NCBI RefSeq assembly: GCF_027942865.1
Contig: NC_134521.1
Span: 21,020,449 to 21,084,448 of the forward strand
Source: Odontesthes bonariensis
Lineage: Eukaryota; Chordata; Actinopteri; Atheriniformes; Atherinopsidae
Direction of reading: 5' to 3'
DNA: 64,000 nucleotides
The notes under the pieces are model-generated. The model searched no databases and had not been told where the DNA came from. It saw nothing but the letters and a program-made list of their open reading frames with translations. Position 1 is the stretch's first letter, and each line of letters starts with the position of its first letter. Below, one piece after another: positions 1-64,000 of the stretch. Made by a program: the position numbers and the translations under genes.

Positions 1-12
1 TTCCCTATTCAT

Positions 13-310
13 TATAGATGATGATAAATAGACAAAAAGAAAAAAAAAAGTTTTAAAAAAACAAGTTCATAATCACTCAATTCCAATATTTCCTGAACAT
101 AATGAGATTCAAAATGGCTGCCACCTGATGACGTCATAATATGCAAATTAGATCAATAATTTCATACCCCACATAAACTATGGATCATGGGTAACATTTT
201 TCTAATGTACAGTAGGCATCTATCTTTAACCCCCTTTCAGCCACCAGCTTTTGAAATATTAATGTCAAAATCCAGTATTTTCAAAAAACAATCTTGGCGC
301 CTAAAGGGTT
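13..310. repeat. dispersed repeat also present in both palindrome arms
   Basis: About 300 bp running from TTATAGATG to the TAAAGGGTTAA region recur with few changes at 33147-33450, and inverted at 35546-35849. Differences include the length of an A-run and a few substitutions. No protein is encoded. The element class is unclear; it looks like a fragment of a non-autonomous repeat family. Confidence 0.75.
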
Positions 311-1047
311 AACTGCGATTGAGTCTCGTCTGTCTGTTTGTGTACAGGTAACTTGCTGTCACAGCAGGGGTGGGTTTTTAAAGTGTGTACAGAATAAACT
401 TTGTTGCTTCTCATGTCATTCCTCCTGTCGTTTCCTCCGTTCCTCTGTTCGTGCTCCTTCCGTGGAGAAAACAAGCAGCGTACTGTCCACAACAGGTCCA
501 AACACTAAATATATAAACTAAATACTGTTCGTCTGCACTGTTGAGATTATGCAGTTGTTGCCGAAGTACGGTAGCTCGATTTGAACAAAATACATCCAAT
601 TGACAAATGCGCATTTACATTAGGCATACGCTGTGCTGTTGCGCCCTCTTGTGACATAAACCATATTGACTGCATACAATCAAGGACATGAACCGAAAAT
701 AGTAGAATACATACAGTACATCATGGACAGCTGAGGATAAAGTATGTCACAATATCTCATACATTTCATATTAACAACCCTTCTTAATTATAGCCATTAA
801 AATTAAAACCGTTCAAATTTAATGTAGCAAATGACTCCCAATTATTGTCATTATTCCTACAACATGAGAAGCAACAAAGTCTTTTGATCTGGAGACTGTC
901 AGGCCATTTTCTCGATTACACCTGCCCCTACCTTCCTAGTCTGTTCACGGTCACCCTAGCACTAACTCAAAACAAAAGATAAATATATTTTAAATATACT
1001 GCATGTGGATACATAAATGCATAACACTATTATCAATTGATTTTCAG
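311..1047. other. non-coding stretch 5' of the SWIM/YqaJ exon
   Basis: No convincing exon or terminal inverted repeat could be found here. It ends in a splice-acceptor-like TTTTCAG at 1041-1047, so most of it is probably intron or upstream DNA of the following gene. The short ORFs between 294 and 614 overlap on both strands and look random. Confidence 0.4.
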
Positions 1048-2418
1048 GTTATGCACTCCCAACGCCTTAATGAGCCACCAGTCCAACCATGGGTGATCCT
1101 CCGCTCCAGTGGAGAGGTAGAAAGCGCACATTGTACCTGTATGGCTGGCATTGCGGAGTCCTGCACTCATGTAGCAGCAATGCTGTTCAAGGTGGATTAT
1201 GTGGTCAAGGCCAGAGGAAGGAAGACCGTCACTGATGTGCCAGCGTACTGGATGATGCCTCGTAGTATCAACAAGGTCTATCCTGAGGAGGCATACAAAA
1301 TAGACTTTTCCTCTGCCGCAGCACAGAGGAAAAAACTGGAGAAGCAAATCAGTGGAGAGGAGGTGGGAGGTATCCATACCCGTAGAGGGTGTTCAAAACC
1401 ATGTGACCACCCCACCACCACACTAGATGACCTGGCCCCACTACTCGAAGTACTGCAGGTACACAGCAAAGCTGTCTGTTTGAGTGGCATGAAGACATAC
1501 TTCCATCAGTACAAAGACCCTGTTCAGCCACGCATTCTACCAAAGTCCTTACAACACCTCCGTGACCCAGGTACAGATGGCTTTGTCTACCCTCGACTTC
1601 AGCAGCACTGTAAGGAACTCATGCACTTGACTGCCATTAGTGACACCCAAGCAGCTGTGGTGGAAGCAAAGACGCGGCGACAACACCGGTCCCCTGCATG
1701 GTATACCATGAGAGCTGGACGGATTACAGCATCCAACATCCATGCAGTTGTTTCCACCAGCATCTCCAAACCAGCCATGTCTACAGTGAGAAGTGTATGC
1801 TACCCCAAGAAGACAGCTACCACTCCGGCCACAAGATGGGGAATCATTCATGAGGTGGAGGCAAGGCAGGCCTATGTTTCTCTCGCAGCACCCCACCATG
1901 AAAACCTGAAGGTGGAGCAATGTGGTTTCATTCTAAACCCAGCATTTCCAGAGGTAGGTGCATCACCTGATGGCCTTGTTCATTGCATTTGCTGTGGAAA
2001 TGGCTGTCTTGAAGTCAAATGTCCTTTTAAACACCAAAACACCTCAATCTCTGAAGCCTGTACAACAGACAAACATTTTTGTCTCCAGATCACTGATGGA
2101 AAGGTAACATTAAAAAATACTCATAGGTACTTTTATCAAGTGCAAACACACATTTTTGTCACTGGCTCTGAGTTTTGTGACTTTGTTGTCTGGACTTTGA
2201 AGGACTGTGTTGTGGTCAGGGTGTTTCCTGATGAGGATTTCTGGAGAGCCGTCTTACCTAAAGCACAGGAGTTATTTGCCAGTGTGTCTCTGCCAGAGAT
2301 TGTGGCACACTATTACACAGGCCTAGTCTCATCACAAGCTGGGCCTTCAACAGCCCTGTCACAGGCATCTTGTGTCCAACCCCCCAAGCTTAGGCCTAGG
2401 AAACGTGCAAGACATTAA
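1048..2418 (+). CDS. SWIM zinc finger + YqaJ-type nuclease, 3' exon (transposon-encoded)
   Basis: The open frame runs from 1003, but its first 15 codons look intronic: TTTTCAG ends at 1047, and from V16 on the protein resembles this family. About 456 residues follow. A SWIM finger lies near the start (ORF residues C44, C46, C54, H56). A YqaJ/lambda-exonuclease-like domain covers about 228-420: RITAS (240-244), E284 in a WGIIHE context, D323 in SPDG, E337/K339 in LEVKCP, and Q379/Q381 in YQVQ. These match the catalytic pattern of PD-(D/E)XK nucleases. The tail is basic. An ATTAAA overlaps the stop. The gene converges on the THAP/DDE gene with 251 bp between stops, so both probably belong to one mobile element. 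Upstream exons were not found, so the N-terminus is missing or far away. The role in transposition, perhaps end processing, is inferred. Confidence 0.8.
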   Translation, partial: VMHSQRLNEPPVQPWVILRSSGEVESAHCTCMAGIAESCTHVAAMLFKVDYVVKARGRKTVTDVPAYWMMPRSINKVYPEEAYKIDFSSAAAQRKKLEKQISGEEVGGIHTRRGCSKPCDHPTTTLDDLAPLLEVLQVHSKAVCLSGMKTYFHQYKDPVQPRILPKSLQHLRDPGTDGFVYPRLQQHCKELMHLTAISDTQAAVVEAKTRRQHRSPAWYTMRAGRITASNIHAVVSTSISKPAMSTVRSVCYPKKTATTPATRWGIIHEVEARQAYVSLAAPHHENLKVEQCGFILNPAFPEVGASPDGLVHCICCGNGCLEVKCPFKHQNTSISEACTTDKHFCLQITDGKVTLKNTHRYFYQVQTHIFVTGSEFCDFVVWTLKDCVVVRVFPDEDFWRAVLPKAQELFASVSLPEIVAHYYTGLVSSQAGPSTALSQASCVQPPKLRPRKRARH

Positions 2419-2584
2419 AGTACAGTAAAACACTATTGTACCTACAGCATGTTTGGTGGCGCTGTTTGATACCACTTCCCTGCAATGTTCACTTCACATA
2501 GTTCTCATGTTCAGCATTATAATGTTAATGGAATAGTAATCAACTTCAACAAAATTGCAAAAAAAGAGAGTTGATATATGTATA

Positions 2585-2590
2585 TTTATT
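2585..2590 (-). promoter_or_regulatory. AATAAA poly(A) signal of the THAP/DDE gene
   Basis: AATAAA reads on the - strand about 80 nt after the stop at 2670. The spacing suits the 3' end of the transposase transcript. Confidence 0.5.
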
Positions 2591-2669
2591 CAAGACATTA
2601 AATATTTCTTAAAACACATGTCAATTGCTTGCTTTGTGGAAAGTCCATTCATCAGGTGTTATTTAGTCA

Positions 2670-4681
2670 TCACAATGGTTTAACAACGATACTGGAGCAC
2701 ATGTTAGTGAGGGCACAACACACCCAAACAATTTTGTCCAATAACATCCTATCTTCACCTTCACCAGGAAGCACTGCGACCACTGGTGTTGTCCCATTTA
2801 GAATAGTGTATTTGTTTCGAATGCAACCAATTACTCTCTCCACATGTACCCTAAGATGTGCAATCTTTCTGGTTTCCTCCACATCCTTCGCCTCAAGTTG
2901 GCAAAGTCCTCGTGTGAACGCAGGTGTTTTGACTTCAGCACACATGAACCCAACATTTTCATCAATATCAAAGCCCCTGTCCGCCAACAAAATATCTCCA
3001 GGTAGTAACTTACGCAACATACCCGAGCACTCTGTAATGTGCTTATCACTAGCACGCCCCCCCCACCCTTTAGAAATGAAAGATACTGCTCCTTGTGGTG
3101 TGCAACCAATAAGATACTTAATTGTGTGCTTGTGTTTGTAACGGGAAAATGTTTTGCACTGCGCTGTAAGGTTTGATGCCCTTTCCATGCCAATCTCAAA
3201 GCAGTCCACAATAACAGCCACACGATTACCAAACGCCTCAACAAATTGGTGTGGCATGCTTCCACGTAAAAACTCTCTCTCTGGCCAATGTATCAGTGGG
3301 CTCAAATGACTGTTTAAAGTTGACACAGTGTCTCTGATTGTTGTTGAGGCAGTCTTCCGACAGATACTGAAGAGGTCTGCTAGATGTTGAATGGGTAGGT
3401 TGAGTCTCAATCGCATCAAGGTCAGCAGCAACATCTGGAACGCAGTCAGCTTCCGACCAATCTTTAAACAAGGGCTAATCTCAGCAAGAACGCCCATCAA
3501 GACGGCAAGACATGGGATACCAGTGTAATAGTTCACCTTCTCCTCATTTTCAAGAAAACTTTCAGTCATATTTTTTTTTGACAACTCTTCCTTCAGATGC
3601 TGGTTCTCAGCGAGTAACCGGTTTATTTCTGCACGCCTCTGGCAACAAAAACTGCACTCCTGCTCGCCTTGGTCCATATCCACACTTGACGACAATGTAT
3701 CAGAGGTGTCATCGCCATCATCTTCATTGGAAGGGGGAGGAGGTGAAGCAGGTGTTTCAGTAGATGCTGTTTCAGTAGATGGTGTATGCCTACATTCAGG
3801 AGGTTGCTGTTGATTCATTCTGCGGCGGTAACGTTCAGTATCCACACCAGCCTCCGTGTGACCAAGATGTAGGGATGGTGCCCAGTCTGGGTCACACTCC
3901 ATCATTTCATACGAGGGTTTACCTACAAAACACAAACAAAGATATTGTCAGGATGTGAAGCTGGTTGAAAATGAATGAGTAATTATCTGCAATTGAGTCA
4001 CACAGTCACACAGTTGTTTAAATAATAGAGGTTTAAACCCACAAATAAGCCAAAGTGTAAGAACTAATTTAAGATATAGCCAGGCAAAGATCATTATATT
4101 AAGTGCCATTTGTGCCATTCATGTTAAACCACACTAATGCTTAGCTTTTCTGAAATGCTGAGGTGTTGAGTCATGTTTACATGCTACTGTAGCCTACTTA
4201 ATGTTGTCGCCTCTGCCAACCAAACAAACAAAAAATATTTCGACAAACCAACGACCCAGCAAGTCAAAAAAACTTGATAGTTTACCCAGCTAGGCTATGT
4301 TTACAAAAAAATATCACGTCTCTATGCCGATTAGCAGTATCCTGGTGCTAACGCTAACGGATGTTTACGAAGCCGTCAGACACATTTAAGCACATTCTGA
4401 TTAAAACTATTACTATTATTTTAAAATATATTACAGATCTTACCAGTATGAAAATGTCTGGAGCAAACAAACATGTTTTTTGACACGTTGTTGAAGGTTA
4501 TGGTAGTCCTCCTTACAGCTGCCACCCAAGCCATCTGACGCCTCTTTGTCACCTCTGACACATGGGCTCCTTGAGTTTGTTTCCACGTTGGAAAAGAATA
4601 AAATCTCCGGTTTTGTAAAAGCTTTCCATGGCCGTCGTGAGACCGATTATAGCAATCCTTCACACAACACCCACAAACCAT
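2670..4681 (-). CDS. THAP domain + PIF/Harbinger-like DDE transposase, two exons
   Basis: Exon 1 is 4681-4444 and exon 2 is 3922-2670, with an intron 4443-3923 (GTAAG donor, TTTTGTAG acceptor). Splitting a glycine codon joins the frames to give about 496 residues. Exon 1 encodes a THAP zinc finger: N-terminal cysteines, FYSFP, W52, and C73-x2-H76. Exon 2 starts KPSYEM, the usual continuation in THAP/DDE proteins. It then has an acidic Pro/Ser/Thr-rich linker, a short coiled coil with a CxxC pair (ORF residues 93-125), a helix-turn-helix (about 181-207) and a DDE_Tnp_4 catalytic core: D244 in VIVDCFE, D319 in LADRGF, E366 in HVERVIG. No stop or frameshift is seen, so the protein may be functional. 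A TATA box lies upstream at 4880-4887. Superfamily: PIF/Harbinger or the related ISL2EU group. Confidence 0.87.
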
Positions 4682-4879
4682 TTTCCGAACTGGTGTAGTT
4701 GTAGCACTCGACTCTTACCGCAGTATCTCAATGTAAGCCGTTCGCTTTCTGCCTGGGATATCCCCAACTCCCACAATGCTTTGCGGCTTCTTTGTTGCGT
4801 GACGACATACACCCGAACCTAATTTGAGGGGGAGCAAGCCGAAGCGCGCTCTGGAACCTCGAACGTTGGCTCCACCACC

Positions 4880-4887
4880 TATTTATA
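4880..4887 (-). promoter_or_regulatory. TATA box of the THAP/DDE transposase
   Basis: TATAAATA on the - strand, about 200 nt upstream of the start codon at 4681, within a relatively GC-rich stretch (4680-4920). The position fits a core promoter. Confidence 0.45.
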
Positions 4888-4997
4888 GCCGTCATCCGCG
4901 ATCCGCCACCTCTCTTGACAAACAATATTTATTTTAAAAATAATTATCAAATAATTAAACAAATAAATTAAAGTTTGTTTAGTGTCAATGTCTGGTT

Positions 4998-5936
4998 TTG
5001 ATATCCGTCTTGTTGGTGATTTCTGTCATGAAACGAGATACTGAAAATATCTATATTGCGGAAAAGGAGGGTGCACACTTCCGTTCTATTGGACAGTTAG
5101 CCAGAGAGCTTGTAAAGCGGCGCCGGACTATCGTTATTAGGCCTACAATACATGCCCAGATTATTTTCGGTGTGGCGCACAGGGTTGCTCGAAAGCGCCC
5201 CCCGCACGCTTTTTTTTCGCACCGGAGCCACTCATTCTCTGCGCTCCGGGATCTCCCACTTTACAAATTAAGCACTGGTTATCAGAATGAAATTCGAGGA
5301 GGACCGTTCTTAGAACGGCTCTGTCTGAATGCGGCTAATGACTCTATTCCTCCGGGGTTTGTTTACTCTTATAAACCTCGTGGATCGGGACACGGAGGCG
5401 GTCTCGCGATACTTTACCGCGATAAGTGGAAGGTCCTTCTGGTGTCTGTGCCACCTCTCTCCTCACTGGTATGCCTTGTCTGTCAAATTTTTGGATCAAC
5501 CCCCATTATCGTTGCCACAGTCTACCGTCCCCCTAAGCCTCACAAAGACTTCTTAAATGAATTCTCTGCCCTCCTCACTCACCTCTCCACTCTCTCACCT
5601 TATGTAATTCTGCTGGGGGATTTCAATATACATATGGACAATACTGCTCTTCCCCTCACCATAAACTTCTCTTCATCACTCGATAGTTTTGGCCTCAAAC
5701 AGTTCTCAGACTTCCCCACACACATACAGTATAAGGTCATACCCTGGACTTTATTTGCTGCTCTGGTCTCACCCCCTCAAACTGTATTGCTGATGAACTC
5801 CATATTACGGATCACTTCCTCCTCTCATTTAATGTCACTCTCCGCCTCACCATTTCCAAACCACGCCGTGTCATCTCTTTCCGCAATATCAAGGACATTA
5901 ACCTGGACTCCCTCTCCTCGCACATCGCCACCTTGA
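4998..5936 (+). pseudogene. LINE endonuclease domain (degenerate)
   Basis: The 312-codon frame carries late APE-type endonuclease blocks: GRGGGLA-like GHGGGLAILYRD, VYRPPKPHKDF and LLGDFNIHMD. The early TETW-type block is not recognisable, and the N-terminal ~80 residues look non-homologous. Around 5740-5930 the homology (DHFLLSFN, then SFRNIKDINLDSL) lies in other frames, so at least one frameshift separates this part from the RT frame that starts at 5933. The fragment is not expected to be active. Confidence 0.7.
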
Positions 5937-7066
5937 CTCTGGATTCTTCTTCCACCCCTGATGCTCTTGTCACCCAATACAACAATGGTCTTACTAATAT
6001 TCTCAACTCACTTGCTCCTGTCAAATCCCGCTTTACTCGGTCTGCTCCCTGGTTCACTCCTGATCTTCGCTTCATGAAATCCAAAAATCGACTGCTTGAA
6101 CGACTATACAGGAAATCTGGTCTCTCCATACATAAAGACATTTACACAGCTCAGCTCTCTCTTCACAAGGACTTCATCTCTCATGCTAAAACACAATATT
6201 ACTCCAGACTTATCTGCCCTAATGCAGGCAACACCAAGACTCTTTTTTCCGTATTCAACAGCATCTTTCAACCCCCTGACTCCCTACCCCCCCACCTCTA
6301 CTCCTCCGAAACCTGCAATTCTCTCCTCCTGTTTTTCAACGAGAAGGTCAACAAAATCCACCAGCACCTAGGCTCCTCTACCTCTCCCCTCCCCTCCTCT
6401 GATCTTCTACTGCCTTGTCAACCATTTTCCAGCTTTGATCTCCCACATCCCTCAGTAATCTCAGACCTCATCAGTAAGTCCAAACCCTCTTCTTGTCTTC
6501 TTGACCCCCTCCCTACAGTCCTGGTCAAATCCTGCCTTCCTTCTCTGTTCCCCCTCATATCGGCCATCACCCACTCCTCACTGTCCACTGGAATTGTTCC
6601 CGCTCTCTTCAAGTCTGCAGCTGTCAGTCCCTTCTTGAAAAAACCTGGTTCAGACGCCAACGATTTCAATAACCTCCGCCCCATTTCTCACCTTCCTTTC
6701 ATCTCCAAAATCCTGGAAAAAAATGTTGCTTCCCAACTTCACTCCCATCTCAGCAATTACAGCCTTTATAAACAATTCCAGTCTGGTTTCCGTCCACGCC
6801 ACAGCACAGAAACAGCCGTTATCAAGATCACCAACGACCTCCTCATCGCAGCTGACTCGGTTTCATCACTACCCTTATCCTCCTCGATCTGATTGCAGCC
6901 TTTGACACCATTTCTCACCCCATCTTTCCTCAATAGACTCTCCTCCTTAGGCATCACCAACACCCCCCGCACTCAGTTCATACAGCTCAAGTCCTTCTCC
7001 TCTCAGCCCTCCCCCGTCACTTCAGGTTTTCCCCAGGGCTCCATCCTGGGGTCCCTCCTCTTCATC
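5933..7066 (+). pseudogene. LINE linker and reverse transcriptase, N-terminal half
   Basis: The first 310 codons or so contain the linker (SAPWFTPDLR, KTLFSVFN) and early RT blocks: LRPISHLPFISKILEK and FQSGFRPRHSTETA. A frameshift near 6860-6895 moves the next block, LLDLIAAFDT (motif A), into another frame. A block between the LGIT and TQFIQLKSF segments is deleted. Motif B survives as GFPQGSILGSLLF. The 7067-7072 ATCTAC then abuts the first insertion. Confidence 0.75.
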
Positions 7067-7072
7067 ATCTAC

Positions 7073-7736
7073 TGAGTGTGTTTGACCTTCTGGAGGAGCT
7101 GTGGACTTCTTGATTCATCCAGAATTTGTAAGCTACATTTATCTTGTGTACCATTTTGCTTTTTGCTAGATTTTTGCTAGATCTTTGCTAGATTTTTTCT
7201 AGATTTTTGACTGCTTAAAGTAAATTTGCCGGAGGCTTGTTTTCACTGTGTGATAACAGCCCCACTGAAACTAGCTTCAGCCCTGAGTGGCCACTTGTCT
7301 TTTAATCTGTGGGAGGGGTCTGCATGACCCTAGCCCCTATTTAGTCAGCTCAGATCGTATTGTGACTTTCTGAGTGTGTTTGACCTTCTGGAGGAGCTGT
7401 GGACTTCTTGATAATAGGGAGTGTAGGGAATTATTCACTGAGTCTGGTCCTTTATTTTATTTTAATTTTTTATTTTCTTTAGCACAAGTTTCTTGTGTTT
7501 ATATTGAATCCTAAATTGTCTTTGTTTTCTAAATTGTCTTCCCATCTGTCTAGGTACCTGACTTATCGCACTTACTCTAGCACTAGTTTGGCTCTTAGCT
7601 GTTTGGTTTTGGAAGGAAATGCACTTTCTTGTGACCTGAAGTTCTTTTGCCTACCGATGTTGAACGCACTTATTGTAAGTCGCTTTGGTTAAAAGCGTCT
7701 GCAAAATGACCGTAATGTAAAAATCACTGTAATGTA
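7073..7736 (+). mobile_element. 664-bp insertion in the LINE, SINE-like tail
   Basis: ATCTAC stands at 7067-7072 and again at 7737-7742, and the RT reading resumes directly after it. The 3' end has the fish SINE/LINE tail type GTCGCTTTGGTTAAAAGCGT followed by GTAAT-rich repeats. A 42-bp segment (7073-7114) recurs at 7371-7412. A short GCTAGATTTTT repeat lies at 7167-7208. No protein is encoded. Confidence 0.65.
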
Positions 7737-7742
7737 ATCTAC

Positions 7743-8242
7743 CTCCTCCCACTTTGCAATATTTTCAGAAAATTTGGTATACATTTCCACTGCTTTGCAG
7801 ATGACACCCAGCTCTATCTGTCCAGTAAACCTGATGCCAATCTCCCTCCCTCACCCACTGCCTATCTGAGATTAAATCCTGGTTCACCTCAAACTTCCTT
7901 AAACTCAACAGTGATAAAACGGAGCTCTTCCTTGTTAGCACAAAATCCACCCTTTCCAAAGTTGACAGTTTATCCCTCACCATAGACAGCTCCCCAGTGT
8001 CCCCCTCCCCTCAGGTTAAGAGTCTGGGTGTCATCCTCGACAGCACACTTTCTTTCCACTCCCACATCAATAACATTAATCGTCTCCGCTCCTCTCTCAC
8101 TCCTCACACCACTGCTATCCTGGTCCACAGCCTCGTCACCTACCGCATCGATTATTGCAACTCACTCCTTTTGGGTGTCCCTCACAAATCCCTTCATAAG
8201 CTTCAACTGGTCCAAAACTCTGCAGCCCGCATCATCACATGT
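7743..8242 (+). pseudogene. LINE reverse transcriptase, C-terminal half
   Basis: The reading resumes with [20 protein letters not shown] (motif C, FADD) and continues through [26 protein letters not shown] and [13 protein letters not shown]. Two or three frame changes between 7830 and 8000 make it non-functional. It stops at the second insertion. Confidence 0.75.
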
Positions 8243-8249
8243 ACCCCCT

Positions 8250-9102
8250 GTCAAGGTTGAGGGATTGGGGGTGAAGGGAATGTAGGACACGGATGCAGAC
8301 TTCAAAGCAAAAACTTGGTTTATTTTCAAAAAAACAAAGTAACAACAAAAGGCGCGGCTAAGCTGGATTCAAAAAACCTAACTGTGACAAAAAAAAAGGA
8401 ACTAAACATGGCATGGATAAATAAATAAATACTTAACTTGCAAAAACGTGTAAGGTGAAACATGGGGAAACAAGGCAGGCAGGCAGGTCAGGTATCATGG
8501 TTAAGAATCTCACACTGAACACAAAGGACTGAGAACTTAAATAGGGAGTGAGCGTGATAGGGGACAAGGTGCAGCTGGAGGGAAATAAACAGGTGCAGTG
8601 AGTGAACTAATTAACAGGGTGCAGGGAAAACTAAGACATGAACCGAAAACTAAACATGGATTAAAACTCAAAAACGTGACATATAACATGAAACTAAAAA
8701 CAAGAGTCCATAGGCGTGACAGAGCCCCCCCTCAAGGGGTGGATCCCAGATGCCCCTAAAAGGTCTGAGGGTGGGAGGGAGGGGCTCGAAGCCTGTCAGA
8801 CGGGGGACCAGAAACCCGGCAGCGTGGCCGAACAGGCATGCAGCTGAAGTACCGGCTTCGGGCAGCAGGAGGCGGTGGTCTGGTGGACGCCCAGACCTCA
8901 GACGACGTGGCAGGAACAGGCGGTGGTCTGGCCGACGCCCAGACCTCAGACGGCGTGGCAGGAACAGGCGGTGGTCTGGCGGACGCCCAGACCTCAGACG
9001 GCGTGGCAGGAACAGGCGGTGGTCTGGCGGACTAAACATGGATTAAAACTCAAAAACGTGACCTAAAACATGAAACTAAAAACAAGAGTCCACGGGCGTG
9101 AC
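8250..9102. mobile_element. 853-bp insertion in the LINE carrying a minisatellite
   Basis: ACCCCCT-type sequence flanks both ends (8243-8249 and 9103-9109; 8 bp if one mismatch is allowed), so a hAT-like origin is possible. The ends GTCAAG and CGTGAC are only weakly inverted. A 70-bp segment at 8651-8720 is repeated at 9033-9102 around a 48-bp minisatellite. The interior resembles fish dispersed repeats and encodes no recognisable enzyme. Confidence 0.55.
8871..9032. repeat. 48-bp minisatellite, about 3.4 units
   Basis: Units at 8871-8918, 8919-8966 and 8967-9014, plus a partial 9015-9032, differ by one or two bases. The unit equals 16 codons, so several frames on both strands stay open. It is GC-rich compared with its surroundings. 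The apparent peptides are probably by-products of the period. Confidence 0.85.
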
Positions 9103-9109
9103 ACCCCCT

Positions 9110-9439
9110 CCTTTCACCATATCACCCCCATCCTCCAGCAGCTTCACTGGCTCCCGGTCAAATTCAGAATTACTTTCAAAACCCTACTTTACACATTCAA
9201 GGCCATCCACAACCTCGCCCCCCCATATCTGTCTGATCTCCTCTCCATTGTCATCCCATCTCGCTTCCTCAGGTCTTCCTCCTCCCTCCACCTCTCTGTG
9301 CCCTCTGCCTGTCTCAGCACCATGGGGAGCAGAGCTTTCAGTCGCTCTGCTCTCCCAACCCTCTTCAAATCAAAACTCAAAATCCATCTGTTTCAAGCTG
9401 CATTCTCCCTCTTGCCTCTTTTTAACTTGTGTTTTTAAT
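9110..9439 (+). pseudogene. LINE C-terminal segment
   Basis: In-frame continuation of the L2-type C-terminus: SFHHITPILQQLHWLPVKFR, APPYLSDLL, and LFKSKLKIHLFQAAF, ending in a stop near 9438. The short 3' UTR contains the fish-L2 type ending before the ATT-rich tail. Confidence 0.75.
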
Positions 9440-9850
9440 GTGTTGTAAAGTGTCCTTGAGTGTTGAGAAACGCGCTTTTTTTTTATTTATTAAATTTATT
9501 ATTATTATTTATCCTTCACCATCCCAATGTGATATTAGTCGCATTCAAATGGGGCTTGAAAAAACACATATTCACAGAAGATATTTAGGCCCATTCTAGC
9601 AAGAAAAGCACAATTGTAAATTATAACAAAGCTGTAATACACGAGGTGGGACTGAGGCATGATTTTGAGATGTTTTCTGTGAAAATGCGCTAAGACGGTG
9701 GATTCCAGTGACCACATTAAATCCCCATCAAAATCTATGCAGCCTCAGATCAAGATGAAGTCTAATAACTGGACATATCCGTTAGACGTGAAGTCTTTGT
9801 GTCATGAGCATCATACATCTCCTTACTTTGCATTTTTAGTCATGAATTTC

Positions 9851-10870
9851 AATCAATCAAAGTTTATTTATATAGCCCTTTACAATAGCCCACTGGTACT
9901 CAAAGTGCTTTACAACAGGATAAAAACAACAATACATAAAACAAAACGAAACACGATTCAGAAATGGTAAAAGTGCTAAAAGTGCTGCAGGGCATTAAAC
10001 GCACAAGTGCAATAAAATGAATTTAATAAAATTTATATAAAATTAAGATAATTAAAAAAAAAGAGCGGATAGAAGTGGCCCTAATCAGAGTTCGAACGCC
10101 AATCTAAAAAGGTGGGTCTTAAGCCTCGATTTAAAAAGGCCGAGATCAGTGATAGTGCGGATATCAAGGGGGAGTTTGTTCCACAGTCTAGGAGCAGCAA
10201 TGGCAAAGGAACGCTCACCCCACTGCTTAGATCTCGACCGTGGGACCTCTAAAAGAAGCTGACCCGAAGAGCGCAGGGTTCTACCGCAGTTGCGAAAAGT
10301 TAAAATGTCTGACAGATAAGAAGGTGCCAAACCATATGTGGCGTTAAAAACAAACAACAGGAGTTTAAAATCGATTCTGAATCGTACCGGAAGCCAATGA
10401 AGAGACGATAGCACAGGAGTAATGTGTTCGCGCCTAGAAGTGTTTGTTAAAAATCGGGCAGCAGCGTTCTGGACAAGTTGAAGACGTGAGAGAGAGGTCT
10501 GACTGAGGCCAACATAGAGAGCATTGCAGTAATCCAGTCTGGAGCTGATAAAAGCGTGGATTGCCTTTTCGAGGTCCTGCCGACTGAGGAAGGGCTTCAC
10601 TTTGGCCAACAGGCGGAGCTGGAAGAAGCTTGTGCTGACAACTGAGCTGATCTGTTTGTTAAACTTCAGCCCACTATCAAATGTAAAACCAAGATTTTTC
10701 ACATGAGATTTAAAATGCAGGGCCAGAGAACCAGAATTTAAAGTAAAAGCATTTAACATCACTGAAGTACCAAAAAAAAATACTTTCAGTCTTGTCGTCT
10801 TTCAAGAGTAAAAAGTTCTGTGCAAGCCACTGCTTTATGTCCGAGATGCAGTCCAGAAGCTTGGAGAAAG
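9851..10870 (-). pseudogene. 5'-truncated LINE (L2-like), RT C-terminus and 3' tail
   Basis: The 225-codon - strand frame (10762-10085) holds VKNLGFTFDSGLKF, LDYCNALYVGL, RLQLVQNAAARFLT, SLHWLPVRFRIDFK and LFKSRLKTHLFRLAF. Homology extends upstream to about 10870 in another frame (LLDCISDIKQWLAQN), separated by a shift at an A-run near 10770. The tail 10084-9851 ends in the TAAATAAACTTTGATTGATT type. It is a different subfamily from the LINE at 5.0-9.5 kb, judging by its distinct sequence. Confidence 0.8.
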
Positions 10871-12299
10871 CAGTGTGTGTGTGAACTTAACCTACTGAGA
10901 CAGGGATGCACACTCGCATCAGTGTGAATCCAAGTGTTGACAGATCCTCAAACTGACAGCTGAACTATCCACCCAGCTTTAATTGAGTCCTAATTTGCAT
11001 GAAGTTGGGGGGGAAATAGGGTAAAGGAAAAGAAATCACCATTTATAACTAAATTTGTTTTCCCATTTTGCCTCCTGACACCAAGAAGATTGAAGAAGAG
11101 TATTTGGGAGAGATTATGTAGAATTTATAAAAGTTGTTTTGCCCACTGCAACTGACAGAGGATGACGAGTGTCTGTCAGCCACTGTTGTGAGGTTCCCAA
11201 GGGAGACCAACGTCTTGCATTTGAGGAGCGACTCTTCTGGAAAAGAACATGCAGACACTCGGACGATCTGCTGCTTAAATTATACAATGATGGCGAGGAT
11301 ATAAATCAACTGATTACTAAGAAGAAGGGTTAAACAAATGTCAGAAGGATGAAGAAAGGAATGTACATATGAGGGAGTGAAAGACAGAGGGAAAGAAATG
11401 GGATCAGGGGGAGGAGGTACTAAATGTTTGAGCTCTTGAAGAAGAGAGTAGCGAAAGAGTGGGTGGGAGCTCCGATGGGTGAGTTGAATCAATAGGTGAG
11501 CAAGCACAGACCCACCACAAAATGTATAATGGGCACATTTGTTCATATTTACCCAACATGGTGTCATAATCGATGTGTATAATCTGTGAGCTGGCAATGT
11601 CTCTGTAGGCTGTACCACAATGGTAAAATGTTTAACCTTTAACCATACATGTGTTTTCTAACATGTAAATTTAATAATTTATTAGTCCTAACTGTAAACA
11701 TGTATTGTTAACTTCTAACTCGGGGGGGCAGTGTTGAACATGTACATTACTGTGTAGAAGGATATCCAAAGTGGTTGATATGCCCTGTGGAGGAGCGAGG
11801 AAACTTTTACCAAGTCTATTACTGTCATCGGGGTGTCACAGAAACTGACGTCTTATTTTAGTTTTTATTGCATGGCACATAGCTGCAGGGCATGTAGTTT
11901 TCTTTTGTCTGTTATTTACATACAAAGGAGATATGTCTGCCAAAGTGTACGTATGTGACCAAAGTAATAGGAGATAGATCATAACAATATGATCAATAAG
12001 ATTAATAACAACAAATATGATGAGCTCAGCTCAATTTGAGTTATTTGTCTTTTTAACCATAAAATAAAAAAGTATTACTGTATTATTTGTCTGATCCCTG
12101 ACTAAAGCCTGTTCTTTTTTGCATTTTCATTTCATTTTTAGGTGTTTTTAATTAATGTGGCCTTTTTCATTTCTTCATCTTTTGTTTTTGAACTCATCCT
12201 GACGGGACAGAGGAGCAGCTGCAGTGAGAGGCTCATCTCTCTGCGCTGCAGAACTGAGAGCCATAAGGCTTTATAACAGTGACTGCTGAGTTCCTCTCA
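10871..12299. other. intergenic, nothing recognised
   Basis: AT-rich DNA with only short overlapping ORFs. No splice-bounded exon, repeat structure or RNA gene was recognised. Confidence 0.5.
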
Positions 12300-12510
12300 A
12301 ATTGATTGATTGATTTTTATTTATTTGTTTATTTTGCCATTTAGTCATTTATTATTATTTAGTTAGTAGTAGTATTATAATTGTTGTTTTATTGTTGTTA
12401 ATTCAATCATTGTAAATATTTAAAAAAAAAATGTTGAGCTACTTGACGAATTTGAATTTCCCCCATTGGGGGATAAATAAAGCATTTTTCTATTCTTCTA
12501 TTTCTATAAT
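12300..12510 (+). repeat. LINE 3' UTR fragment
   Basis: Contains GAATTTCCCCCATTGGGGGA followed by TAAATAAAGCATTTTTC and a TCTATTCTTCTA-rich tail, as at the 3' ends of fish non-LTR retrotransposons. No coding part remains. Confidence 0.55.
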
Positions 12511-12815
12511 ATCCATATTGCATTTTTAGAGCTGCACAGTTTGCAAATTTCATCATCCTCCATTCATCTGTCCGTTTAAAGAGATGGCTGAAGAAGCTAA
12601 TTTCCGATTCCTGTCCCTTGAAGCGCTTTTAAAAGAAGACGGAATCTTTTCTTTTGTCTTCTTCATTGCAGATGAAAAAACAGTATGTATGACAGTGTTT
12701 CCTTTATCCCCCAAATAGAGATTTTTTTGTTTTTTTTTTAATTCAGAACTTTTGGTTTGGAGGTGGGCTGGAATGGAGGGTTGGGATGTAGTCTCTTAAT
12801 TGAAGTTGTAGTTAT

Positions 12816-13010
12816 TTATTTTTTTGGGGCTTTTTATGCTTTTAATGATAGGACAGTGTGAGAGAGACAGGAAGCAGGGGGCAGAGAGTTGGGGAAGACA
12901 CGCAGCAAAGGGCCGCTCGGTGCAGGAGTCGAACCGGGGCCCGCTGCATCGAGGACGAAGCCTCTGTACATGGGGCGGCTGCTTAACCCACTGCGCCACC
13001 GATCGACCCG
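12816..13010 (-). mobile_element. tRNA-derived SINE
   Basis: On the - strand an A box TGGCGCAGTGGG (12998-12987) and a B box GGTTCGACTCC (12935-12925) are spaced as in a tRNA promoter. The body ends in a TATCATTAAAAGCATAAAAAG-type tail. The same family occurs at 59986-60185. Confidence 0.8.
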
Positions 13011-15886
13011 AAGTTGTTGTTATTTTGATACTATCTTTTTTCCTATAAAGCTTTTCGTGCCAATTTAGATTTGTATACAAAGTCTCACACAAATTAAATG
13101 ACTGCCTGATAGCTGGATAGAATGAGTTTCTTTTTTCAACTCCATTTCAGAGCCCAGCCTTAGATATTGGTTGTGTGTGATAGCCGGGCTTAAGTGGTTG
13201 GTGACCCGTCAGCTCCGCCTCTGATGACTGACAGCGAGATGCTGATGCCTTCACATAGCAATACGCTGAATGTTGACCTCATTTGTGGGGATATAAGTGG
13301 TGTCTCTGTAGGGAACAGAGTAAGGAAAACAAAATTATACAATTTTTGTACATTTATGGTGAAACTACAACGATTTGCGCTGTGGACCAACTTGGCTCTT
13401 GTGCTGCATTAAGACCAATAATAACACAACTCATTTAACTCCTGTAAATTCAGAAATTGGAGTGTTTTGCAGCATTTCGAAAAATGAAAATTCGTTCCTT
13501 GGTCGGTTGTTACCTCCAGACAGACCAATATCCACATTTGTTTCCAATATAAACTCTGAGTTGACTTGTACCTGCCACATAACGCAGTTTTTGAGATTAT
13601 TTTAGATGAGAAGATCATGATGGATGATCCAATAGCTGATCCTCACCATTTGTTTTTCTTGAGCAGTTATTTTAGTTTCCCACAGATTGTTATATGGTTT
13701 AGTTATAAAACGTGACATAGGGCATGTCTTGGATACGTGTAACAAGTAAGAAATGTGATGTAAATCTATGTTTTATTCCCGAGCAAACAGCTAAAGGCAG
13801 AGTTAAATTGCTTGTTCTTTTACCACTCAGTTTTATTTGACTTACTACTTGTATTGTACCCGATAATATTTGGCATTTAAATTCGACAAAAAGAAGGTTA
13901 GTAAAATACAAAAGAAAATAAGAAACATCCTTGAGTGTTCACCCGGAAGTGAACATGCTGAGACAGAGTACAGGTGTGTAGTTACACAAGTAGCATGGTT
14001 GCATTTGTCCTGTAACCAAACCACTAAGCCGCCTAACTGACTGAGGTGTATGGTTGGTTTGGGTTAAATTAAAGCTGAAATCCAGTAATGAGTCTACATT
14101 TTCATGCAGCTTTGCTTACATTTCTCCGTGCTTGCTCTTTATCAGTTCTGCCTTGGTAGACGACAGCTGTAATCGTAGAGCTCTGAGATCCCACAGTCGG
14201 CTATGTCAAGTTTGTCCTCCGTTATTTATTGGATCATATTAGATTGCTCTCATCCATTCATAATCAAATTTACTGTTGCTGGCTTCTGGTTACGTTGGAA
14301 GAAAATCTTACCGCTGATGGGCTGTTGTAACAAAGCATTTTTAACCCAATTCTTTTGGCGCAAAATCATGTCTTTTTGCATCTTTCCATTGACTTCATGT
14401 GCAATTGTGCTGTCCACACAGTTCACTTTGCGTTCTGTGGTGATACTGACTTGAGTGAGCCGGTTAAGGAGGGAATAAACTAGGACCAACGTTTAATTTC
14501 CACATATAAGTGATGCGATTGTGATTTTATCATCTGATTAAAATCTAAGAAACGGAACAGATTCTGTCAGTCAGTGCAGAAAATGTTTTGTTTTTTTAGA
14601 TGTATGGATGAGGCAAATCTATCATTCATCATATTTCAACTTCTATGTTGTGATTCCACCAGCAAATTAACTCCTTTCTGTTGTGAAGTCACCATCTTAT
14701 TGACTAATGTGCATTGCTGTAACATCATGAACTGATCAGATTAACTGTGACAGGCAAACTGTGTGTATACCAAATACTATCCTCTCTCACAAGGGACAAT
14801 TGCTGATGAACCCTATTTGTTGCTGTTTTGTGGCCGAAGATGCATTTTGATTCTGTGCTGTCTGATCACGTCCAAGTCTTCTTGGATTTAATTGGATTTT
14901 CCAAACAATTTTAAACAGATTGGAGGCGTGACTGTTTAAAACCAGGACCTGAACGGGCCACTGCTCTGGGTGTATCCAAAATGAGCTCGAGTCTGTGCAC
15001 ACTAACAGACTAACTCATTTGGCAGTGACTAAAGTGGTGATGGCATGATTGGAAGACAGAGAACATAAATAAGTTAAGAAGGGACAGAGTGAGTGTGACA
15101 GTAAATGAAAAGGGGGAGAAAATATGCTTGAGTGAGGGAGATGGACAGAAAAGTAAAGCTCTAATTTGAGGATGAGTAAGTATGAAGGGGAATGACCTGT
15201 AAACTGAACGCAAACTATGAACTTGGAGTGAACCATAATGTCAGAAATCCTCACATCGACCAAACAGAACCATTTACACTATTGCAATCATTTATTAGTG
15301 ATCATGCACTCTGCAGCTGACAGCCTCCATCAGCTGCTGGCTCAGCTCACCATTTCCAACACTTAACGTAGGTCGATCAGAATATATTCACTGTGATTAT
15401 CGTCATCCAATATCACCGGCCACACACACACACTCACACATCTGCGATGATTAGCATCAATTAACCAAATTAAAAAAATCTGGCAAATTTGCAACTCAGA
15501 AATCTTTTAATGTGCGATAACATTTATTTTTCTGCAAGGTCTAAACTCGTGGCCAGACTACAAACTTACTAACCCAGCTTACACTGCTTGATTTGAATGA
15601 ACCTCCCTCCTGTTTATGCCTCGTGTGTCCACCAGGTACACTGTTCCAAACAGCTGGGATTACAGGAAGTCAAAGAATTGCTTTTGCTCGGTAATTTGAT
15701 TACAGCACATGCTTGCACACAAATCTTTAGGGTTTCTGTGGCCAATACAGAACTGCCAAGAGAGCAGTTGGTGGATGTATAATCAAGACGGAGGTTGGCT
15801 TAAGGGCTCAATTAGCAGCCGTAATTAAAACACTCGCTAAAAGACAGATAGCATGGATCTGTCTTCCTCTCTCAGGTACACAGCAA

Positions 15887-15953
<67 letters not shown>

Positions 15954-16314
15954 CTACTTACAGACTAAAAAATAGGAAGTTTCATGGATTCAGTAATGAC
16001 AGAAAGCAGGGAAAGTTACATATAATTGTAATTATTAATCATCATTACCAACAAACCTGACGAGCTCAGGTTATAAACTGCTGCCGCAAGAAGAATGCTT
16101 CCTGTTGTCAGTGAAGCACCTATTTCACAACTCAACTCTGGATCACTGATTAAGCCATTGAAAATGTCTTAGAAGCGTAATAAAGATTTAGATTGTTGTT
16201 GTGGTGCATTCAAGTGTCGGCATGAAGCTGGGGACACCTGCGACTTGTATCAGTTCTAAACAAACCGAAACGGATAAATCGATTAAAACAATGTTATCTT
16301 ATAATGAACATTCT
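13011..16314. other. intergenic stretch
   Basis: No gene recognised. It holds a (TG)n microsatellite near 15.9 kb and otherwise ordinary AT-rich DNA with overlapping short ORFs on both strands. Confidence 0.5.
15889..15950. repeat. (TG)n microsatellite
   Basis: About 31 uninterrupted TG units, preceded by AAATTG and followed by CAGCTAC. Confidence 0.95.
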
Positions 16315-16568
16315 CAGTACTGTACAAAAATCTTAATTCAGCCCTCATTTCTTTCTGTTTCCTTCAAGGCAGCCAGACTTTATGTAATCTTCATGGTTTT
16401 GAACAATAGTTCTCCAGGCTTTCTGATGGTCTTTCAGAGTTTTTCTTTGGCTGCTTTTTTTCCCTAATTTTCAGTCCTTGCACCTGAGCATTTTCAGAGG
16501 AATGTGGTTTTTTTTTGTTTGTTTTTTTGGTAAGCCACTCAATACTGACTCTATTGTTAAGTGGCCAC

Positions 16569-16955
16569 TTAAAGGTGGGGTCTGAGATCTTGAAAAAATG
16601 GTTCCTGCAAGCTATATTTTTGAAAATACACAACCTTGCCTCTCCCTTCAGCCCACCCCTCGAAACCACGCCTTCAAAACACATGAACGAGTCACGAGTC
16701 TGTGAACGCGCAGGGGGGAGGGGGAGGGGGGAGGGGGGCTGACGATTGATTGGCGTGTCAGAATCCAATAGAAGTAACTCTCATCATTACTTCTATTGGT
16801 CAGACATTTCCTCTTGCTACACCCTCTACAATGGACTAAAAGATTTCATTTTTTTTCCAAACATTCTATTTTAGTGGGTGCAATGGGGTCGCGAGGAGGT
16901 TTTCAGACAATATGATAAAAAATGCTCCAGAAAACATCACAGACCCCACCTTTAA
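16569..16955. mobile_element. TTAA-flanked MITE
   Basis: TTAAAGGTGGGGTCTGAGAT at the left and the inverted GACCCCACCTTTAA at the right, with TTAA at both borders, as in piggyBac-type MITEs. The middle is a 387-bp non-coding sequence with a CT/GGGGA-rich part. A relative is at 23388-23916. Confidence 0.8.
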
Positions 16956-17132
16956 GCATAAAAAAGGCCCCTAACAAAGAACCAATTTTAAATTGTATCT
17001 TTAGGCACTTTGTTACTACCAGCCTGTCACAAAGACACATCATTTGTTGCCATTTCTTTTGTTACATTTATGAAAATCGACCAAAGATAACACCGTTTGA
17101 CAGACAGAAAATAGTATTTTTGCAGCAACAAG

Positions 17133-17520
17133 ATGATTCCTAAAGCGCGGGTAGCTGAAAACTTGGCTTATGTCAACACGGTGTGCAGTGTGTCCTTAAA
17201 ACATTTGAGGAAACTGGACAAGTGGCACAAAAGAAGAAGTGTCAGGCCTAAAATACTATCTACAGCAGATGAACAGGATCTGAAAGTGACGTCCTTAAAA
17301 AAGAGGAAAAAAATCCAGCAAAGACCTGACACAGGACCTGAGAGATGCATCTGGACCTTCAACTGATCCATCTGCTGTTGGCCCAAGCCTCATCAGAAAT
17401 GGGCTCCATGGAAGGGTGGCTGTCAAGAAGCCATTCTTAAGGAAGGGAAACAGGGAGAAAAGGCTGAGCTATGCCAAATGACACAAGAAGTGGACTGAAA
17501 ATGCAGCACCAACTTACTGT
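17133..17520 (+). pseudogene. Tc1-like transposase remnant
   Basis: Helix-turn-helix region and linker in broken frames: LRKLDKWHKRRSVRPKILS, then QQRPDTGPERC in one frame, with SLDLTQDLRDASGPS and GLHGRVAVKKPF in another. The DDE catalytic region is absent, so the product cannot be an active transposase. Confidence 0.75.
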
Positions 17521-17574
17521 TTTTTGGCAATATGAAAAATGAGGGGTGACTCAAGACTTTTGCCCAGTACTGTA

Positions 17575-19006
17575 CATCAAATGAGCTTCTTTTTGTTTAG
17601 TTTTGGTTGAACTCCTGCATCATTCTCTATGTTAGATGTTGAGTTTACATCGAGTGATGATTTTGAAACTAACTAACATATAATGTTCTCATTAGGGACA
17701 GATTTTTTCACTTTTTTTTTTTACTCTTTTTCTGTTAAATTTCAGGGAACCTCCGGCTTCAGGTTCCTTTGCAGCTCCACACACTCAGTGGATGTTCTGC
17801 AGTAAGAGGTGGGTGGATAAGTCACCGGAACCTGTGATGTTATTTCATTACAGCGTAATAATCCTTTACAACTCGTCCCATCCCACACGGCTGTCATCGC
17901 CTTGTAACAACAATGAATCTAATCAATGAGTGTTCTCTGTAGAGGGGAACGGAGGAGAGCACTTTGATTTCTCTCGTCAGTTTTTACTTCTTTTCTTTAT
18001 GGTCTTGTTGTTTTATGGCTTTTCCCACTGTGTTTATTTCCTATTGGCCATCTCAGAAGAATTTTCATCATCTCTATTTGTTGTTTTTGCTTCAGTTCTA
18101 TTAGTTCTTCTCTTCCTTTTTTTAGAGTCTTAAAACGATTATTCTTTATCTATGTTTTAACTACCCAGACACACGTCAGACTTATTTTTGGTCGCTCACA
18201 GCATTCCAAAAATGGGAGAGCAAGTTTCACTTACATTTTGGTCCCTTAAGAAATGCAGTTTTTTGAGTAATGTTCTCAAACTTATTTTACTTCATCTTGA
18301 TATTCATTTTTAAATGTGCTCGACAGTGTCATCTTTATGAAAGCATAATGAGGCCATTGTTGAGATGATATAGAGTTTCACTTTTAATCACTCTTTTTAT
18401 TTCCGATTTTATTTTCAAAGAACAGGTCTTATATTCCTTCTTTTATGTGTATTGTTACTATCAATTTAATGTCTCGATTGTTCCCACCTGTACCTCATTA
18501 GGACCTTCTCTGGTATAACTTCCCTTCCCTTTGCCTGCTTCCATATGTTCCTGTGAGGGTGTGAGCAAAACCAAGTCATCATATAATATCCATAATGCAG
18601 AACACAAATCGAGGCATCAAAAAAATCTATAAACAAGTGGCCAATGTGGGAAATGGCAGCAATTTGAAATGCCAAGAACAGCCAAAGAAACAAAAATACT
18701 TTGGTTTAAGATTTAGAAGATGTAAAAGAGAAGAAGGGGAACAGAAATGGTGGCTCACTTGTGGTAGTTTTGCCCTTTTTCATAGATCACTTGATGCACA
18801 TCAAGGGGGATGGAAATACAAATGTGAATCTCATCTGACCTGTAAAGATTTCAAACTTCAAACTGACTAACCAGCTGTTTCTGATTAACGATTATATCAC
18901 ATGCCTTTCAAATTTGTTACGATGCATTACTGTGAAAGCAGAAGCAGCTAATTGAGCTTTTCAAAGCCCAAGTAATGCCTGGAATAAGACACCAAATCTA
19001 CATGAA
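17575..19006. other. intergenic, nothing recognised
   Basis: AT-rich, with T-rich runs near 17700 and 18100. No credible exon was found. Confidence 0.5.
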
Positions 19007-19205
19007 TTGAAGAGAAAAGGGAGGAGGAAGTTTAAACCATTTCTTCCCTCGATCATCATGGGTAGTGTGAGATCATTGGTGGATAAATTGGATGAGTTTG
19101 GACCCTTGATGATGACACAGCAGGAATATCAGGAAGGCAGACTCTTCATTTTGGCTGCAGGAACAACTCTAACCACTCTCTGCTCAGCTTTAAGACTACG
19201 TGGAC
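19007..19205 (+). pseudogene. LINE endonuclease N-terminal fragment
   Basis: KRKGRRKFKPFLPSIIMGSV and RSLVDKLDEFGPLMMTQQEY match the start of the endonuclease in fish CR1/Rex1-type LINEs (LPSI-GNVRSL-NKLDEL). Homology fades after about 65 codons. It may come from the same family as the fragment at 22.5-22.9 kb. Confidence 0.6.
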
Positions 19206-19264
19206 ATAGGCTGCAGACACAATTTTTTACCTGCCCACACACCTTCCTCTCAGCTACACTTTAA

Positions 19265-20529
19265 CTTTCTACATGTTTGTCAGCTGATGTTTATTTTATT
19301 TCTTTTGTTATCTATCTATAATGATAACGTAGTTTTAGTACTAATTTATACGACAGCAACATAATTCCTTTAAAAGATTGATAAAGTAACACTGAACTGA
19401 ATTTGATTTAATTGAATAAATAAATCACAGAGATAGAAATACAGAAACATTAAAAAGTAATATTGCAATAATATATATATAGTGAATAATAATATATGCA
19501 GTAATATATGGTAATATGTTTTTTCTTCAAAAGAAAAAAACACAGCAGAGCCTGAGTGGGGAAAATGATTAATAAGTTGATGCTGTTACATTTTAACATG
19601 CATATAATCCACTCTTTCATTTTTTCAGATCACTCCATTAGTTTAATGGATGATAAGTGCAGGGACCTGACTGCATTATATATTTTACATGTAATGAGAT
19701 CCTTTTGATCAGCTATAATCTCACTGTTAAGAGATGGCAGCAGCTGTATTTCACACAGCAACATTTCATCATCAAAGTTCGACATTCAGTCAATAAGTTT
19801 GAAATAATTCTAAAAACATGGTAGCTGAGATGGTGTCACCAGTTTTCACTTCAGCCATCATTTAGAAATGTTCATGATATATTTGAACTTTCAATCCTTG
19901 TGCTGTGACACCTCTAATGGGAACAATGAATTGCTGCATGAGAAATTATCATAGCTTCTACATTGAGTATTTAATACGTAGCCTACCTGGGGGAAACAGT
20001 TCTCCTAACATTAACAGACGAACAGCATCATAAAGACCGACTCTATAGATTTTACTGGGAGCTGAGGATGGGTCCACCACATGTGATGTGTGAATGTGAG
20101 GGGAGAAACTGCTGATGAATCACACAACTGTAACATTAGCAAAGATAAGTGTTGGTTATTGTCCAACTGGGATTTTGCACCCCTCCTTCTGACGTCAGCG
20201 GTTTCGAATGAATGGCCTCCAACATGTACTTTGATATCGACTGTATGGATAAGGAAATGAAACGGCGTCACATACGTCACTTTAAGTCTTTACAGCAAGG
20301 GAGGAGTAAGAAAGAAATCTAGGGTTTAAACATTAGGTTAAAAAAAGAGACCAAAAACGCCAACAAACTTTATACGTAGAGGAGAAGTTCTGAGCTTGCT
20401 AGTAGTTTAAATTTTGACACTCCAGAACATTTAAAAAAATGTTTGCTTTAGAGTGTGTGACATCACTGCATGCGTCACAAAAATTTCCATAAAATTCTCA
20501 AACATTTCTCACAGTCGTTGAGTTTTTGT
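19265..20529. other. intergenic, nothing recognised
   Basis: Low-complexity AT stretches near 19390-19520 and no coding signal. Confidence 0.5.
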
Positions 20530-20757
20530 GCGATGGTTTTCTGTCTTTTGGTTTCTTAGTCTTTGGTCTGGTTTAGTTATTTCTTAGTGTCTTGGTTTAG
20601 TCTGTGTTCTGTGTTTTTCTTTGTGGTCTACTCCTTGTTATTAGAGTCTGCACCTCAGTCGTCTTGGTTTTCTGTCTCATTCACACCTGTTCTCGTTTCA
20701 ACTCTGCCAGTACTTTTAGTTTTCCAGCCAACCATGTCATTTGTCAAAGGTCGTTAG
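20530..20757 (+). repeat. dispersed T/CT-rich repeat, copy 1
   Basis: TTTTCTGTCTTTTGGTTTCT and the following 200 bp match 56275-56580 in order, with CACCTGTT and CTGCCAG-type blocks shared. No intact ORF. A similar but weaker sequence is present near 54.4-54.7 kb. Confidence 0.6.
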
Positions 20758-22479
20758 TTGCTCTTTAGTCTTTGTCTCTTGATTTCTTTGTCAATTTGTC
20801 AGTTTGTTCTGTTTTTGCTTCTGTTTAGTTTTAATTTTAGTTCTTTTGTCCTGCCTTGACGGTAACTCAGTTTTAAAATTTGCTCATCTCCTTCACACGG
20901 TCTTTGCCTCCTCTGTCCAGCATTTGGGCACAGTCAAACCCTGGATTGGGACAAATTTACGCTGTGATTGTGTAGAAACTGTAAAAGACATGAAAATGCC
21001 AATTTAATGAAACTTTAGTCTCCTACGACCCCTTTAAACTTTGAACTGCCACCAAGGAGATACCAGCGAAAAAAATCTGACGTTGCAAGCCAAAACAAAA
21101 CACCAGTTTTCCAGTCCACACGTGAACAATACAGTTGGACTCTGAAAATCTTCACCCTGAAATTAAATTGCATGTCGAAGACTGGTGAAAATGCATAGAA
21201 TAATTTGTGGTTTTCAAAATACCAATTTTCATATGAAGAGTCTAAGAAAACAAATATAGCCCACACTTAATAAACATGGTACAGCTTGGTTTTGGCTTAT
21301 CATTCCTCATTTAAAATATGTATTCCAGGCTATTCTGCAAATTCTGGCATTCACCGAAGATGTATTTGTGTGATGAGGACAGTTCAATAGCTTCATGCTA
21401 GTTGCACAGCTACATCATATAGTTAGCTAGTTGGAGGCTGATGCCTCTAGTATTCATGACTTTAGATGTTTTTTTTTTTTTTGAATGGGTAAGGAATCAT
21501 GATTGGATGACCCAGACAATATAAAGTACAAAAATAATGAAAAATACTTTAATGATCTCACTCCAAAATTCAGAACAGCATGGTCCACATTTTGTCATTT
21601 CTACACATCTGTTTTCTAATCAAAGCTCTGCATTTGCTTTACAATGACTTTGATATAGAAATGCCTCTTATCTCTTGTAATGCGTTTCTTTGCCAGCAGT
21701 GAGGTGTTATTTACCAGAGGTTGCAGATTTGAGAGCAGGGTGGACAGGATGAGTGTTGGATGGATAAAAGGATCATCGGAAGGAGAAATTAAACATTGGT
21801 GAAGAGGGGGGGAAGTGGTGAAACGTGCTCTAATGAGCAGCTGCTGAGTCACATCATGCTGCCGGATTAATAATCAGATCTGGAGGGCCTAATTGAGAAA
21901 TCTCATTGTCTCAAATAAGCGAGGAACAGCCAAGGACACTGGAGGAAGAGCAATTTCCTGTTTCCTGCCACTGCGTCTTCATCAGTTATGAAAACGCATT
22001 GATATTTTCCAGCATTGCACTTTGAGGGAATTTGAAATATTCCGCACAAATGAGCTGTGATTTAAAACAAACAAACAAAAAAAGCAGATTTTAGCTCCAA
22101 TCAGTGACTTTGCAACCAAAAGGGTGAAAGTCAGAGACCAACATTTTGTCTGTCTCAGTTTGTTTTCAGCTCCTAAGACTCAAACGACCTTGAACTTTTA
22201 TAAATACCACACATATACTGCATTTGTGCCGAGCCATCTGTACAAATCTGCCTTCCTTTTTTTTATTTATGTTTTTTTTTTAAATTCAGACTGAACTGTA
22301 ATGTAAAATATTTCCAGGATTTTGAATGCACGAATTAACTTGGTTGTTCTTCTCGTGGTAAAATAATATAAAAGTAAAGTATGAGCAGCAAAAGATTCCT
22401 ATAAACAATGAAATAACTAAAAATACATACAACTTAAAGCTTAAGCAGCACCGGCTGTATGTTTTAAGAGCACCTGGTG
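20758..22479. other. intergenic, nothing recognised
   Basis: Several short ORFs without homology. Poly-T runs near 21470 and 22260. Confidence 0.5.
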
Positions 22480-22900
22480 GTGTCCCCATCCCAGCTATGC
22501 GCTGCGCCTCCTTCAGCACCCGGTGTAGGTCTATCCTCTCTGCAGCAGTGCAGCTGGTACACCGCAGGATGGAGTTTGGCCTGTTTGGGTTTCCTGAGGA
22601 AAGAGCCTCAGGAACTTAAGGTTGTTCCTAATTGTCCCAGCTTCCCCCTGATTGTGAAGTGGGAAAGTTTTCTGAATTTGTCCTCCTGAAGTCGTTGATC
22701 ATCTCTTTTCCTTTTTAGGTGTTAAGAACCAGGTCACTGTCCTTGCACCACTCAGTCAGATGGTCCACTTGGAGCCGGTAGGCAGCCTCATCCTCATGCG
22801 AAACCTCAACTGTGGTGTCGTTTATGAACTTAATGATGGAGTTAGGAGTGAAGATGGAGGTGCACGCAGATGTGAGCTGTGTGTAGAGCAGGGATCTCAA
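22480..22900 (-). pseudogene. LINE RT fragment, reversed
   Basis: The - strand encodes SIIKFINDTTVEVSHEDEAA and VDHLTEWCKDSDLVLNT, matching the FADDTT and WC-DN-L-LN blocks of fish LINE reverse transcriptases; the DD has become ND. Further on (22600-22450) RVLKEAQRIAGM-type sequence fits the C-terminal part. Frame changes and gaps show decay. Confidence 0.65.
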
Positions 22901-23010
22901 ACTCCGGTCCTCGAGGGCCGCTGTCCCGCAGGTTTTGGATGTTTCCCTGCTTCAACACACCTGTTGCAGATCGATGAGTCATTAACTGGTTTGTGCAGAA
23001 TTGAACAATT
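22885..23010. repeat. hAT-type MITE fragment
   Basis: CAGGGATCTCAAACTCCGGT, then CTCGAGGGCCGCTGTCC and GGTTTTGGATGTTTCCC are the well-known terminal part of a vertebrate hAT-derived repeat. Only one end is seen. Confidence 0.55.
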
Positions 23011-23159
23011 TCTTGAAGAGATCCATTTGCCTTTTAGCACGACATTCAATGCAAGGCTCAGTCATATTTATTCAGTTGAACCAACTGTGATTTTTGCTTT
23101 TTGTTTCCTCTGTTAAATGAATAACCTTAAAAACCATGTAATGGTTCACATTATATTTT

Positions 23160-23322
23160 TACAGTACTTGATATTTAGTAGGCAGATGCTTTTATCCAAA
23201 GCGATGTGTGGTTCAGTTTCTTGTGCACGGTTACTTGTACATGTAGACTGGGGAAGTTGGGGATTGAACCTGCAACCTTCAGATTGAAGAATGATCAATC
23301 TACCCTTCCAACTGCCCCATAT
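23160..23322 (-). mobile_element. tRNA-derived SINE, second family
   Basis: On the - strand an A-box-like TGGGGCAGTTGG (23319-23308) and a B box GGTTCAATCC (23270-23261) precede the fish SINE/L2 tail type CGCTTTGGATAAAAGCATCT. Confidence 0.65.
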
Positions 23323-23387
23323 CTTGATAAAATGAGACGATATGGTCTCAATGAAATGGCATGAAAGGAACATATTAGGCAAAGTAC

Positions 23388-23916
23388 TTAAAGGTGGGGT
23401 AGGGGTTCTTTTTCTGGAGCATTTTTTTACATATTGCTTGAAATACTCTTCACACCCCCATTGCAACCAATTAATTAAAAGTTTTGACACAAAAATGAAA
23501 AGTTTTAGTGGCCTCTAGAACGAACAATCCAGGAAAAACACTATCCAATCATACTGAACGGACCGTTAACGATGATTGGATTCTGATGTCTATCAAACTG
23601 CAATCTGCTCCTCCCTCCCCCTCCTTCCCCCTGTGCACGTATCCTTCTTCGTGCACGAATTACGAGTCCAGAAGCTTGGCACCTAGCATTATTAAACGTA
23701 TAGTTAGCATATACTAAATATTAAATACTAAATACGGCAACGATCGATGCTTGCCGTCAGAACAGCGCTCGTGCACCTTCGTGCTCGTGAACAAGCATTG
23801 CGCGTTCATGTACTCTAGAGGCGTGGCTTCAGGGGGAATCTGAAGAAAAGGGTTGGGACTTTTGACCTGTGTATTTTCAAAATGCAGCTTCGCTGGACTC
23901 AAAATCCTACCTTTAA
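23388..23916. mobile_element. TTAA-flanked MITE
   Basis: TTAAAGGTGGGGTAGGGG at the left and the inverted TTAAAGGTAGGATTTTGA at the right, bounded by TTAA. Same terminal type as 16569-16955, with a different middle. Confidence 0.65.
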
Positions 23917-24100
23917 TTTGGTTTTTGTGGAATATTTTTTGAGCAGCTATAGTTTGAAGCTTTGACTACGGAACAATGTCACAGCTTATTTTAAGAGCAG
24001 CATTGCAATGTAGTTGTCTTTTCCTACATCCTTAAAAATCTGACGATATTTTCCAACAAGGGCATGGAAAAGTGGTCAGAAAAGACAATTGGAGCATTCC

Positions 24101-24578
24101 TTAAAGGACAAGACCGTTTTTTTGACATTGGGCCCTTGATTTCACATTATAACATGATGTTCTACTCACCCCTGCTTGTTGTTGGTAATTTGGAGCTGTT
24201 CCGAAGATATTCGAGAGGCGTCTGGCTGCTCTCTTGAGATATTCGGCCATGAAACGATTTCCTATGGGCAAGCTTATACAGGCACAAACTATGCTGTTTA
24301 TAATTTATTAATTACTGTACACTAGCACTGATAACGTGGAGGTGCGTCGCTTACTTAAAAAAATCCGGGTTACAGCAATTTTGAATTTTTCTCGTAAAGT
24401 GGGTCTGTGGGCTGTCTGTGGTAGTAGCACGATGATGACGTCAGTAACACCCACTTTACGCCTCTCGAATATCTTCGGAACGGCTCCAAATTACCAACAA
24501 CAAGCAGGGGTGAGTAGAACATCATGTTATAATGTGAAGTCAAGGGCCCAATGTCAAAAAAACGGTCTTGTCCTTTAA
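24101..24578. mobile_element. foldback MITE with ~130-bp inverted arms
   Basis: TTAAAGGACAAGACCGTTTT at the left is mirrored at the right. The arms continue through the GGGCCCTTGA, ACATGATGTTCTACTCACCC and ATTTGGAGC blocks to GAATATCTTCGGAAC. TTAA stands at each border. No coding capacity. Confidence 0.85.
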
Positions 24579-25314
24579 GTTTTTGGGTCCTCCACCTCTC
24601 TCACTGCTGACACCTTCATTCTGTTCTTTTTCTGCATTTAATACCTCAGAGTCTTGTCTATTATTTGGAATAAATCAACGTACACAGCCTCAATAATTAG
24701 GTGTCAGCTGAGCTGGAACAAGATGTTGCCCAATTTCCAGGACTCAATACACACCAAACAACAGGTTTGGGAAGACTGCAACAAATAATTTGTTGAAACA
24801 AAAGGGAATCTCTTTGCAAATATTATTTGAATTCTTCACACAGCTGAGGAGAAAGTCTTTTTTTAAGGCCTGTATTTCAGCTCCCATTATGGCCCCTGTG
24901 CATTTTTTCTATAAGCCCAAGCACATGGCTCCCCAGAGCCACACACACAGGGTACATTATGCGCGTACTGTAATGAATCGCTTGTAGCTATTTGCCTGGG
25001 AAGAACATATCATCGTAACATAATGTTTTTTGCAGCAGCAGATCTGCAGTAGTTTAGCAGTCTTAGTAAAAATACCTCAGATACATTTGTTAGAAACCAG
25101 AAGAAGTAAACATGTAGTAATTCTGGGGCCGACACGCAGCCACTACATGCATACAAATTCTTATCCTTTATACCCACGTAATCATTTCTACTTCTGTGAA
25201 ACTGCTCATGTTGCAAATATTGTACCTGCATGACCATAGCATGAGAATAATAACTGCCCTCATAGAAAGAACGAGATGCCAGAAGATTCCACGGCCTTGG
25301 CCCAGAGGTCACAA

Positions 25315-25758
25315 CTATGAGATGGACAAAGAACTGTTTCTTTGTTTAAAGAAATAACTCATATCAGTAAATATGCAGACCTTCGTCCATTCTACCCTAT
25401 AAAGGTTTCCTTGAACATTTGCATCACAAACTCTGCGTGTAAACTGTTCCCTTGCCGCAAGAAAATTCCCTATGCTTGTGAAATTAACAGTATCCTTATA
25501 TAAGTATTGATGAGTATTAGTATAAGTATTCTCATTCATTTTCCTAACAGCCACAATGAAAGTCCAGTCAATAAATACAGTGTTTGGGCAGAAAAGCTCA
25601 GACTCTCCTGATGCTGCTGGACCATCATGTGTCATGTTGCGATGCTCAGTCTTGTCTTGGTGTGATATCTTCAGATTAAACTTTCCCCTCTTTCCCCTCA
25701 GGCGCTCCATGAGTGCTGCCATCAACTTCCCATGTCTTGCTGGTGCTAAATTGGCCAC
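25315..25758 (-). CDS. unassigned 147-codon ORF
   Basis: Not recognised. The first 60 residues (MANLAPARHGKLMAALMERL onward) are basic and look more protein-like than the rest. The C-terminal half is compositionally random. No splice sites, promoter or family motif decide the question. It could be a relic of a retroelement or exon, or chance. Confidence 0.2.
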   Translation of the reverse strand: MANLAPARHGKLMAALMERLRGKRGKFNLKISHQDKTEHRNMTHDGPAASGESELFCPNTVFIDWTFIVAVRKMNENTYTNTHQYLYKDTVNFTSIGNFLAAREQFTRRVCDANVQGNLYRVEWTKVCIFTDMSYFFKQRNSSLSIS

Positions 25759-26039
25759 AAAACACTCATAAGGAGGAAGGAAAGGTTTGAAGAAGGTGTT
25801 TAATTACGAGCCTTCAGGCATGAGATTGTTGGATTGAAACTTGTCCTACACATTTTTCAATAGCCTTTCCATCATTAACTAATACATTTTGTACAAGCAG
25901 ACAAACATACCTGTTAGAGTTCTGCTGAGCTGAAAAACAGAATGAACAGAAGGCTGTTTCTGAGGCTGCAGTGTGCACAGGCTCAAAAACACTGGACTGT
26001 TGCAGGCGGTTGTAGTTCAAACTTGTCTTAGATGGTCAG

Positions 26040-26140
26040 ATGGACCCTCCGGGAGAGCAGAATCCAACTGAACATCTTTGGGATGTATTAGAACAGGAGC
26101 CTGGCAGCATTCATCCTCAGACCCAGTCCAGGAATTTCTT
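26040..26140 (+). pseudogene. Tc1-like transposase fragment
   Basis: NPTEHLWDVLEQ near 26060-26100 matches the last DDE block (NPIEHLWDVLER) of Tc1/mariner transposases. Only about 30 codons are recognisable. Confidence 0.45.
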
Positions 26141-26530
26141 AAATGTAACAGACACATAGTTTCAGTGGTGAAAACTTTTCCGATCTTGACTTTAAAGGTG
26201 CCATGGCATGAAAATAAATGGAGGCTTGTATATATTTTTATAGGCTTTAGTGGTCCCCTAATACTGTATCTGAGTTTTTTTCCCCAAAATTCTGCCTTGG
26301 TGCAGAATTACAGCCAGTCCCAAAAATGAGCTTTCCTTAGGATCCTCAGAATGAGCTGTTTAGGGTCTGCAGCTTTAAATGCAAATAAGGAGGAGAAAGG
26401 CGGGGCAAAGATTGCTCTGGTTTGCAAAGATGCACGTAGCGCTAGTCATTTCAATCAGGGGAAAGGCAGATATCGTGCGCGCAATAACACCAACAGCAGG
26501 ACGGCTATCAAAACAACAAATAAATATACA

Positions 26531-27178
26531 GTAAACCCTCGCTATAACGCGGTTCACCTTTCACGGTCTCGCTGCTTCACGGATTTGCATCGTGCATTGT
26601 GTTCTGCATTCTGATTGGCTAAACACTCTCTCCGCTTGTTCTCTACCTGTGTGTCAATAACGTTGCGGTTTAATATGTACACGTACACGTTCATTACAGT
26701 TCTCAAACATAATCGATGGTGGCATGTCGGTATATAAAAATATTTTTGCCCAAAAGAAAAAAGAGCGACAACAACTACCGACAACTAAGTTCTTCTCTCG
26801 AAAATACACACCTGCACCGCGGGCTTAAGAAGAAAAAACGCTACAGAGCGGAGTCAGGATGAAGCAGCTCAGTCAGAAGAGCAGTGAAATACACGTGAGT
26901 CACTATTTGTCCTACTGTACTTTGTATTTTTTTTCATAATCATTTTTCATTTTCTCCCGTTCTAATCCAATGACTCGGGTCGCCGTGGGGCGGCGCTGAT
27001 CTCCGCAATTTGAAGCCTTCAGTTCGTAGGCTATTGATGATTAAAATGATTATTTTACAGTACAGTACAGTAGTTATTTGTAAAAAATGACGTTTATACA
27101 GTATTTTTTTTTGTTAAACAAATGCTTGGACCTGTAAAAAGGTTTTGTTCTTTGGTTTCAATGTATTATGGAGTATTT
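26531..27178 (+). mobile_element. Tigger/pogo-like fragment
   Basis: Begins CAGTAAACCCTCGCTATAAC after a TA, followed by GCGGTTCACC and CTCGCTGCTTCACGG, the usual 5' end of Tigger-type elements. The mirrored 3' end is not found, so the element is truncated and the right border is approximate. Confidence 0.6.
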
Positions 27179-27625
27179 CATTAGCCTGGCTGACGCGTCC
27201 ACAATCTCGATGAGATGGTGGTCTGAGAACTAGGTGTGCATTTTCTCGTATTTGAGGCGTGGTTTACGAATGCCTAGAGCCATTTATTGGGCACTACGAA
27301 TGTCTATCAAATGGCGTCTGGTTCTTCCCATGCTGCTTTGCACGCGATTCATAGCCAATTGTATCACTTCAACCAGATGACGACAGAAATTCGACGAGGA
27401 AGAAGAAGAAAAAAAAGTAAAATAAAAGTAAACTTGCGCTCCAAGCTACTAAAAATGATGGTTCGGAGTAGATTCACCCTAGGGTCATTTGAACCGTGAC
27501 ATCCAACCAAGTTTTTCTGATATTGGCTGAACATCAGCCGAGTTACTGAGTTATTCCGAATAGCTTAGTACAAGCGCTAATGGACTAACTAACTGGCAGT
27601 ATCTCCAAAATTACCACACTAAAAT

Positions 27626-27631
27626 CACATG
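27626..27631 (+). repeat. target-site duplication CACATG, left copy
   Basis: CACATG directly precedes the palindrome start AGAGAGTAG. The second copy is 41371-41376. The uninterrupted site in the sister foldback arm (43337-43357, reverse) has a single copy. Confidence 0.85.
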
Positions 27632-27669
27632 AGAGAGTAGTATAGGATACTTTGTGTCAAAAAAAGATT

Positions 27670-27810
27670 TATGGGGGGTAATAAAAGTGTGATTTATGAG
27701 GGGGGGTAATAAAACGTCATTTGACAGGTGACCTTTTGACCTCCGTATGTCCTGTCACATCAAAGGGTTAGCTCACATCAAAGGGGTAGCTCACATCAAA
27801 GGGTCAGCGA
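27670..27810. repeat. subterminal direct repeats of the palindrome, left arm
   Basis: GATTTATG-G6/7-TAATAAAA occurs twice (about 27666-27686 and 27691-27715), and CACATCAAAGGG three times (about 27756-27802). The mirrored set is at about 41192-41332. Such repeats are often binding sites for a transposase or replication protein; that role is inferred. Confidence 0.6.
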
Positions 27811-27887
27811 TAACAAGTTGCTGGTGGTGTGGGTTAGGGGTGGGTGTTAGGGGGGTTCAATATGTTTGAGTAGTAACAGTATTGACA

Positions 27888-28480
27888 ATCAAATCAAATT
27901 TATTTGTATAACACATTTCGTGTACAAAACAATTCAAAGTACTTCACGTAAAATAAAAGCAAATCAAGTAAAGTCTTTCATTGTCAGATACACAGAACAA
28001 CAGAGTCGGGCACTGAAATTCATGACATAAGTACGCTAACAATAAATAGTCAATATAGATACTATAAAATATACATTTTACGTTAATTACTAGTGCTATA
28101 CTGAACATATAATACACTTAATAGCCTATGCTAATCTAAGACCTATACTAACCTAGAAACCCAAGATAAAAATACAATATTGTGTAATATTGCATGTTGT
28201 AGTGCATTTCAGCAGGGAGTGTAAGAAGCATTAAAATATATAAAAGAATATAAAGAGAAACAAATAAAATAATTTTAAATTAATTTAAAAACAAGCAACT
28301 GTCCAGATAAATTAAAATATATCGTGCAGATTCCACACATAGACACATGAGAAAAGTAATGTTTTTAACCTGGATTTAAAAATGTCTCCATTTGGAGAGA
28401 GTTTAATCTCCACTGGCAGTTTGCTCCACTTGTTTGCAGCATAACAGCTAAATGCTGCTTCTTTGTGTTTTATAAATAAA
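27888..28480 (-). pseudogene. L2-like LINE 3' end inside the left arm
   Basis: Read on the - strand: YAANKWSKLPVEIKL, then IFKSRLKTLLFSC and a UTR ending ATACAAATAAATTTGATTTG. This is the usual C-terminus and tail of fish L2-type LINEs. The inverted copy is at 40523-41115. Confidence 0.65.
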
Positions 28481-29038
28481 AAGATGGTAAACTGTCAAGA
28501 TTTAAAATACTGCATTCTTGATTGTTTCAAAAAGTATGTAGACAGGCTATAGATAGTTTAAATGCTAATATGTTAAAGTTTACACGAGACAGTCAGACGA
28601 TTCAAATCGCATTGTGGCAAATCAAGGAGTGAGTTTCCACAGCAGGGGTCCACGGGAACCTGTCAAAATGGGTGGTTTCAGGGTAAGTGATGAATACAGT
28701 AAAAAGGCTGAATTTCCAGTCTCATCCCGTAAGGTGACTTGGGGGATGTTGGAGGTGTGATAAGAATCCAGCCTGACTTTAAGAACCAATGAGATGACAG
28801 GAGGGTGGGGGGTTTTGGTAATGGATAAAAATAAAAATAAAAATGTCTCTATTTGGTGAAAGTTTAATCTCCATTGGCAGTTTGTTCCACTTGTTTGCAG
28901 CATAACAGCTAAATGCTGCTTCTCTGTGTCTAGTTTAAATGCTAATATGTTAAAGTTTACACGAGACTGTCAGACGTTTCAAATCGCATTGAGGCATATC
29001 AAGGTGTGAGTTTCCACAGCAGGGGTCCACGGGAACCT
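28379..29038. repeat. tandem duplication, left arm
   Basis: The segment 28379-28660 is repeated in diverged form at 28840-29038, covering the KLPVEIKL-type block and the sequence ending CAGCAGGGGTCCACGGGAAC. The inverted set is at 39965-40624. Confidence 0.7.
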
Positions 29039-29527
29039 GAAAAAAAAAAAAGAAAAGATTATTCAAGAAAACCCTTGAAACAGGAAGCACAAAGAGATGT
29101 TAATGTGACCTCACACCAACAGTATATCTGCATCCGCACCAGACAAGAATAACTCAATAAACTGGCTTATGTTACCCCTCATACTTTATGTTACTTTGCT
29201 GCTAAAAGATTTATTTATCTCCAGTTGAGCAGTGTAAAGAAAATTTACTCAACATTTAATTAGCCAAATTCAATATGATCTGCTGTATTCAATGCAATTT
29301 ATTATTAATAAAGGTAATCACACACACACACACACAGCCAGAGACAAACAACGACATGTTTTCACGAGTGCTGACAGTTTTCTATTCTCAGGTAAACTTC
29401 ATCTCAGGGCAAATACTAAACCAGACAGATTTGTCAGCCTTCTTCAGGTAGGCTACTTCTAAATAGGAGTCTGCACACCTATTAACTAAGCCGGGGTGAA
29501 TAAAAGCTTACAAAAAATAAAAATAAA

Positions 29528-30725
29528 AATAAAAAAACCTTATTCATCCATTGTTGTGCAACAACCCAGAAGTAGATCTCCTAGGGATGTTTAGAGTTGA
29601 TATTAAGAATGATTTAAGTTTAAAAAAAAAACAAAAAAAAAACAAAAAAACAAAGCAGATGTAAAAGAAAAAACCCTCCTAACGACATGCAGAGAAATAA
29701 ACTACAGTCAAAATAAAGTTTTCAAACAGAGTTCGAGCACGCTCCTAAAACACCTGAGCACCAAGTTACCCACGAAGTGATCAGAACTGATCAGAAGTGT
29801 AAAGAGATAGATGTTCCAGGCAACTACAGGCTTAGAAAAAATTATTTAGAGATAACGGTAAGTCACTCGTCTAGCAGAGTCAGGTTCTCAGCTGTCATCC
29901 TGAGAACTACCAATGTCTGATTCTATCTTTTATTCTGAGATCTTCTGAATTTCCAGTTAAACATTTATATCAGATATGTGTAACAGATAGTTAGATGTAC
30001 AAGTCACATCCTGCATTTACTGTTACAATGTTAACTCAAATGTGAACTAAATCTTCATGGCAGCAAAAGACTCCAGCGCGCACACACACACAGAAAAGTA
30101 GTCAAGAGTTATCTTTCCACAAAACCTTTTAGGTGTGCAGTGCAATTGTCCAAACAACAAACAAACAAAAAAAAAAAACCCTTATTCATCCATTGTAGAC
30201 AGTGCATCAGCTGCGGCGGGAATTTCGAGAGTTACGACGACTGTTGTGCAACAACCCAGAAGTAGATCTCCTATGTTTAGAGTTGATATTAAGAATGATT
30301 TAAGTTTAAAAAAAAATTGAAAAATTGAAAAAAAAAAAGCAGATGTAAAAGAAAAAAAAACCCCTCCTAACGACACGCAGAGAAATAAACTACAGTCAAA
30401 ATAAAGTTTTTCAAACAGAGTGCAACATGTTCCTAAAACACCTGATTGCTAAGTTACCCACAAAGTGTTTAGAACTGATCACAAGTGTAGAGAGATAGAT
30501 GTTCCCTTATGATTAAAACTAAAGTCAACATTTAATAAACTTCAAAATTTTATTTTCCACACAGAGGAAATGATCACCATTAACTGCATGAATGAACAGT
30601 TTAGTCACAGAGGCACTAAGTATGTTCTCATGAGAACAGGGTACGACCTCTGACAACTACAGGCTTAGAAAGAATGATTTGGAGATAACAGTAAGTCATT
30701 CTTCTAGCAGAGACAGAATATAGCA
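29528..30725. repeat. duplicated ~0.4-0.55-kb module, left arm
   Basis: 29528-29890 and 30176-30725 share blocks in order: TTATTCATCCATTG, CAACAACCCAGAAGTAGATC, GTTGATATTAAGAATGATTT, AACGACA-GCAGAGAAATAAA, and ACTACAGGCTTAGAAA-AAT ending at a donor-like GTAAGTCA. The second copy has 48 extra bases after CATCCATTG. Function unknown. Mirrored at 38278-39475. Confidence 0.7.
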
Positions 30726-30733
30726 TTTGAATA

Positions 30734-30746
30734 CCCCCCCCCCCCC
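30734..30746. repeat. poly-C run, 13 bases (20 in the other arm)
   Basis: C13 here pairs with G20 at 38250-38269. This is the largest length difference between the arms. Confidence 0.9.
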
Positions 30747-32469
30747 AAGTCAAAGGTGAAAGTGTATAACAATAGACTCTGCTCTTCAAAAGCTTCAATA
30801 GGCCAATTCACATATATTCCTGATAAAATAATGTTAATTTTGCAACATTCCAAAATAATGGACCTGAATCCGACTCAACGTCTGATTGTAGTATTAGGAG
30901 ATAACCTAAGTGTATATAAGATGTTAACCAGCAAACAAGGCCTGAGTTCATTCAGCCTTAAAGACTTCAGACTCTGCTTAATCCATCCTTCATTTGAAAT
31001 CAAAACACGATAAGCTCAACTGAGATGGCTTTGTGGTAAGATTCAAACACGAACAGTTGTTCGATTTGATGAGTAAATACTGGAACAAGTGAGCATGCAA
31101 AGAAAACATATTGATCTCCTGGAGACTCAGGATTAAATATAATAAAAAATGATCAAAGTCTAATCTTTCTTGAATTGTTTAAAACATTGGTTACTGCTTC
31201 AACTGCGTTTTGTGTTGTTTTTCTGATAGTTTATGCTCCCCGAAAGAATTGATTAAGCTGAAATTAAAACTTCATGCTTTAGTTTTGCATAAAGACCTTA
31301 TAAATGTACACTTTATGCCCACCAAACTCTTGTATGCTCTTAGATTTTACATGAATGTAACCTTAAAACCAATACTAATATTATTATTAAGCTTGATTTG
31401 TAAATATTTTGAACATGAACAACTTTTCTTGATCTTATGTACTAGTAATTTGTAGATCTTAAATCAACTTAAGCTGAAGGCGCAAGCCAAATTCTTTAAC
31501 TCCATTTCCCCACCTTGGTTTATTTAAGACAACTACGTATTTATCTTAAACAGAATACCGGCACACAACCGGTTCTAGTCTGGAATAGCTACTGTAGTGG
31601 ATTTTTTTATTTTTTTTTTATCAAGTGAGTAAGAAGACTACTCAGATAATATATTTATTCAAAGGCAGAATATAGCATCAAAGAACAAATAAGGCTCCTC
31701 TGTTCTATATCTAAGATAAGATGGGTGTCTCTTTATAACCCCCTAGAGTTAATCTCCCCAGAAAGTATCCACCATAAACCCCCTCTGTCTTCTCTCACTG
31801 ACCACTGAAGACAAGCAACACAGGCCACTCTGTAAAATCAATATTAAAGGTGATATTTAAAAAGTGAAACGTTATTTCATTTAACTAAAAGAGGGCAGGA
31901 GGGTTAAATTAGCCACACAATATTAAATATTCTGCATCTAATGATTAATTTCTCACATCTTTGAATTACTACTCTTGCGAACATTTCATGACACAGAAAA
32001 TGTATCCTAAATTGTATATCCAACCAACATGAAAATTCCATACACTGCAGACGATGGCAGCAATAACCAGTGTTTCAATCTTATTCTATTTTTTATTACC
32101 ATTACCATTATTTTATAACCAAAGAAAAACCATGCCTTTCAACAAATTTAAAAACTAGACTGGATACAAATGAGCACGTTCACCAAATGCAGTCTAAAAC
32201 AGCAATCAAAGAGATGATAGATTCATTTCAGAAGTTGGGTATAGGGAGACTTTCCAATAAAGAATATCAATTTGCTATCTGGAGGGACCAACATTGGATA
32301 TAAATCAGTTAATTTACGTGTTGAGGGTCGACTAAGATTAAATATTCCTAGTTTTTCCCCGTTGTTCTTAATATCTGACCATCCCACACCTGGACTCAAA
32401 ATAGTGTAACATGATGTGGAAAGTTTGAAATGCAATGAAATTACACGTGCTGCATCGTTACTCGTTATT

Positions 32470-32600
32470 ATAAACGCACACACACACACATAAAAACGTA
32501 CACTCATTCATGCACAAACACACCCACACGCATACAAACACGCAAACATGCATATAAAAACACACACAGAGAGACACACAAGCATGCACACAGTTTAAAG
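32470..32600. repeat. CA-rich microsatellite, left arm
   Basis: Interrupted CACACA/CAAACA repeats, mirrored as GTGTGT-rich sequence at 36396-36526. ORFs crossing it are composed of V/C/F/L runs and are not credible genes. Confidence 0.85.
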
Positions 32601-32639
32601 AAGGGGAAAAGTTGTAAAGAAAAAAAAAGCACAAGCAGG

Positions 32640-32945
32640 AAAGAGAGGGGAGGGATGCTTTAAATGGAGAGGGGACATGCTTGATCTGTTTGTTCACAAA
32701 GAGTTAAGCCCAATGTTTTCAGGTGTTCTAGTCACTTTTTGTTTTTACATGACATTTGTATTTGTATGTGGTATACTGGCCTTGAGATTTTTTTAACAAG
32801 TTGAAAGAAAATGACAAGGATGAAAAGAAAATGTGTAATGTGTGAAGTGATGGGAGATGCTTTAAAGGGGGAAGGGACATACTTGCCAATACATATTCTT
32901 TTGTTCAAAAGAGTTGAGCGCAATGTTTTAAGGTGCTCTTGTACG
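32640..32945. repeat. diverged tandem pair, left arm
   Basis: GGGAGGGATGCTTTAAATGG...AATGTTTTCAGGTGTTCTAG (32646-32732) and GGGAGATGCTTTAAAGGGGG...AATGTTTTAAGGTGCTCTTG (32851-32942) are related copies about 205 bp apart. Mirrored in the right arm. Confidence 0.65.
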
Positions 32946-33146
32946 CTCCGCTGTACTGCTGTTACAGCCAAACATTTTGAATAATATAAACAATTTGATT
33001 TTCAAACTTTCGACCGATTTCTTTAATAACTACACTACACAATGCTTTTACTTTCAGTGCTTGAGTAGTAATTTTAAAAATAAACTACTTGCAATACTTA
33101 AGTACAAAACATGTTTAATACTTTAATACTTCCACTTAAGTACGGT

Positions 33147-33450
33147 GCTTATAGATGGTGATAAAAAGACAAAAAGAAAAAAAAGTTTTAAAAAAACAAG
33201 TTCATAATCACTCAATTCCAATATTTCCTGAACATAATGAGATTCAAAATGGATGCCACCTGATTACGTCATAATATGCAAATTAGATCAATAATTTCAT
33301 ACCCCACATAAACTATGGATCATGGGCAACATTTTTCTAATGTACAGTAGGCATCTATCTTTAACCCCCTTTCAGCCACCAGCTTTTTGAAATATTAATG
33401 TCAAAATCCAGTATTTAAAAAAAAAAAAAAACAATCTTGGTGCCTAAAGG
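33147..33450. repeat. dispersed repeat, left-arm copy
   Basis: Matches 13-310 of the window. It is followed at 33457-33493 by a 37-bp sequence (ATTCCAAAATAATGGACCTG core) that also occurs at 30840-30876. Confidence 0.75.
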
Positions 33451-34112
33451 CTTAATATTGCAACATTCCAAAATAATGGACCTGAATCCGACTTAAAGAG
33501 CACTTCTACTTCTAGTCAAGTCACTTTTTTGATAGAGTACTTGTACTTCTACTCAAGTCTGAATCGTTTGTAGGCTACTTTATACATGTATGGTTCTAAC
33601 ACTTTATTCTTTTCCTGAAATAGTTGAAAAGATCGATTCAAATGACTAGTTATTTAGGAAGCTGCAGTTTGGGGTGCTGTTAAACTTTACAGCGTACTTT
33701 TATCGCCCAGAAAAAACATCTAGCGTGTTTCATGAGTGATGGACTGACTCTGCGTCAGTACTATTAGCCTAAGCTGCGTTAGAGCGCAAAGGTGATCCGT
33801 TTAAATGTCAAATGCTATCTTCGTGTAGCCTGCACCTTTAACTGAACATTGTCAACTACATCTACACTAACCCAGTTATCAAAAAGCACAGGTTTCTTTA
33901 CACTGTTTCTTGGTACTCAGTCAAGATCAGCTGTAAATCAGCCCCACACAGAGCCGTAGTTACACAGCAGCAGGGCAGTTAAAGAAATCTACCCGCAGTC
34001 CAGGAGGCTGGAGCCGGTTTGGAAGATACATTTTATTACTACCCAGCAATAAACAGTCAGGAGACCATCTTATGTAGGCAGCACTTAATATAGAGGAATT
34101 ACAATGATATGT

Positions 34113-34471
34113 TTAAAGAAAGAAAAAAAAAAAATAATTCGTATGTAATTTACAACTTTGAGGACTGCAGCTATTGCGAACAGCGTCAGCCGTGACATTT
34201 CCAGTCTCACCTGCTTTCTGATGCACCAACCGATCATCCGGTCTGGTCTGTAGGTAGTTTAGGGGCCCGCATCGTTTTAGATCGAAAATGTGTGGAGAGC
34301 GGCGAGGACCGAAAGAGTTTCTGTGGCACTGCATGCAGGGACAATCTGACCAGGCCTCGGTCGGACATCAAAGACCCCCTCCCACCCCCTTCAGTCAGGA
34401 AGATTTTACTCTGCTCCCCCAAAGGTAAGAGGTTCAACCGCGCCAAAAATTACCGGAGTGAAGCAGCTTCA
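34113..34471. other. innermost part of the left arm, GC-richer, unassigned
   Basis: This part is more GC-rich than the rest of the arm and open in a + frame (34292 onward, rich in R/K/P) and in - frames. A donor-like AAAG|GTAAGAGG lies at 34421-34432. I recognise no family. The same sequence is inverted at 34525-34883. Confidence 0.35.
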
Positions 34472-34524
34472 CCGGGGGATGCTCCAGTAACCTCATCATC
34501 ACCCTAGAACGTGTCTCCGGTTGA
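34472..34524. other. 53-bp centre of the palindrome
   Basis: The only unpaired sequence between the arms. It contains CTCATCATCACCC and no evident motif. Its presence means the arms are not joined by a perfect hairpin. Confidence 0.85.
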
Positions 34525-35545
34525 TGAAGCTGCTTCACTCCGGTAATTTTTGGCGCGGTTGAACCTCTTACCTTTGGGGGAGCAGAGTAAAATCTTCCTG
34601 ACTGAAGGGGGTGGGAGGGGGTCTTTGATGTCCGACCGAGGCCTGGTCAGATTGTCCCTGCATGCAGTGCCACAGAAACTCTTTCGGTCCTCGCCGCTCT
34701 CCACACATTTTCGATCTAAAACGATGCGGGCCCCTAAACTACCTACAGACCAGACCGGATGATCGGTTGGTGCATCAGAAAGCAGGTGAGACTGGAAATG
34801 TCACGGCTGACGCTGTTCGCAATAGCTGCAGTCCTCAAAGTTGTAAATTACATACGAATTATTATTTTTTTTTCTTTCTTTAAACATATCATTGTAATTC
34901 CTCTATATTAAGTGCTGCCTACATAAGATGGTCTCCTGACTGTTTATTGCTGGGTAGTAATAAAATGTATCTTCCAAACCGGCTCCAGCCTCCTGGACTG
35001 CGGGTAGATTTCTTTAACTGCCCTGCTGCTGTGTAACTACGGCTCTGTGTGGGGCTGATTTACAGCTGATCTTGACTGAGTACCAAGAAACAGTGTAAAG
35101 AAACCTGTGCTTTTTGATAACTGGGTTAGTGTAGATGTAGTTGACAATGTTCAGTTAAAGGTGCAGGCTACACGAAGATAGCATTTGACATTTAAACGGA
35201 TCACCTTTGCGCTCTAACGCAGCTTAGGCTAATAGTACTGACGCAGAGTCAGTCCATCACTCATGAAACACGCTAGATGTTTTTTCTGGGCGATAAAAGT
35301 ACGCTGTAAAGTTTAACAGCACCCCAAACTGCAGCTTCCTAAATAACTAGTCATTTGAATCGATCTTTTCAACTATTTCAGGAAAAGAATAAAGTGTTAG
35401 AACCATACATGTATAAAGTAGCCTACAAACGATTCAGACTTGAGTAGAAGTACAAGTACTCTATCAAAAAAGTGACTTGACTAGAAGTAGAAGTGCTCTT
35501 TAAGTCGGATTCAGGTCCATTATTTTGGAATGTTGCAATATTAAG

Positions 35546-35849
35546 CCTTTAGGCACCAAGATTGTTTTTTTTTTTTTTTAAATACTGGATTTTGACATTA
35601 ATATTTCAAAAAGCTGGTGGCTGAAAGGGGGTTAAAGATAGATGCCTACTGTACATTAGAAAAATGTTGCCCATGATCCATAGTTTATGTGGGGTATGAA
35701 ATTATTGATCTAATTTGCATATTATGACGTAATCAGGTGGCATCCATTTTGAATCTCATTATGTTCAGGAAATATTGGAATTGAGTGATTATGAACTTGT
35801 TTTTTTAAAACTTTTTTTTCTTTTTGTCTTTTTATCACCATCTATAAGC
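35546..35849. repeat. dispersed repeat, right-arm copy
   Basis: Inverted counterpart of 33147-33450, and hence third copy of the repeat at 13-310. Confidence 0.75.
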
Positions 35850-38249
35850 ACCGTACTTAAGTGGAAGTATTAAAGTATTAAACATGTTTTGTACTTAAGT
35901 ATTGCAAGTAGTTTATTTTTAAAATTACTACTCAAGCACTGAAAGTAAAAGCATTGTGTAGTGTAGTTATTAAAGAAATCGGTCGAAAGTTTGAAAATCA
36001 AATTGTTTATATTATTCAAAATGTTTGGCTGTAACAGCAGTACAGCGGAGCGTACAAGAGCACCTTAAAACATTGCGCTCAACTCTTTTGAACAAAAGAA
36101 TATGTATTGGCAAGTATGTCCCTTCCCCCTTTAAAGCATCTCCCATCACTTCACACATTACACATTTTCTTTTCATCCTTGTCATTTTCTTTCAACTTGT
36201 TAAAAAAATCTCAAGGCCAGTATACCACATACAAATACAAATGTCATGTAAAAACAAAAAGTGACTAGAACACCTGAAAACATTGGGCTTAACTCTTTGT
36301 GAACAAACAGATCAAGCATGTCCCCTCTCCATTTAAAGCATCCCTCCCCTCTCTTTCCTGCTTGTGCTTTTTTTTTCTTTACAACTTTTCCCCTTCTTTA
36401 AACTGTGTGCATGCTTGTGTGTCTCTCTGTGTGTGTTTTTATATGCATGTTTGCGTGTTTGTATGCGTGTGGGTGTGTTTGTGCATGAATGAGTGTACGT
36501 TTTTATGTGTGTGTGTGTGCGTTTATAATAACGAGTAACGATGCAGCACGTGTAATTTCATTGCATTTCAAACTTTCCACATCATGTGACACTATTTTGA
36601 GTCCAGGTGTGGGATGGTCAGATATTAAGAACAACGGGGAAAAACTAGGAATATTTAATCTTAGTCGACCCTCAACACGTAAATTAACTGATTTATATCC
36701 AATGTTGGTCCCTCCAGATAGCAAATTGATATTCTTTATTGGAAAGTCTCCCTATACCCAACTTCTGAAATGAATCTATCATCTCTTTGATTGCTGTTTT
36801 AGACTGCATTTGGTGAACGTGCTCATTTGTATCCAGTCTAGTTTTTAAATTTGTTGAAAGGCATGGTTTTTCTTTGGTTATAAAATAATGGTAATGGTAA
36901 TAAAAAATAGAATAAGATTGAAACACTGGTTATTGCTGCCATCGTCTGCAGTGTATGGAATTTTCATGTTGGTTGGATATACAATTTAGGATACATTTTC
37001 TGTGTCATGAAATGTTCGCAAGAGTAGTAATTCAAAGATGTGAGAAATTAATCATTAGATGCAGAATATTTAATATTGTGTGGCTAATTTAACCCTCCTG
37101 CCCTCTTTTAGTTAAATGAAATAACGTTTCACTTTTTAAATATCACCTTTAATATTGATTTTACAGAGTGGCCTGTGTTGCTTGTCTTCAGTGGTCAGTG
37201 AGAGAAGACAGAGGGGGTTTATGGTGGATACTTTCTGGGGAGATTAACTCTAGGGGGTTATAAAGAGACACCCATCTTATCTTAGATATAGAACAGAGGA
37301 GCCTTATTTGTTCTTTGATGCTATATTCTGCCTTTGAATAAATATATTATCTGAGTAGTCTTCTTACTCACTTGATAAAAAAAAAATAAAAAAATCCACT
37401 ACAGTAGCTATTCCAGACTAGAACCGGTTGTGTGCCGGTATTCTGTTTAAGATAAATACGTAGTTGTCTTAAATAAACCAAGGTGGGGAAATGGAGTTAA
37501 AGAATTTGGCTTGCGCCTTCAGCTTAAGTTGATTTAAGATCTACAAATTACTAGTACATAAGATCAAGAAAAGTTGTTCATGTTCAAAATATTTACAAAT
37601 CAAGCTTAATAATAATATTAGTATTGGTTTTAAGGTTACATTCATGTAAAATCTAAGAGCATACAAGAGTTTGGTGGGCATAAAGTGTACATTTATAAGG
37701 TCTTTATGCAAAACTAAAGCATGAAGTTTTAATTTCAGCTTAATCAATTCTTTCGGGGAGCATAAACTATCAGAAAAACAACACAAAACGCAGTTGAAGC
37801 AGTAACCAATGTTTTAAACAATTCAAGAAAGATTAGACTTTGATCATTTTTTATTATATTTAATCCTGAGTCTCCAGGAGATCAATATGTTTTCTTTGCA
37901 TGCTCACTTGTTCCAGTATTTACTCATCAAATCGAACAACTGTTCGTGTTTGAATCTTACCACAAAGCCATCTCAGTTGAGCTTATCGTGTTTTGATTTC
38001 AAATGAAGGATGGATTAAGCAGAGTCTGAAGTCTTTAAGGCTGAATGAACTCAGGCCTTGTTTGCTGGTTAACATCTTATATACACTTAGGTTATCTCCT
38101 AATACTACAATCAGACGTTAAGTCGGATTCAGGTCCATTATTTTGGAATGTTGCAAAATTAACATTATTTTATCAGGAATATATGTGAATTGGCCTATTG
38201 AAGCTTTTGAAGAGCAGAGTCTATTGTTATACACTTTCACCTTTGACTT

Positions 38250-38269
38250 GGGGGGGGGGGGGGGGGGGG
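38250..38269. repeat. poly-G run, 20 bases
   Basis: Counterpart of the C13 run at 30734-30746. Confidence 0.9.
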
Positions 38270-40522
38270 TATTCAAATGCTATATTCTGTCTCTGCTAGA
38301 AGAATGACTTACTGTTATCTCCAAATCATTCTTTCTAAGCCTGTAGTTGTCAGAGGTCGTACCCTGTTCTCATGAGAACATACTTAGTGCCTCTGTGACT
38401 AAACTGTTCATTCATGCAGTTAATGGTGATCATTTCCTCTGTGTGGAAAATAAAATTTTGAAGTTTATTAAATGTTGACTTTAGTTTTAATCATAAGGGA
38501 ACATCTATCTCTCTACACTTGTGATCAGTTCTAAACACTTTGTGGGTAACTTAGCAATCAGGTGTTTTAGGAACATGTTGCACTCTGTTTGAAAAACTTT
38601 ATTTTGACTGTAGTTTATTTCTCTGCGTGTCGTTAGGAGGGGTTTTTTTTTCTTTTACATCTGCTTTTTTTTTTTCAATTTTTCAATTTTTTTTTAAACT
38701 TAAATCATTCTTAATATCAACTCTAAACATAGGAGATCTACTTCTGGGTTGTTGCACAACAGTCGTCGTAACTCTCGAAATTCCCGCCGCAGCTGATGCA
38801 CTGTCTACAATGGATGAATAAGGGTTTTTTTTTTTTGTTTGTTTGTTGTTTGGACAATTGCACTGCACACCTAAAAGGTTTTGTGGAAAGATAACTCTTG
38901 ACTACTTTTCTGTGTGTGTGTGCGCGCTGGAGTCTTTTGCTGCCATGAAGATTTAGTTCACATTTGAGTTAACATTGTAACAGTAAATGCAGGATGTGAC
39001 TTGTACATCTAACTATCTGTTACACATATCTGATATAAATGTTTAACTGGAAATTCAGAAGATCTCAGAATAAAAGATAGAATCAGACATTGGTAGTTCT
39101 CAGGATGACAGCTGAGAACCTGACTCTGCTAGACGAGTGACTTACCGTTATCTCTAAATAATTTTTTCTAAGCCTGTAGTTGCCTGGAACATCTATCTCT
39201 TTACACTTCTGATCAGTTCTGATCACTTCGTGGGTAACTTGGTGCTCGGGTGTTTTAGGAGCGTGCTCGAACTCTGTTTGAAAACTTTATTTTGACTGTA
39301 GTTTATTTCTCTGCATGTCGTTAGGAGGGTTTTTTCTTTTACATCTGCTTTGTTTTTTTGTTTTTTTTTTGTTTTTTTTTTAAACTTAAATCATTCTTAA
39401 TATCAACTCTAAACATCCCTAGGAGATCTACTTCTGGGTTGTTGCACAACAATGGATGAATAAGGTTTTTTTATTTTTATTTTTATTTTTTGTAAGCTTT
39501 TATTCACCCCGGCTTAGTTAATAGGTGTGCAGACTCCTATTTAGAAGTAGCCTACCTGAAGAAGGCTGACAAATCTGTCTGGTTTAGTATTTGCCCTGAG
39601 ATGAAGTTTACCTGAGAATAGAAAACTGTCAGCACTCGTGAAAACATGTCGTTGTTTGTCTCTGGCTGTGTGTGTGTGTGTGTGATTACCTTTATTAATA
39701 ATAAATTGCATTGAATACAGCAGATCATATTGAATTTGGCTAATTAAATGTTGAGTAAATTTTCTTTACACTGCTCAACTGGAGATAAATAAATCTTTTA
39801 GCAGCAAAGTAACATAAAGTATGAGGGGTAACATAAGCCAGTTTATTGAGTTATTCTTGTCTGGTGCGGATGCAGATATACTGTTGGTGTGAGGTCACAT
39901 TAACATCTCTTTGTGCTTCCTGTTTCAAGGGTTTTCTTGAATAATCTTTTCTTTTTTTTTTTTCAGGTTCCCGTGGACCCCTGCTGTGGAAACTCACACC
40001 TTGATTTGCCTCAATGCGATTTGAAACGTCTGACAGTCTCGTGTAAACTTTAACATATTAGCATTTAAACTAGACACAGAGAAGCAGCATTTAGCTGTTA
40101 TGCTGCAAACAAGTGGAACAAACTGCCAATGGAGATTAAACTTTCACCAAATAGAGACATTTTTATTTTTATTTTTATCCATTACCAAAACCCCCCACCC
40201 TCCTGTCATCTCATTGGTTCTTAAAGTCAGGCTGGATTCTTATCACACCTCCAACATCCCCCAAGTCACCTTACGGGATGAGACTGGAAATTCAGCCTTT
40301 TTACTGTATTCATCACTTACCCTGAAACCACCCATTTTGACAGGTTCCCGTGGACCCCTGCTGTGGAAACTCACTCCTTGATTTGCCACAATGCGATTTG
40401 AATCGTCTGACTGTCTCGTGTAAACTTTAACATATTAGCATTTAAACTATCTATAGCCTGTCTACATACTTTTTGAAACAATCAAGAATGCAGTATTTTA
40501 AATCTTGACAGTTTACCATCTT

Positions 40523-41115
40523 TTTATTTATAAAACACAAAGAAGCAGCATTTAGCTGTTATGCTGCAAACAAGTGGAGCAAACTGCCAGTGGAGATTAA
40601 ACTCTCTCCAAATGGAGACATTTTTAAATCCAGGTTAAAAACATTACTTTTCTCATGTGTCTATGTGTGGAATCTGCACGATATATTTTAATTTATCTGG
40701 ACAGTTGCTTGTTTTTAAATTAATTTAAAATTATTTTATTTGTTTCTCTTTATATTCTTTTATATATTTTAATGCTTCTTACACTCCCTGCTGAAATGCA
40801 CTACAACATGCAATATTACACAATATTGTATTTTTATCTTGGGTTTCTAGGTTAGTATAGGTCTTAGATTAGCATAGGCTATTAAGTGTATTATATGTTC
40901 AGTATAGCACTAGTAATTAACGTAAAATGTATATTTTATAGTATCTATATTGACTATTTATTGTTAGCGTACTTATGTCATGAATTTCAGTGCCCGACTC
41001 TGTTGTTCTGTGTATCTGACAATGAAAGACTTTACTTGATTTGCTTTTATTTTACGTGAAGTACTTTGAATTGTTTTGTACACGAAATGTGTTATACAAA
41101 TAAATTTGATTTGAT
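40523..41115 (+). pseudogene. L2-like LINE 3' end inside the right arm
   Basis: Inverted counterpart of 27888-28480; reads YAANKWSKLPVEIKL and IFKSRLKTLLFSC on the + strand and ends in the ATACAAATAAATTTGATTTG tail. Confidence 0.65.
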
Positions 41116-41370
41116 TGTCAATACTGTTACTACTCAAACATATTGAACCCCCCTAACACCCACCCCTAACCCACACCACCAGCAACTTGTTATCGCTGAC
41201 CCTTTGATGTGAGCTACCCCTTTGATGTGAGCTAACCCTTTGATGTGACAGGACATACGGAGGTCAAAAGGTCACCTGTCAAATGACGTTTTATTACCCC
41301 CCTCATAAATCACACTTTTATTACCCCCCATAAATCTTTTTTTGACACAAAGTATCCTATACTACTCTCT

Positions 41371-41376
41371 CACATG
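41371..41376 (+). repeat. target-site duplication CACATG, right copy
   Basis: Follows the palindrome end CTACTCTCT and leads straight into CCATGACACCAAAC, the continuation of the pre-insertion foldback arm. Confidence 0.85.
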
Positions 41377-41522
41377 CCATGACACCAAACTTCTACTGTA
41401 GTACAAATATGGTCTGTACTCACAAAACGATGCATTTGGAAGTTTGTACATAGTCCAGGAGTTTATTATTATCAACACAAGCCTGATAGCTTTTCTGCTG
41501 CTAAAGCTGCGTCAACGTCACT

Positions 41523-43033
41523 TAGTGCTGGGCGGTATGACCAAAATACATATCACGGTATTTTTTCATGGTATCATGGTTTCACGGTATATCACGTTTT
41601 TTTTTTTTCATGCATAATTAGGTGTTCACAGCATTTTCTACAGATTGAGAACAGAATTAAAAATTAAAATAAAAATTCTTCAAAATAATTCCTTCGTTAA
41701 TAATTGGTCACACAGAACTTTATTGTATTAATATATGACATCTTCATTGTAAACAAATTAATAACATAGCTAATTACACTGGTACCTCCGATTCTGGCTG
41801 GTCCTCATCCTCAACACGTCTCTTTTTCAATCGTGGAAAATATTTTTCTGGATTGAAGCAGCAAACATTCAGTGTAAGAGTTTAAAAAACCTCCTTTATT
41901 CGATTCACAGCTGCTAGTGTTAAGACCTCGACAATCCAACTACATTTTTTTTTTTTTTTTTTACGGCAAACTTGTGACTAGTTAACTTTATAAAGAGGGC
42001 GTAATCGCTTGTTTGCAATGGGTCGGGTCGGGACGGGACAACATTGTATTAAAAATATAAAATATTTTTATAGGACTTTTTAATGGGAGCTAATCTAAAG
42101 CCTGGTTTATAGTCGGTAACGCAAGACGCAAAGCAAGACGCAAGAAGAAACGCAAGCCCTTGCGCGGTTGCAAGCCCCCCATTGCGAGCTTGCGTGTGTC
42201 ACCTCAATTTTCTAAACTTCACGCAAGAAAAGACGCAAGCCTACTACTTGAAAACGACATACTCATCGATCAAACAGTAAGCAGAGCGTTTACACACAGT
42301 GCACTTCACTCCTGCCCGAGCCGAAATCAGCCGGCCTGAAAAGCTGATTTCCCTTAAGCTATAGGCTAAACTCTGTAAATATATAACTTTAGCAACATTT
42401 GAAACATTTTCAGGCGAGAAAGTAGTCGTTTAGACCCCCAAGGTGTTGAAAATCTGACAAAATACCGGCTATTTACAAGAAGAAGAAGCATGAATCACTC
42501 GAAGAGGTCCTGGCGGTGAATTTCCTTTCATCATAGTAGGCTTGTCATTGAAAAAACCCGCTACTCCACCTACTGTCCTGGCGGTGAATCGCCATGCAGC
42601 ACACGCAAGCGCCGGCAAAGCTAAATGAAGTATAAACGTCTCGAGCCATTAACATACGCGCAAGAAGAAAGCGCAAGGGCAGTTAAAAGAAGTATAACTC
42701 AGCCTTAACGCGGCGCTGAAGCTAGCAAGCTTCCATGCTTCCCAGGCATGATCTCGCTGATGGAGACACACGCGGTGTGCACGGAGGGGAGGGGCTGTGT
42801 GTGTGTGTGTGTGTAGGCTGACAGAGAGACGGAGGGAGCAGGGAAAGGAAATGCAGCTTAACTAATACCAGTATTTTTTAAATAGCGTTAAAAATAGACA
42901 GTAAACATGCGTGTATAGAAGCGCAACACTGAAAAGTAATCAAATACACCGGTATGGCGGTATATTAAAAATTCATATCATAACGAAATTATAAACCGGT
43001 ATTCGGTGTGAACCGGTATACCGCCCAGCACTA
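41523..43033. mobile_element. non-autonomous hAT element, 1511 bp
   Basis: TAGTGCTGGGCGGTAT at the left is mirrored by ATACCGCCCAGCACTA at the right. The 8-bp duplication ACGTCACT is exact at 41515-41522 and 43034-43041, the hAT length. Subterminal parts contain repeated CGGTAT motifs. No transposase. A second MITE is nested inside. Confidence 0.9.
42099..42705. mobile_element. PIF/Harbinger-type MITE in the hAT element
   Basis: AGCCTGGTTTATA at the left and the inverted AAGGCTGAGTTATAC at the right, with TAA on both sides (42096-42098 and 42706-42708), the Harbinger duplication. The interior has many CGCAAG repeats. Confidence 0.75.
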
Positions 43034-44605
43034 ACGTCACTTCCTTGATCTAGGAGCTTTAATAGAGAGGGTTGATCTACTACTGTAGACAACAAAGTAT
43101 ATGCTATATTCTACATGCATTTTTATGTTGTAGAGTTGTGAATTTATTTTATCAATGGAGAAATTGAGTAGCCTTGCCTTGTTGTCTACAGTAGTAGATC
43201 AACCCTCATCTTACATTGAAGCTCCCAGATCAAGGAAGTGACATCGACGCAGCTTTAGCAGCAGAGAAGCTATTAGGCTTGTGTTGATAATAATTTTGTG
43301 AGTACAGACCATATTTGTACTACTGTAGAAGTTTGGTGTCATGGCATGTGATTTTAGTGTGGTAATTTTGGAGATACTGCCAGTGTCCGTTAGCGCTTGT
43401 ACTAAGCTATTCGGGATAACTCAGTAACTCAGCTGATGTTCAGCCAATATCGGAAAAACTTCGGGTGGGCTACTTGGCTGGATGTCACGGTTCAAATGAC
43501 CCTAGGGTGAATCTACTCCGAAACACTTTCTAAGGCTGCATCGAACGGTAACGTTGTGTCCGCTGCCATGTTGGATTAACACTCTACAAGCTTCGGTGTA
43601 GCGCATAGATGTCGTCATTCCCCCCCCACTGTACAACACTCGCGTTACAGTAAATGAGGTGTCCACTTGCATACCTCATGCTATTTACCGTTACATTAGC
43701 GACAGTGACTGAGCTATTAGCTGCAGAGCTAACGACACAGATAGACTGACCGTTTTGACTCTGGAACCATGAATGAATCATTATCCTGATGAAATGCACT
43801 GAATTTGCGGATTCATTCTTCTTCAGGAAGCTTGAAGTAGGGGGTTTTGGTCTAAAATGAGCGAGCTAACCATCTCATGGGCATGCAAACACCTCCAACA
43901 GCCCAGTTGGCAGAGATAAGAGCTTGCTAACATGACACACGCATACCTGATGCTATTAGCCGCATAGCAAACGATACAGACACTTTCTTGTGGTAACAAG
44001 CTATGTAACTATACTGTAGATACAGGAAAAAAACACAATTATAGAGCGTTAAATTACTTTCTTGTCAGAGGTCTGTAGTAGGGCCAAAGAGAGTTGGTAC
44101 TGATCCAGGGTTAATTTTCAGACGTTCGGCAAGGCCAGCTCGGTATTGGCCGAAGTTCTGGAAACATTCGTCGGTGAAATGTTTGGCGCACATATACACA
44201 AATCGCTTCGGTTCTGTCGTCACTTTCCCAGAAAAAAACAAAATCTGTCCACTGGCTCTTTAGAGGTTCTGATGCAGGAGCTCTAAACAGATTTTTTACA
44301 TCCATGTACAGAGCAATGAGCTGGCCAAAGAGCTGTGGGCGGGGAAAGGCAGTTTTGGTATAGCCATTTATGGGCTCTTGGGGGAAATAACCTCGACGTC
44401 ATATGAGGCGCCACGTCATAAGCGGCGGCTTTCCCGATCAGGCCATCTGCATGGTCACATTACCAAAGGCGGAGAATAATTTCCAGTGCATGGTTTAGGT
44501 CTATCGTCATTTTTAGCCACTGGGGGACCGCAGGCAGGCTAGGGGAACTCATATTAATGTTAAACCACCTTAAAAAGTAAAAATTTCATGCCATGGCTCC
44601 TTTAA

Positions 44606-46528
44606 GACAGCCATAACAGCCTGAAGGATTATTATAACTGCTTGTACCTGGGCATCAGCCAGTCTCTTGGCCTTACTCTATCTCCAGACCTCATTGATCC
44701 TCAGGGAAGTTTCTTTAAGCTGTTCGCCCTAATTGAATATGCACTCTTTAATTCAATTCAATTCAATTTAAAAACGTTATTTGTCCCCAGGGGGCAATTA
44801 AAGACTAGATTAATGACAGTTTAAAACAGAACTGAAGAGACTTTTGTTCACATCGGCCTTTAACTGTATTTAACACTCTAAGTGGTTTTATTGTTTCATA
44901 TCTTACTCTTTAAGGTACTCATTTTCATTAGGTATTACTTGGTGTTGTCTTTTTTGGATTTACTTAATACCGATCTATCTTTTATAATGTTTTAGTTATA
45001 TTTTCCCATTTGTGTTATGTTCTGTACAGCACTTGGGCAAATCCAGAGCATAAATTTGTACAGGTGTCGTTTCATCTTTAGTTTTTCGGAGATTTATTCG
45101 AAGGAAATCGTATCCTCCGTGAGACCTGATGTCTATCCCAGCTGCCATCGGGGTACATCCTGGACAGGTCGCCACTCCATTACAGGGCACTTACTTAATC
45201 GGTGAGTTTTAATTTTTACCAAAAAACAAATGAGACTGCAGTGGTATTAAATGTTTCTTCCCTGACTTTCATTTGAGACATGACTACTGGGGACAGGAAT
45301 TATTCAGCGAGACACCCCGAGGTGAGCTCCCAGAAACTCCATGAAAAATCTTTCCATTTAACACGGATCTAATTTTGGTTTTAAGGTGTCTTGTGTTTGT
45401 TAAACCTAAAATCTTTGAACCCAAAGCTCCCTGCAGGGAACCGCACCTTGGCTGTTTACAGTTCAGTATTCATGCACAGCTTTTGTTCAAATTCAGCAGC
45501 TGTTTATTCACTCTATCAATATTTAAACTAAAACCTTTAGGGAACACAGCGACACACAGGGACAGAGGGTTTAGTTGTAATTAATTGATTCATTTTTACT
45601 GGTGATGTGTGTGCTCCATCACTGCTGCAAAAACACAACCTTCTGCTATTTGTTACGAACTGCTTAAACTTTTTGCCCGTCTTATTGTGGTTTGAGCTTC
45701 TTTAATCATGTTGGGATCAGACTTTCTTTGTCAATATGAACGCTACACAAAACCATCGATGTCTCGGCTCGGACTGCATCTATATTCCTGAGAGTCTGAG
45801 TCGACTGGACTTTTGTTGAGACATTCGTATCTTGTGAGTTGCTGGAGCTACATGTTTGTCTCTAACCCACCAACCCGTCCTGTGGGCCAACTTGTGAAAT
45901 GTTTTAATCATAAGATTCAAGGTGCAAATGGTTGCGAATACTGCCTGTGGGGGAGTCATTGTAAGCGTCCAGAGGGTGATACCTGATACCACCTCCTCTG
46001 TTTAAAGTTGTTTTTTCCATTTTAACCAAGATGGCTTTTTCTTCTTTTTTCCCTATTTCCCTGCTTTGTACTTTGCTTTCATTGAGGAAGATGGAGGTCT
46101 CAACAGTAAGGTATACTAGAATCCTACACACACAGATCAATACCTGCTCTTTGACTCAATCCAAACTGGTCATCACCAGAAATCTACACCATTGAGCTGA
46201 AAATTTCCCAGTTAGGCTGAGGGAAGGAAAAAATAGACACAAAAACATCAAGAAAGGCCTTTAAGTCTGCAAATAAGTCGTATGATAGGAAAATAGCAGG
46301 CGTAGCGGGTGAGAGTTATAAAGACTATTATCCAAACCTAACATCCTGCTGCATTTCAAACACAACAACATCCCCCAAAAAGAAACTGATTACCCTGAGG
46401 ATAAAATACCCAAACACAAGCTGAGCAGAGAGGGGAGATTGGTCATACCTCCACTTCGACTGATTGGCCGTCTTTCAATCAGAGGATGGCTGCTTCAATT
46501 ACCAACTTCACATTTCGAGGTATCTGTA
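44606..46528. other. intergenic; LINE tail fragment near 44.76 kb
   Basis: ATTCAATTCAATTCAATTT and CCCCAGGGGGCAATTAAA at 44752-44805 look like a LINE 3' tail. Nothing else recognised. Confidence 0.45.
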
Positions 46529-48445
46529 CCCAGGCGCGTCATTTCCGCCGGGGACGGTGGGGACGCTTCCCCGGCACTTTGTCTGATGAGCAGATTTATC
46601 CCCACCACTTTAAAAAAGTAGAGAAACTGCAAACGCCGCTTTTGCTAAAAACTATAATTTTATATCATGGCATTCTCCTAACCAAAGACTATCTGATCCA
46701 CTCTGCTTTCACTGTCCTTGTATGAATGCGCTTGCGATCAGCCCCCACTGCTGAATCCGCTCTGCTCCCACACTGCGCTTGCGGTCTGGAGTCTGTTATA
46801 GTGTAACGAGCGATGAAAGACGTCGCTGGTGTTGCAGGTGAAGATTCGTCAGTGTTTATGATGCATATCAGGCGAGAGACAATGAATGAAAACTTATTTC
46901 ACAGAGGGGTTGCTGCTCGTTCACTCTTGACCGTCGTTTCATTGCCTGGCAATGTTTGAAAACTTTGTCAGGGCAAGGGCTGTTAGTAGCCAGGCTACGT
47001 CTCCTGATGCGCTCATGCTTGGTCGAGGTTTGTCTGAGATTTGTTGGTGTGTCAAGGGCTGTGCAATAACCGAAAACATGTCTTGTACTAAAATGCGGAT
47101 TTTGAAATACGAATAGGGCCTAGTCTTAAGTTTGTCCCAACCCAGGATGTTTCACTGCGGTCAGGCCATCTGCGCTTCGGAGAGGCACGGTCGTGCTAGC
47201 TACACTTGAAAATTGAGTTCCCGTTTACATCGCGTAAAGCATGTGAGCGGTTTTATGGTGCATTCAAGTGCAACCCGTAAACTCAGAAATCTATATCGAA
47301 GTTGACAGTTCAGTGTAGGCATTAGGATGGAAAATAAATTATAGTTTGAGTTGTGTAACGGCATCATATATAGTTCTGTTAAATCATTTTTAAATATGTT
47401 GAGTTTTAAATTAGTTAAATTTGATTGCTACATCAGATTTATCAATATTAAGTTTCTTTGGGAATCTGAGAAGACATTTTATTAAAATTCTCAACAAAAT
47501 CTTCCATGCAAGTGGCCACTATGATAGGGTGTATTTTTTGCTGCTCACTGTGAGGTGTTGTGGTGATAATTTAAGTTTGGTTCTGTCTCTTCCCTGTTTG
47601 GCTGTAGTGCACTGATGAGAGGTGCAAACAAGGTAGAGATGACCAGTTGATTTGGGCTGGTGCAGGTAGGGCTGGATGTCCAATAAGGAATATGGTCACA
47701 CACACACACATACAAGGACATCAAGCAAGTAAAAGGCAAAAATTTTGAAATGAAACCACATTATGCAAAAGGAAAGAAGAAGAGTGATATAAAGAGATGG
47801 GGGGATTTCAGCATTAGATTATTAGAAAATGATGCAGTGAAATAACTTGAAAATCACCACAGAGGTAGCTGGGGACATGTAGAACAAGAATCTGGAGGAG
47901 TTTGCAGAAAAGAATAAAAAAAAAATTATGAATATTTTAATCTAGCCATATACGTCATGCATTGGGTATGATTTCAGCATCAGATTATTAAACAATGATA
48001 CAGTGAAATAACTTGAAAATCACAACAAAGGTAGCTGGGGACATGTAGAACAAGAATCAGATGGAGTTTGCAGAAAACAATTTGAATTTGTGTTTTTATG
48101 AATATTTTAATCTGGCCATATACATCGTGCATTGGGCTCAAACGCTTTACCGTACGACGCGATTCAAGTGTAGATCGCGCGACCGTGCCTCTCTGAAGCG
48201 CAGATGGCGTGACCGCAATGATGTTTCCAACGGCCTAAACAAGACCGCGCAGATGGCTTTTAACTTTTAATATGGGGACAATATCGCGTCAATACGCATC
48301 ATCTAATGCAATGCCTATTATTTATCATGAAACCTCAATTCGGAAGTAATGGGCCTAGCTTGTACCCAGCACTTTTCAAACCTTACTCAGGTTTATGGTA
48401 ATTGTCCCCAGCACTTCTGAAATCAAACTGACGCCCATGTCTGTA
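46529..48445. mobile_element. possible ~1.9-kb DNA element with internal repeats
   Basis: GGCGCGTCATTTCCG near 46531 and the inverted GGGCGTCAGTTTGA near 48437 may be terminal repeats. Inside, about 60 bp at 47145-47210 (CCATCTGCGCTTC core) is inverted at 48164-48222, and a ~167-bp tandem duplication lies at 47804-48140. No transposase. The borders are uncertain. Confidence 0.4.
47804..48140. repeat. ~167-bp tandem duplication
   Basis: GATTTCAGCATTAGATTATT and the following 160 bp repeat from 47971 with few changes, including AGCTGGGGACATGTAGAACA and TATGAATATTTTAATCT. Confidence 0.85.
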
Positions 48446-48683
48446 CCCAACACGGGCCCCCCAATGTGTTCCTGACTTGATGAAAGTGTCTGCGAAATGA
48501 GTGTAATGTGATGAATACTAGTGAGAAGTGCACAGATCTGTATATGGGAGAAGTTAAACGACCACTTAAAAAGTTCCTTTATGATAAACTCTGCTCATTA
48601 GTTAGCCTCCTGCTTTATTTTGTACGAACTTGTTCATTTGTGCGTTCTGTTTCTTTTCTCTTCCCGCCCTTGTCTCACACCAG

Positions 48684-48766
48684 GGGGTCCAGTAGGACAG
48701 TCATTTTTGAACAGGAACATTCACAACTGAGTGAAAAGATCAAAAAGTATCTCAGCAGCAGCCCTG
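48684..48766 (+). CDS. candidate internal exon, 83 bp, gene unknown
   Basis: A long pyrimidine tract (48648-48680) ends in CACCAG. The exon then reads about 27 codons (SSRTVIFEQEHSQLSEKIKK, YLSSSPG) and ends CCTG|GTAAGA. The sequence is hydrophilic and helical, unlike random ORFs nearby. I do not recognise the protein. The exon has a split codon at each end, so it needs flanking exons outside or elsewhere in the window. It could be a real host exon or a chance combination of good splice sites. Confidence 0.4.
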
Positions 48767-49312
48767 GTAAGACCTGTTTGAATTCTCAGAATACCGAAAA
48801 GCTCTTTTTGTAAAACATTTATTGAACAACTGCGGTTTCAGTGTTGCAGACGGAGCTCAGTGTGTAGTCACATTCATATTGTCGTCTTTTGCAGTATGTA
48901 TTAAATGTTTGTGCCATCTTTAATCAATGTTTTTCAAGGAGGTCAAGGGGAGGACTTCGGGCAAATTTGATTGGAGGTTAATCTTTTTTGACTATTCAGC
49001 CGTACCCCAGTTTTCAGTTAATAATCATGACTATTGTATGTAGTTCATTTATTATTACTTGTCACCAAGTCAGTTTGTTGTCATACTTCCTTGTTTGCTG
49101 ATTCTTTGTAATCAGAAGTCTTGTTTTTGTTTGTTTGATTTTTGCCAGTTGATTTTATTTTGGTTTTAAAAATGACTTTAAGAGTCCATATACCTTTTAT
49201 CTACAAAATGGATGAGTTAGAATCGACACACCTTAAAACCATGTAGTGCAGACACGTCTATCTGCAAAACCCCTAAAGTCTTGCAGAAAAAACCTTTGTC
49301 AGTGGGGCTACA

Positions 49313-49673
49313 TCAATCAATCAATCAATCTTTATTTATATAGCGCATTTCATACCACAAGCAACTCAATGTGCTTTACATAAAGACATACAGAAATAAA
49401 AATATAAAAAATACAACACAGAAATACAGGTAAATAAAAACATCAATCAGGTAATTTTAGCTAACAGTAAGATTGGTATAGCTATAACAGAGCAAACGTA
49501 AATTTAGCTAATAGTAGAATTGGTGTAACTATAACAGACAGGTAAATAAAAACATCAATCGGGTAATTTTAGCTTACAGTAAGATTGGTATAACTATAAC
49601 AGAAATACAGAACAGAGCAAAAGTAAATTTAGTTAATAGTAGGATTGGTATAACTATAACAGGTAATTTGAGT
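49313..49673 (-). repeat. LINE 3' tail with internal tandem duplication
   Basis: TCAATCAATCAATCAATCTT and TATTTATATAGCGCATTTC form the reversed L2-type tail. Beyond it a ~110-bp unit (GGTAAATAAAAACATCAATC start) is repeated at 49431-49540 and 49543-49664. Confidence 0.65.
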
Positions 49674-49848
49674 AAACATGGCACTGAAAGGATCGGATAA
49701 TTGGCAAAATTACAATAAGATTGAGTTATTAAATTCATGTAGACACCTTAATCTGACAAGAAATTCGATCGGATTAAGACCCCGAGATAACTTGGTTGAA
49801 AGTCGAATTAAACGTGCTTGTAGACGGGTGAAGCACGTGGTGAATTAA

Positions 49849-50339
49849 GGCCTTGGTATGCTTCTCCGTTGCTATCCGTCAATCCGACTCTTTGGTCACA
49901 ACCTTTCGAAGTTCTCCATCGGGATGTCGGATACGCAAGGCAATTCACCTCCCGATACGTTAGACGACCTAATCTCGCGACGTCTATCGTGAAAGTCGTT
50001 GCTTGATTGTTTACCTTCCGGCTCCGTTCCTCTCCTCACAGTGAACGACGGCGACCGAGAGAGAAAGACTGTTGTTGGAGTTGGAGCTTGTTGAAATTGA
50101 AATGCAAATAATTTTGACCAAATGTTGACCGGCACACAGTACTCTTTCAAAAATGGTGGTGTTGTTCTGAGAGGAAGGAGCTAAACCAGAAAAATGATTC
50201 CGGAAAGGATGTTGTTAGCCAACCAATCACAATCCTTGCGGTCTCTGCGAGTCTCCGTCGCCTCGAGTTTTGGCTGATGCACGCAAGCGACGGAGAGCGT
50301 CTCCGGGAGGGTCTCCGTAGACGACCATAAATCAGGCTT
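49849..50339. mobile_element. PIF/Harbinger-type MITE
   Basis: GGCCTTGGTATGCTTCTCCG at the left and the inverted AAGCCTGATTTATGGTCG at the right, with TAA at 49846-49848 and 50340-50342. The interior contains CCGTCG/CGGAGA repeats. Confidence 0.65.
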
Positions 50340-50786
50340 TAAACTTTGCGTTCTGCGCATGCTCGAGATTTTTTCCCGGGAGCGTGAACCGGAAGTCGGA
50401 AGAGACGAAACAAAGAAAGAGACGAAACAAAAGAAACAAACAACGCGATGGAGAATGCGCCGTTGTGCATCGCGTTTGTGCAATAAGCATGCTCATCACA
50501 CACGAAATGTAGAGGGACGTCGCTTCACCTTGCTCTTTATTTGCCATTTTCTCGAATGCCTGAGTTTGTTGTTGTAGAGGTCAACCAGAAGTGGCTCTAT
50601 TAGCAATAGTTGAAATTGGTACAGCGCCACCTATCGTATCGGAGTATGACATGCTTTGTGCCTATGATTCGATTCATTCACCGCCATATATCCAAGGATA
50701 ATTACCCTTGCTCAAATAAGGAGCAACTCAGTCTTCTTGTAATTTAGCCAATAATCCGATCCTTTCAGGGCCATGCAACCCCACTG

Positions 50787-51823
50787 ATTGACTAAGATTG
50801 GATTAAACTGGTACTTTGCCAACAAGCGGAAAATTAAATAAATTAATAAAAAAACATTAAAAACTAATTTTAATTAAACATGGACAGATTGCCTAGAATT
50901 AAATAGCATTTTGAAATATCTTTACACCATATTTAAACACGATTCAATGCAATTTTAAAAATGAAATGATTGTCATCACGCAGGAAGAGCTTTTGTTTTA
51001 ATCAGGTCACAGGCCAACTTTCACAAAAACCCACTCTATGTACACAAATATATATTTATACATGAGATACTAAGTCTATTTTCCTTTGTTTTATGGGCAT
51101 ATCGGCAGTCATAATGTTTTAGGTTTACAATATTCATTGAACACAAGGAGTGTTATCTGTCTCTGATGTCCAATTCTTCTTCAAACATCCACAAGCTCAG
51201 CAGGTTATGCTTTGATCTATTCTCTGTTTAAGCAAGAGATTTTTGATTTTCCTTCCTCGCTTACACATTAATTCATAATGATTGTGAATTTGGACAGAAA
51301 TGATGAGTAACTTTATATGTAACTATTTAAAATCAGCAGATGGTTATATCAGTTGTGACTGCCGAGTCACCGCAAGAGGGAATGTATTAACTGGCTCATA
51401 CAGTGAGTTAATCGTGATTGATTAAAATGGCATGTGTCCAGGTTTAAGGACCCCCCCCCCAAAAAAAAAGTAATCTGACTGCTGGTAGATATTCCCCCCA
51501 GTTAAAGGAGATATCTGCAGCACGGCAGTCACACTCTTTCCACTATACCTGGTGCAGTGATAAAAAAAATGTCTTACTGCAAGAGATAAAATCATTAAGA
51601 ATTTATTTGACGAACGCTTCATTAATCCCAAGGGAAATTGTTGCAGTGTAAAGGAAGGAATCTATTATTTATAATAAAAAAAAAAACTTAAAAAAGAACA
51701 AATAAAGAAGCAGGTAGATCATACATTTCACCCTAAAGGAGTCTCCTCCCCTGGTAGATGGACTCATTATAAACAGTTATTGCAGTGAGCAGGAATACCC
51801 TTCTGTACCTTCAGTATTTTTGT
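50787..51823. other. intergenic; LINE tail near 51.62 kb
   Basis: TTCATTAATCCCAAGGGAAA at 51619-51638 is a reversed fish LINE/SINE tail. Otherwise nothing recognised. Confidence 0.45.
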
Positions 51824-52200
51824 TAAAGGGATAATCCGGAGTAAAATGCACTTTGATCAATTTACGGGATGTTGGGAGTGCATACATTGAGTTGACATCA
51901 AAATCATGTCATTCGGATGTGTTTTGAGAATTTCGATTTGACCGTTTTTAGCCAAAAGTCGTTAGCCTGGAAGTCAGAGGGGCATATCATGTCACCGCTC
52001 CAAAACGCTATTTTTATACCTCTTCTACAGCTCCAAACAACATAACACTTACGTGGTAGTGAGTAGAGGGTCCCTAAAGCCAAACCGAAGTGTCCCGAGG
52101 TCTTCATGTGGTCGGATATAGAGTCCAGAATGAATTTAATCAAGCCAGTACCTTTCCGGAAATGTTGCTGCTGCAGCTGCCGCTACAGACCGTGGTGAAG
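51824..52200 (+). repeat. MITE fragment, one end only
   Basis: GTTAAAGGGATAATCCGGAG and AAAATGCACTTTGAT start a common fish repeat. The opposite end was not found, so this is a truncated copy. Confidence 0.5.
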
Positions 52201-52927
52201 TTGGTTTGATATTGGTTTGAAAAAAAAGACACCTTATTTCCTTATTGTGAATATCTGTCGAATATCAGAAGAAGTGAAGCTGGTGAATTGCAGCTTTCCT
52301 GTGGAGACCTTAAGACTTTGTGTTTGTTTTGTTTTCAACAGACTTTTAACTTTTTCTTGCTTCTCAGTTAAACGCTTAAAGCGATGAAGAGTGAAGATGA
52401 GATTAGATAAAAAGATTATCTTGGTGAGTATGTGAGGGTTCGCAGAGGTAAGTGATTTATTTAAATTTTTCTTTTCTTCATTAGATATCTTTGCTGCCTA
52501 TGTGCTGCAGAAGTTTTCCAAGCGATTTCAAAGTTGTAGACAGTTAGTTGTGGCGTGCTCCCGTGATCTCATTTGTTTGGTGTGTAAAAAACACATTCTT
52601 TCTTTATTGCTGTTTTTTCAGCCCACAACACTACAGTTTAAAAAATGCAGCTGTGGCTAAAAGCTGTTTATCGGCCAACTTCACTGTTGTTAGGAATTTC
52701 CACCAGGTGCATGGTGGGAAATAATCCCAGAAAATTGCAAATGGTGACCCTGCAAGATCTCAAGTCTGTGACTTAAAACTCGGTGACATTGCCTTTAGAT
52801 GTGAGAGGGTGTCAGGAGTTAGTCTTGTTGCCTTGTGTACAGGAGGCTTTAGAAATAACTAGATTTCTGGAGTTTTTAGTCTCACACGTCTCATCTCCAG
52901 TCAAATGGTTTCTGGGTTCAGTTTCTG

Positions 52928-53732
52928 TAGGGATGGGAATTGATAAGATTTTTACGATTCCAATTCCATTTTCGATTCTGCTCAACGATTCTGTTCTTTA
53001 TCGGTTCCCTTATCGATTCTCATTTGGAGAAAAAGGACAACAAACCGGTCGATTAGCATCAACTTTGTTTCGTTTAGAAGTAACACGAGTCATGACCTTA
53101 CAAACCCAACAACGGTGAGGTCCACATTGGTCTATCATGGCCTGGGTAATTTAACTCTTCCCTGCACTGGTGAAAGGAGAAGCTGGAGGTAGACGTGAAC
53201 TGGGGGTAGTACCACCAGCCTCTGGCTCTGAGCCAGTCAGGCTCTGTCTCTCATGATTTCATCTAAATGTAATGCCTGAGAAGGCATTCATTTAACCTTA
53301 ACCGTTATAGCAGGTTTTACAATGAGGCAAATGGCGCTAACATGATAGGTAGTGTTAGTTAGTTAGATAGTTAGTTACCTGCAGTGTTAGCCGAGGACAT
53401 GCTAACGTTGCTGGGTTCAGATTCACCAACGTTAGTCCGGAACAGATCGAAAACGCAACATTCATTTATAGCTATTGCATGTTGGTAGTATTTCCTCCCT
53501 TTGGTGAAATAATCTCTTTGCAAGTTGCCCTGTTGTCGTCTTTTTTAGGGATGTGTAATCAAACTTTTGAGCGTTTGTACCGCTTGGGCGCCATGTTTAC
53601 TGTTGACTGCTGGCTGCACTGGACTCGCCACGCAACTTTAAGTTGGGACATCATTCGCGCCCACTGGAATCGATAAGGGAATCGTTTGCAAAATCGCCAA
53701 ACGATTCCTAGGAATTGAAATTCCCATCCCTA
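52928..53732. mobile_element. non-autonomous hAT element, 805 bp
   Basis: TAGGGATGGGAATTGAT at the left is mirrored by TTGAAATTCCCATCCCTA at the right. AGTTTCTG is duplicated exactly at 52920-52927 and 53733-53740. Subterminal ATCGATT/CGATTC motifs occur on both sides. No transposase. Confidence 0.9.
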
Positions 53733-53740
53733 AGTTTCTG

Positions 53741-56249
53741 GCATTAATTGGTGTAGTAAGACTGAACGTGGACTCCATAAGTTGCAGGTATACGGCGCGT
53801 TAACCATATGCTGTGACTGTCAAGCAGTCATAAGTGCCTGTTTCTTCAGCCTAATCAAAGTGTGCAAACATTCACCTACTTCCTTGAATTATCTCAAATG
53901 TATATAGAAAACTCAGCACCATATGTCAAGTACTGGAAGTACTGCGATTGACCCACGTGTCTGCAATTCATTTCAGCAAGAGCTGATAATACCTCCTGCC
54001 AGAAGAGATTGAGAAAGTCATCAACAAACAGGACAACAATGCTCATTATTATTCATTGAAACGGGCATTTAGATGTGCGAAAAAATGTGGCGCCTATCAA
54101 TTTTTGACCACTGCGAAGCTGCCAAGAGCTAATGAAGAACCCAGACGAGGAGCGGAGAAAAGCGACCGATGCTGGAGTGATGTTTATTATCGCCTGTGAT
54201 CCTGTTGACTGCAGCCTTAACCTCTGGCCTCACTCTGTTTGCATCTCTACAGTCAGCACAGAATTCAGTCAAGCTCTAAGCTAATACATTTTATGCCTGT
54301 TCCCAAATTAGTGTTCTTTTTGCTCTTCAGTAACCCCACTTCCTGTTTTTGTAGAGTTTATTCTTTTGAGTTTCTCCTGTGCGACCTGGTCTTCGGTTAT
54401 TGATTCATTCATTTTGTAATGACTGTATATATCCTCCTGCTTTGTGTTTTCTCCTTGCCAGTTCATTGAGTGTCTCCAGCTGTCACCTGTTCATAATTGT
54501 CTGTGTTTCCAGGTAAATCAGTCCGTTAATTCATCTGCTCAGTTAGTCCGCCGGTACGTTTTTGTCAGTGCTTCTATTGCTTTGTATCTTCGGTTTTCTG
54601 TCCTGACTTGGCAGTGCCTTTTGTTTAGTTCAAATCAATTTTCTTCACCTTACTACCTGTCCTTAGTTCCTCTCTTCCTGGTAGTCAGATTCTGATATTT
54701 GTGACTCGTAATTTTTTGGCACCTTTCAGTCTTTAGATGCTAACTTCAGAGTTTAAGAGTCACCAGTTAAGTAAATATGCAACAATCTAAAAAGTGTGGT
54801 CATTGGTAACATTAGAGGAAGAATCCAAGGAGACATAAAAGATGTACAGAATTATAACTTTACCTGTAACATCGTTGTTCCTTTAGAGAATTATTACCAA
54901 ATGTCCTTCCCCCTCTTTTATCCACAACACTTGCTTCGGGCTCTTTGCAAAGATTCTCCACCCACCCCCTCATAGATTATTCTCGGGGAATTATCTGAGG
55001 GACATCGTTTCTATTTTTGGCCCTTTAAGAGGACATGATTAAAAAAGCAGCCTGATAAGCTCGCCTGAATGGGTAAATGGCAGGTGATTTTTTTTTTTTT
55101 TTCTTTTTTCTGCAATTTGAAGAAAAATGCATGTTGTGTAAGAGCAGGACACAACATTTCTAACTTCTAAACAAGGAATCAAGCTCACTGGTTATTCCTA
55201 CAGGTCGACTTCGATGGAATACCTGACGGTAAAAGCAGTGTGTCTGTCCTTGGGGTTTCATTGGACTTTTTTTGCTTCTGACGCAGGTCTGCTGCTGTTA
55301 TGTCAAGCAGGAAACTGCCCGGATGGCCAGAATGTGGAGAGGTTCGTATTTGTGGGCCATGGGGAGCCGACAAGAGAAGCCTTCTCTTTCACTCTTTGAA
55401 AAGTTACCAGCTCTGGGTTTCTTCAACCCTTGAATAATTGAAGACTTTCACTTCCCTGTTGTGTGTTTGTAAGTGTGTGCATGTGAGCTGTCTTAACACA
55501 GGCACTGTCTGTCTGACCTTGTGGCTTAAAAAACATTCAGATACTCAACATGCCTTCAGGCGAACTGAGCCCAGATGCGCATGGCATTAACAAGCTTTCT
55601 GAAAATAGGATGTGGATTGTAAACCAATGAGGCAACAGTCCTTCTGTTTTTTCTTTTTATGTGGTTTAAATCTGTCATGTCATTATTCAGGGACTTATTC
55701 CACACTCAGATCAGAAATCATTGTGAAGGCTTCATCACAGCAGAGTGGGTTCTGCTGTGTTTAAGTGCTCAAATGCATTTTGTAAATGTGTTTGCATTTA
55801 AAGTGGAGCTGAAAATAATTCAGCTCTGAGCTAAACTATGCCGTGCATCAGCTTGATTATTTGTTTTGATCTTTGAGCTAAAGTTTGCCTTTACATTAAA
55901 TTTAGCTGATCCTATATATGTTGTCAAATTTAGGCCACTTAACGCCATCAGGGCTAAGTTATCAGAATAGCGGCATAACAGTAAATCAAGTTACAGTTTT
56001 TTGTTTTTTTTTAAAGTTTAGGAAGTTTCCTAGCTTCGAACAAAAGCTCAGATCTGTAATCTAACTTGTTTGGACCATACAAAGGTCCAAAGAAACAACT
56101 TTCAATGATTTTTCCTGAAAAAGAAAATATGAACAACTCTAAATGCAACAAAACAAGAGGCTAGAGTCCTGTTTCCCAGTGTGTTCCATCAGCTTCCTTT
56201 TAATGACACTTTTCATGGTTTGGGAACTGAGGATAATAATTGTTGTAGT
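53741..56249. other. intergenic, with weak repeat and exon signals
   Basis: A sequence related to the dispersed repeat at 20.5 and 56.3 kb lies near 54.4-54.7 kb. A possible exon is noted at 55287. Nothing else recognised. Confidence 0.4.
55287..55397 (+). CDS. weak candidate exon, gene unknown
   Basis: TTTTTTTGCTTCTGACGCAG precedes it. Two frames remain open for 37 or more codons (GLLLLCQAGNCPDGQNVERF in one, KQETARMARMWRGSYLWAMG in another), so the frame is undecided. The phase of the first fits the exon at 48684-48766. No good donor was found before the stop at 55397. Confidence 0.2.
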
Positions 56250-56274
56250 TTTTCAGAGGACATGGCTTTTTGTG

Positions 56275-56600
56275 TATGCTTTTCTGTCTTTTGGTTTCTT
56301 AGTCTTTGCTCTGGTTTATTTATTTCTCTGTGCCTTGGTTTGGTCTTGTTCTGTGTTCCTGTTTGGTATTTTTATGGAGTTTTATTCCATGTGTTCTGTT
56401 TTAGTTTTCAGTCTTCTGTGTTAGATTCTGCTGTATCCCTGTTCCTTGTCATTACCCCTACATGTCCTCAGTTGTCTTGTTCTTGTCCCCTTCTCTCATT
56501 TTCTCTCCGTTTCCTGTTAATCACTCACCTGTTATTGCGTCAACCCTGGCAGTATTTATAACTCTCCAGCTACATCTGTCACTTGCCAGATCATTGACGC
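56275..56600 (+). repeat. dispersed T/CT-rich repeat, copy 2
   Basis: Matches 20530-20757: TTTTCTGTCTTTTGGTTTCT, TCTGGTTTATTTATTTCT and the later CACCTGTTATTG and CCCTGGCAGTA blocks. ORFs in it are V/F/L/S-rich and not credible. Confidence 0.6.
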
Positions 56601-56699
56601 TGCTGTGGATGTTGTTGCCGTCCTCCACGTTTTCTTTGTCATTTCGTCAGTCCCTCCTATCCATCGTCCTGCTGAAATAAACGAGGACCTCCCGGGGAA

Positions 56700-57000
56700 A
56701 GACGTCACCTTGATGGTAGCATATGTCACTCCAAAAACTCCAACATCCACCTCTGCATCAATGGTCCCTTCACACATGTGAAGTCATCGATGCCGTGGAC
56801 ACTGATGCACCCCCATACCATCACAGACGCTGGCTTTTGCACCTTTCTCTGATAACAGCCTGGATGCTCTTTCTCATCTTTGTAGAAGCAGACGTCAGTT
56901 TTTCCCAAAAGCAGCTGGAACGTGGACTCATCTGACCACAGGAAGCGTGTCCACTGTCTTTCTGTCCATCTGAGATGAGCTCGTGTTCGGAGAAAGTATC
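56700..57000 (-). pseudogene. Tc1-like transposase core fragment
   Basis: On the - strand [10 protein letters not shown], then [31 protein letters not shown] and [15 protein letters not shown] pieces: the middle of a Tc1 DDE domain, in two frames. Both the N-terminus and the final DDE block are missing. Confidence 0.75.
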
Positions 57001-57216
57001 AATTCAAGCCTGCTACACATGTACTGTAGCATTAGCAGGATGTGCTACAGTAATAGTTGTCATAACTGTCAGCAGTTACGTGGCTTACATTAAATACTTT
57101 TCATGATTTAGTTATTTGAGTTACTTGATTACTTCAGCCCAATCACAAAGAACTGTTACACATGAAGTCTTGATCGCTGGTTTTTTTTTCTCTACTGTTT
57201 CTCATTCTCTCCCAGG

Positions 57217-57486
57217 CTCATCTGTACGTAATGGTTTCCTGGTGGGGCTGTGTGTGGGATTCATTTGCCAGAGGAGGCAAACTGCTGTCCAGGGAGTTAC
57301 CCGCCGGGGCCCAGCGGGACACTGGCCCCTCGGTGGGGCGATGGATGTTGCATAACAGCAGGAGACGTAACCTCAAAGGAATGCGGGAAATGAGGGTGGG
57401 AGATCAGAGCCTGGAGTTCTCAGGGTCAGCGGATACCAACCTGAGAAAAAAATCTGTTACACATTGTGCTGTGATGTGCAGACTAT
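57217..57486 (+). CDS. candidate 3' exon, gene unknown
   Basis: A strong pyrimidine tract and TCTCTCCCAG (57207-57216) precede a GC-rich stretch that stands out from its AT-rich surroundings. One frame stays open for about 90 codons to a stop at 57486 (MVSWWGCVWDSFARGGKLLS, then VGRWMLHNSRRRNLKGM). Another is open for 46 codons to 57355 (SSVRNGFLVGLCVGF). I recognise neither product. It may be a terminal exon of a host gene whose other exons lie outside or are too short to see. Confidence 0.35.
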
Positions 57487-57489
57487 GAG

Positions 57490-59544
57490 ATGACTAAATA
57501 CATTTATTTTGTGTATTGTGCAAAATTTTCTTTATTGCTTTGTCAACAAAAGGCTCTATCATTTCCGATTTTCTGAAAGCTGTGTCGGCGATATTTTGCT
57601 GAATGTCAACCCCACTGCAGCCTCTGAAATACCACCCACGTCTTTTAAAGGTTTAGAAATGCTAATAGAAGTGATGTGTTTGCTGACAGCTGTTACAGGC
57701 AGCTAAGGAACCAGCCAACTGCAGAGTGAGCACAAAAATCCTCCTTTAAAGAAGGGCTACCACTTCATTGAGAAATAATATCTAAACTCATTTACGCTGG
57801 CATCTTTTTCATCTTCAGTTCTGCCTATTTCTTGTGCCTCTTGGTGATGGCAACAAGCTGGCGAGTCCTCAGCTTTTTTTTTTTTTTTTTTGTCTCTGTA
57901 GTAAACAAAATGTTTGCAAACTACTTTTCCCAAGGGTCATCCTTTCGCTTTTTCACAGTTTCCTCCATGTCACAATGACCCAATCTTTATGCAAACTTAC
58001 CAGCCGGGAAAGGTGGTGTTTGAAGTTCAGGCAGATTGTTCGGGGTTATCTGAAGTACTTAAGAGTAAAAGGTCACCTGCAGTAGGCAGAAGTCAGAGCA
58101 AGTTCTCCCAGGGGAGCAAACAGCAACTGAGAGCAGGGACAAAAGATGAGCGAATTGTCACCATCTAAGATAATTCAATCCTCCAAAATGTTATTCAGCA
58201 AATGCTACTTTGTAGACTTTTTTTTCCCCCCACTTTTGCATCTCAACCGAACAACCACGTAACTGCAGCCGCCAAGCTGCGACTCCGCCGGTGTCGTCCA
58301 AAACCAACAACTGCTGTGGTGCAGTGTAAATGAGTGATTAAGAAAGCAAAGATGACGACGTGCCTTTTTCTGGGGAGATAAAAGGATGTTTGACTGCTGA
58401 CCACACCACATTTTAAAAAAAAATCATTTTGCAGTGTGGTGAGGCGCGGTGTTCCTTTTGGGGAGGTAACGGACATGAAGTAATTGCTGTGTGCCTGGTC
58501 TGGGACAGTGTTTAGGCGTGTGTTCCATGTCAAAGCATCCACATAAATGCCAGGACCCACAGTTTGTCAGTATAACCTGTCACCATGTTCCGTGTTTCAT
58601 CTGTGGCTTTACATATTTATTATTGTGTAGACGAGCAACGCGGTTTTATATCCATGTTCATAAATCTGACTTCAGACTAAAGTTTATTCCCCTGTAAACA
58701 CGAGCTTTGATAGATGACTTCACTAATGAGCACAAGAATCCATGTGTGAAACTCATCTTGAGCAAAAAATACAACGGAAACCGTTAACATGTACAATAAC
58801 TCTTACTTTCATTGAACTAATAACAAAGCCACTCCACCATTAGCTTTGCACCAGAGAGACCCCTGGAGCCATTATTTTTAAGGGCTGGTAATTAGCTCTT
58901 TAAACAAGTTAATTTTGAATCCAGCTACTCAGGAGAGCAAGTCATATTTGGACTTCGTTTAAAAAAATATATATCATTATAAGAATCCATCTGTGTGCAT
59001 CCTGAGAGCAATTCTGAGACACAGCTCAAGGTGTCAGACTCAGCCTCTGGCTCACTTCAGACTAATGTGCTCACTTTGTCTCCTGTCCTGGGGTCATGCT
59101 GCAAACACTGAACTTATGCATGGGATTAATTAGATATCGTTCTGTTCCGTCCCAAAATGGAAATGGTTGGCCAGTGTGGAAAAGGCTAGAAATGGTCAAA
59201 GTTCCCTTCGGTAAGCTGAAATTTGTTTCTCTTGCTCTGCTTGCTCAGAAATAACTGAACTTCTAATTGGACTGATTGTCAAACAAGAGTTCACTGCTGA
59301 TAAACACGAAGCAGCGGGTGTTTCCCTGGAACACCATGGCTGGGTTTCTTTTTCCTTTCCTTTTTAGGAGGATCAGTAGGCGATAAGATCTCATGATCTT
59401 ATGACATTACCACCTTATAAAGTTGTTATGGTGGGTGTGTTAAGTAACAGTGGTCTGTGCAAGTATCTACCAAGTCTAATATTCACTCTCCTTTTAGCCC
59501 TTGTTGGAAATGATTTGGACTGTTTTTGCGCTCCTACCTAATGT
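57490..59544. other. intergenic, nothing recognised
   Basis: Short overlapping ORFs, poly-T at 57870-57890, and no credible exon. Confidence 0.5.
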
Positions 59545-60670
59545 AGCGGTACTTTTAAAAAACTCCCCACCCCTCATTTTCTCATATATATATATATGTA
59601 TATGTATGTGTGTTGTATATTTCTACGGACCATTTTCAGAGGAATGTGTTTGTTTATTAACTCACTTAACACTGACGTATGACTCATTCAAGCAGAAAAA
59701 AGGCTTCTAACTCAAGGGATGAACCAGTGTTGTGTCTACACATAACAGAGAACTTAGCAAAGAACCAGTTTTAAATTGTATCCCATTTCTTTTTGCTCCA
59801 ACAGGGTGATTCCCAAAAAGCTATTAGCTGAAAACGTGGCATATCTCATTAGGTGTGCAGCATGTCCTCGAAACATTTGAGGAAACTGGACAAGTCGAGG
59901 ACAAAAAAAGAAGAGTAAGGCCTAAAAAACTACCTCACAGCAGATGAAAATTATCTGAAAGTGACGTCCTTAAGAGGAAGGGGCGGTCAGTGGCGTAGTG
60001 GGTTAAGCAGCCGCCCCATGTACAGAGGCTTAGTCCTCGCTGCAGCTGGCCCCGGTTCGAGTCCTGCACCGAGTGGCCCTTTGCTGCATGTATCCCCTCT
60101 CTCTCTGCCCCTTGCATTCCTGTCTCTCTCCAACTGTCCTATCATTAAAGGCATAAAAAGCCCCAACAAATATTATAAAAATATAAAATTTATTTAAAAA
60201 GAAAGAGGAAAAAATCCAGCAAAGACCTGACACAGGACCTGAGAGATGCATCTGGACCTTCAGCTGATCCATCTACTGTTGGCCCAAGCCTCATCAGAAA
60301 TGGGCTCCATGGAAGGGTGGCTGTCAAGAAGCCGTTCTTAAGGAAGGGAAACAGGGAGAAAAGGCTGAGCTGTGGCAAAGGACACAAGAAGTGGACTGAA
60401 AATCAGTGGCAGCAGGTCTGATGGAGGGATGAATCCTCCCCAGAGCCCGGACCTCAACATTACTGAAGCAGTGTGGGATCATCCTGACAGAGAACGGAAC
60501 AAAAGGCAGCCGACATCCAAAGAAGAGCTTTGGGATGTCCTTCAAGAAGCCTGGAGAACTATTCCTGAAGACTGCTTAAAGATGTGACAGAAAGCTGGTC
60601 TAAGAGGGTTCAGACTGTGTTGGAGAATAAAGCTGCTCAGAATAAATATTCACTTTCAAGTTCCTTAGAA
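59545..60670 (+). mobile_element. defective Tc1-like element with a SINE inside
   Basis: Related to 16315-17572. The degraded 5' end (ACTTTTAAAAAACTC, CCACCCCTCATTTTCT) and TTTTCAGAGGAATGTG match that copy. Transposase pieces: LRKLDKSRTKKEE, then QQRPDTGPERC / GLHGRVAVKKPF, WTENQWQQ, SPDLNITEAVWDH and PTSKEELWDVLQEAWRTIPE. The DDE core between WTENQWQQ and SPDLN is deleted. The 3' inverted repeat is not clear. A SINE interrupts it at 59986-60185. Confidence 0.75.
59986..60185 (+). mobile_element. tRNA-derived SINE
   Basis: A box TGGCGTAGTGGG (59991-60002) and B box GGTTCGAGTCC (60054-60064), then a tail ATTAAAGGCATAAAAAGCCC and an A-rich end. AAGAGGAA occurs on both sides, and the intact Tc1 sister copy shows the uninterrupted site. 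Confidence 0.85.
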
Positions 60671-63479
60671 TTCCACAAACTCTGTTTCTGCCTTTACATT
60701 TGTCTTCTTGTGTGTTCCTTTCCTCTTTGTCCTCTACAAAATAGATCAATCCTGCATTTAAAGCTCAAAGTAATTAATATAGGGTCTGTAAGAAAAAAAC
60801 ATATTTGCTTTTTCTTTAAAGTAAAAGTGTGAAAATTGACCACCAAATTAATCAAAACACTGGATAATCAAAGATATATTAAAGTCTTTCTACCGTCTCT
60901 AAGATGTTACTGACTCTCTGCGTGTGTGAAGCAAAGCAGATCAAAGACTCTGAAGAAAAACAGGCCAGTGAAGCCTCTGCAGCTGAACTTTAATGGACAC
61001 AGGTTGCTCCTGTCATCCTCTCGGACAGTTAGTTCTTGCACAGTAATTCATTTGCAGCTGTTTGCTGTTGTCTCTCTCTCTTTTTTCATCAACACTCACC
61101 CCACACAAGTTGTGTTGAATCAACAGATTGAACCAAGTGCTGTCACAAAGGCTGGTGCAGAAAATGCATCTTTACAGGCAGATCAGTCTTGAAAAATAAG
61201 GCGATGTAGAGACGATACATAAAAGACACATGAAAAAAGACGGACGTACGTCAAACATGACAAATTGTAGGGACAAAAACTAATTAGAAATCAGAAGAAT
61301 CTATGAGAATCAGAAAAAAAACATTAATCAATCCTGAAAATATTCGTGTGCATTTGAAAAATATATTTTAAATCCTCAAGTCTCGATTTAGAATAGTCAA
61401 ATAGCACAACTCATGCTGCCATTTTAAGTCAAGGTCTTTGGTTGTTCAGTGTGCCGTTAATGACTTGTTATCCGACATTGCTCTTTCCTCCTTCAGATGT
61501 TTTTGTCCTTCTGTTTGTATCTGTTGTCTTGGAGCTGGAGGACATAGAAAAAGGCCAGAGACAGAGTTGGAGACGAAATGACAGCAAGATAATCACTGTA
61601 ATGTTGAGCAGACATAAAGTAATCAATATTTTTCACACATGCCATGGTATTAAACACAGCACAAGCTGTGTTTACGTCATCATAGTGGATAAGCCTTTGC
61701 ACTTACTCCTCATTGTTGAGAATTTGGTGCGCTGTGCTGTGCCGTCGAGATGTGCTTAGCTTCTTGAAAACAGCCAATCAGTACGGGAGGGTTGCTTGGA
61801 AAAACTACTCGTACATCTTTGCCTCTGACATACTGCAGTTTTATGTTTCAGGGGAGTCCCAAAAACAAGACCACTGGGAGGCCAGAGGCTCCTGAGATTC
61901 ATTTGAGATCCCGCTGGACTCATTTACTTTCAGCAGACGGCCAATCAATAGAAAAATCAGTCATCGGCTTTGATGTACACAAAGCCTCCTCCGGCCTTCT
62001 TATTTTTGAAGGGCTCCACGCAGCTTCATGCTCAGACCAGTGGAAAAAAATATGTCAAATTTTCACTTTTCCTAATAACCATTAGCCTACAGTGATTTAC
62101 TGTTCTGAACATGTTGATGTGACAGTAAGTAGCTAATGTGACTGAATGCAAGTGAGTGTCCCTACTCGGTTTTGTACGTAATTTGTTTTTGTTTCGGTTT
62201 GTGAATCCCTCAATCTTTAAAGGTTGTTTTATTTGGGCATACATATGACCTAAAAACAGTCCTAAATGAAGATGCATAGCACCAAGTTAAACTAACTGCT
62301 CTCTTTACTCGACATGTGTGTGAATAACAGGTCATTTAGCTGTGAAATGTAAGTCGGGTGTTTTAACTTGATGACAGTCAGGTGTGAGTGGGTGTCTAGA
62401 TCTACTTCAACACCTGCTTGGAAATGTATTTGTAGCGCTTTTAGCCTGATTGGAACACACTATGACACCTACATTCTCTAGGTTCGGAAAGCTGGCACTC
62501 AATAAGAGAACATGAAGTTGCAGTTCACAATTTATTGCAACTCCCAACAGGTAAATTATTGCAATGTATGAAAAATAAAAAACAAACAGAAAAATAGAGC
62601 TATTTAAAAAAAAAAGAAAAATATAAAATAAAATCAAAGTCCAAATAAAAGTGTCCCGCTTCCTTATTAGAAGGTCCGAGTTCAGTTCAGTTCCGTTCTG
62701 TGTGAATGTGTGTAATGTTCTGATCGACTGTTTACTACCCGGGTAGATTTGTGTTACGTTCTTATCTGTATCACGAGTGAAGTGAAAAGAATGTCTGGAG
62801 TCCCCTGGAGCAGATCCCACGGCTGGCCACACCGTGCACCGATTTGTCAGAGTCGCTCGTCTTCCCTGGCTCGCCACCAAACCTCCACGGGTTTGGAATT
62901 CCAAATTCCGAATCAATCCCTAATCCGGTGAAGTGGATAAAAAAAACAATCTACACATAGAGTGCAGACATCATAATCATTATTCACTATCCGTTTAAAT
63001 AACATTCTTCTACTTTCACTTCTCACTCTAATTATCTTCAACATCTGTACTCAAATGCAGGATATGCCATTCAACCATTTAAATGAGCCTGTGTACATTT
63101 ACAGTACAGAATAAGTATTTTTACCATGACAATTTCCCATCATGAACTTATATTTTTAACATAAATGCACTATTTATATTTTTATACAGCTCTTTGAATC
63201 AATATTTATCTTTTGAACTCTTTTAACCGTAAATGAACAGTATTAAAATCAACCAACAGGAATATTTTAACCATCTTCAATACAGTAAACACATTATGCA
63301 CTCAGATATCAACAAAATAAGTATCACAATTTAGCATATAACACAAATATGCATCATGAACAAGCTATGTCTCCCTCAAATTAAAGTGATAGCACGTCCG
63401 GCTACACTGTTAGCACTCACATTACAGAATTAGCTTGACGCTAACTCAGTTAGCGATCTTTTTTAAGTTAGTTTTTATG
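60671..63479. other. intergenic, nothing firm
   Basis: No gene recognised. The stretch from about 62.5 to 63.4 kb has a moderately GC-rich part (62660-62930) followed by AT-rich DNA, which could be an old retroelement, but neither LTRs nor coding motifs were seen. Confidence 0.4.
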
Positions 63480-63816
63480 CAGACATCCCAAGTCTCCCGG
63501 AAGCTCCGGGAGTCTCCCTGATATTGATAGTTAATCACGGATGCCCGCGAGTCGGATAAAATATCCCGGATTTTAGACTATTCGAGGGAGTTTTTTTTTT
63601 TTTTTTTTTTCAATGCGAGTGAGAGCGTGCAGGCAATAAAATAACTCGTGTACCATGCGCGCTTCGACTGCGCAGGCACGAGAGAGAGAGTGCTGTGGGG
63701 AGAGGTTGCTTGTGAAACCTGTGCGTATCTGTCCAAAGCAACGCTCTGTTCAACGAGCGTCAGCGAGATGACTGAGTCATCTCCCTGAAATGAGTTTTTG
63801 GAACTTGGGATGTCTG
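63480..63816. mobile_element. 337-bp MITE
   Basis: CAGACATCCCAAGT at the left and the inverted CAGACATCCCAAGTTCC at the right. TTTATG is duplicated at 63474-63479 and 63817-63822. A poly-T run lies at 63591-63611. Superfamily not assigned. Confidence 0.7.
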
Positions 63817-64000
63817 TTTATGGTTCACAATGATACGGAAAGTACCACGGTAGTTCAACACTAACGAACATATCAATGACTCCGACTGGTTTTATGAAAG
63901 TAGTCCAATAAAAAGCATTTTCACACAACAACTACATCACAAATCAATCTCGAGGCCTAGCCTCTAGCATGTAGCCTGCTCTTACCGAAGTTCTCAGAGG

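What the first reader, a model, noticed from the sequence alone, without database searches (positions are those of the whole stretch)
27632..41370. 13.7-kb near-perfect palindrome that looks like a discrete mobile element
Arms of about 6.84 kb are inverted copies with only a 53-bp centre and very few differences. The whole block is flanked by CACATG duplications, and it begins AGAGAGTAG and ends CTACTCTCT. Terminal inverted repeats normally measure tens to hundreds of bases; here they make up practically the whole element. It carries no recognisable transposase, so it would be a giant non-autonomous foldback.
Basis: seen in the sequence. Interest (0 to 1): 0.92.

Follow-up and report, generated by a model that had tools for sequence, protein, structure and literature searches.

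The report
Palindromic Maverick satellites in a fish
The 13.7-kb mirror-image block is a real mobile element, one of a family of hairpin-shaped passengers without recognised genes that carry the same ends as virus-like Maverick elements in the same genome and whose two halves appear to be re-copied from each other.

Summary
The palindrome is real: window 27632-41370, arms of 6.84 kb with 5 substitutions and 2 homopolymer-length differences, a 53-nt centre, and a 6-bp duplication, CACATG. A copy of the target without the insert lies at 43236-43525. It belongs to a family in this 945-Mb genome: of 16 loci examined, 13 hold long palindromes, and of 11 with both ends read, 9 have perfect, mutually different 6-bp duplications. 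Their ends, (AG)3//(CT)3 or (AGT)2//(ACT)2, are published vertebrate Maverick (Polinton) motifs. Terminal 34-bp patterns (up to 3 mismatches) also mark both ends of 10 elements here that enclose a protein-primed polymerase (pPolB) match. The arms hold no recognised gene; the loop carries a short in-frame relic of pPolB. In 11 of 11 elements compared, the two arms are closer to each other than to any other fetched copy. In five close copies 50 private substitutions sit in both arms against 19 in one; a second group gives 30 against 34. So arms are repeatedly made alike, most simply by snapback copying during helper-driven strand-displacement replication. Parentage and homogenisation are shown; the hairpin step and helper dependence are inferred.

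The parts
27626..27631 (.). target-site duplication CACATG, left
   Evidence: single copy in the empty site
27632..41370 (.). whole palindromic element, 13,739 bp
27632..27640 (+). left end AGAGAGTAG, the (AG)3 Maverick end motif
27632..34471 (+). left arm
27632..28929 (+). Maverick-like terminal and subterminal blocks (arm 1-1298); first 60 bp identical to Maverick C28:24779855 and 90 of the first 93 aligned identically, then separate blocks at 69-96%
33149..33455 (+). dispersed repeat in the arm (94% to window 12-312); by position it falls in a ~381-bp length difference from copy C2a that is present in both arms
34472..34524 (.). 53-nt central loop, the part present once
34464..34518 (+). 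centre segment matching pPolB N-terminal coding sequence, in frame (one stop in this copy; 40.1 bits at best)
34525..41370 (-). right arm, inverted copy of the left
35541..35847 (-). mirror copy of the dispersed repeat
40073..41370 (-). mirror copy of the Maverick-like terminal blocks
   Evidence: inferred from arm symmetry
41362..41370 (-). right end CTACTCTCT
41371..41376 (.). target-site duplication CACATG, right
43236..43525 (-). paralogous empty target site with one CACATG

Best explanation
It is a satellite of Maverick (Polinton) elements, without recognised genes and with a self-complementary genome. Proposed cycle: a helper Maverick supplies the protein-primed polymerase and integrase. 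The polymerase starts at the shared ends and displaces a single strand. That strand folds on itself into a half-length hairpin of about 6-7 kb. Mismatches between the arms are corrected in the hairpin, or the hairpin is copied round its loop, giving a palindrome with identical arms. Integrase inserts it with a 6-bp duplication. The loop keeps a remnant of the ancestral polymerase gene; insertions and deletions in one arm end up in both. Shown: integration, family, Maverick ends and duplication length, polymerase relic, arm homogenisation within copies. Inferred: the ssDNA hairpin, helper dependence, packaging.
For: Ends and 6-bp duplications match published Maverick motifs. A 34-bp end pattern (up to 3 mismatches) gives 30 hits against 0 for the reversed control, in 15 facing pairs: 7 palindromes, 7 intervals enclosing a pPolB match, 1 unclassified. 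The (AGT)2 variant gives 19 hits against 0, in 8 pairs and 3 single ends: 3 fetched palindromes, 3 pPolB-bearing pairs, 1 unfetched 25-kb pair, 1 unclassified 6-kb pair. 3 of 3 Mavericks checked have 6-bp duplications. The window element and Maverick C28:24779855 share an identical first 60 bp. The loop of C14a matches pPolB coding sequence at 50.0 bits, against a maximum of 32.8 in 1000 shuffles, in frame. Arms within an element differ 0.016-1.07%, the nearest other fetched element 0.58-3.95%, in 11 of 11 compared. In five close copies, 50 private substitutions lie in both arms and 19 in one arm; for the window copy 47 and 3. Indels of 15 bp or more against C2a in C18a, C24a, C20a and C29a: 6 in both arms, 3 in one.
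Against: No hairpin, episome, transcript or particle was seen. Chromosomal arm-to-arm gene conversion could also give mirrored mutations. In the second group (C1a, C14a, C2b) one-arm private sites outnumber mirrored ones, 34 to 30; C16a has 28 one-arm to 17 mirrored. A few sites outside C16a have both arm alleles in other copies (4 in the first set, 3 in the second). L-R differences are unevenly spread in 4 of 8 copies tested: near the centre in C18a and C20a, outer in C16a and C3a. C16a and C3a have no duplication. Most of the arm beyond ~1.3 kb was not traced to a Maverick, though short blocks near arm 1.5-2.9 kb match one. The pPolB relic is only about 40-58 bp; the centres of C24a and C20a did not match there, one of five Maverick pieces (C28:20691740) shows no nucleotide match, and a weaker match of the opposite strand to an acidic stretch of the same protein exists. 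In the tree, C1a and C2b arms were not sisters. C13s' palindrome runs beyond its Maverick-like end block and takes in part of a DDE_3 transposase frame, so its true ends are unknown.
Confidence: 0.72

Rival explanations
1. A Maverick-derived palindrome whose arms are kept alike after insertion by gene conversion between the arms in the chromosome, as proposed for sex-chromosome palindromes (recalled).
For: Also predicts mirrored private mutations and within-copy similarity; differences are unevenly spread in 4 of 8 copies tested (C18a, C20a, C16a, C3a).
Against: Differences are not distinguishable from even spread in C14a (44, KS p 0.756), C29a (13, p 0.264), C24a (5, p 0.076) and the window copy (5, p 0.962). 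One-sided central differences of about 330 nt persist in C20a and C29a. The two copies with outer clusters are also the two without a duplication, which fits recombination between copies.
Confidence: 0.19
2. A recent burst from one master palindrome with identical arms and no homogenisation.
For: Arms are nearly identical in young copies.
Against: It predicts that L-R distance within a copy is about equal to the distance between copies, and almost no mirrored private mutations. Observed: 0.016-0.22% within five close copies against 0.58-1.23% to the nearest other copy, and 50 mirrored against 19 one-arm private sites.
Confidence: 0.04
3. An assembly artefact from foldback reads.
For: One copy (C1a) has 500 N in its centre, so centres are hard to assemble.
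Against: Different flanks on the two sides, duplications, an empty site, arm differences at scattered places, and the same structure at many loci with different duplications.
Confidence: 0.02
4. A foldback element of a cut-and-paste superfamily (Galileo or Foldback type) that only looks like a Maverick at its ends.
For: Long inverted arms make up most of the element.
Against: 6-bp duplications, terminal sequence shared with pPolB-bearing elements, the pPolB relic in the loop, and no open frame above 115 aa in the window element.
Confidence: 0.03

Closest known systems
Vertebrate Maverick / Polinton elements (Barreat & Katzourakis 2021, PMC8097293; passages and section 7 read)
   Same: 6-bp duplications; (AG)3//(CT)3 or (AGT)2//(ACT)2 ends; elements with the same terminal sequence and a pPolB match lie in the same genome; the 11 palindromes with both ends read are 12.2-16.3 kb, overlapping the published 12.7-24.6 kb.
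   Different: No recognised core gene; inverted arms of about 6 kb and more against published terminal repeats of 46-1447 bp; the arms are made alike, while matching stretches of the terminal repeats of Mavericks C21 and C24 differ by 2-9% and are rearranged.
Snapback genomes of adeno-associated virus (PMC8235507; abstract and passages read)
   Same: Self-complementary one-end genomes, symmetric or with an unequal loop, the 5' class keeping part of the replication gene, helper-dependent.
   Different: A parvovirus, sequenced from particles; here they are chromosomal copies forming a diverged lineage with Maverick ends.
Symmetric defective adenovirus genomes (recalled, not read; the searches listed no paper that I could use for them)
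   Same: Protein-primed linear DNA, one end duplicated as an inverted copy (recalled).
   Different: Laboratory products, not an inherited family (recalled).
Foldback-type transposons such as Galileo (PMC3573991, abstract start in the listing) and Tm1 (PMC3169594, title and abstract start in the listing)
   Same: Long terminal inverted repeats and, by their listings, Foldback-like structure.
   Different: Listed as a P-element-like and a Mutator family; here the ends and duplication length are those of Mavericks.

Membership tests
Maverick/Polinton (as a non-autonomous derivative) | 6-bp target-site duplication | tested here: met
   9 of 11 copies with both ends read; C16a and C3a lack it
Maverick/Polinton (as a non-autonomous derivative) | AG- or AGT-type end motif in inverted orientation | tested here: met
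   C3a begins AGAGAG but is diverged after that and its palindrome runs a few bases further out
Maverick/Polinton (as a non-autonomous derivative) | ends shared with pPolB-bearing copies in the same genome | tested here: met
   10 facing pairs enclose a pPolB match; first 60 bp identical, 90 of 93, to one of them
Maverick/Polinton (as a non-autonomous derivative) | relic of a Maverick gene | tested here: met
   loop of six copies matches the pPolB N-terminal coding region of 3-4 of 5 Maverick pieces; centres of C24a and C20a do not
Maverick/Polinton (autonomous) | encodes pPolB, integrase, capsid proteins, ATPase, protease | tested here: not met
Snapback satellite | arms identical at insertion, re-made each cycle | tested here: inconclusive
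   homogenisation shown; its timing is not settled
Snapback satellite | replicates with helper proteins as a hairpin | not testable with these tools
   no episomal or expression data
Foldback/Galileo transposons | P- or Mutator-type transposase and their duplication lengths | tested here: not met
   no open frame above 115 aa in the window element; 6-bp duplications; the lengths expected for those families are recalled

The most novel reading that the evidence does not exclude
An inherited lineage of satellite or defective-interfering genomes of a vertebrate Maverick whose replicating form is a hairpin of about 6-7 kb. Each new insertion would record one snapback replication round, giving genomic evidence that vertebrate Mavericks replicate by protein-primed strand displacement through single strands, and the palindromes may restrain their helpers by competing for ends or by making double-stranded RNA.
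Probability: 0.35. Interest if true: 0.9.

Novelty: new variant of a known kind. Interest (0 to 1): 0.8.

Why it matters
Viral particles of Mavericks have not been observed (abstract of PMC8097293), and their protein-primed replication is, as I recall it, deduced from the polymerase they carry. A multi-copy satellite family whose arms are made alike within each copy would leave a readable record of that replication in a vertebrate genome. It would also be a Maverick satellite comparable to snapback genomes of parvoviruses, and a set of long palindromes scattered through chromosomes that may seed rearrangement: the two copies without a duplication look recombinant, and raised Maverick density has been reported at breakpoints of an Atlantic cod inversion (PMC12368964, passages).

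Tried and rejected
Terminal pattern in viral contigs: 0 matches. Rfam at gathering threshold: only a LINE 3' element in the window. tRNA: none. Papers on non-autonomous Mavericks, foldbacks in teleosts, snapback and symmetric adenovirus genomes were seen as search listings, apart from section 7 and passages of PMC8097293 and passages of PMC12368964, PMC8235507 and PMC13035915. No listed title or abstract start names a palindromic Maverick; only open-licence PMC text was searched, and Repbase and Dfam were not available. A multiple alignment of whole arms gave inflated between-element distances because of misaligned indels, so pairwise alignments replaced it. There HSPs under 150 bp or offset by more than 2500 bp were dropped, leaving 2328 bp for C2b, and only other arms with over 3000 aligned bases were ranked. 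In one search columns near gaps or in dense variable stretches were dropped (5182 of 7081, 3626 of 11652 and 3960 of 7881 kept), as were 1, 1 and 2 multi-allelic columns. In one search the 11 one-arm indels listed for the window copy (reference 2257-3212) are taken as alignment ambiguity, since its arms differ from each other by only 2 indels. Starts of C1a and C14a were shifted by 1-2 bases to the AGT motif before reading the duplications. Copy numbers are lower bounds: 40 of 1877 and 40 of 132 candidates were scored. Of 14 further facing pairs I read 10; of 10 single-ended loci I read 5. C23:24471126-24484148 has Maverick ends and a duplication ATAGTG but was not shown to be a palindrome.
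Full report
Observation. The window holds a 13,739-bp palindrome at 27632-41370 with a 53-nt centre. Its arms differ by five substitutions and two homopolymer lengths. It is flanked by CACATG. A related target sequence 2 kb away, 43236-43525 on the minus strand, joins the left and right flanks with one CACATG and is identical for about 60 bases around the junction, with gaps further out. So the block is an insertion of this extent.

It is a family. The window is C21:21020449-21084448 of a 945-Mb assembly. The terminal 800 bp has 49 matches (40 of 1877 candidates scored); 37 of them fall in 15 facing pairs, this one included, about 7-25 kb apart. With the window, 13 of 16 loci contain long palindromes: 11 elements plus C21s (100% over 5703 bp) and C13s (5 mismatches over 3821 bp). 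C28s has only short inverted pieces, and C18s and C18t have none in the stretch read. In C13s the palindrome runs at least 0.76 kb beyond the Maverick-like end block and takes in part of a DDE_3 transposase frame, so its true ends are unknown. Sizes of the 11 are 12.2-16.3 kb. Nine of 11 have perfect 6-bp duplications: CACATG, GCCGTG, GTCACT, GATGTA, TAAGTT, TATATA, CTTGTG, CGTGTC, CATTTG. C16a and C3a have none.

Parentage. Vertebrate Mavericks have 6-bp duplications and, commonly, end motifs (AG)3//(CT)3 or (AGT)2//(ACT)2 (PMC8097293). The palindromes have both types. The genome holds 64 pPolB domain matches, with open frames of 1200-1444 aa at 15 places. A 34-bp end pattern allowing 3 mismatches finds 30 places and none for the reversed control: 15 facing pairs, of which 7 are palindromes, 7 enclose a pPolB match and 1 (C23:24471126) is unclassified. 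The AGT variant finds 19 places and no control hits: palindromes C1a, C2b and C14a, three pPolB-bearing pairs, an unfetched 25-kb pair at C23:29302803, a 6-kb pair on C12, and three single ends. Thus three end spellings (AGAGAGTAG, AGAGAGAGG, AGTAGTTAG) occur in both palindromes and pPolB-bearing elements. Mavericks C21, C24 and C28 have duplications AACAGT, CATGCG and CAAGTG. The first 60 bp of the window element is identical to Maverick C28:24779855, and 90 of the first 93 bases align identically. Further blocks match Maverick ends up to about 1.3 kb into the arm, and short blocks near arm 1.5-2.9 kb match Maverick C2:34785686.

The centre. Loop lengths are 41 (C2a), 41 (C18a), 51 (C24a), 53 (window), 63 (C14a), 331 (C29a), 335 (C20a), 501 (C3a), 546 (C2b), 568 (C16a) and 1596 nt with a 500-N gap (C1a). 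Six copies share one core, bounded at different places; C3a and C16a have other sequence at the turn. The 331- and 335-nt loops look like one-sided losses (inference). In C14a the core matches pPolB coding sequence at 50.0 bits, while the best of 1000 dinucleotide shuffles of it is 32.8; the frame is kept (APVTSSSPSNVSPESPS against APVTSSSLSNESPDSIS, 13 of 17). In the window copy the best match is 40.1 bits and has one stop. Three to four of five Maverick pieces match; C28:20691740 has no nucleotide match. The centres of C24a and C20a do not match there. A weaker match of the opposite strand to an acidic stretch of the same protein also appears. Outside about 58 bp the arms do not match pPolB beyond scraps of 21-36 bp. 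My reading is that the palindrome began as an internally deleted Maverick and that its arms grew by changes copied from one side to the other.

Homogenisation. In 11 of 11 elements compared, the two arms are closer to each other (0.016-1.07%) than to any arm of another fetched element (nearest 0.58-3.95%). In a tree of 13 elements the arms are sisters in 11; C1a and C2b, which are rearranged or have an N gap, are the exceptions. Among five close copies (C16a set aside), 50 substitutions private to one element lie in both arms, 19 in one arm, and 4 sites have both arm alleles present in other copies. For the window copy the counts are 47 in both arms and 3 in one. C16a alone adds 17 mirrored, 28 one-arm and 8 shared sites. 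In a second group (C1a, C14a, C2b) the counts are 30, 34 and 3, most one-arm sites being in C14a (23) and C2b (10). Indels of 15 bp or more relative to C2a are in both arms 6 times and in one arm 3 times in C18a, C24a, C20a and C29a together, and 2 and 4 times in C16a; for the window copy 6 are in both arms, among them +177, +321 and +381 bp. By contrast, stretches of the terminal repeats of Mavericks C21 and C24 differ by 2-9% and are rearranged.

When the arms are made alike. Of eight copies with five or more differences, the spread is compatible with even in four (window, C24a, C29a, C14a), as expected if differences arose after insertion. It is uneven in four: near the centre in C18a and C20a, and in the outer arm in C16a and C3a, with none in the inner 40% of C16a. 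The last two are also the two without duplications, and C16a carries alleles shared with other copies, so I read both as recombinants between copies (inference). This leans towards homogenisation during replication over conversion in the chromosome, but does not prove it.

Mechanism. Protein-primed strand displacement from ends like these would leave a single strand; a palindromic strand can fold into a half-length hairpin. Copying round the loop, or repair within it, makes the arms identical before integration. Steps shown: integration, ends, family, relic, homogenisation. Steps inferred: hairpin, helper proteins acting in trans, packaging. A close analogue is the snapback genome class of adeno-associated virus, which keeps part of the replication gene and may have unequal loops (PMC8235507, passages). 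Symmetric defective adenovirus genomes are recalled, not read.

Novelty. I found no description of palindromic Mavericks in the listings, which cover open-licence PMC text only; repeat libraries were not available. I rate it a new variant of a known kind. Ages are not given, because the mutation rate of the host is unknown.

Noticed in passing
window 1033-2415 (+) and 2673-3947 (-): YqaJ-type exonuclease frame next to a DDE_Tnp_4 transposase frame: probably a separate DNA transposon near the start of the window.
   Followed up: partly
window 4983-9448: LINE-like remnants: endonuclease frame, a reverse-transcriptase frame whose RVT_1 match is below the curated cut-off, and a UnaL2 3' element at 7661-7715.
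   Followed up: partly
window 12-312: Dispersed repeat, 94% identical to 33149-33455 in the arm.
   Followed up: partly
G000 C16:32154282-32167756 and C3:45514120-45526764: Two palindromes without duplications whose arm differences lie mainly in the outer arm: possible products of recombination between copies, hence possible rearrangement breakpoints.
   Followed up: partly
G000 C13:24397010-24405700 (C13s): Palindrome that runs past its Maverick-like end block and contains a mirrored part of a DDE_3 transposase frame; boundaries not found.
   Followed up: partly
G000 C23:24471126-24484148: 13.0-kb element with Maverick ends AGAGAGAGG, duplication ATAGTG and nearly identical outer 250 bp at both ends, no pPolB match listed; class unknown.
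   Followed up: partly
G000 C1:9874227-9887238: Palindrome with a 500-N gap in its centre: the assembly fails at the turn.
   Followed up: no
G000 C12:11360875-11366942: Facing AGT-type Maverick ends only 6 kb apart; not read.
   Followed up: no
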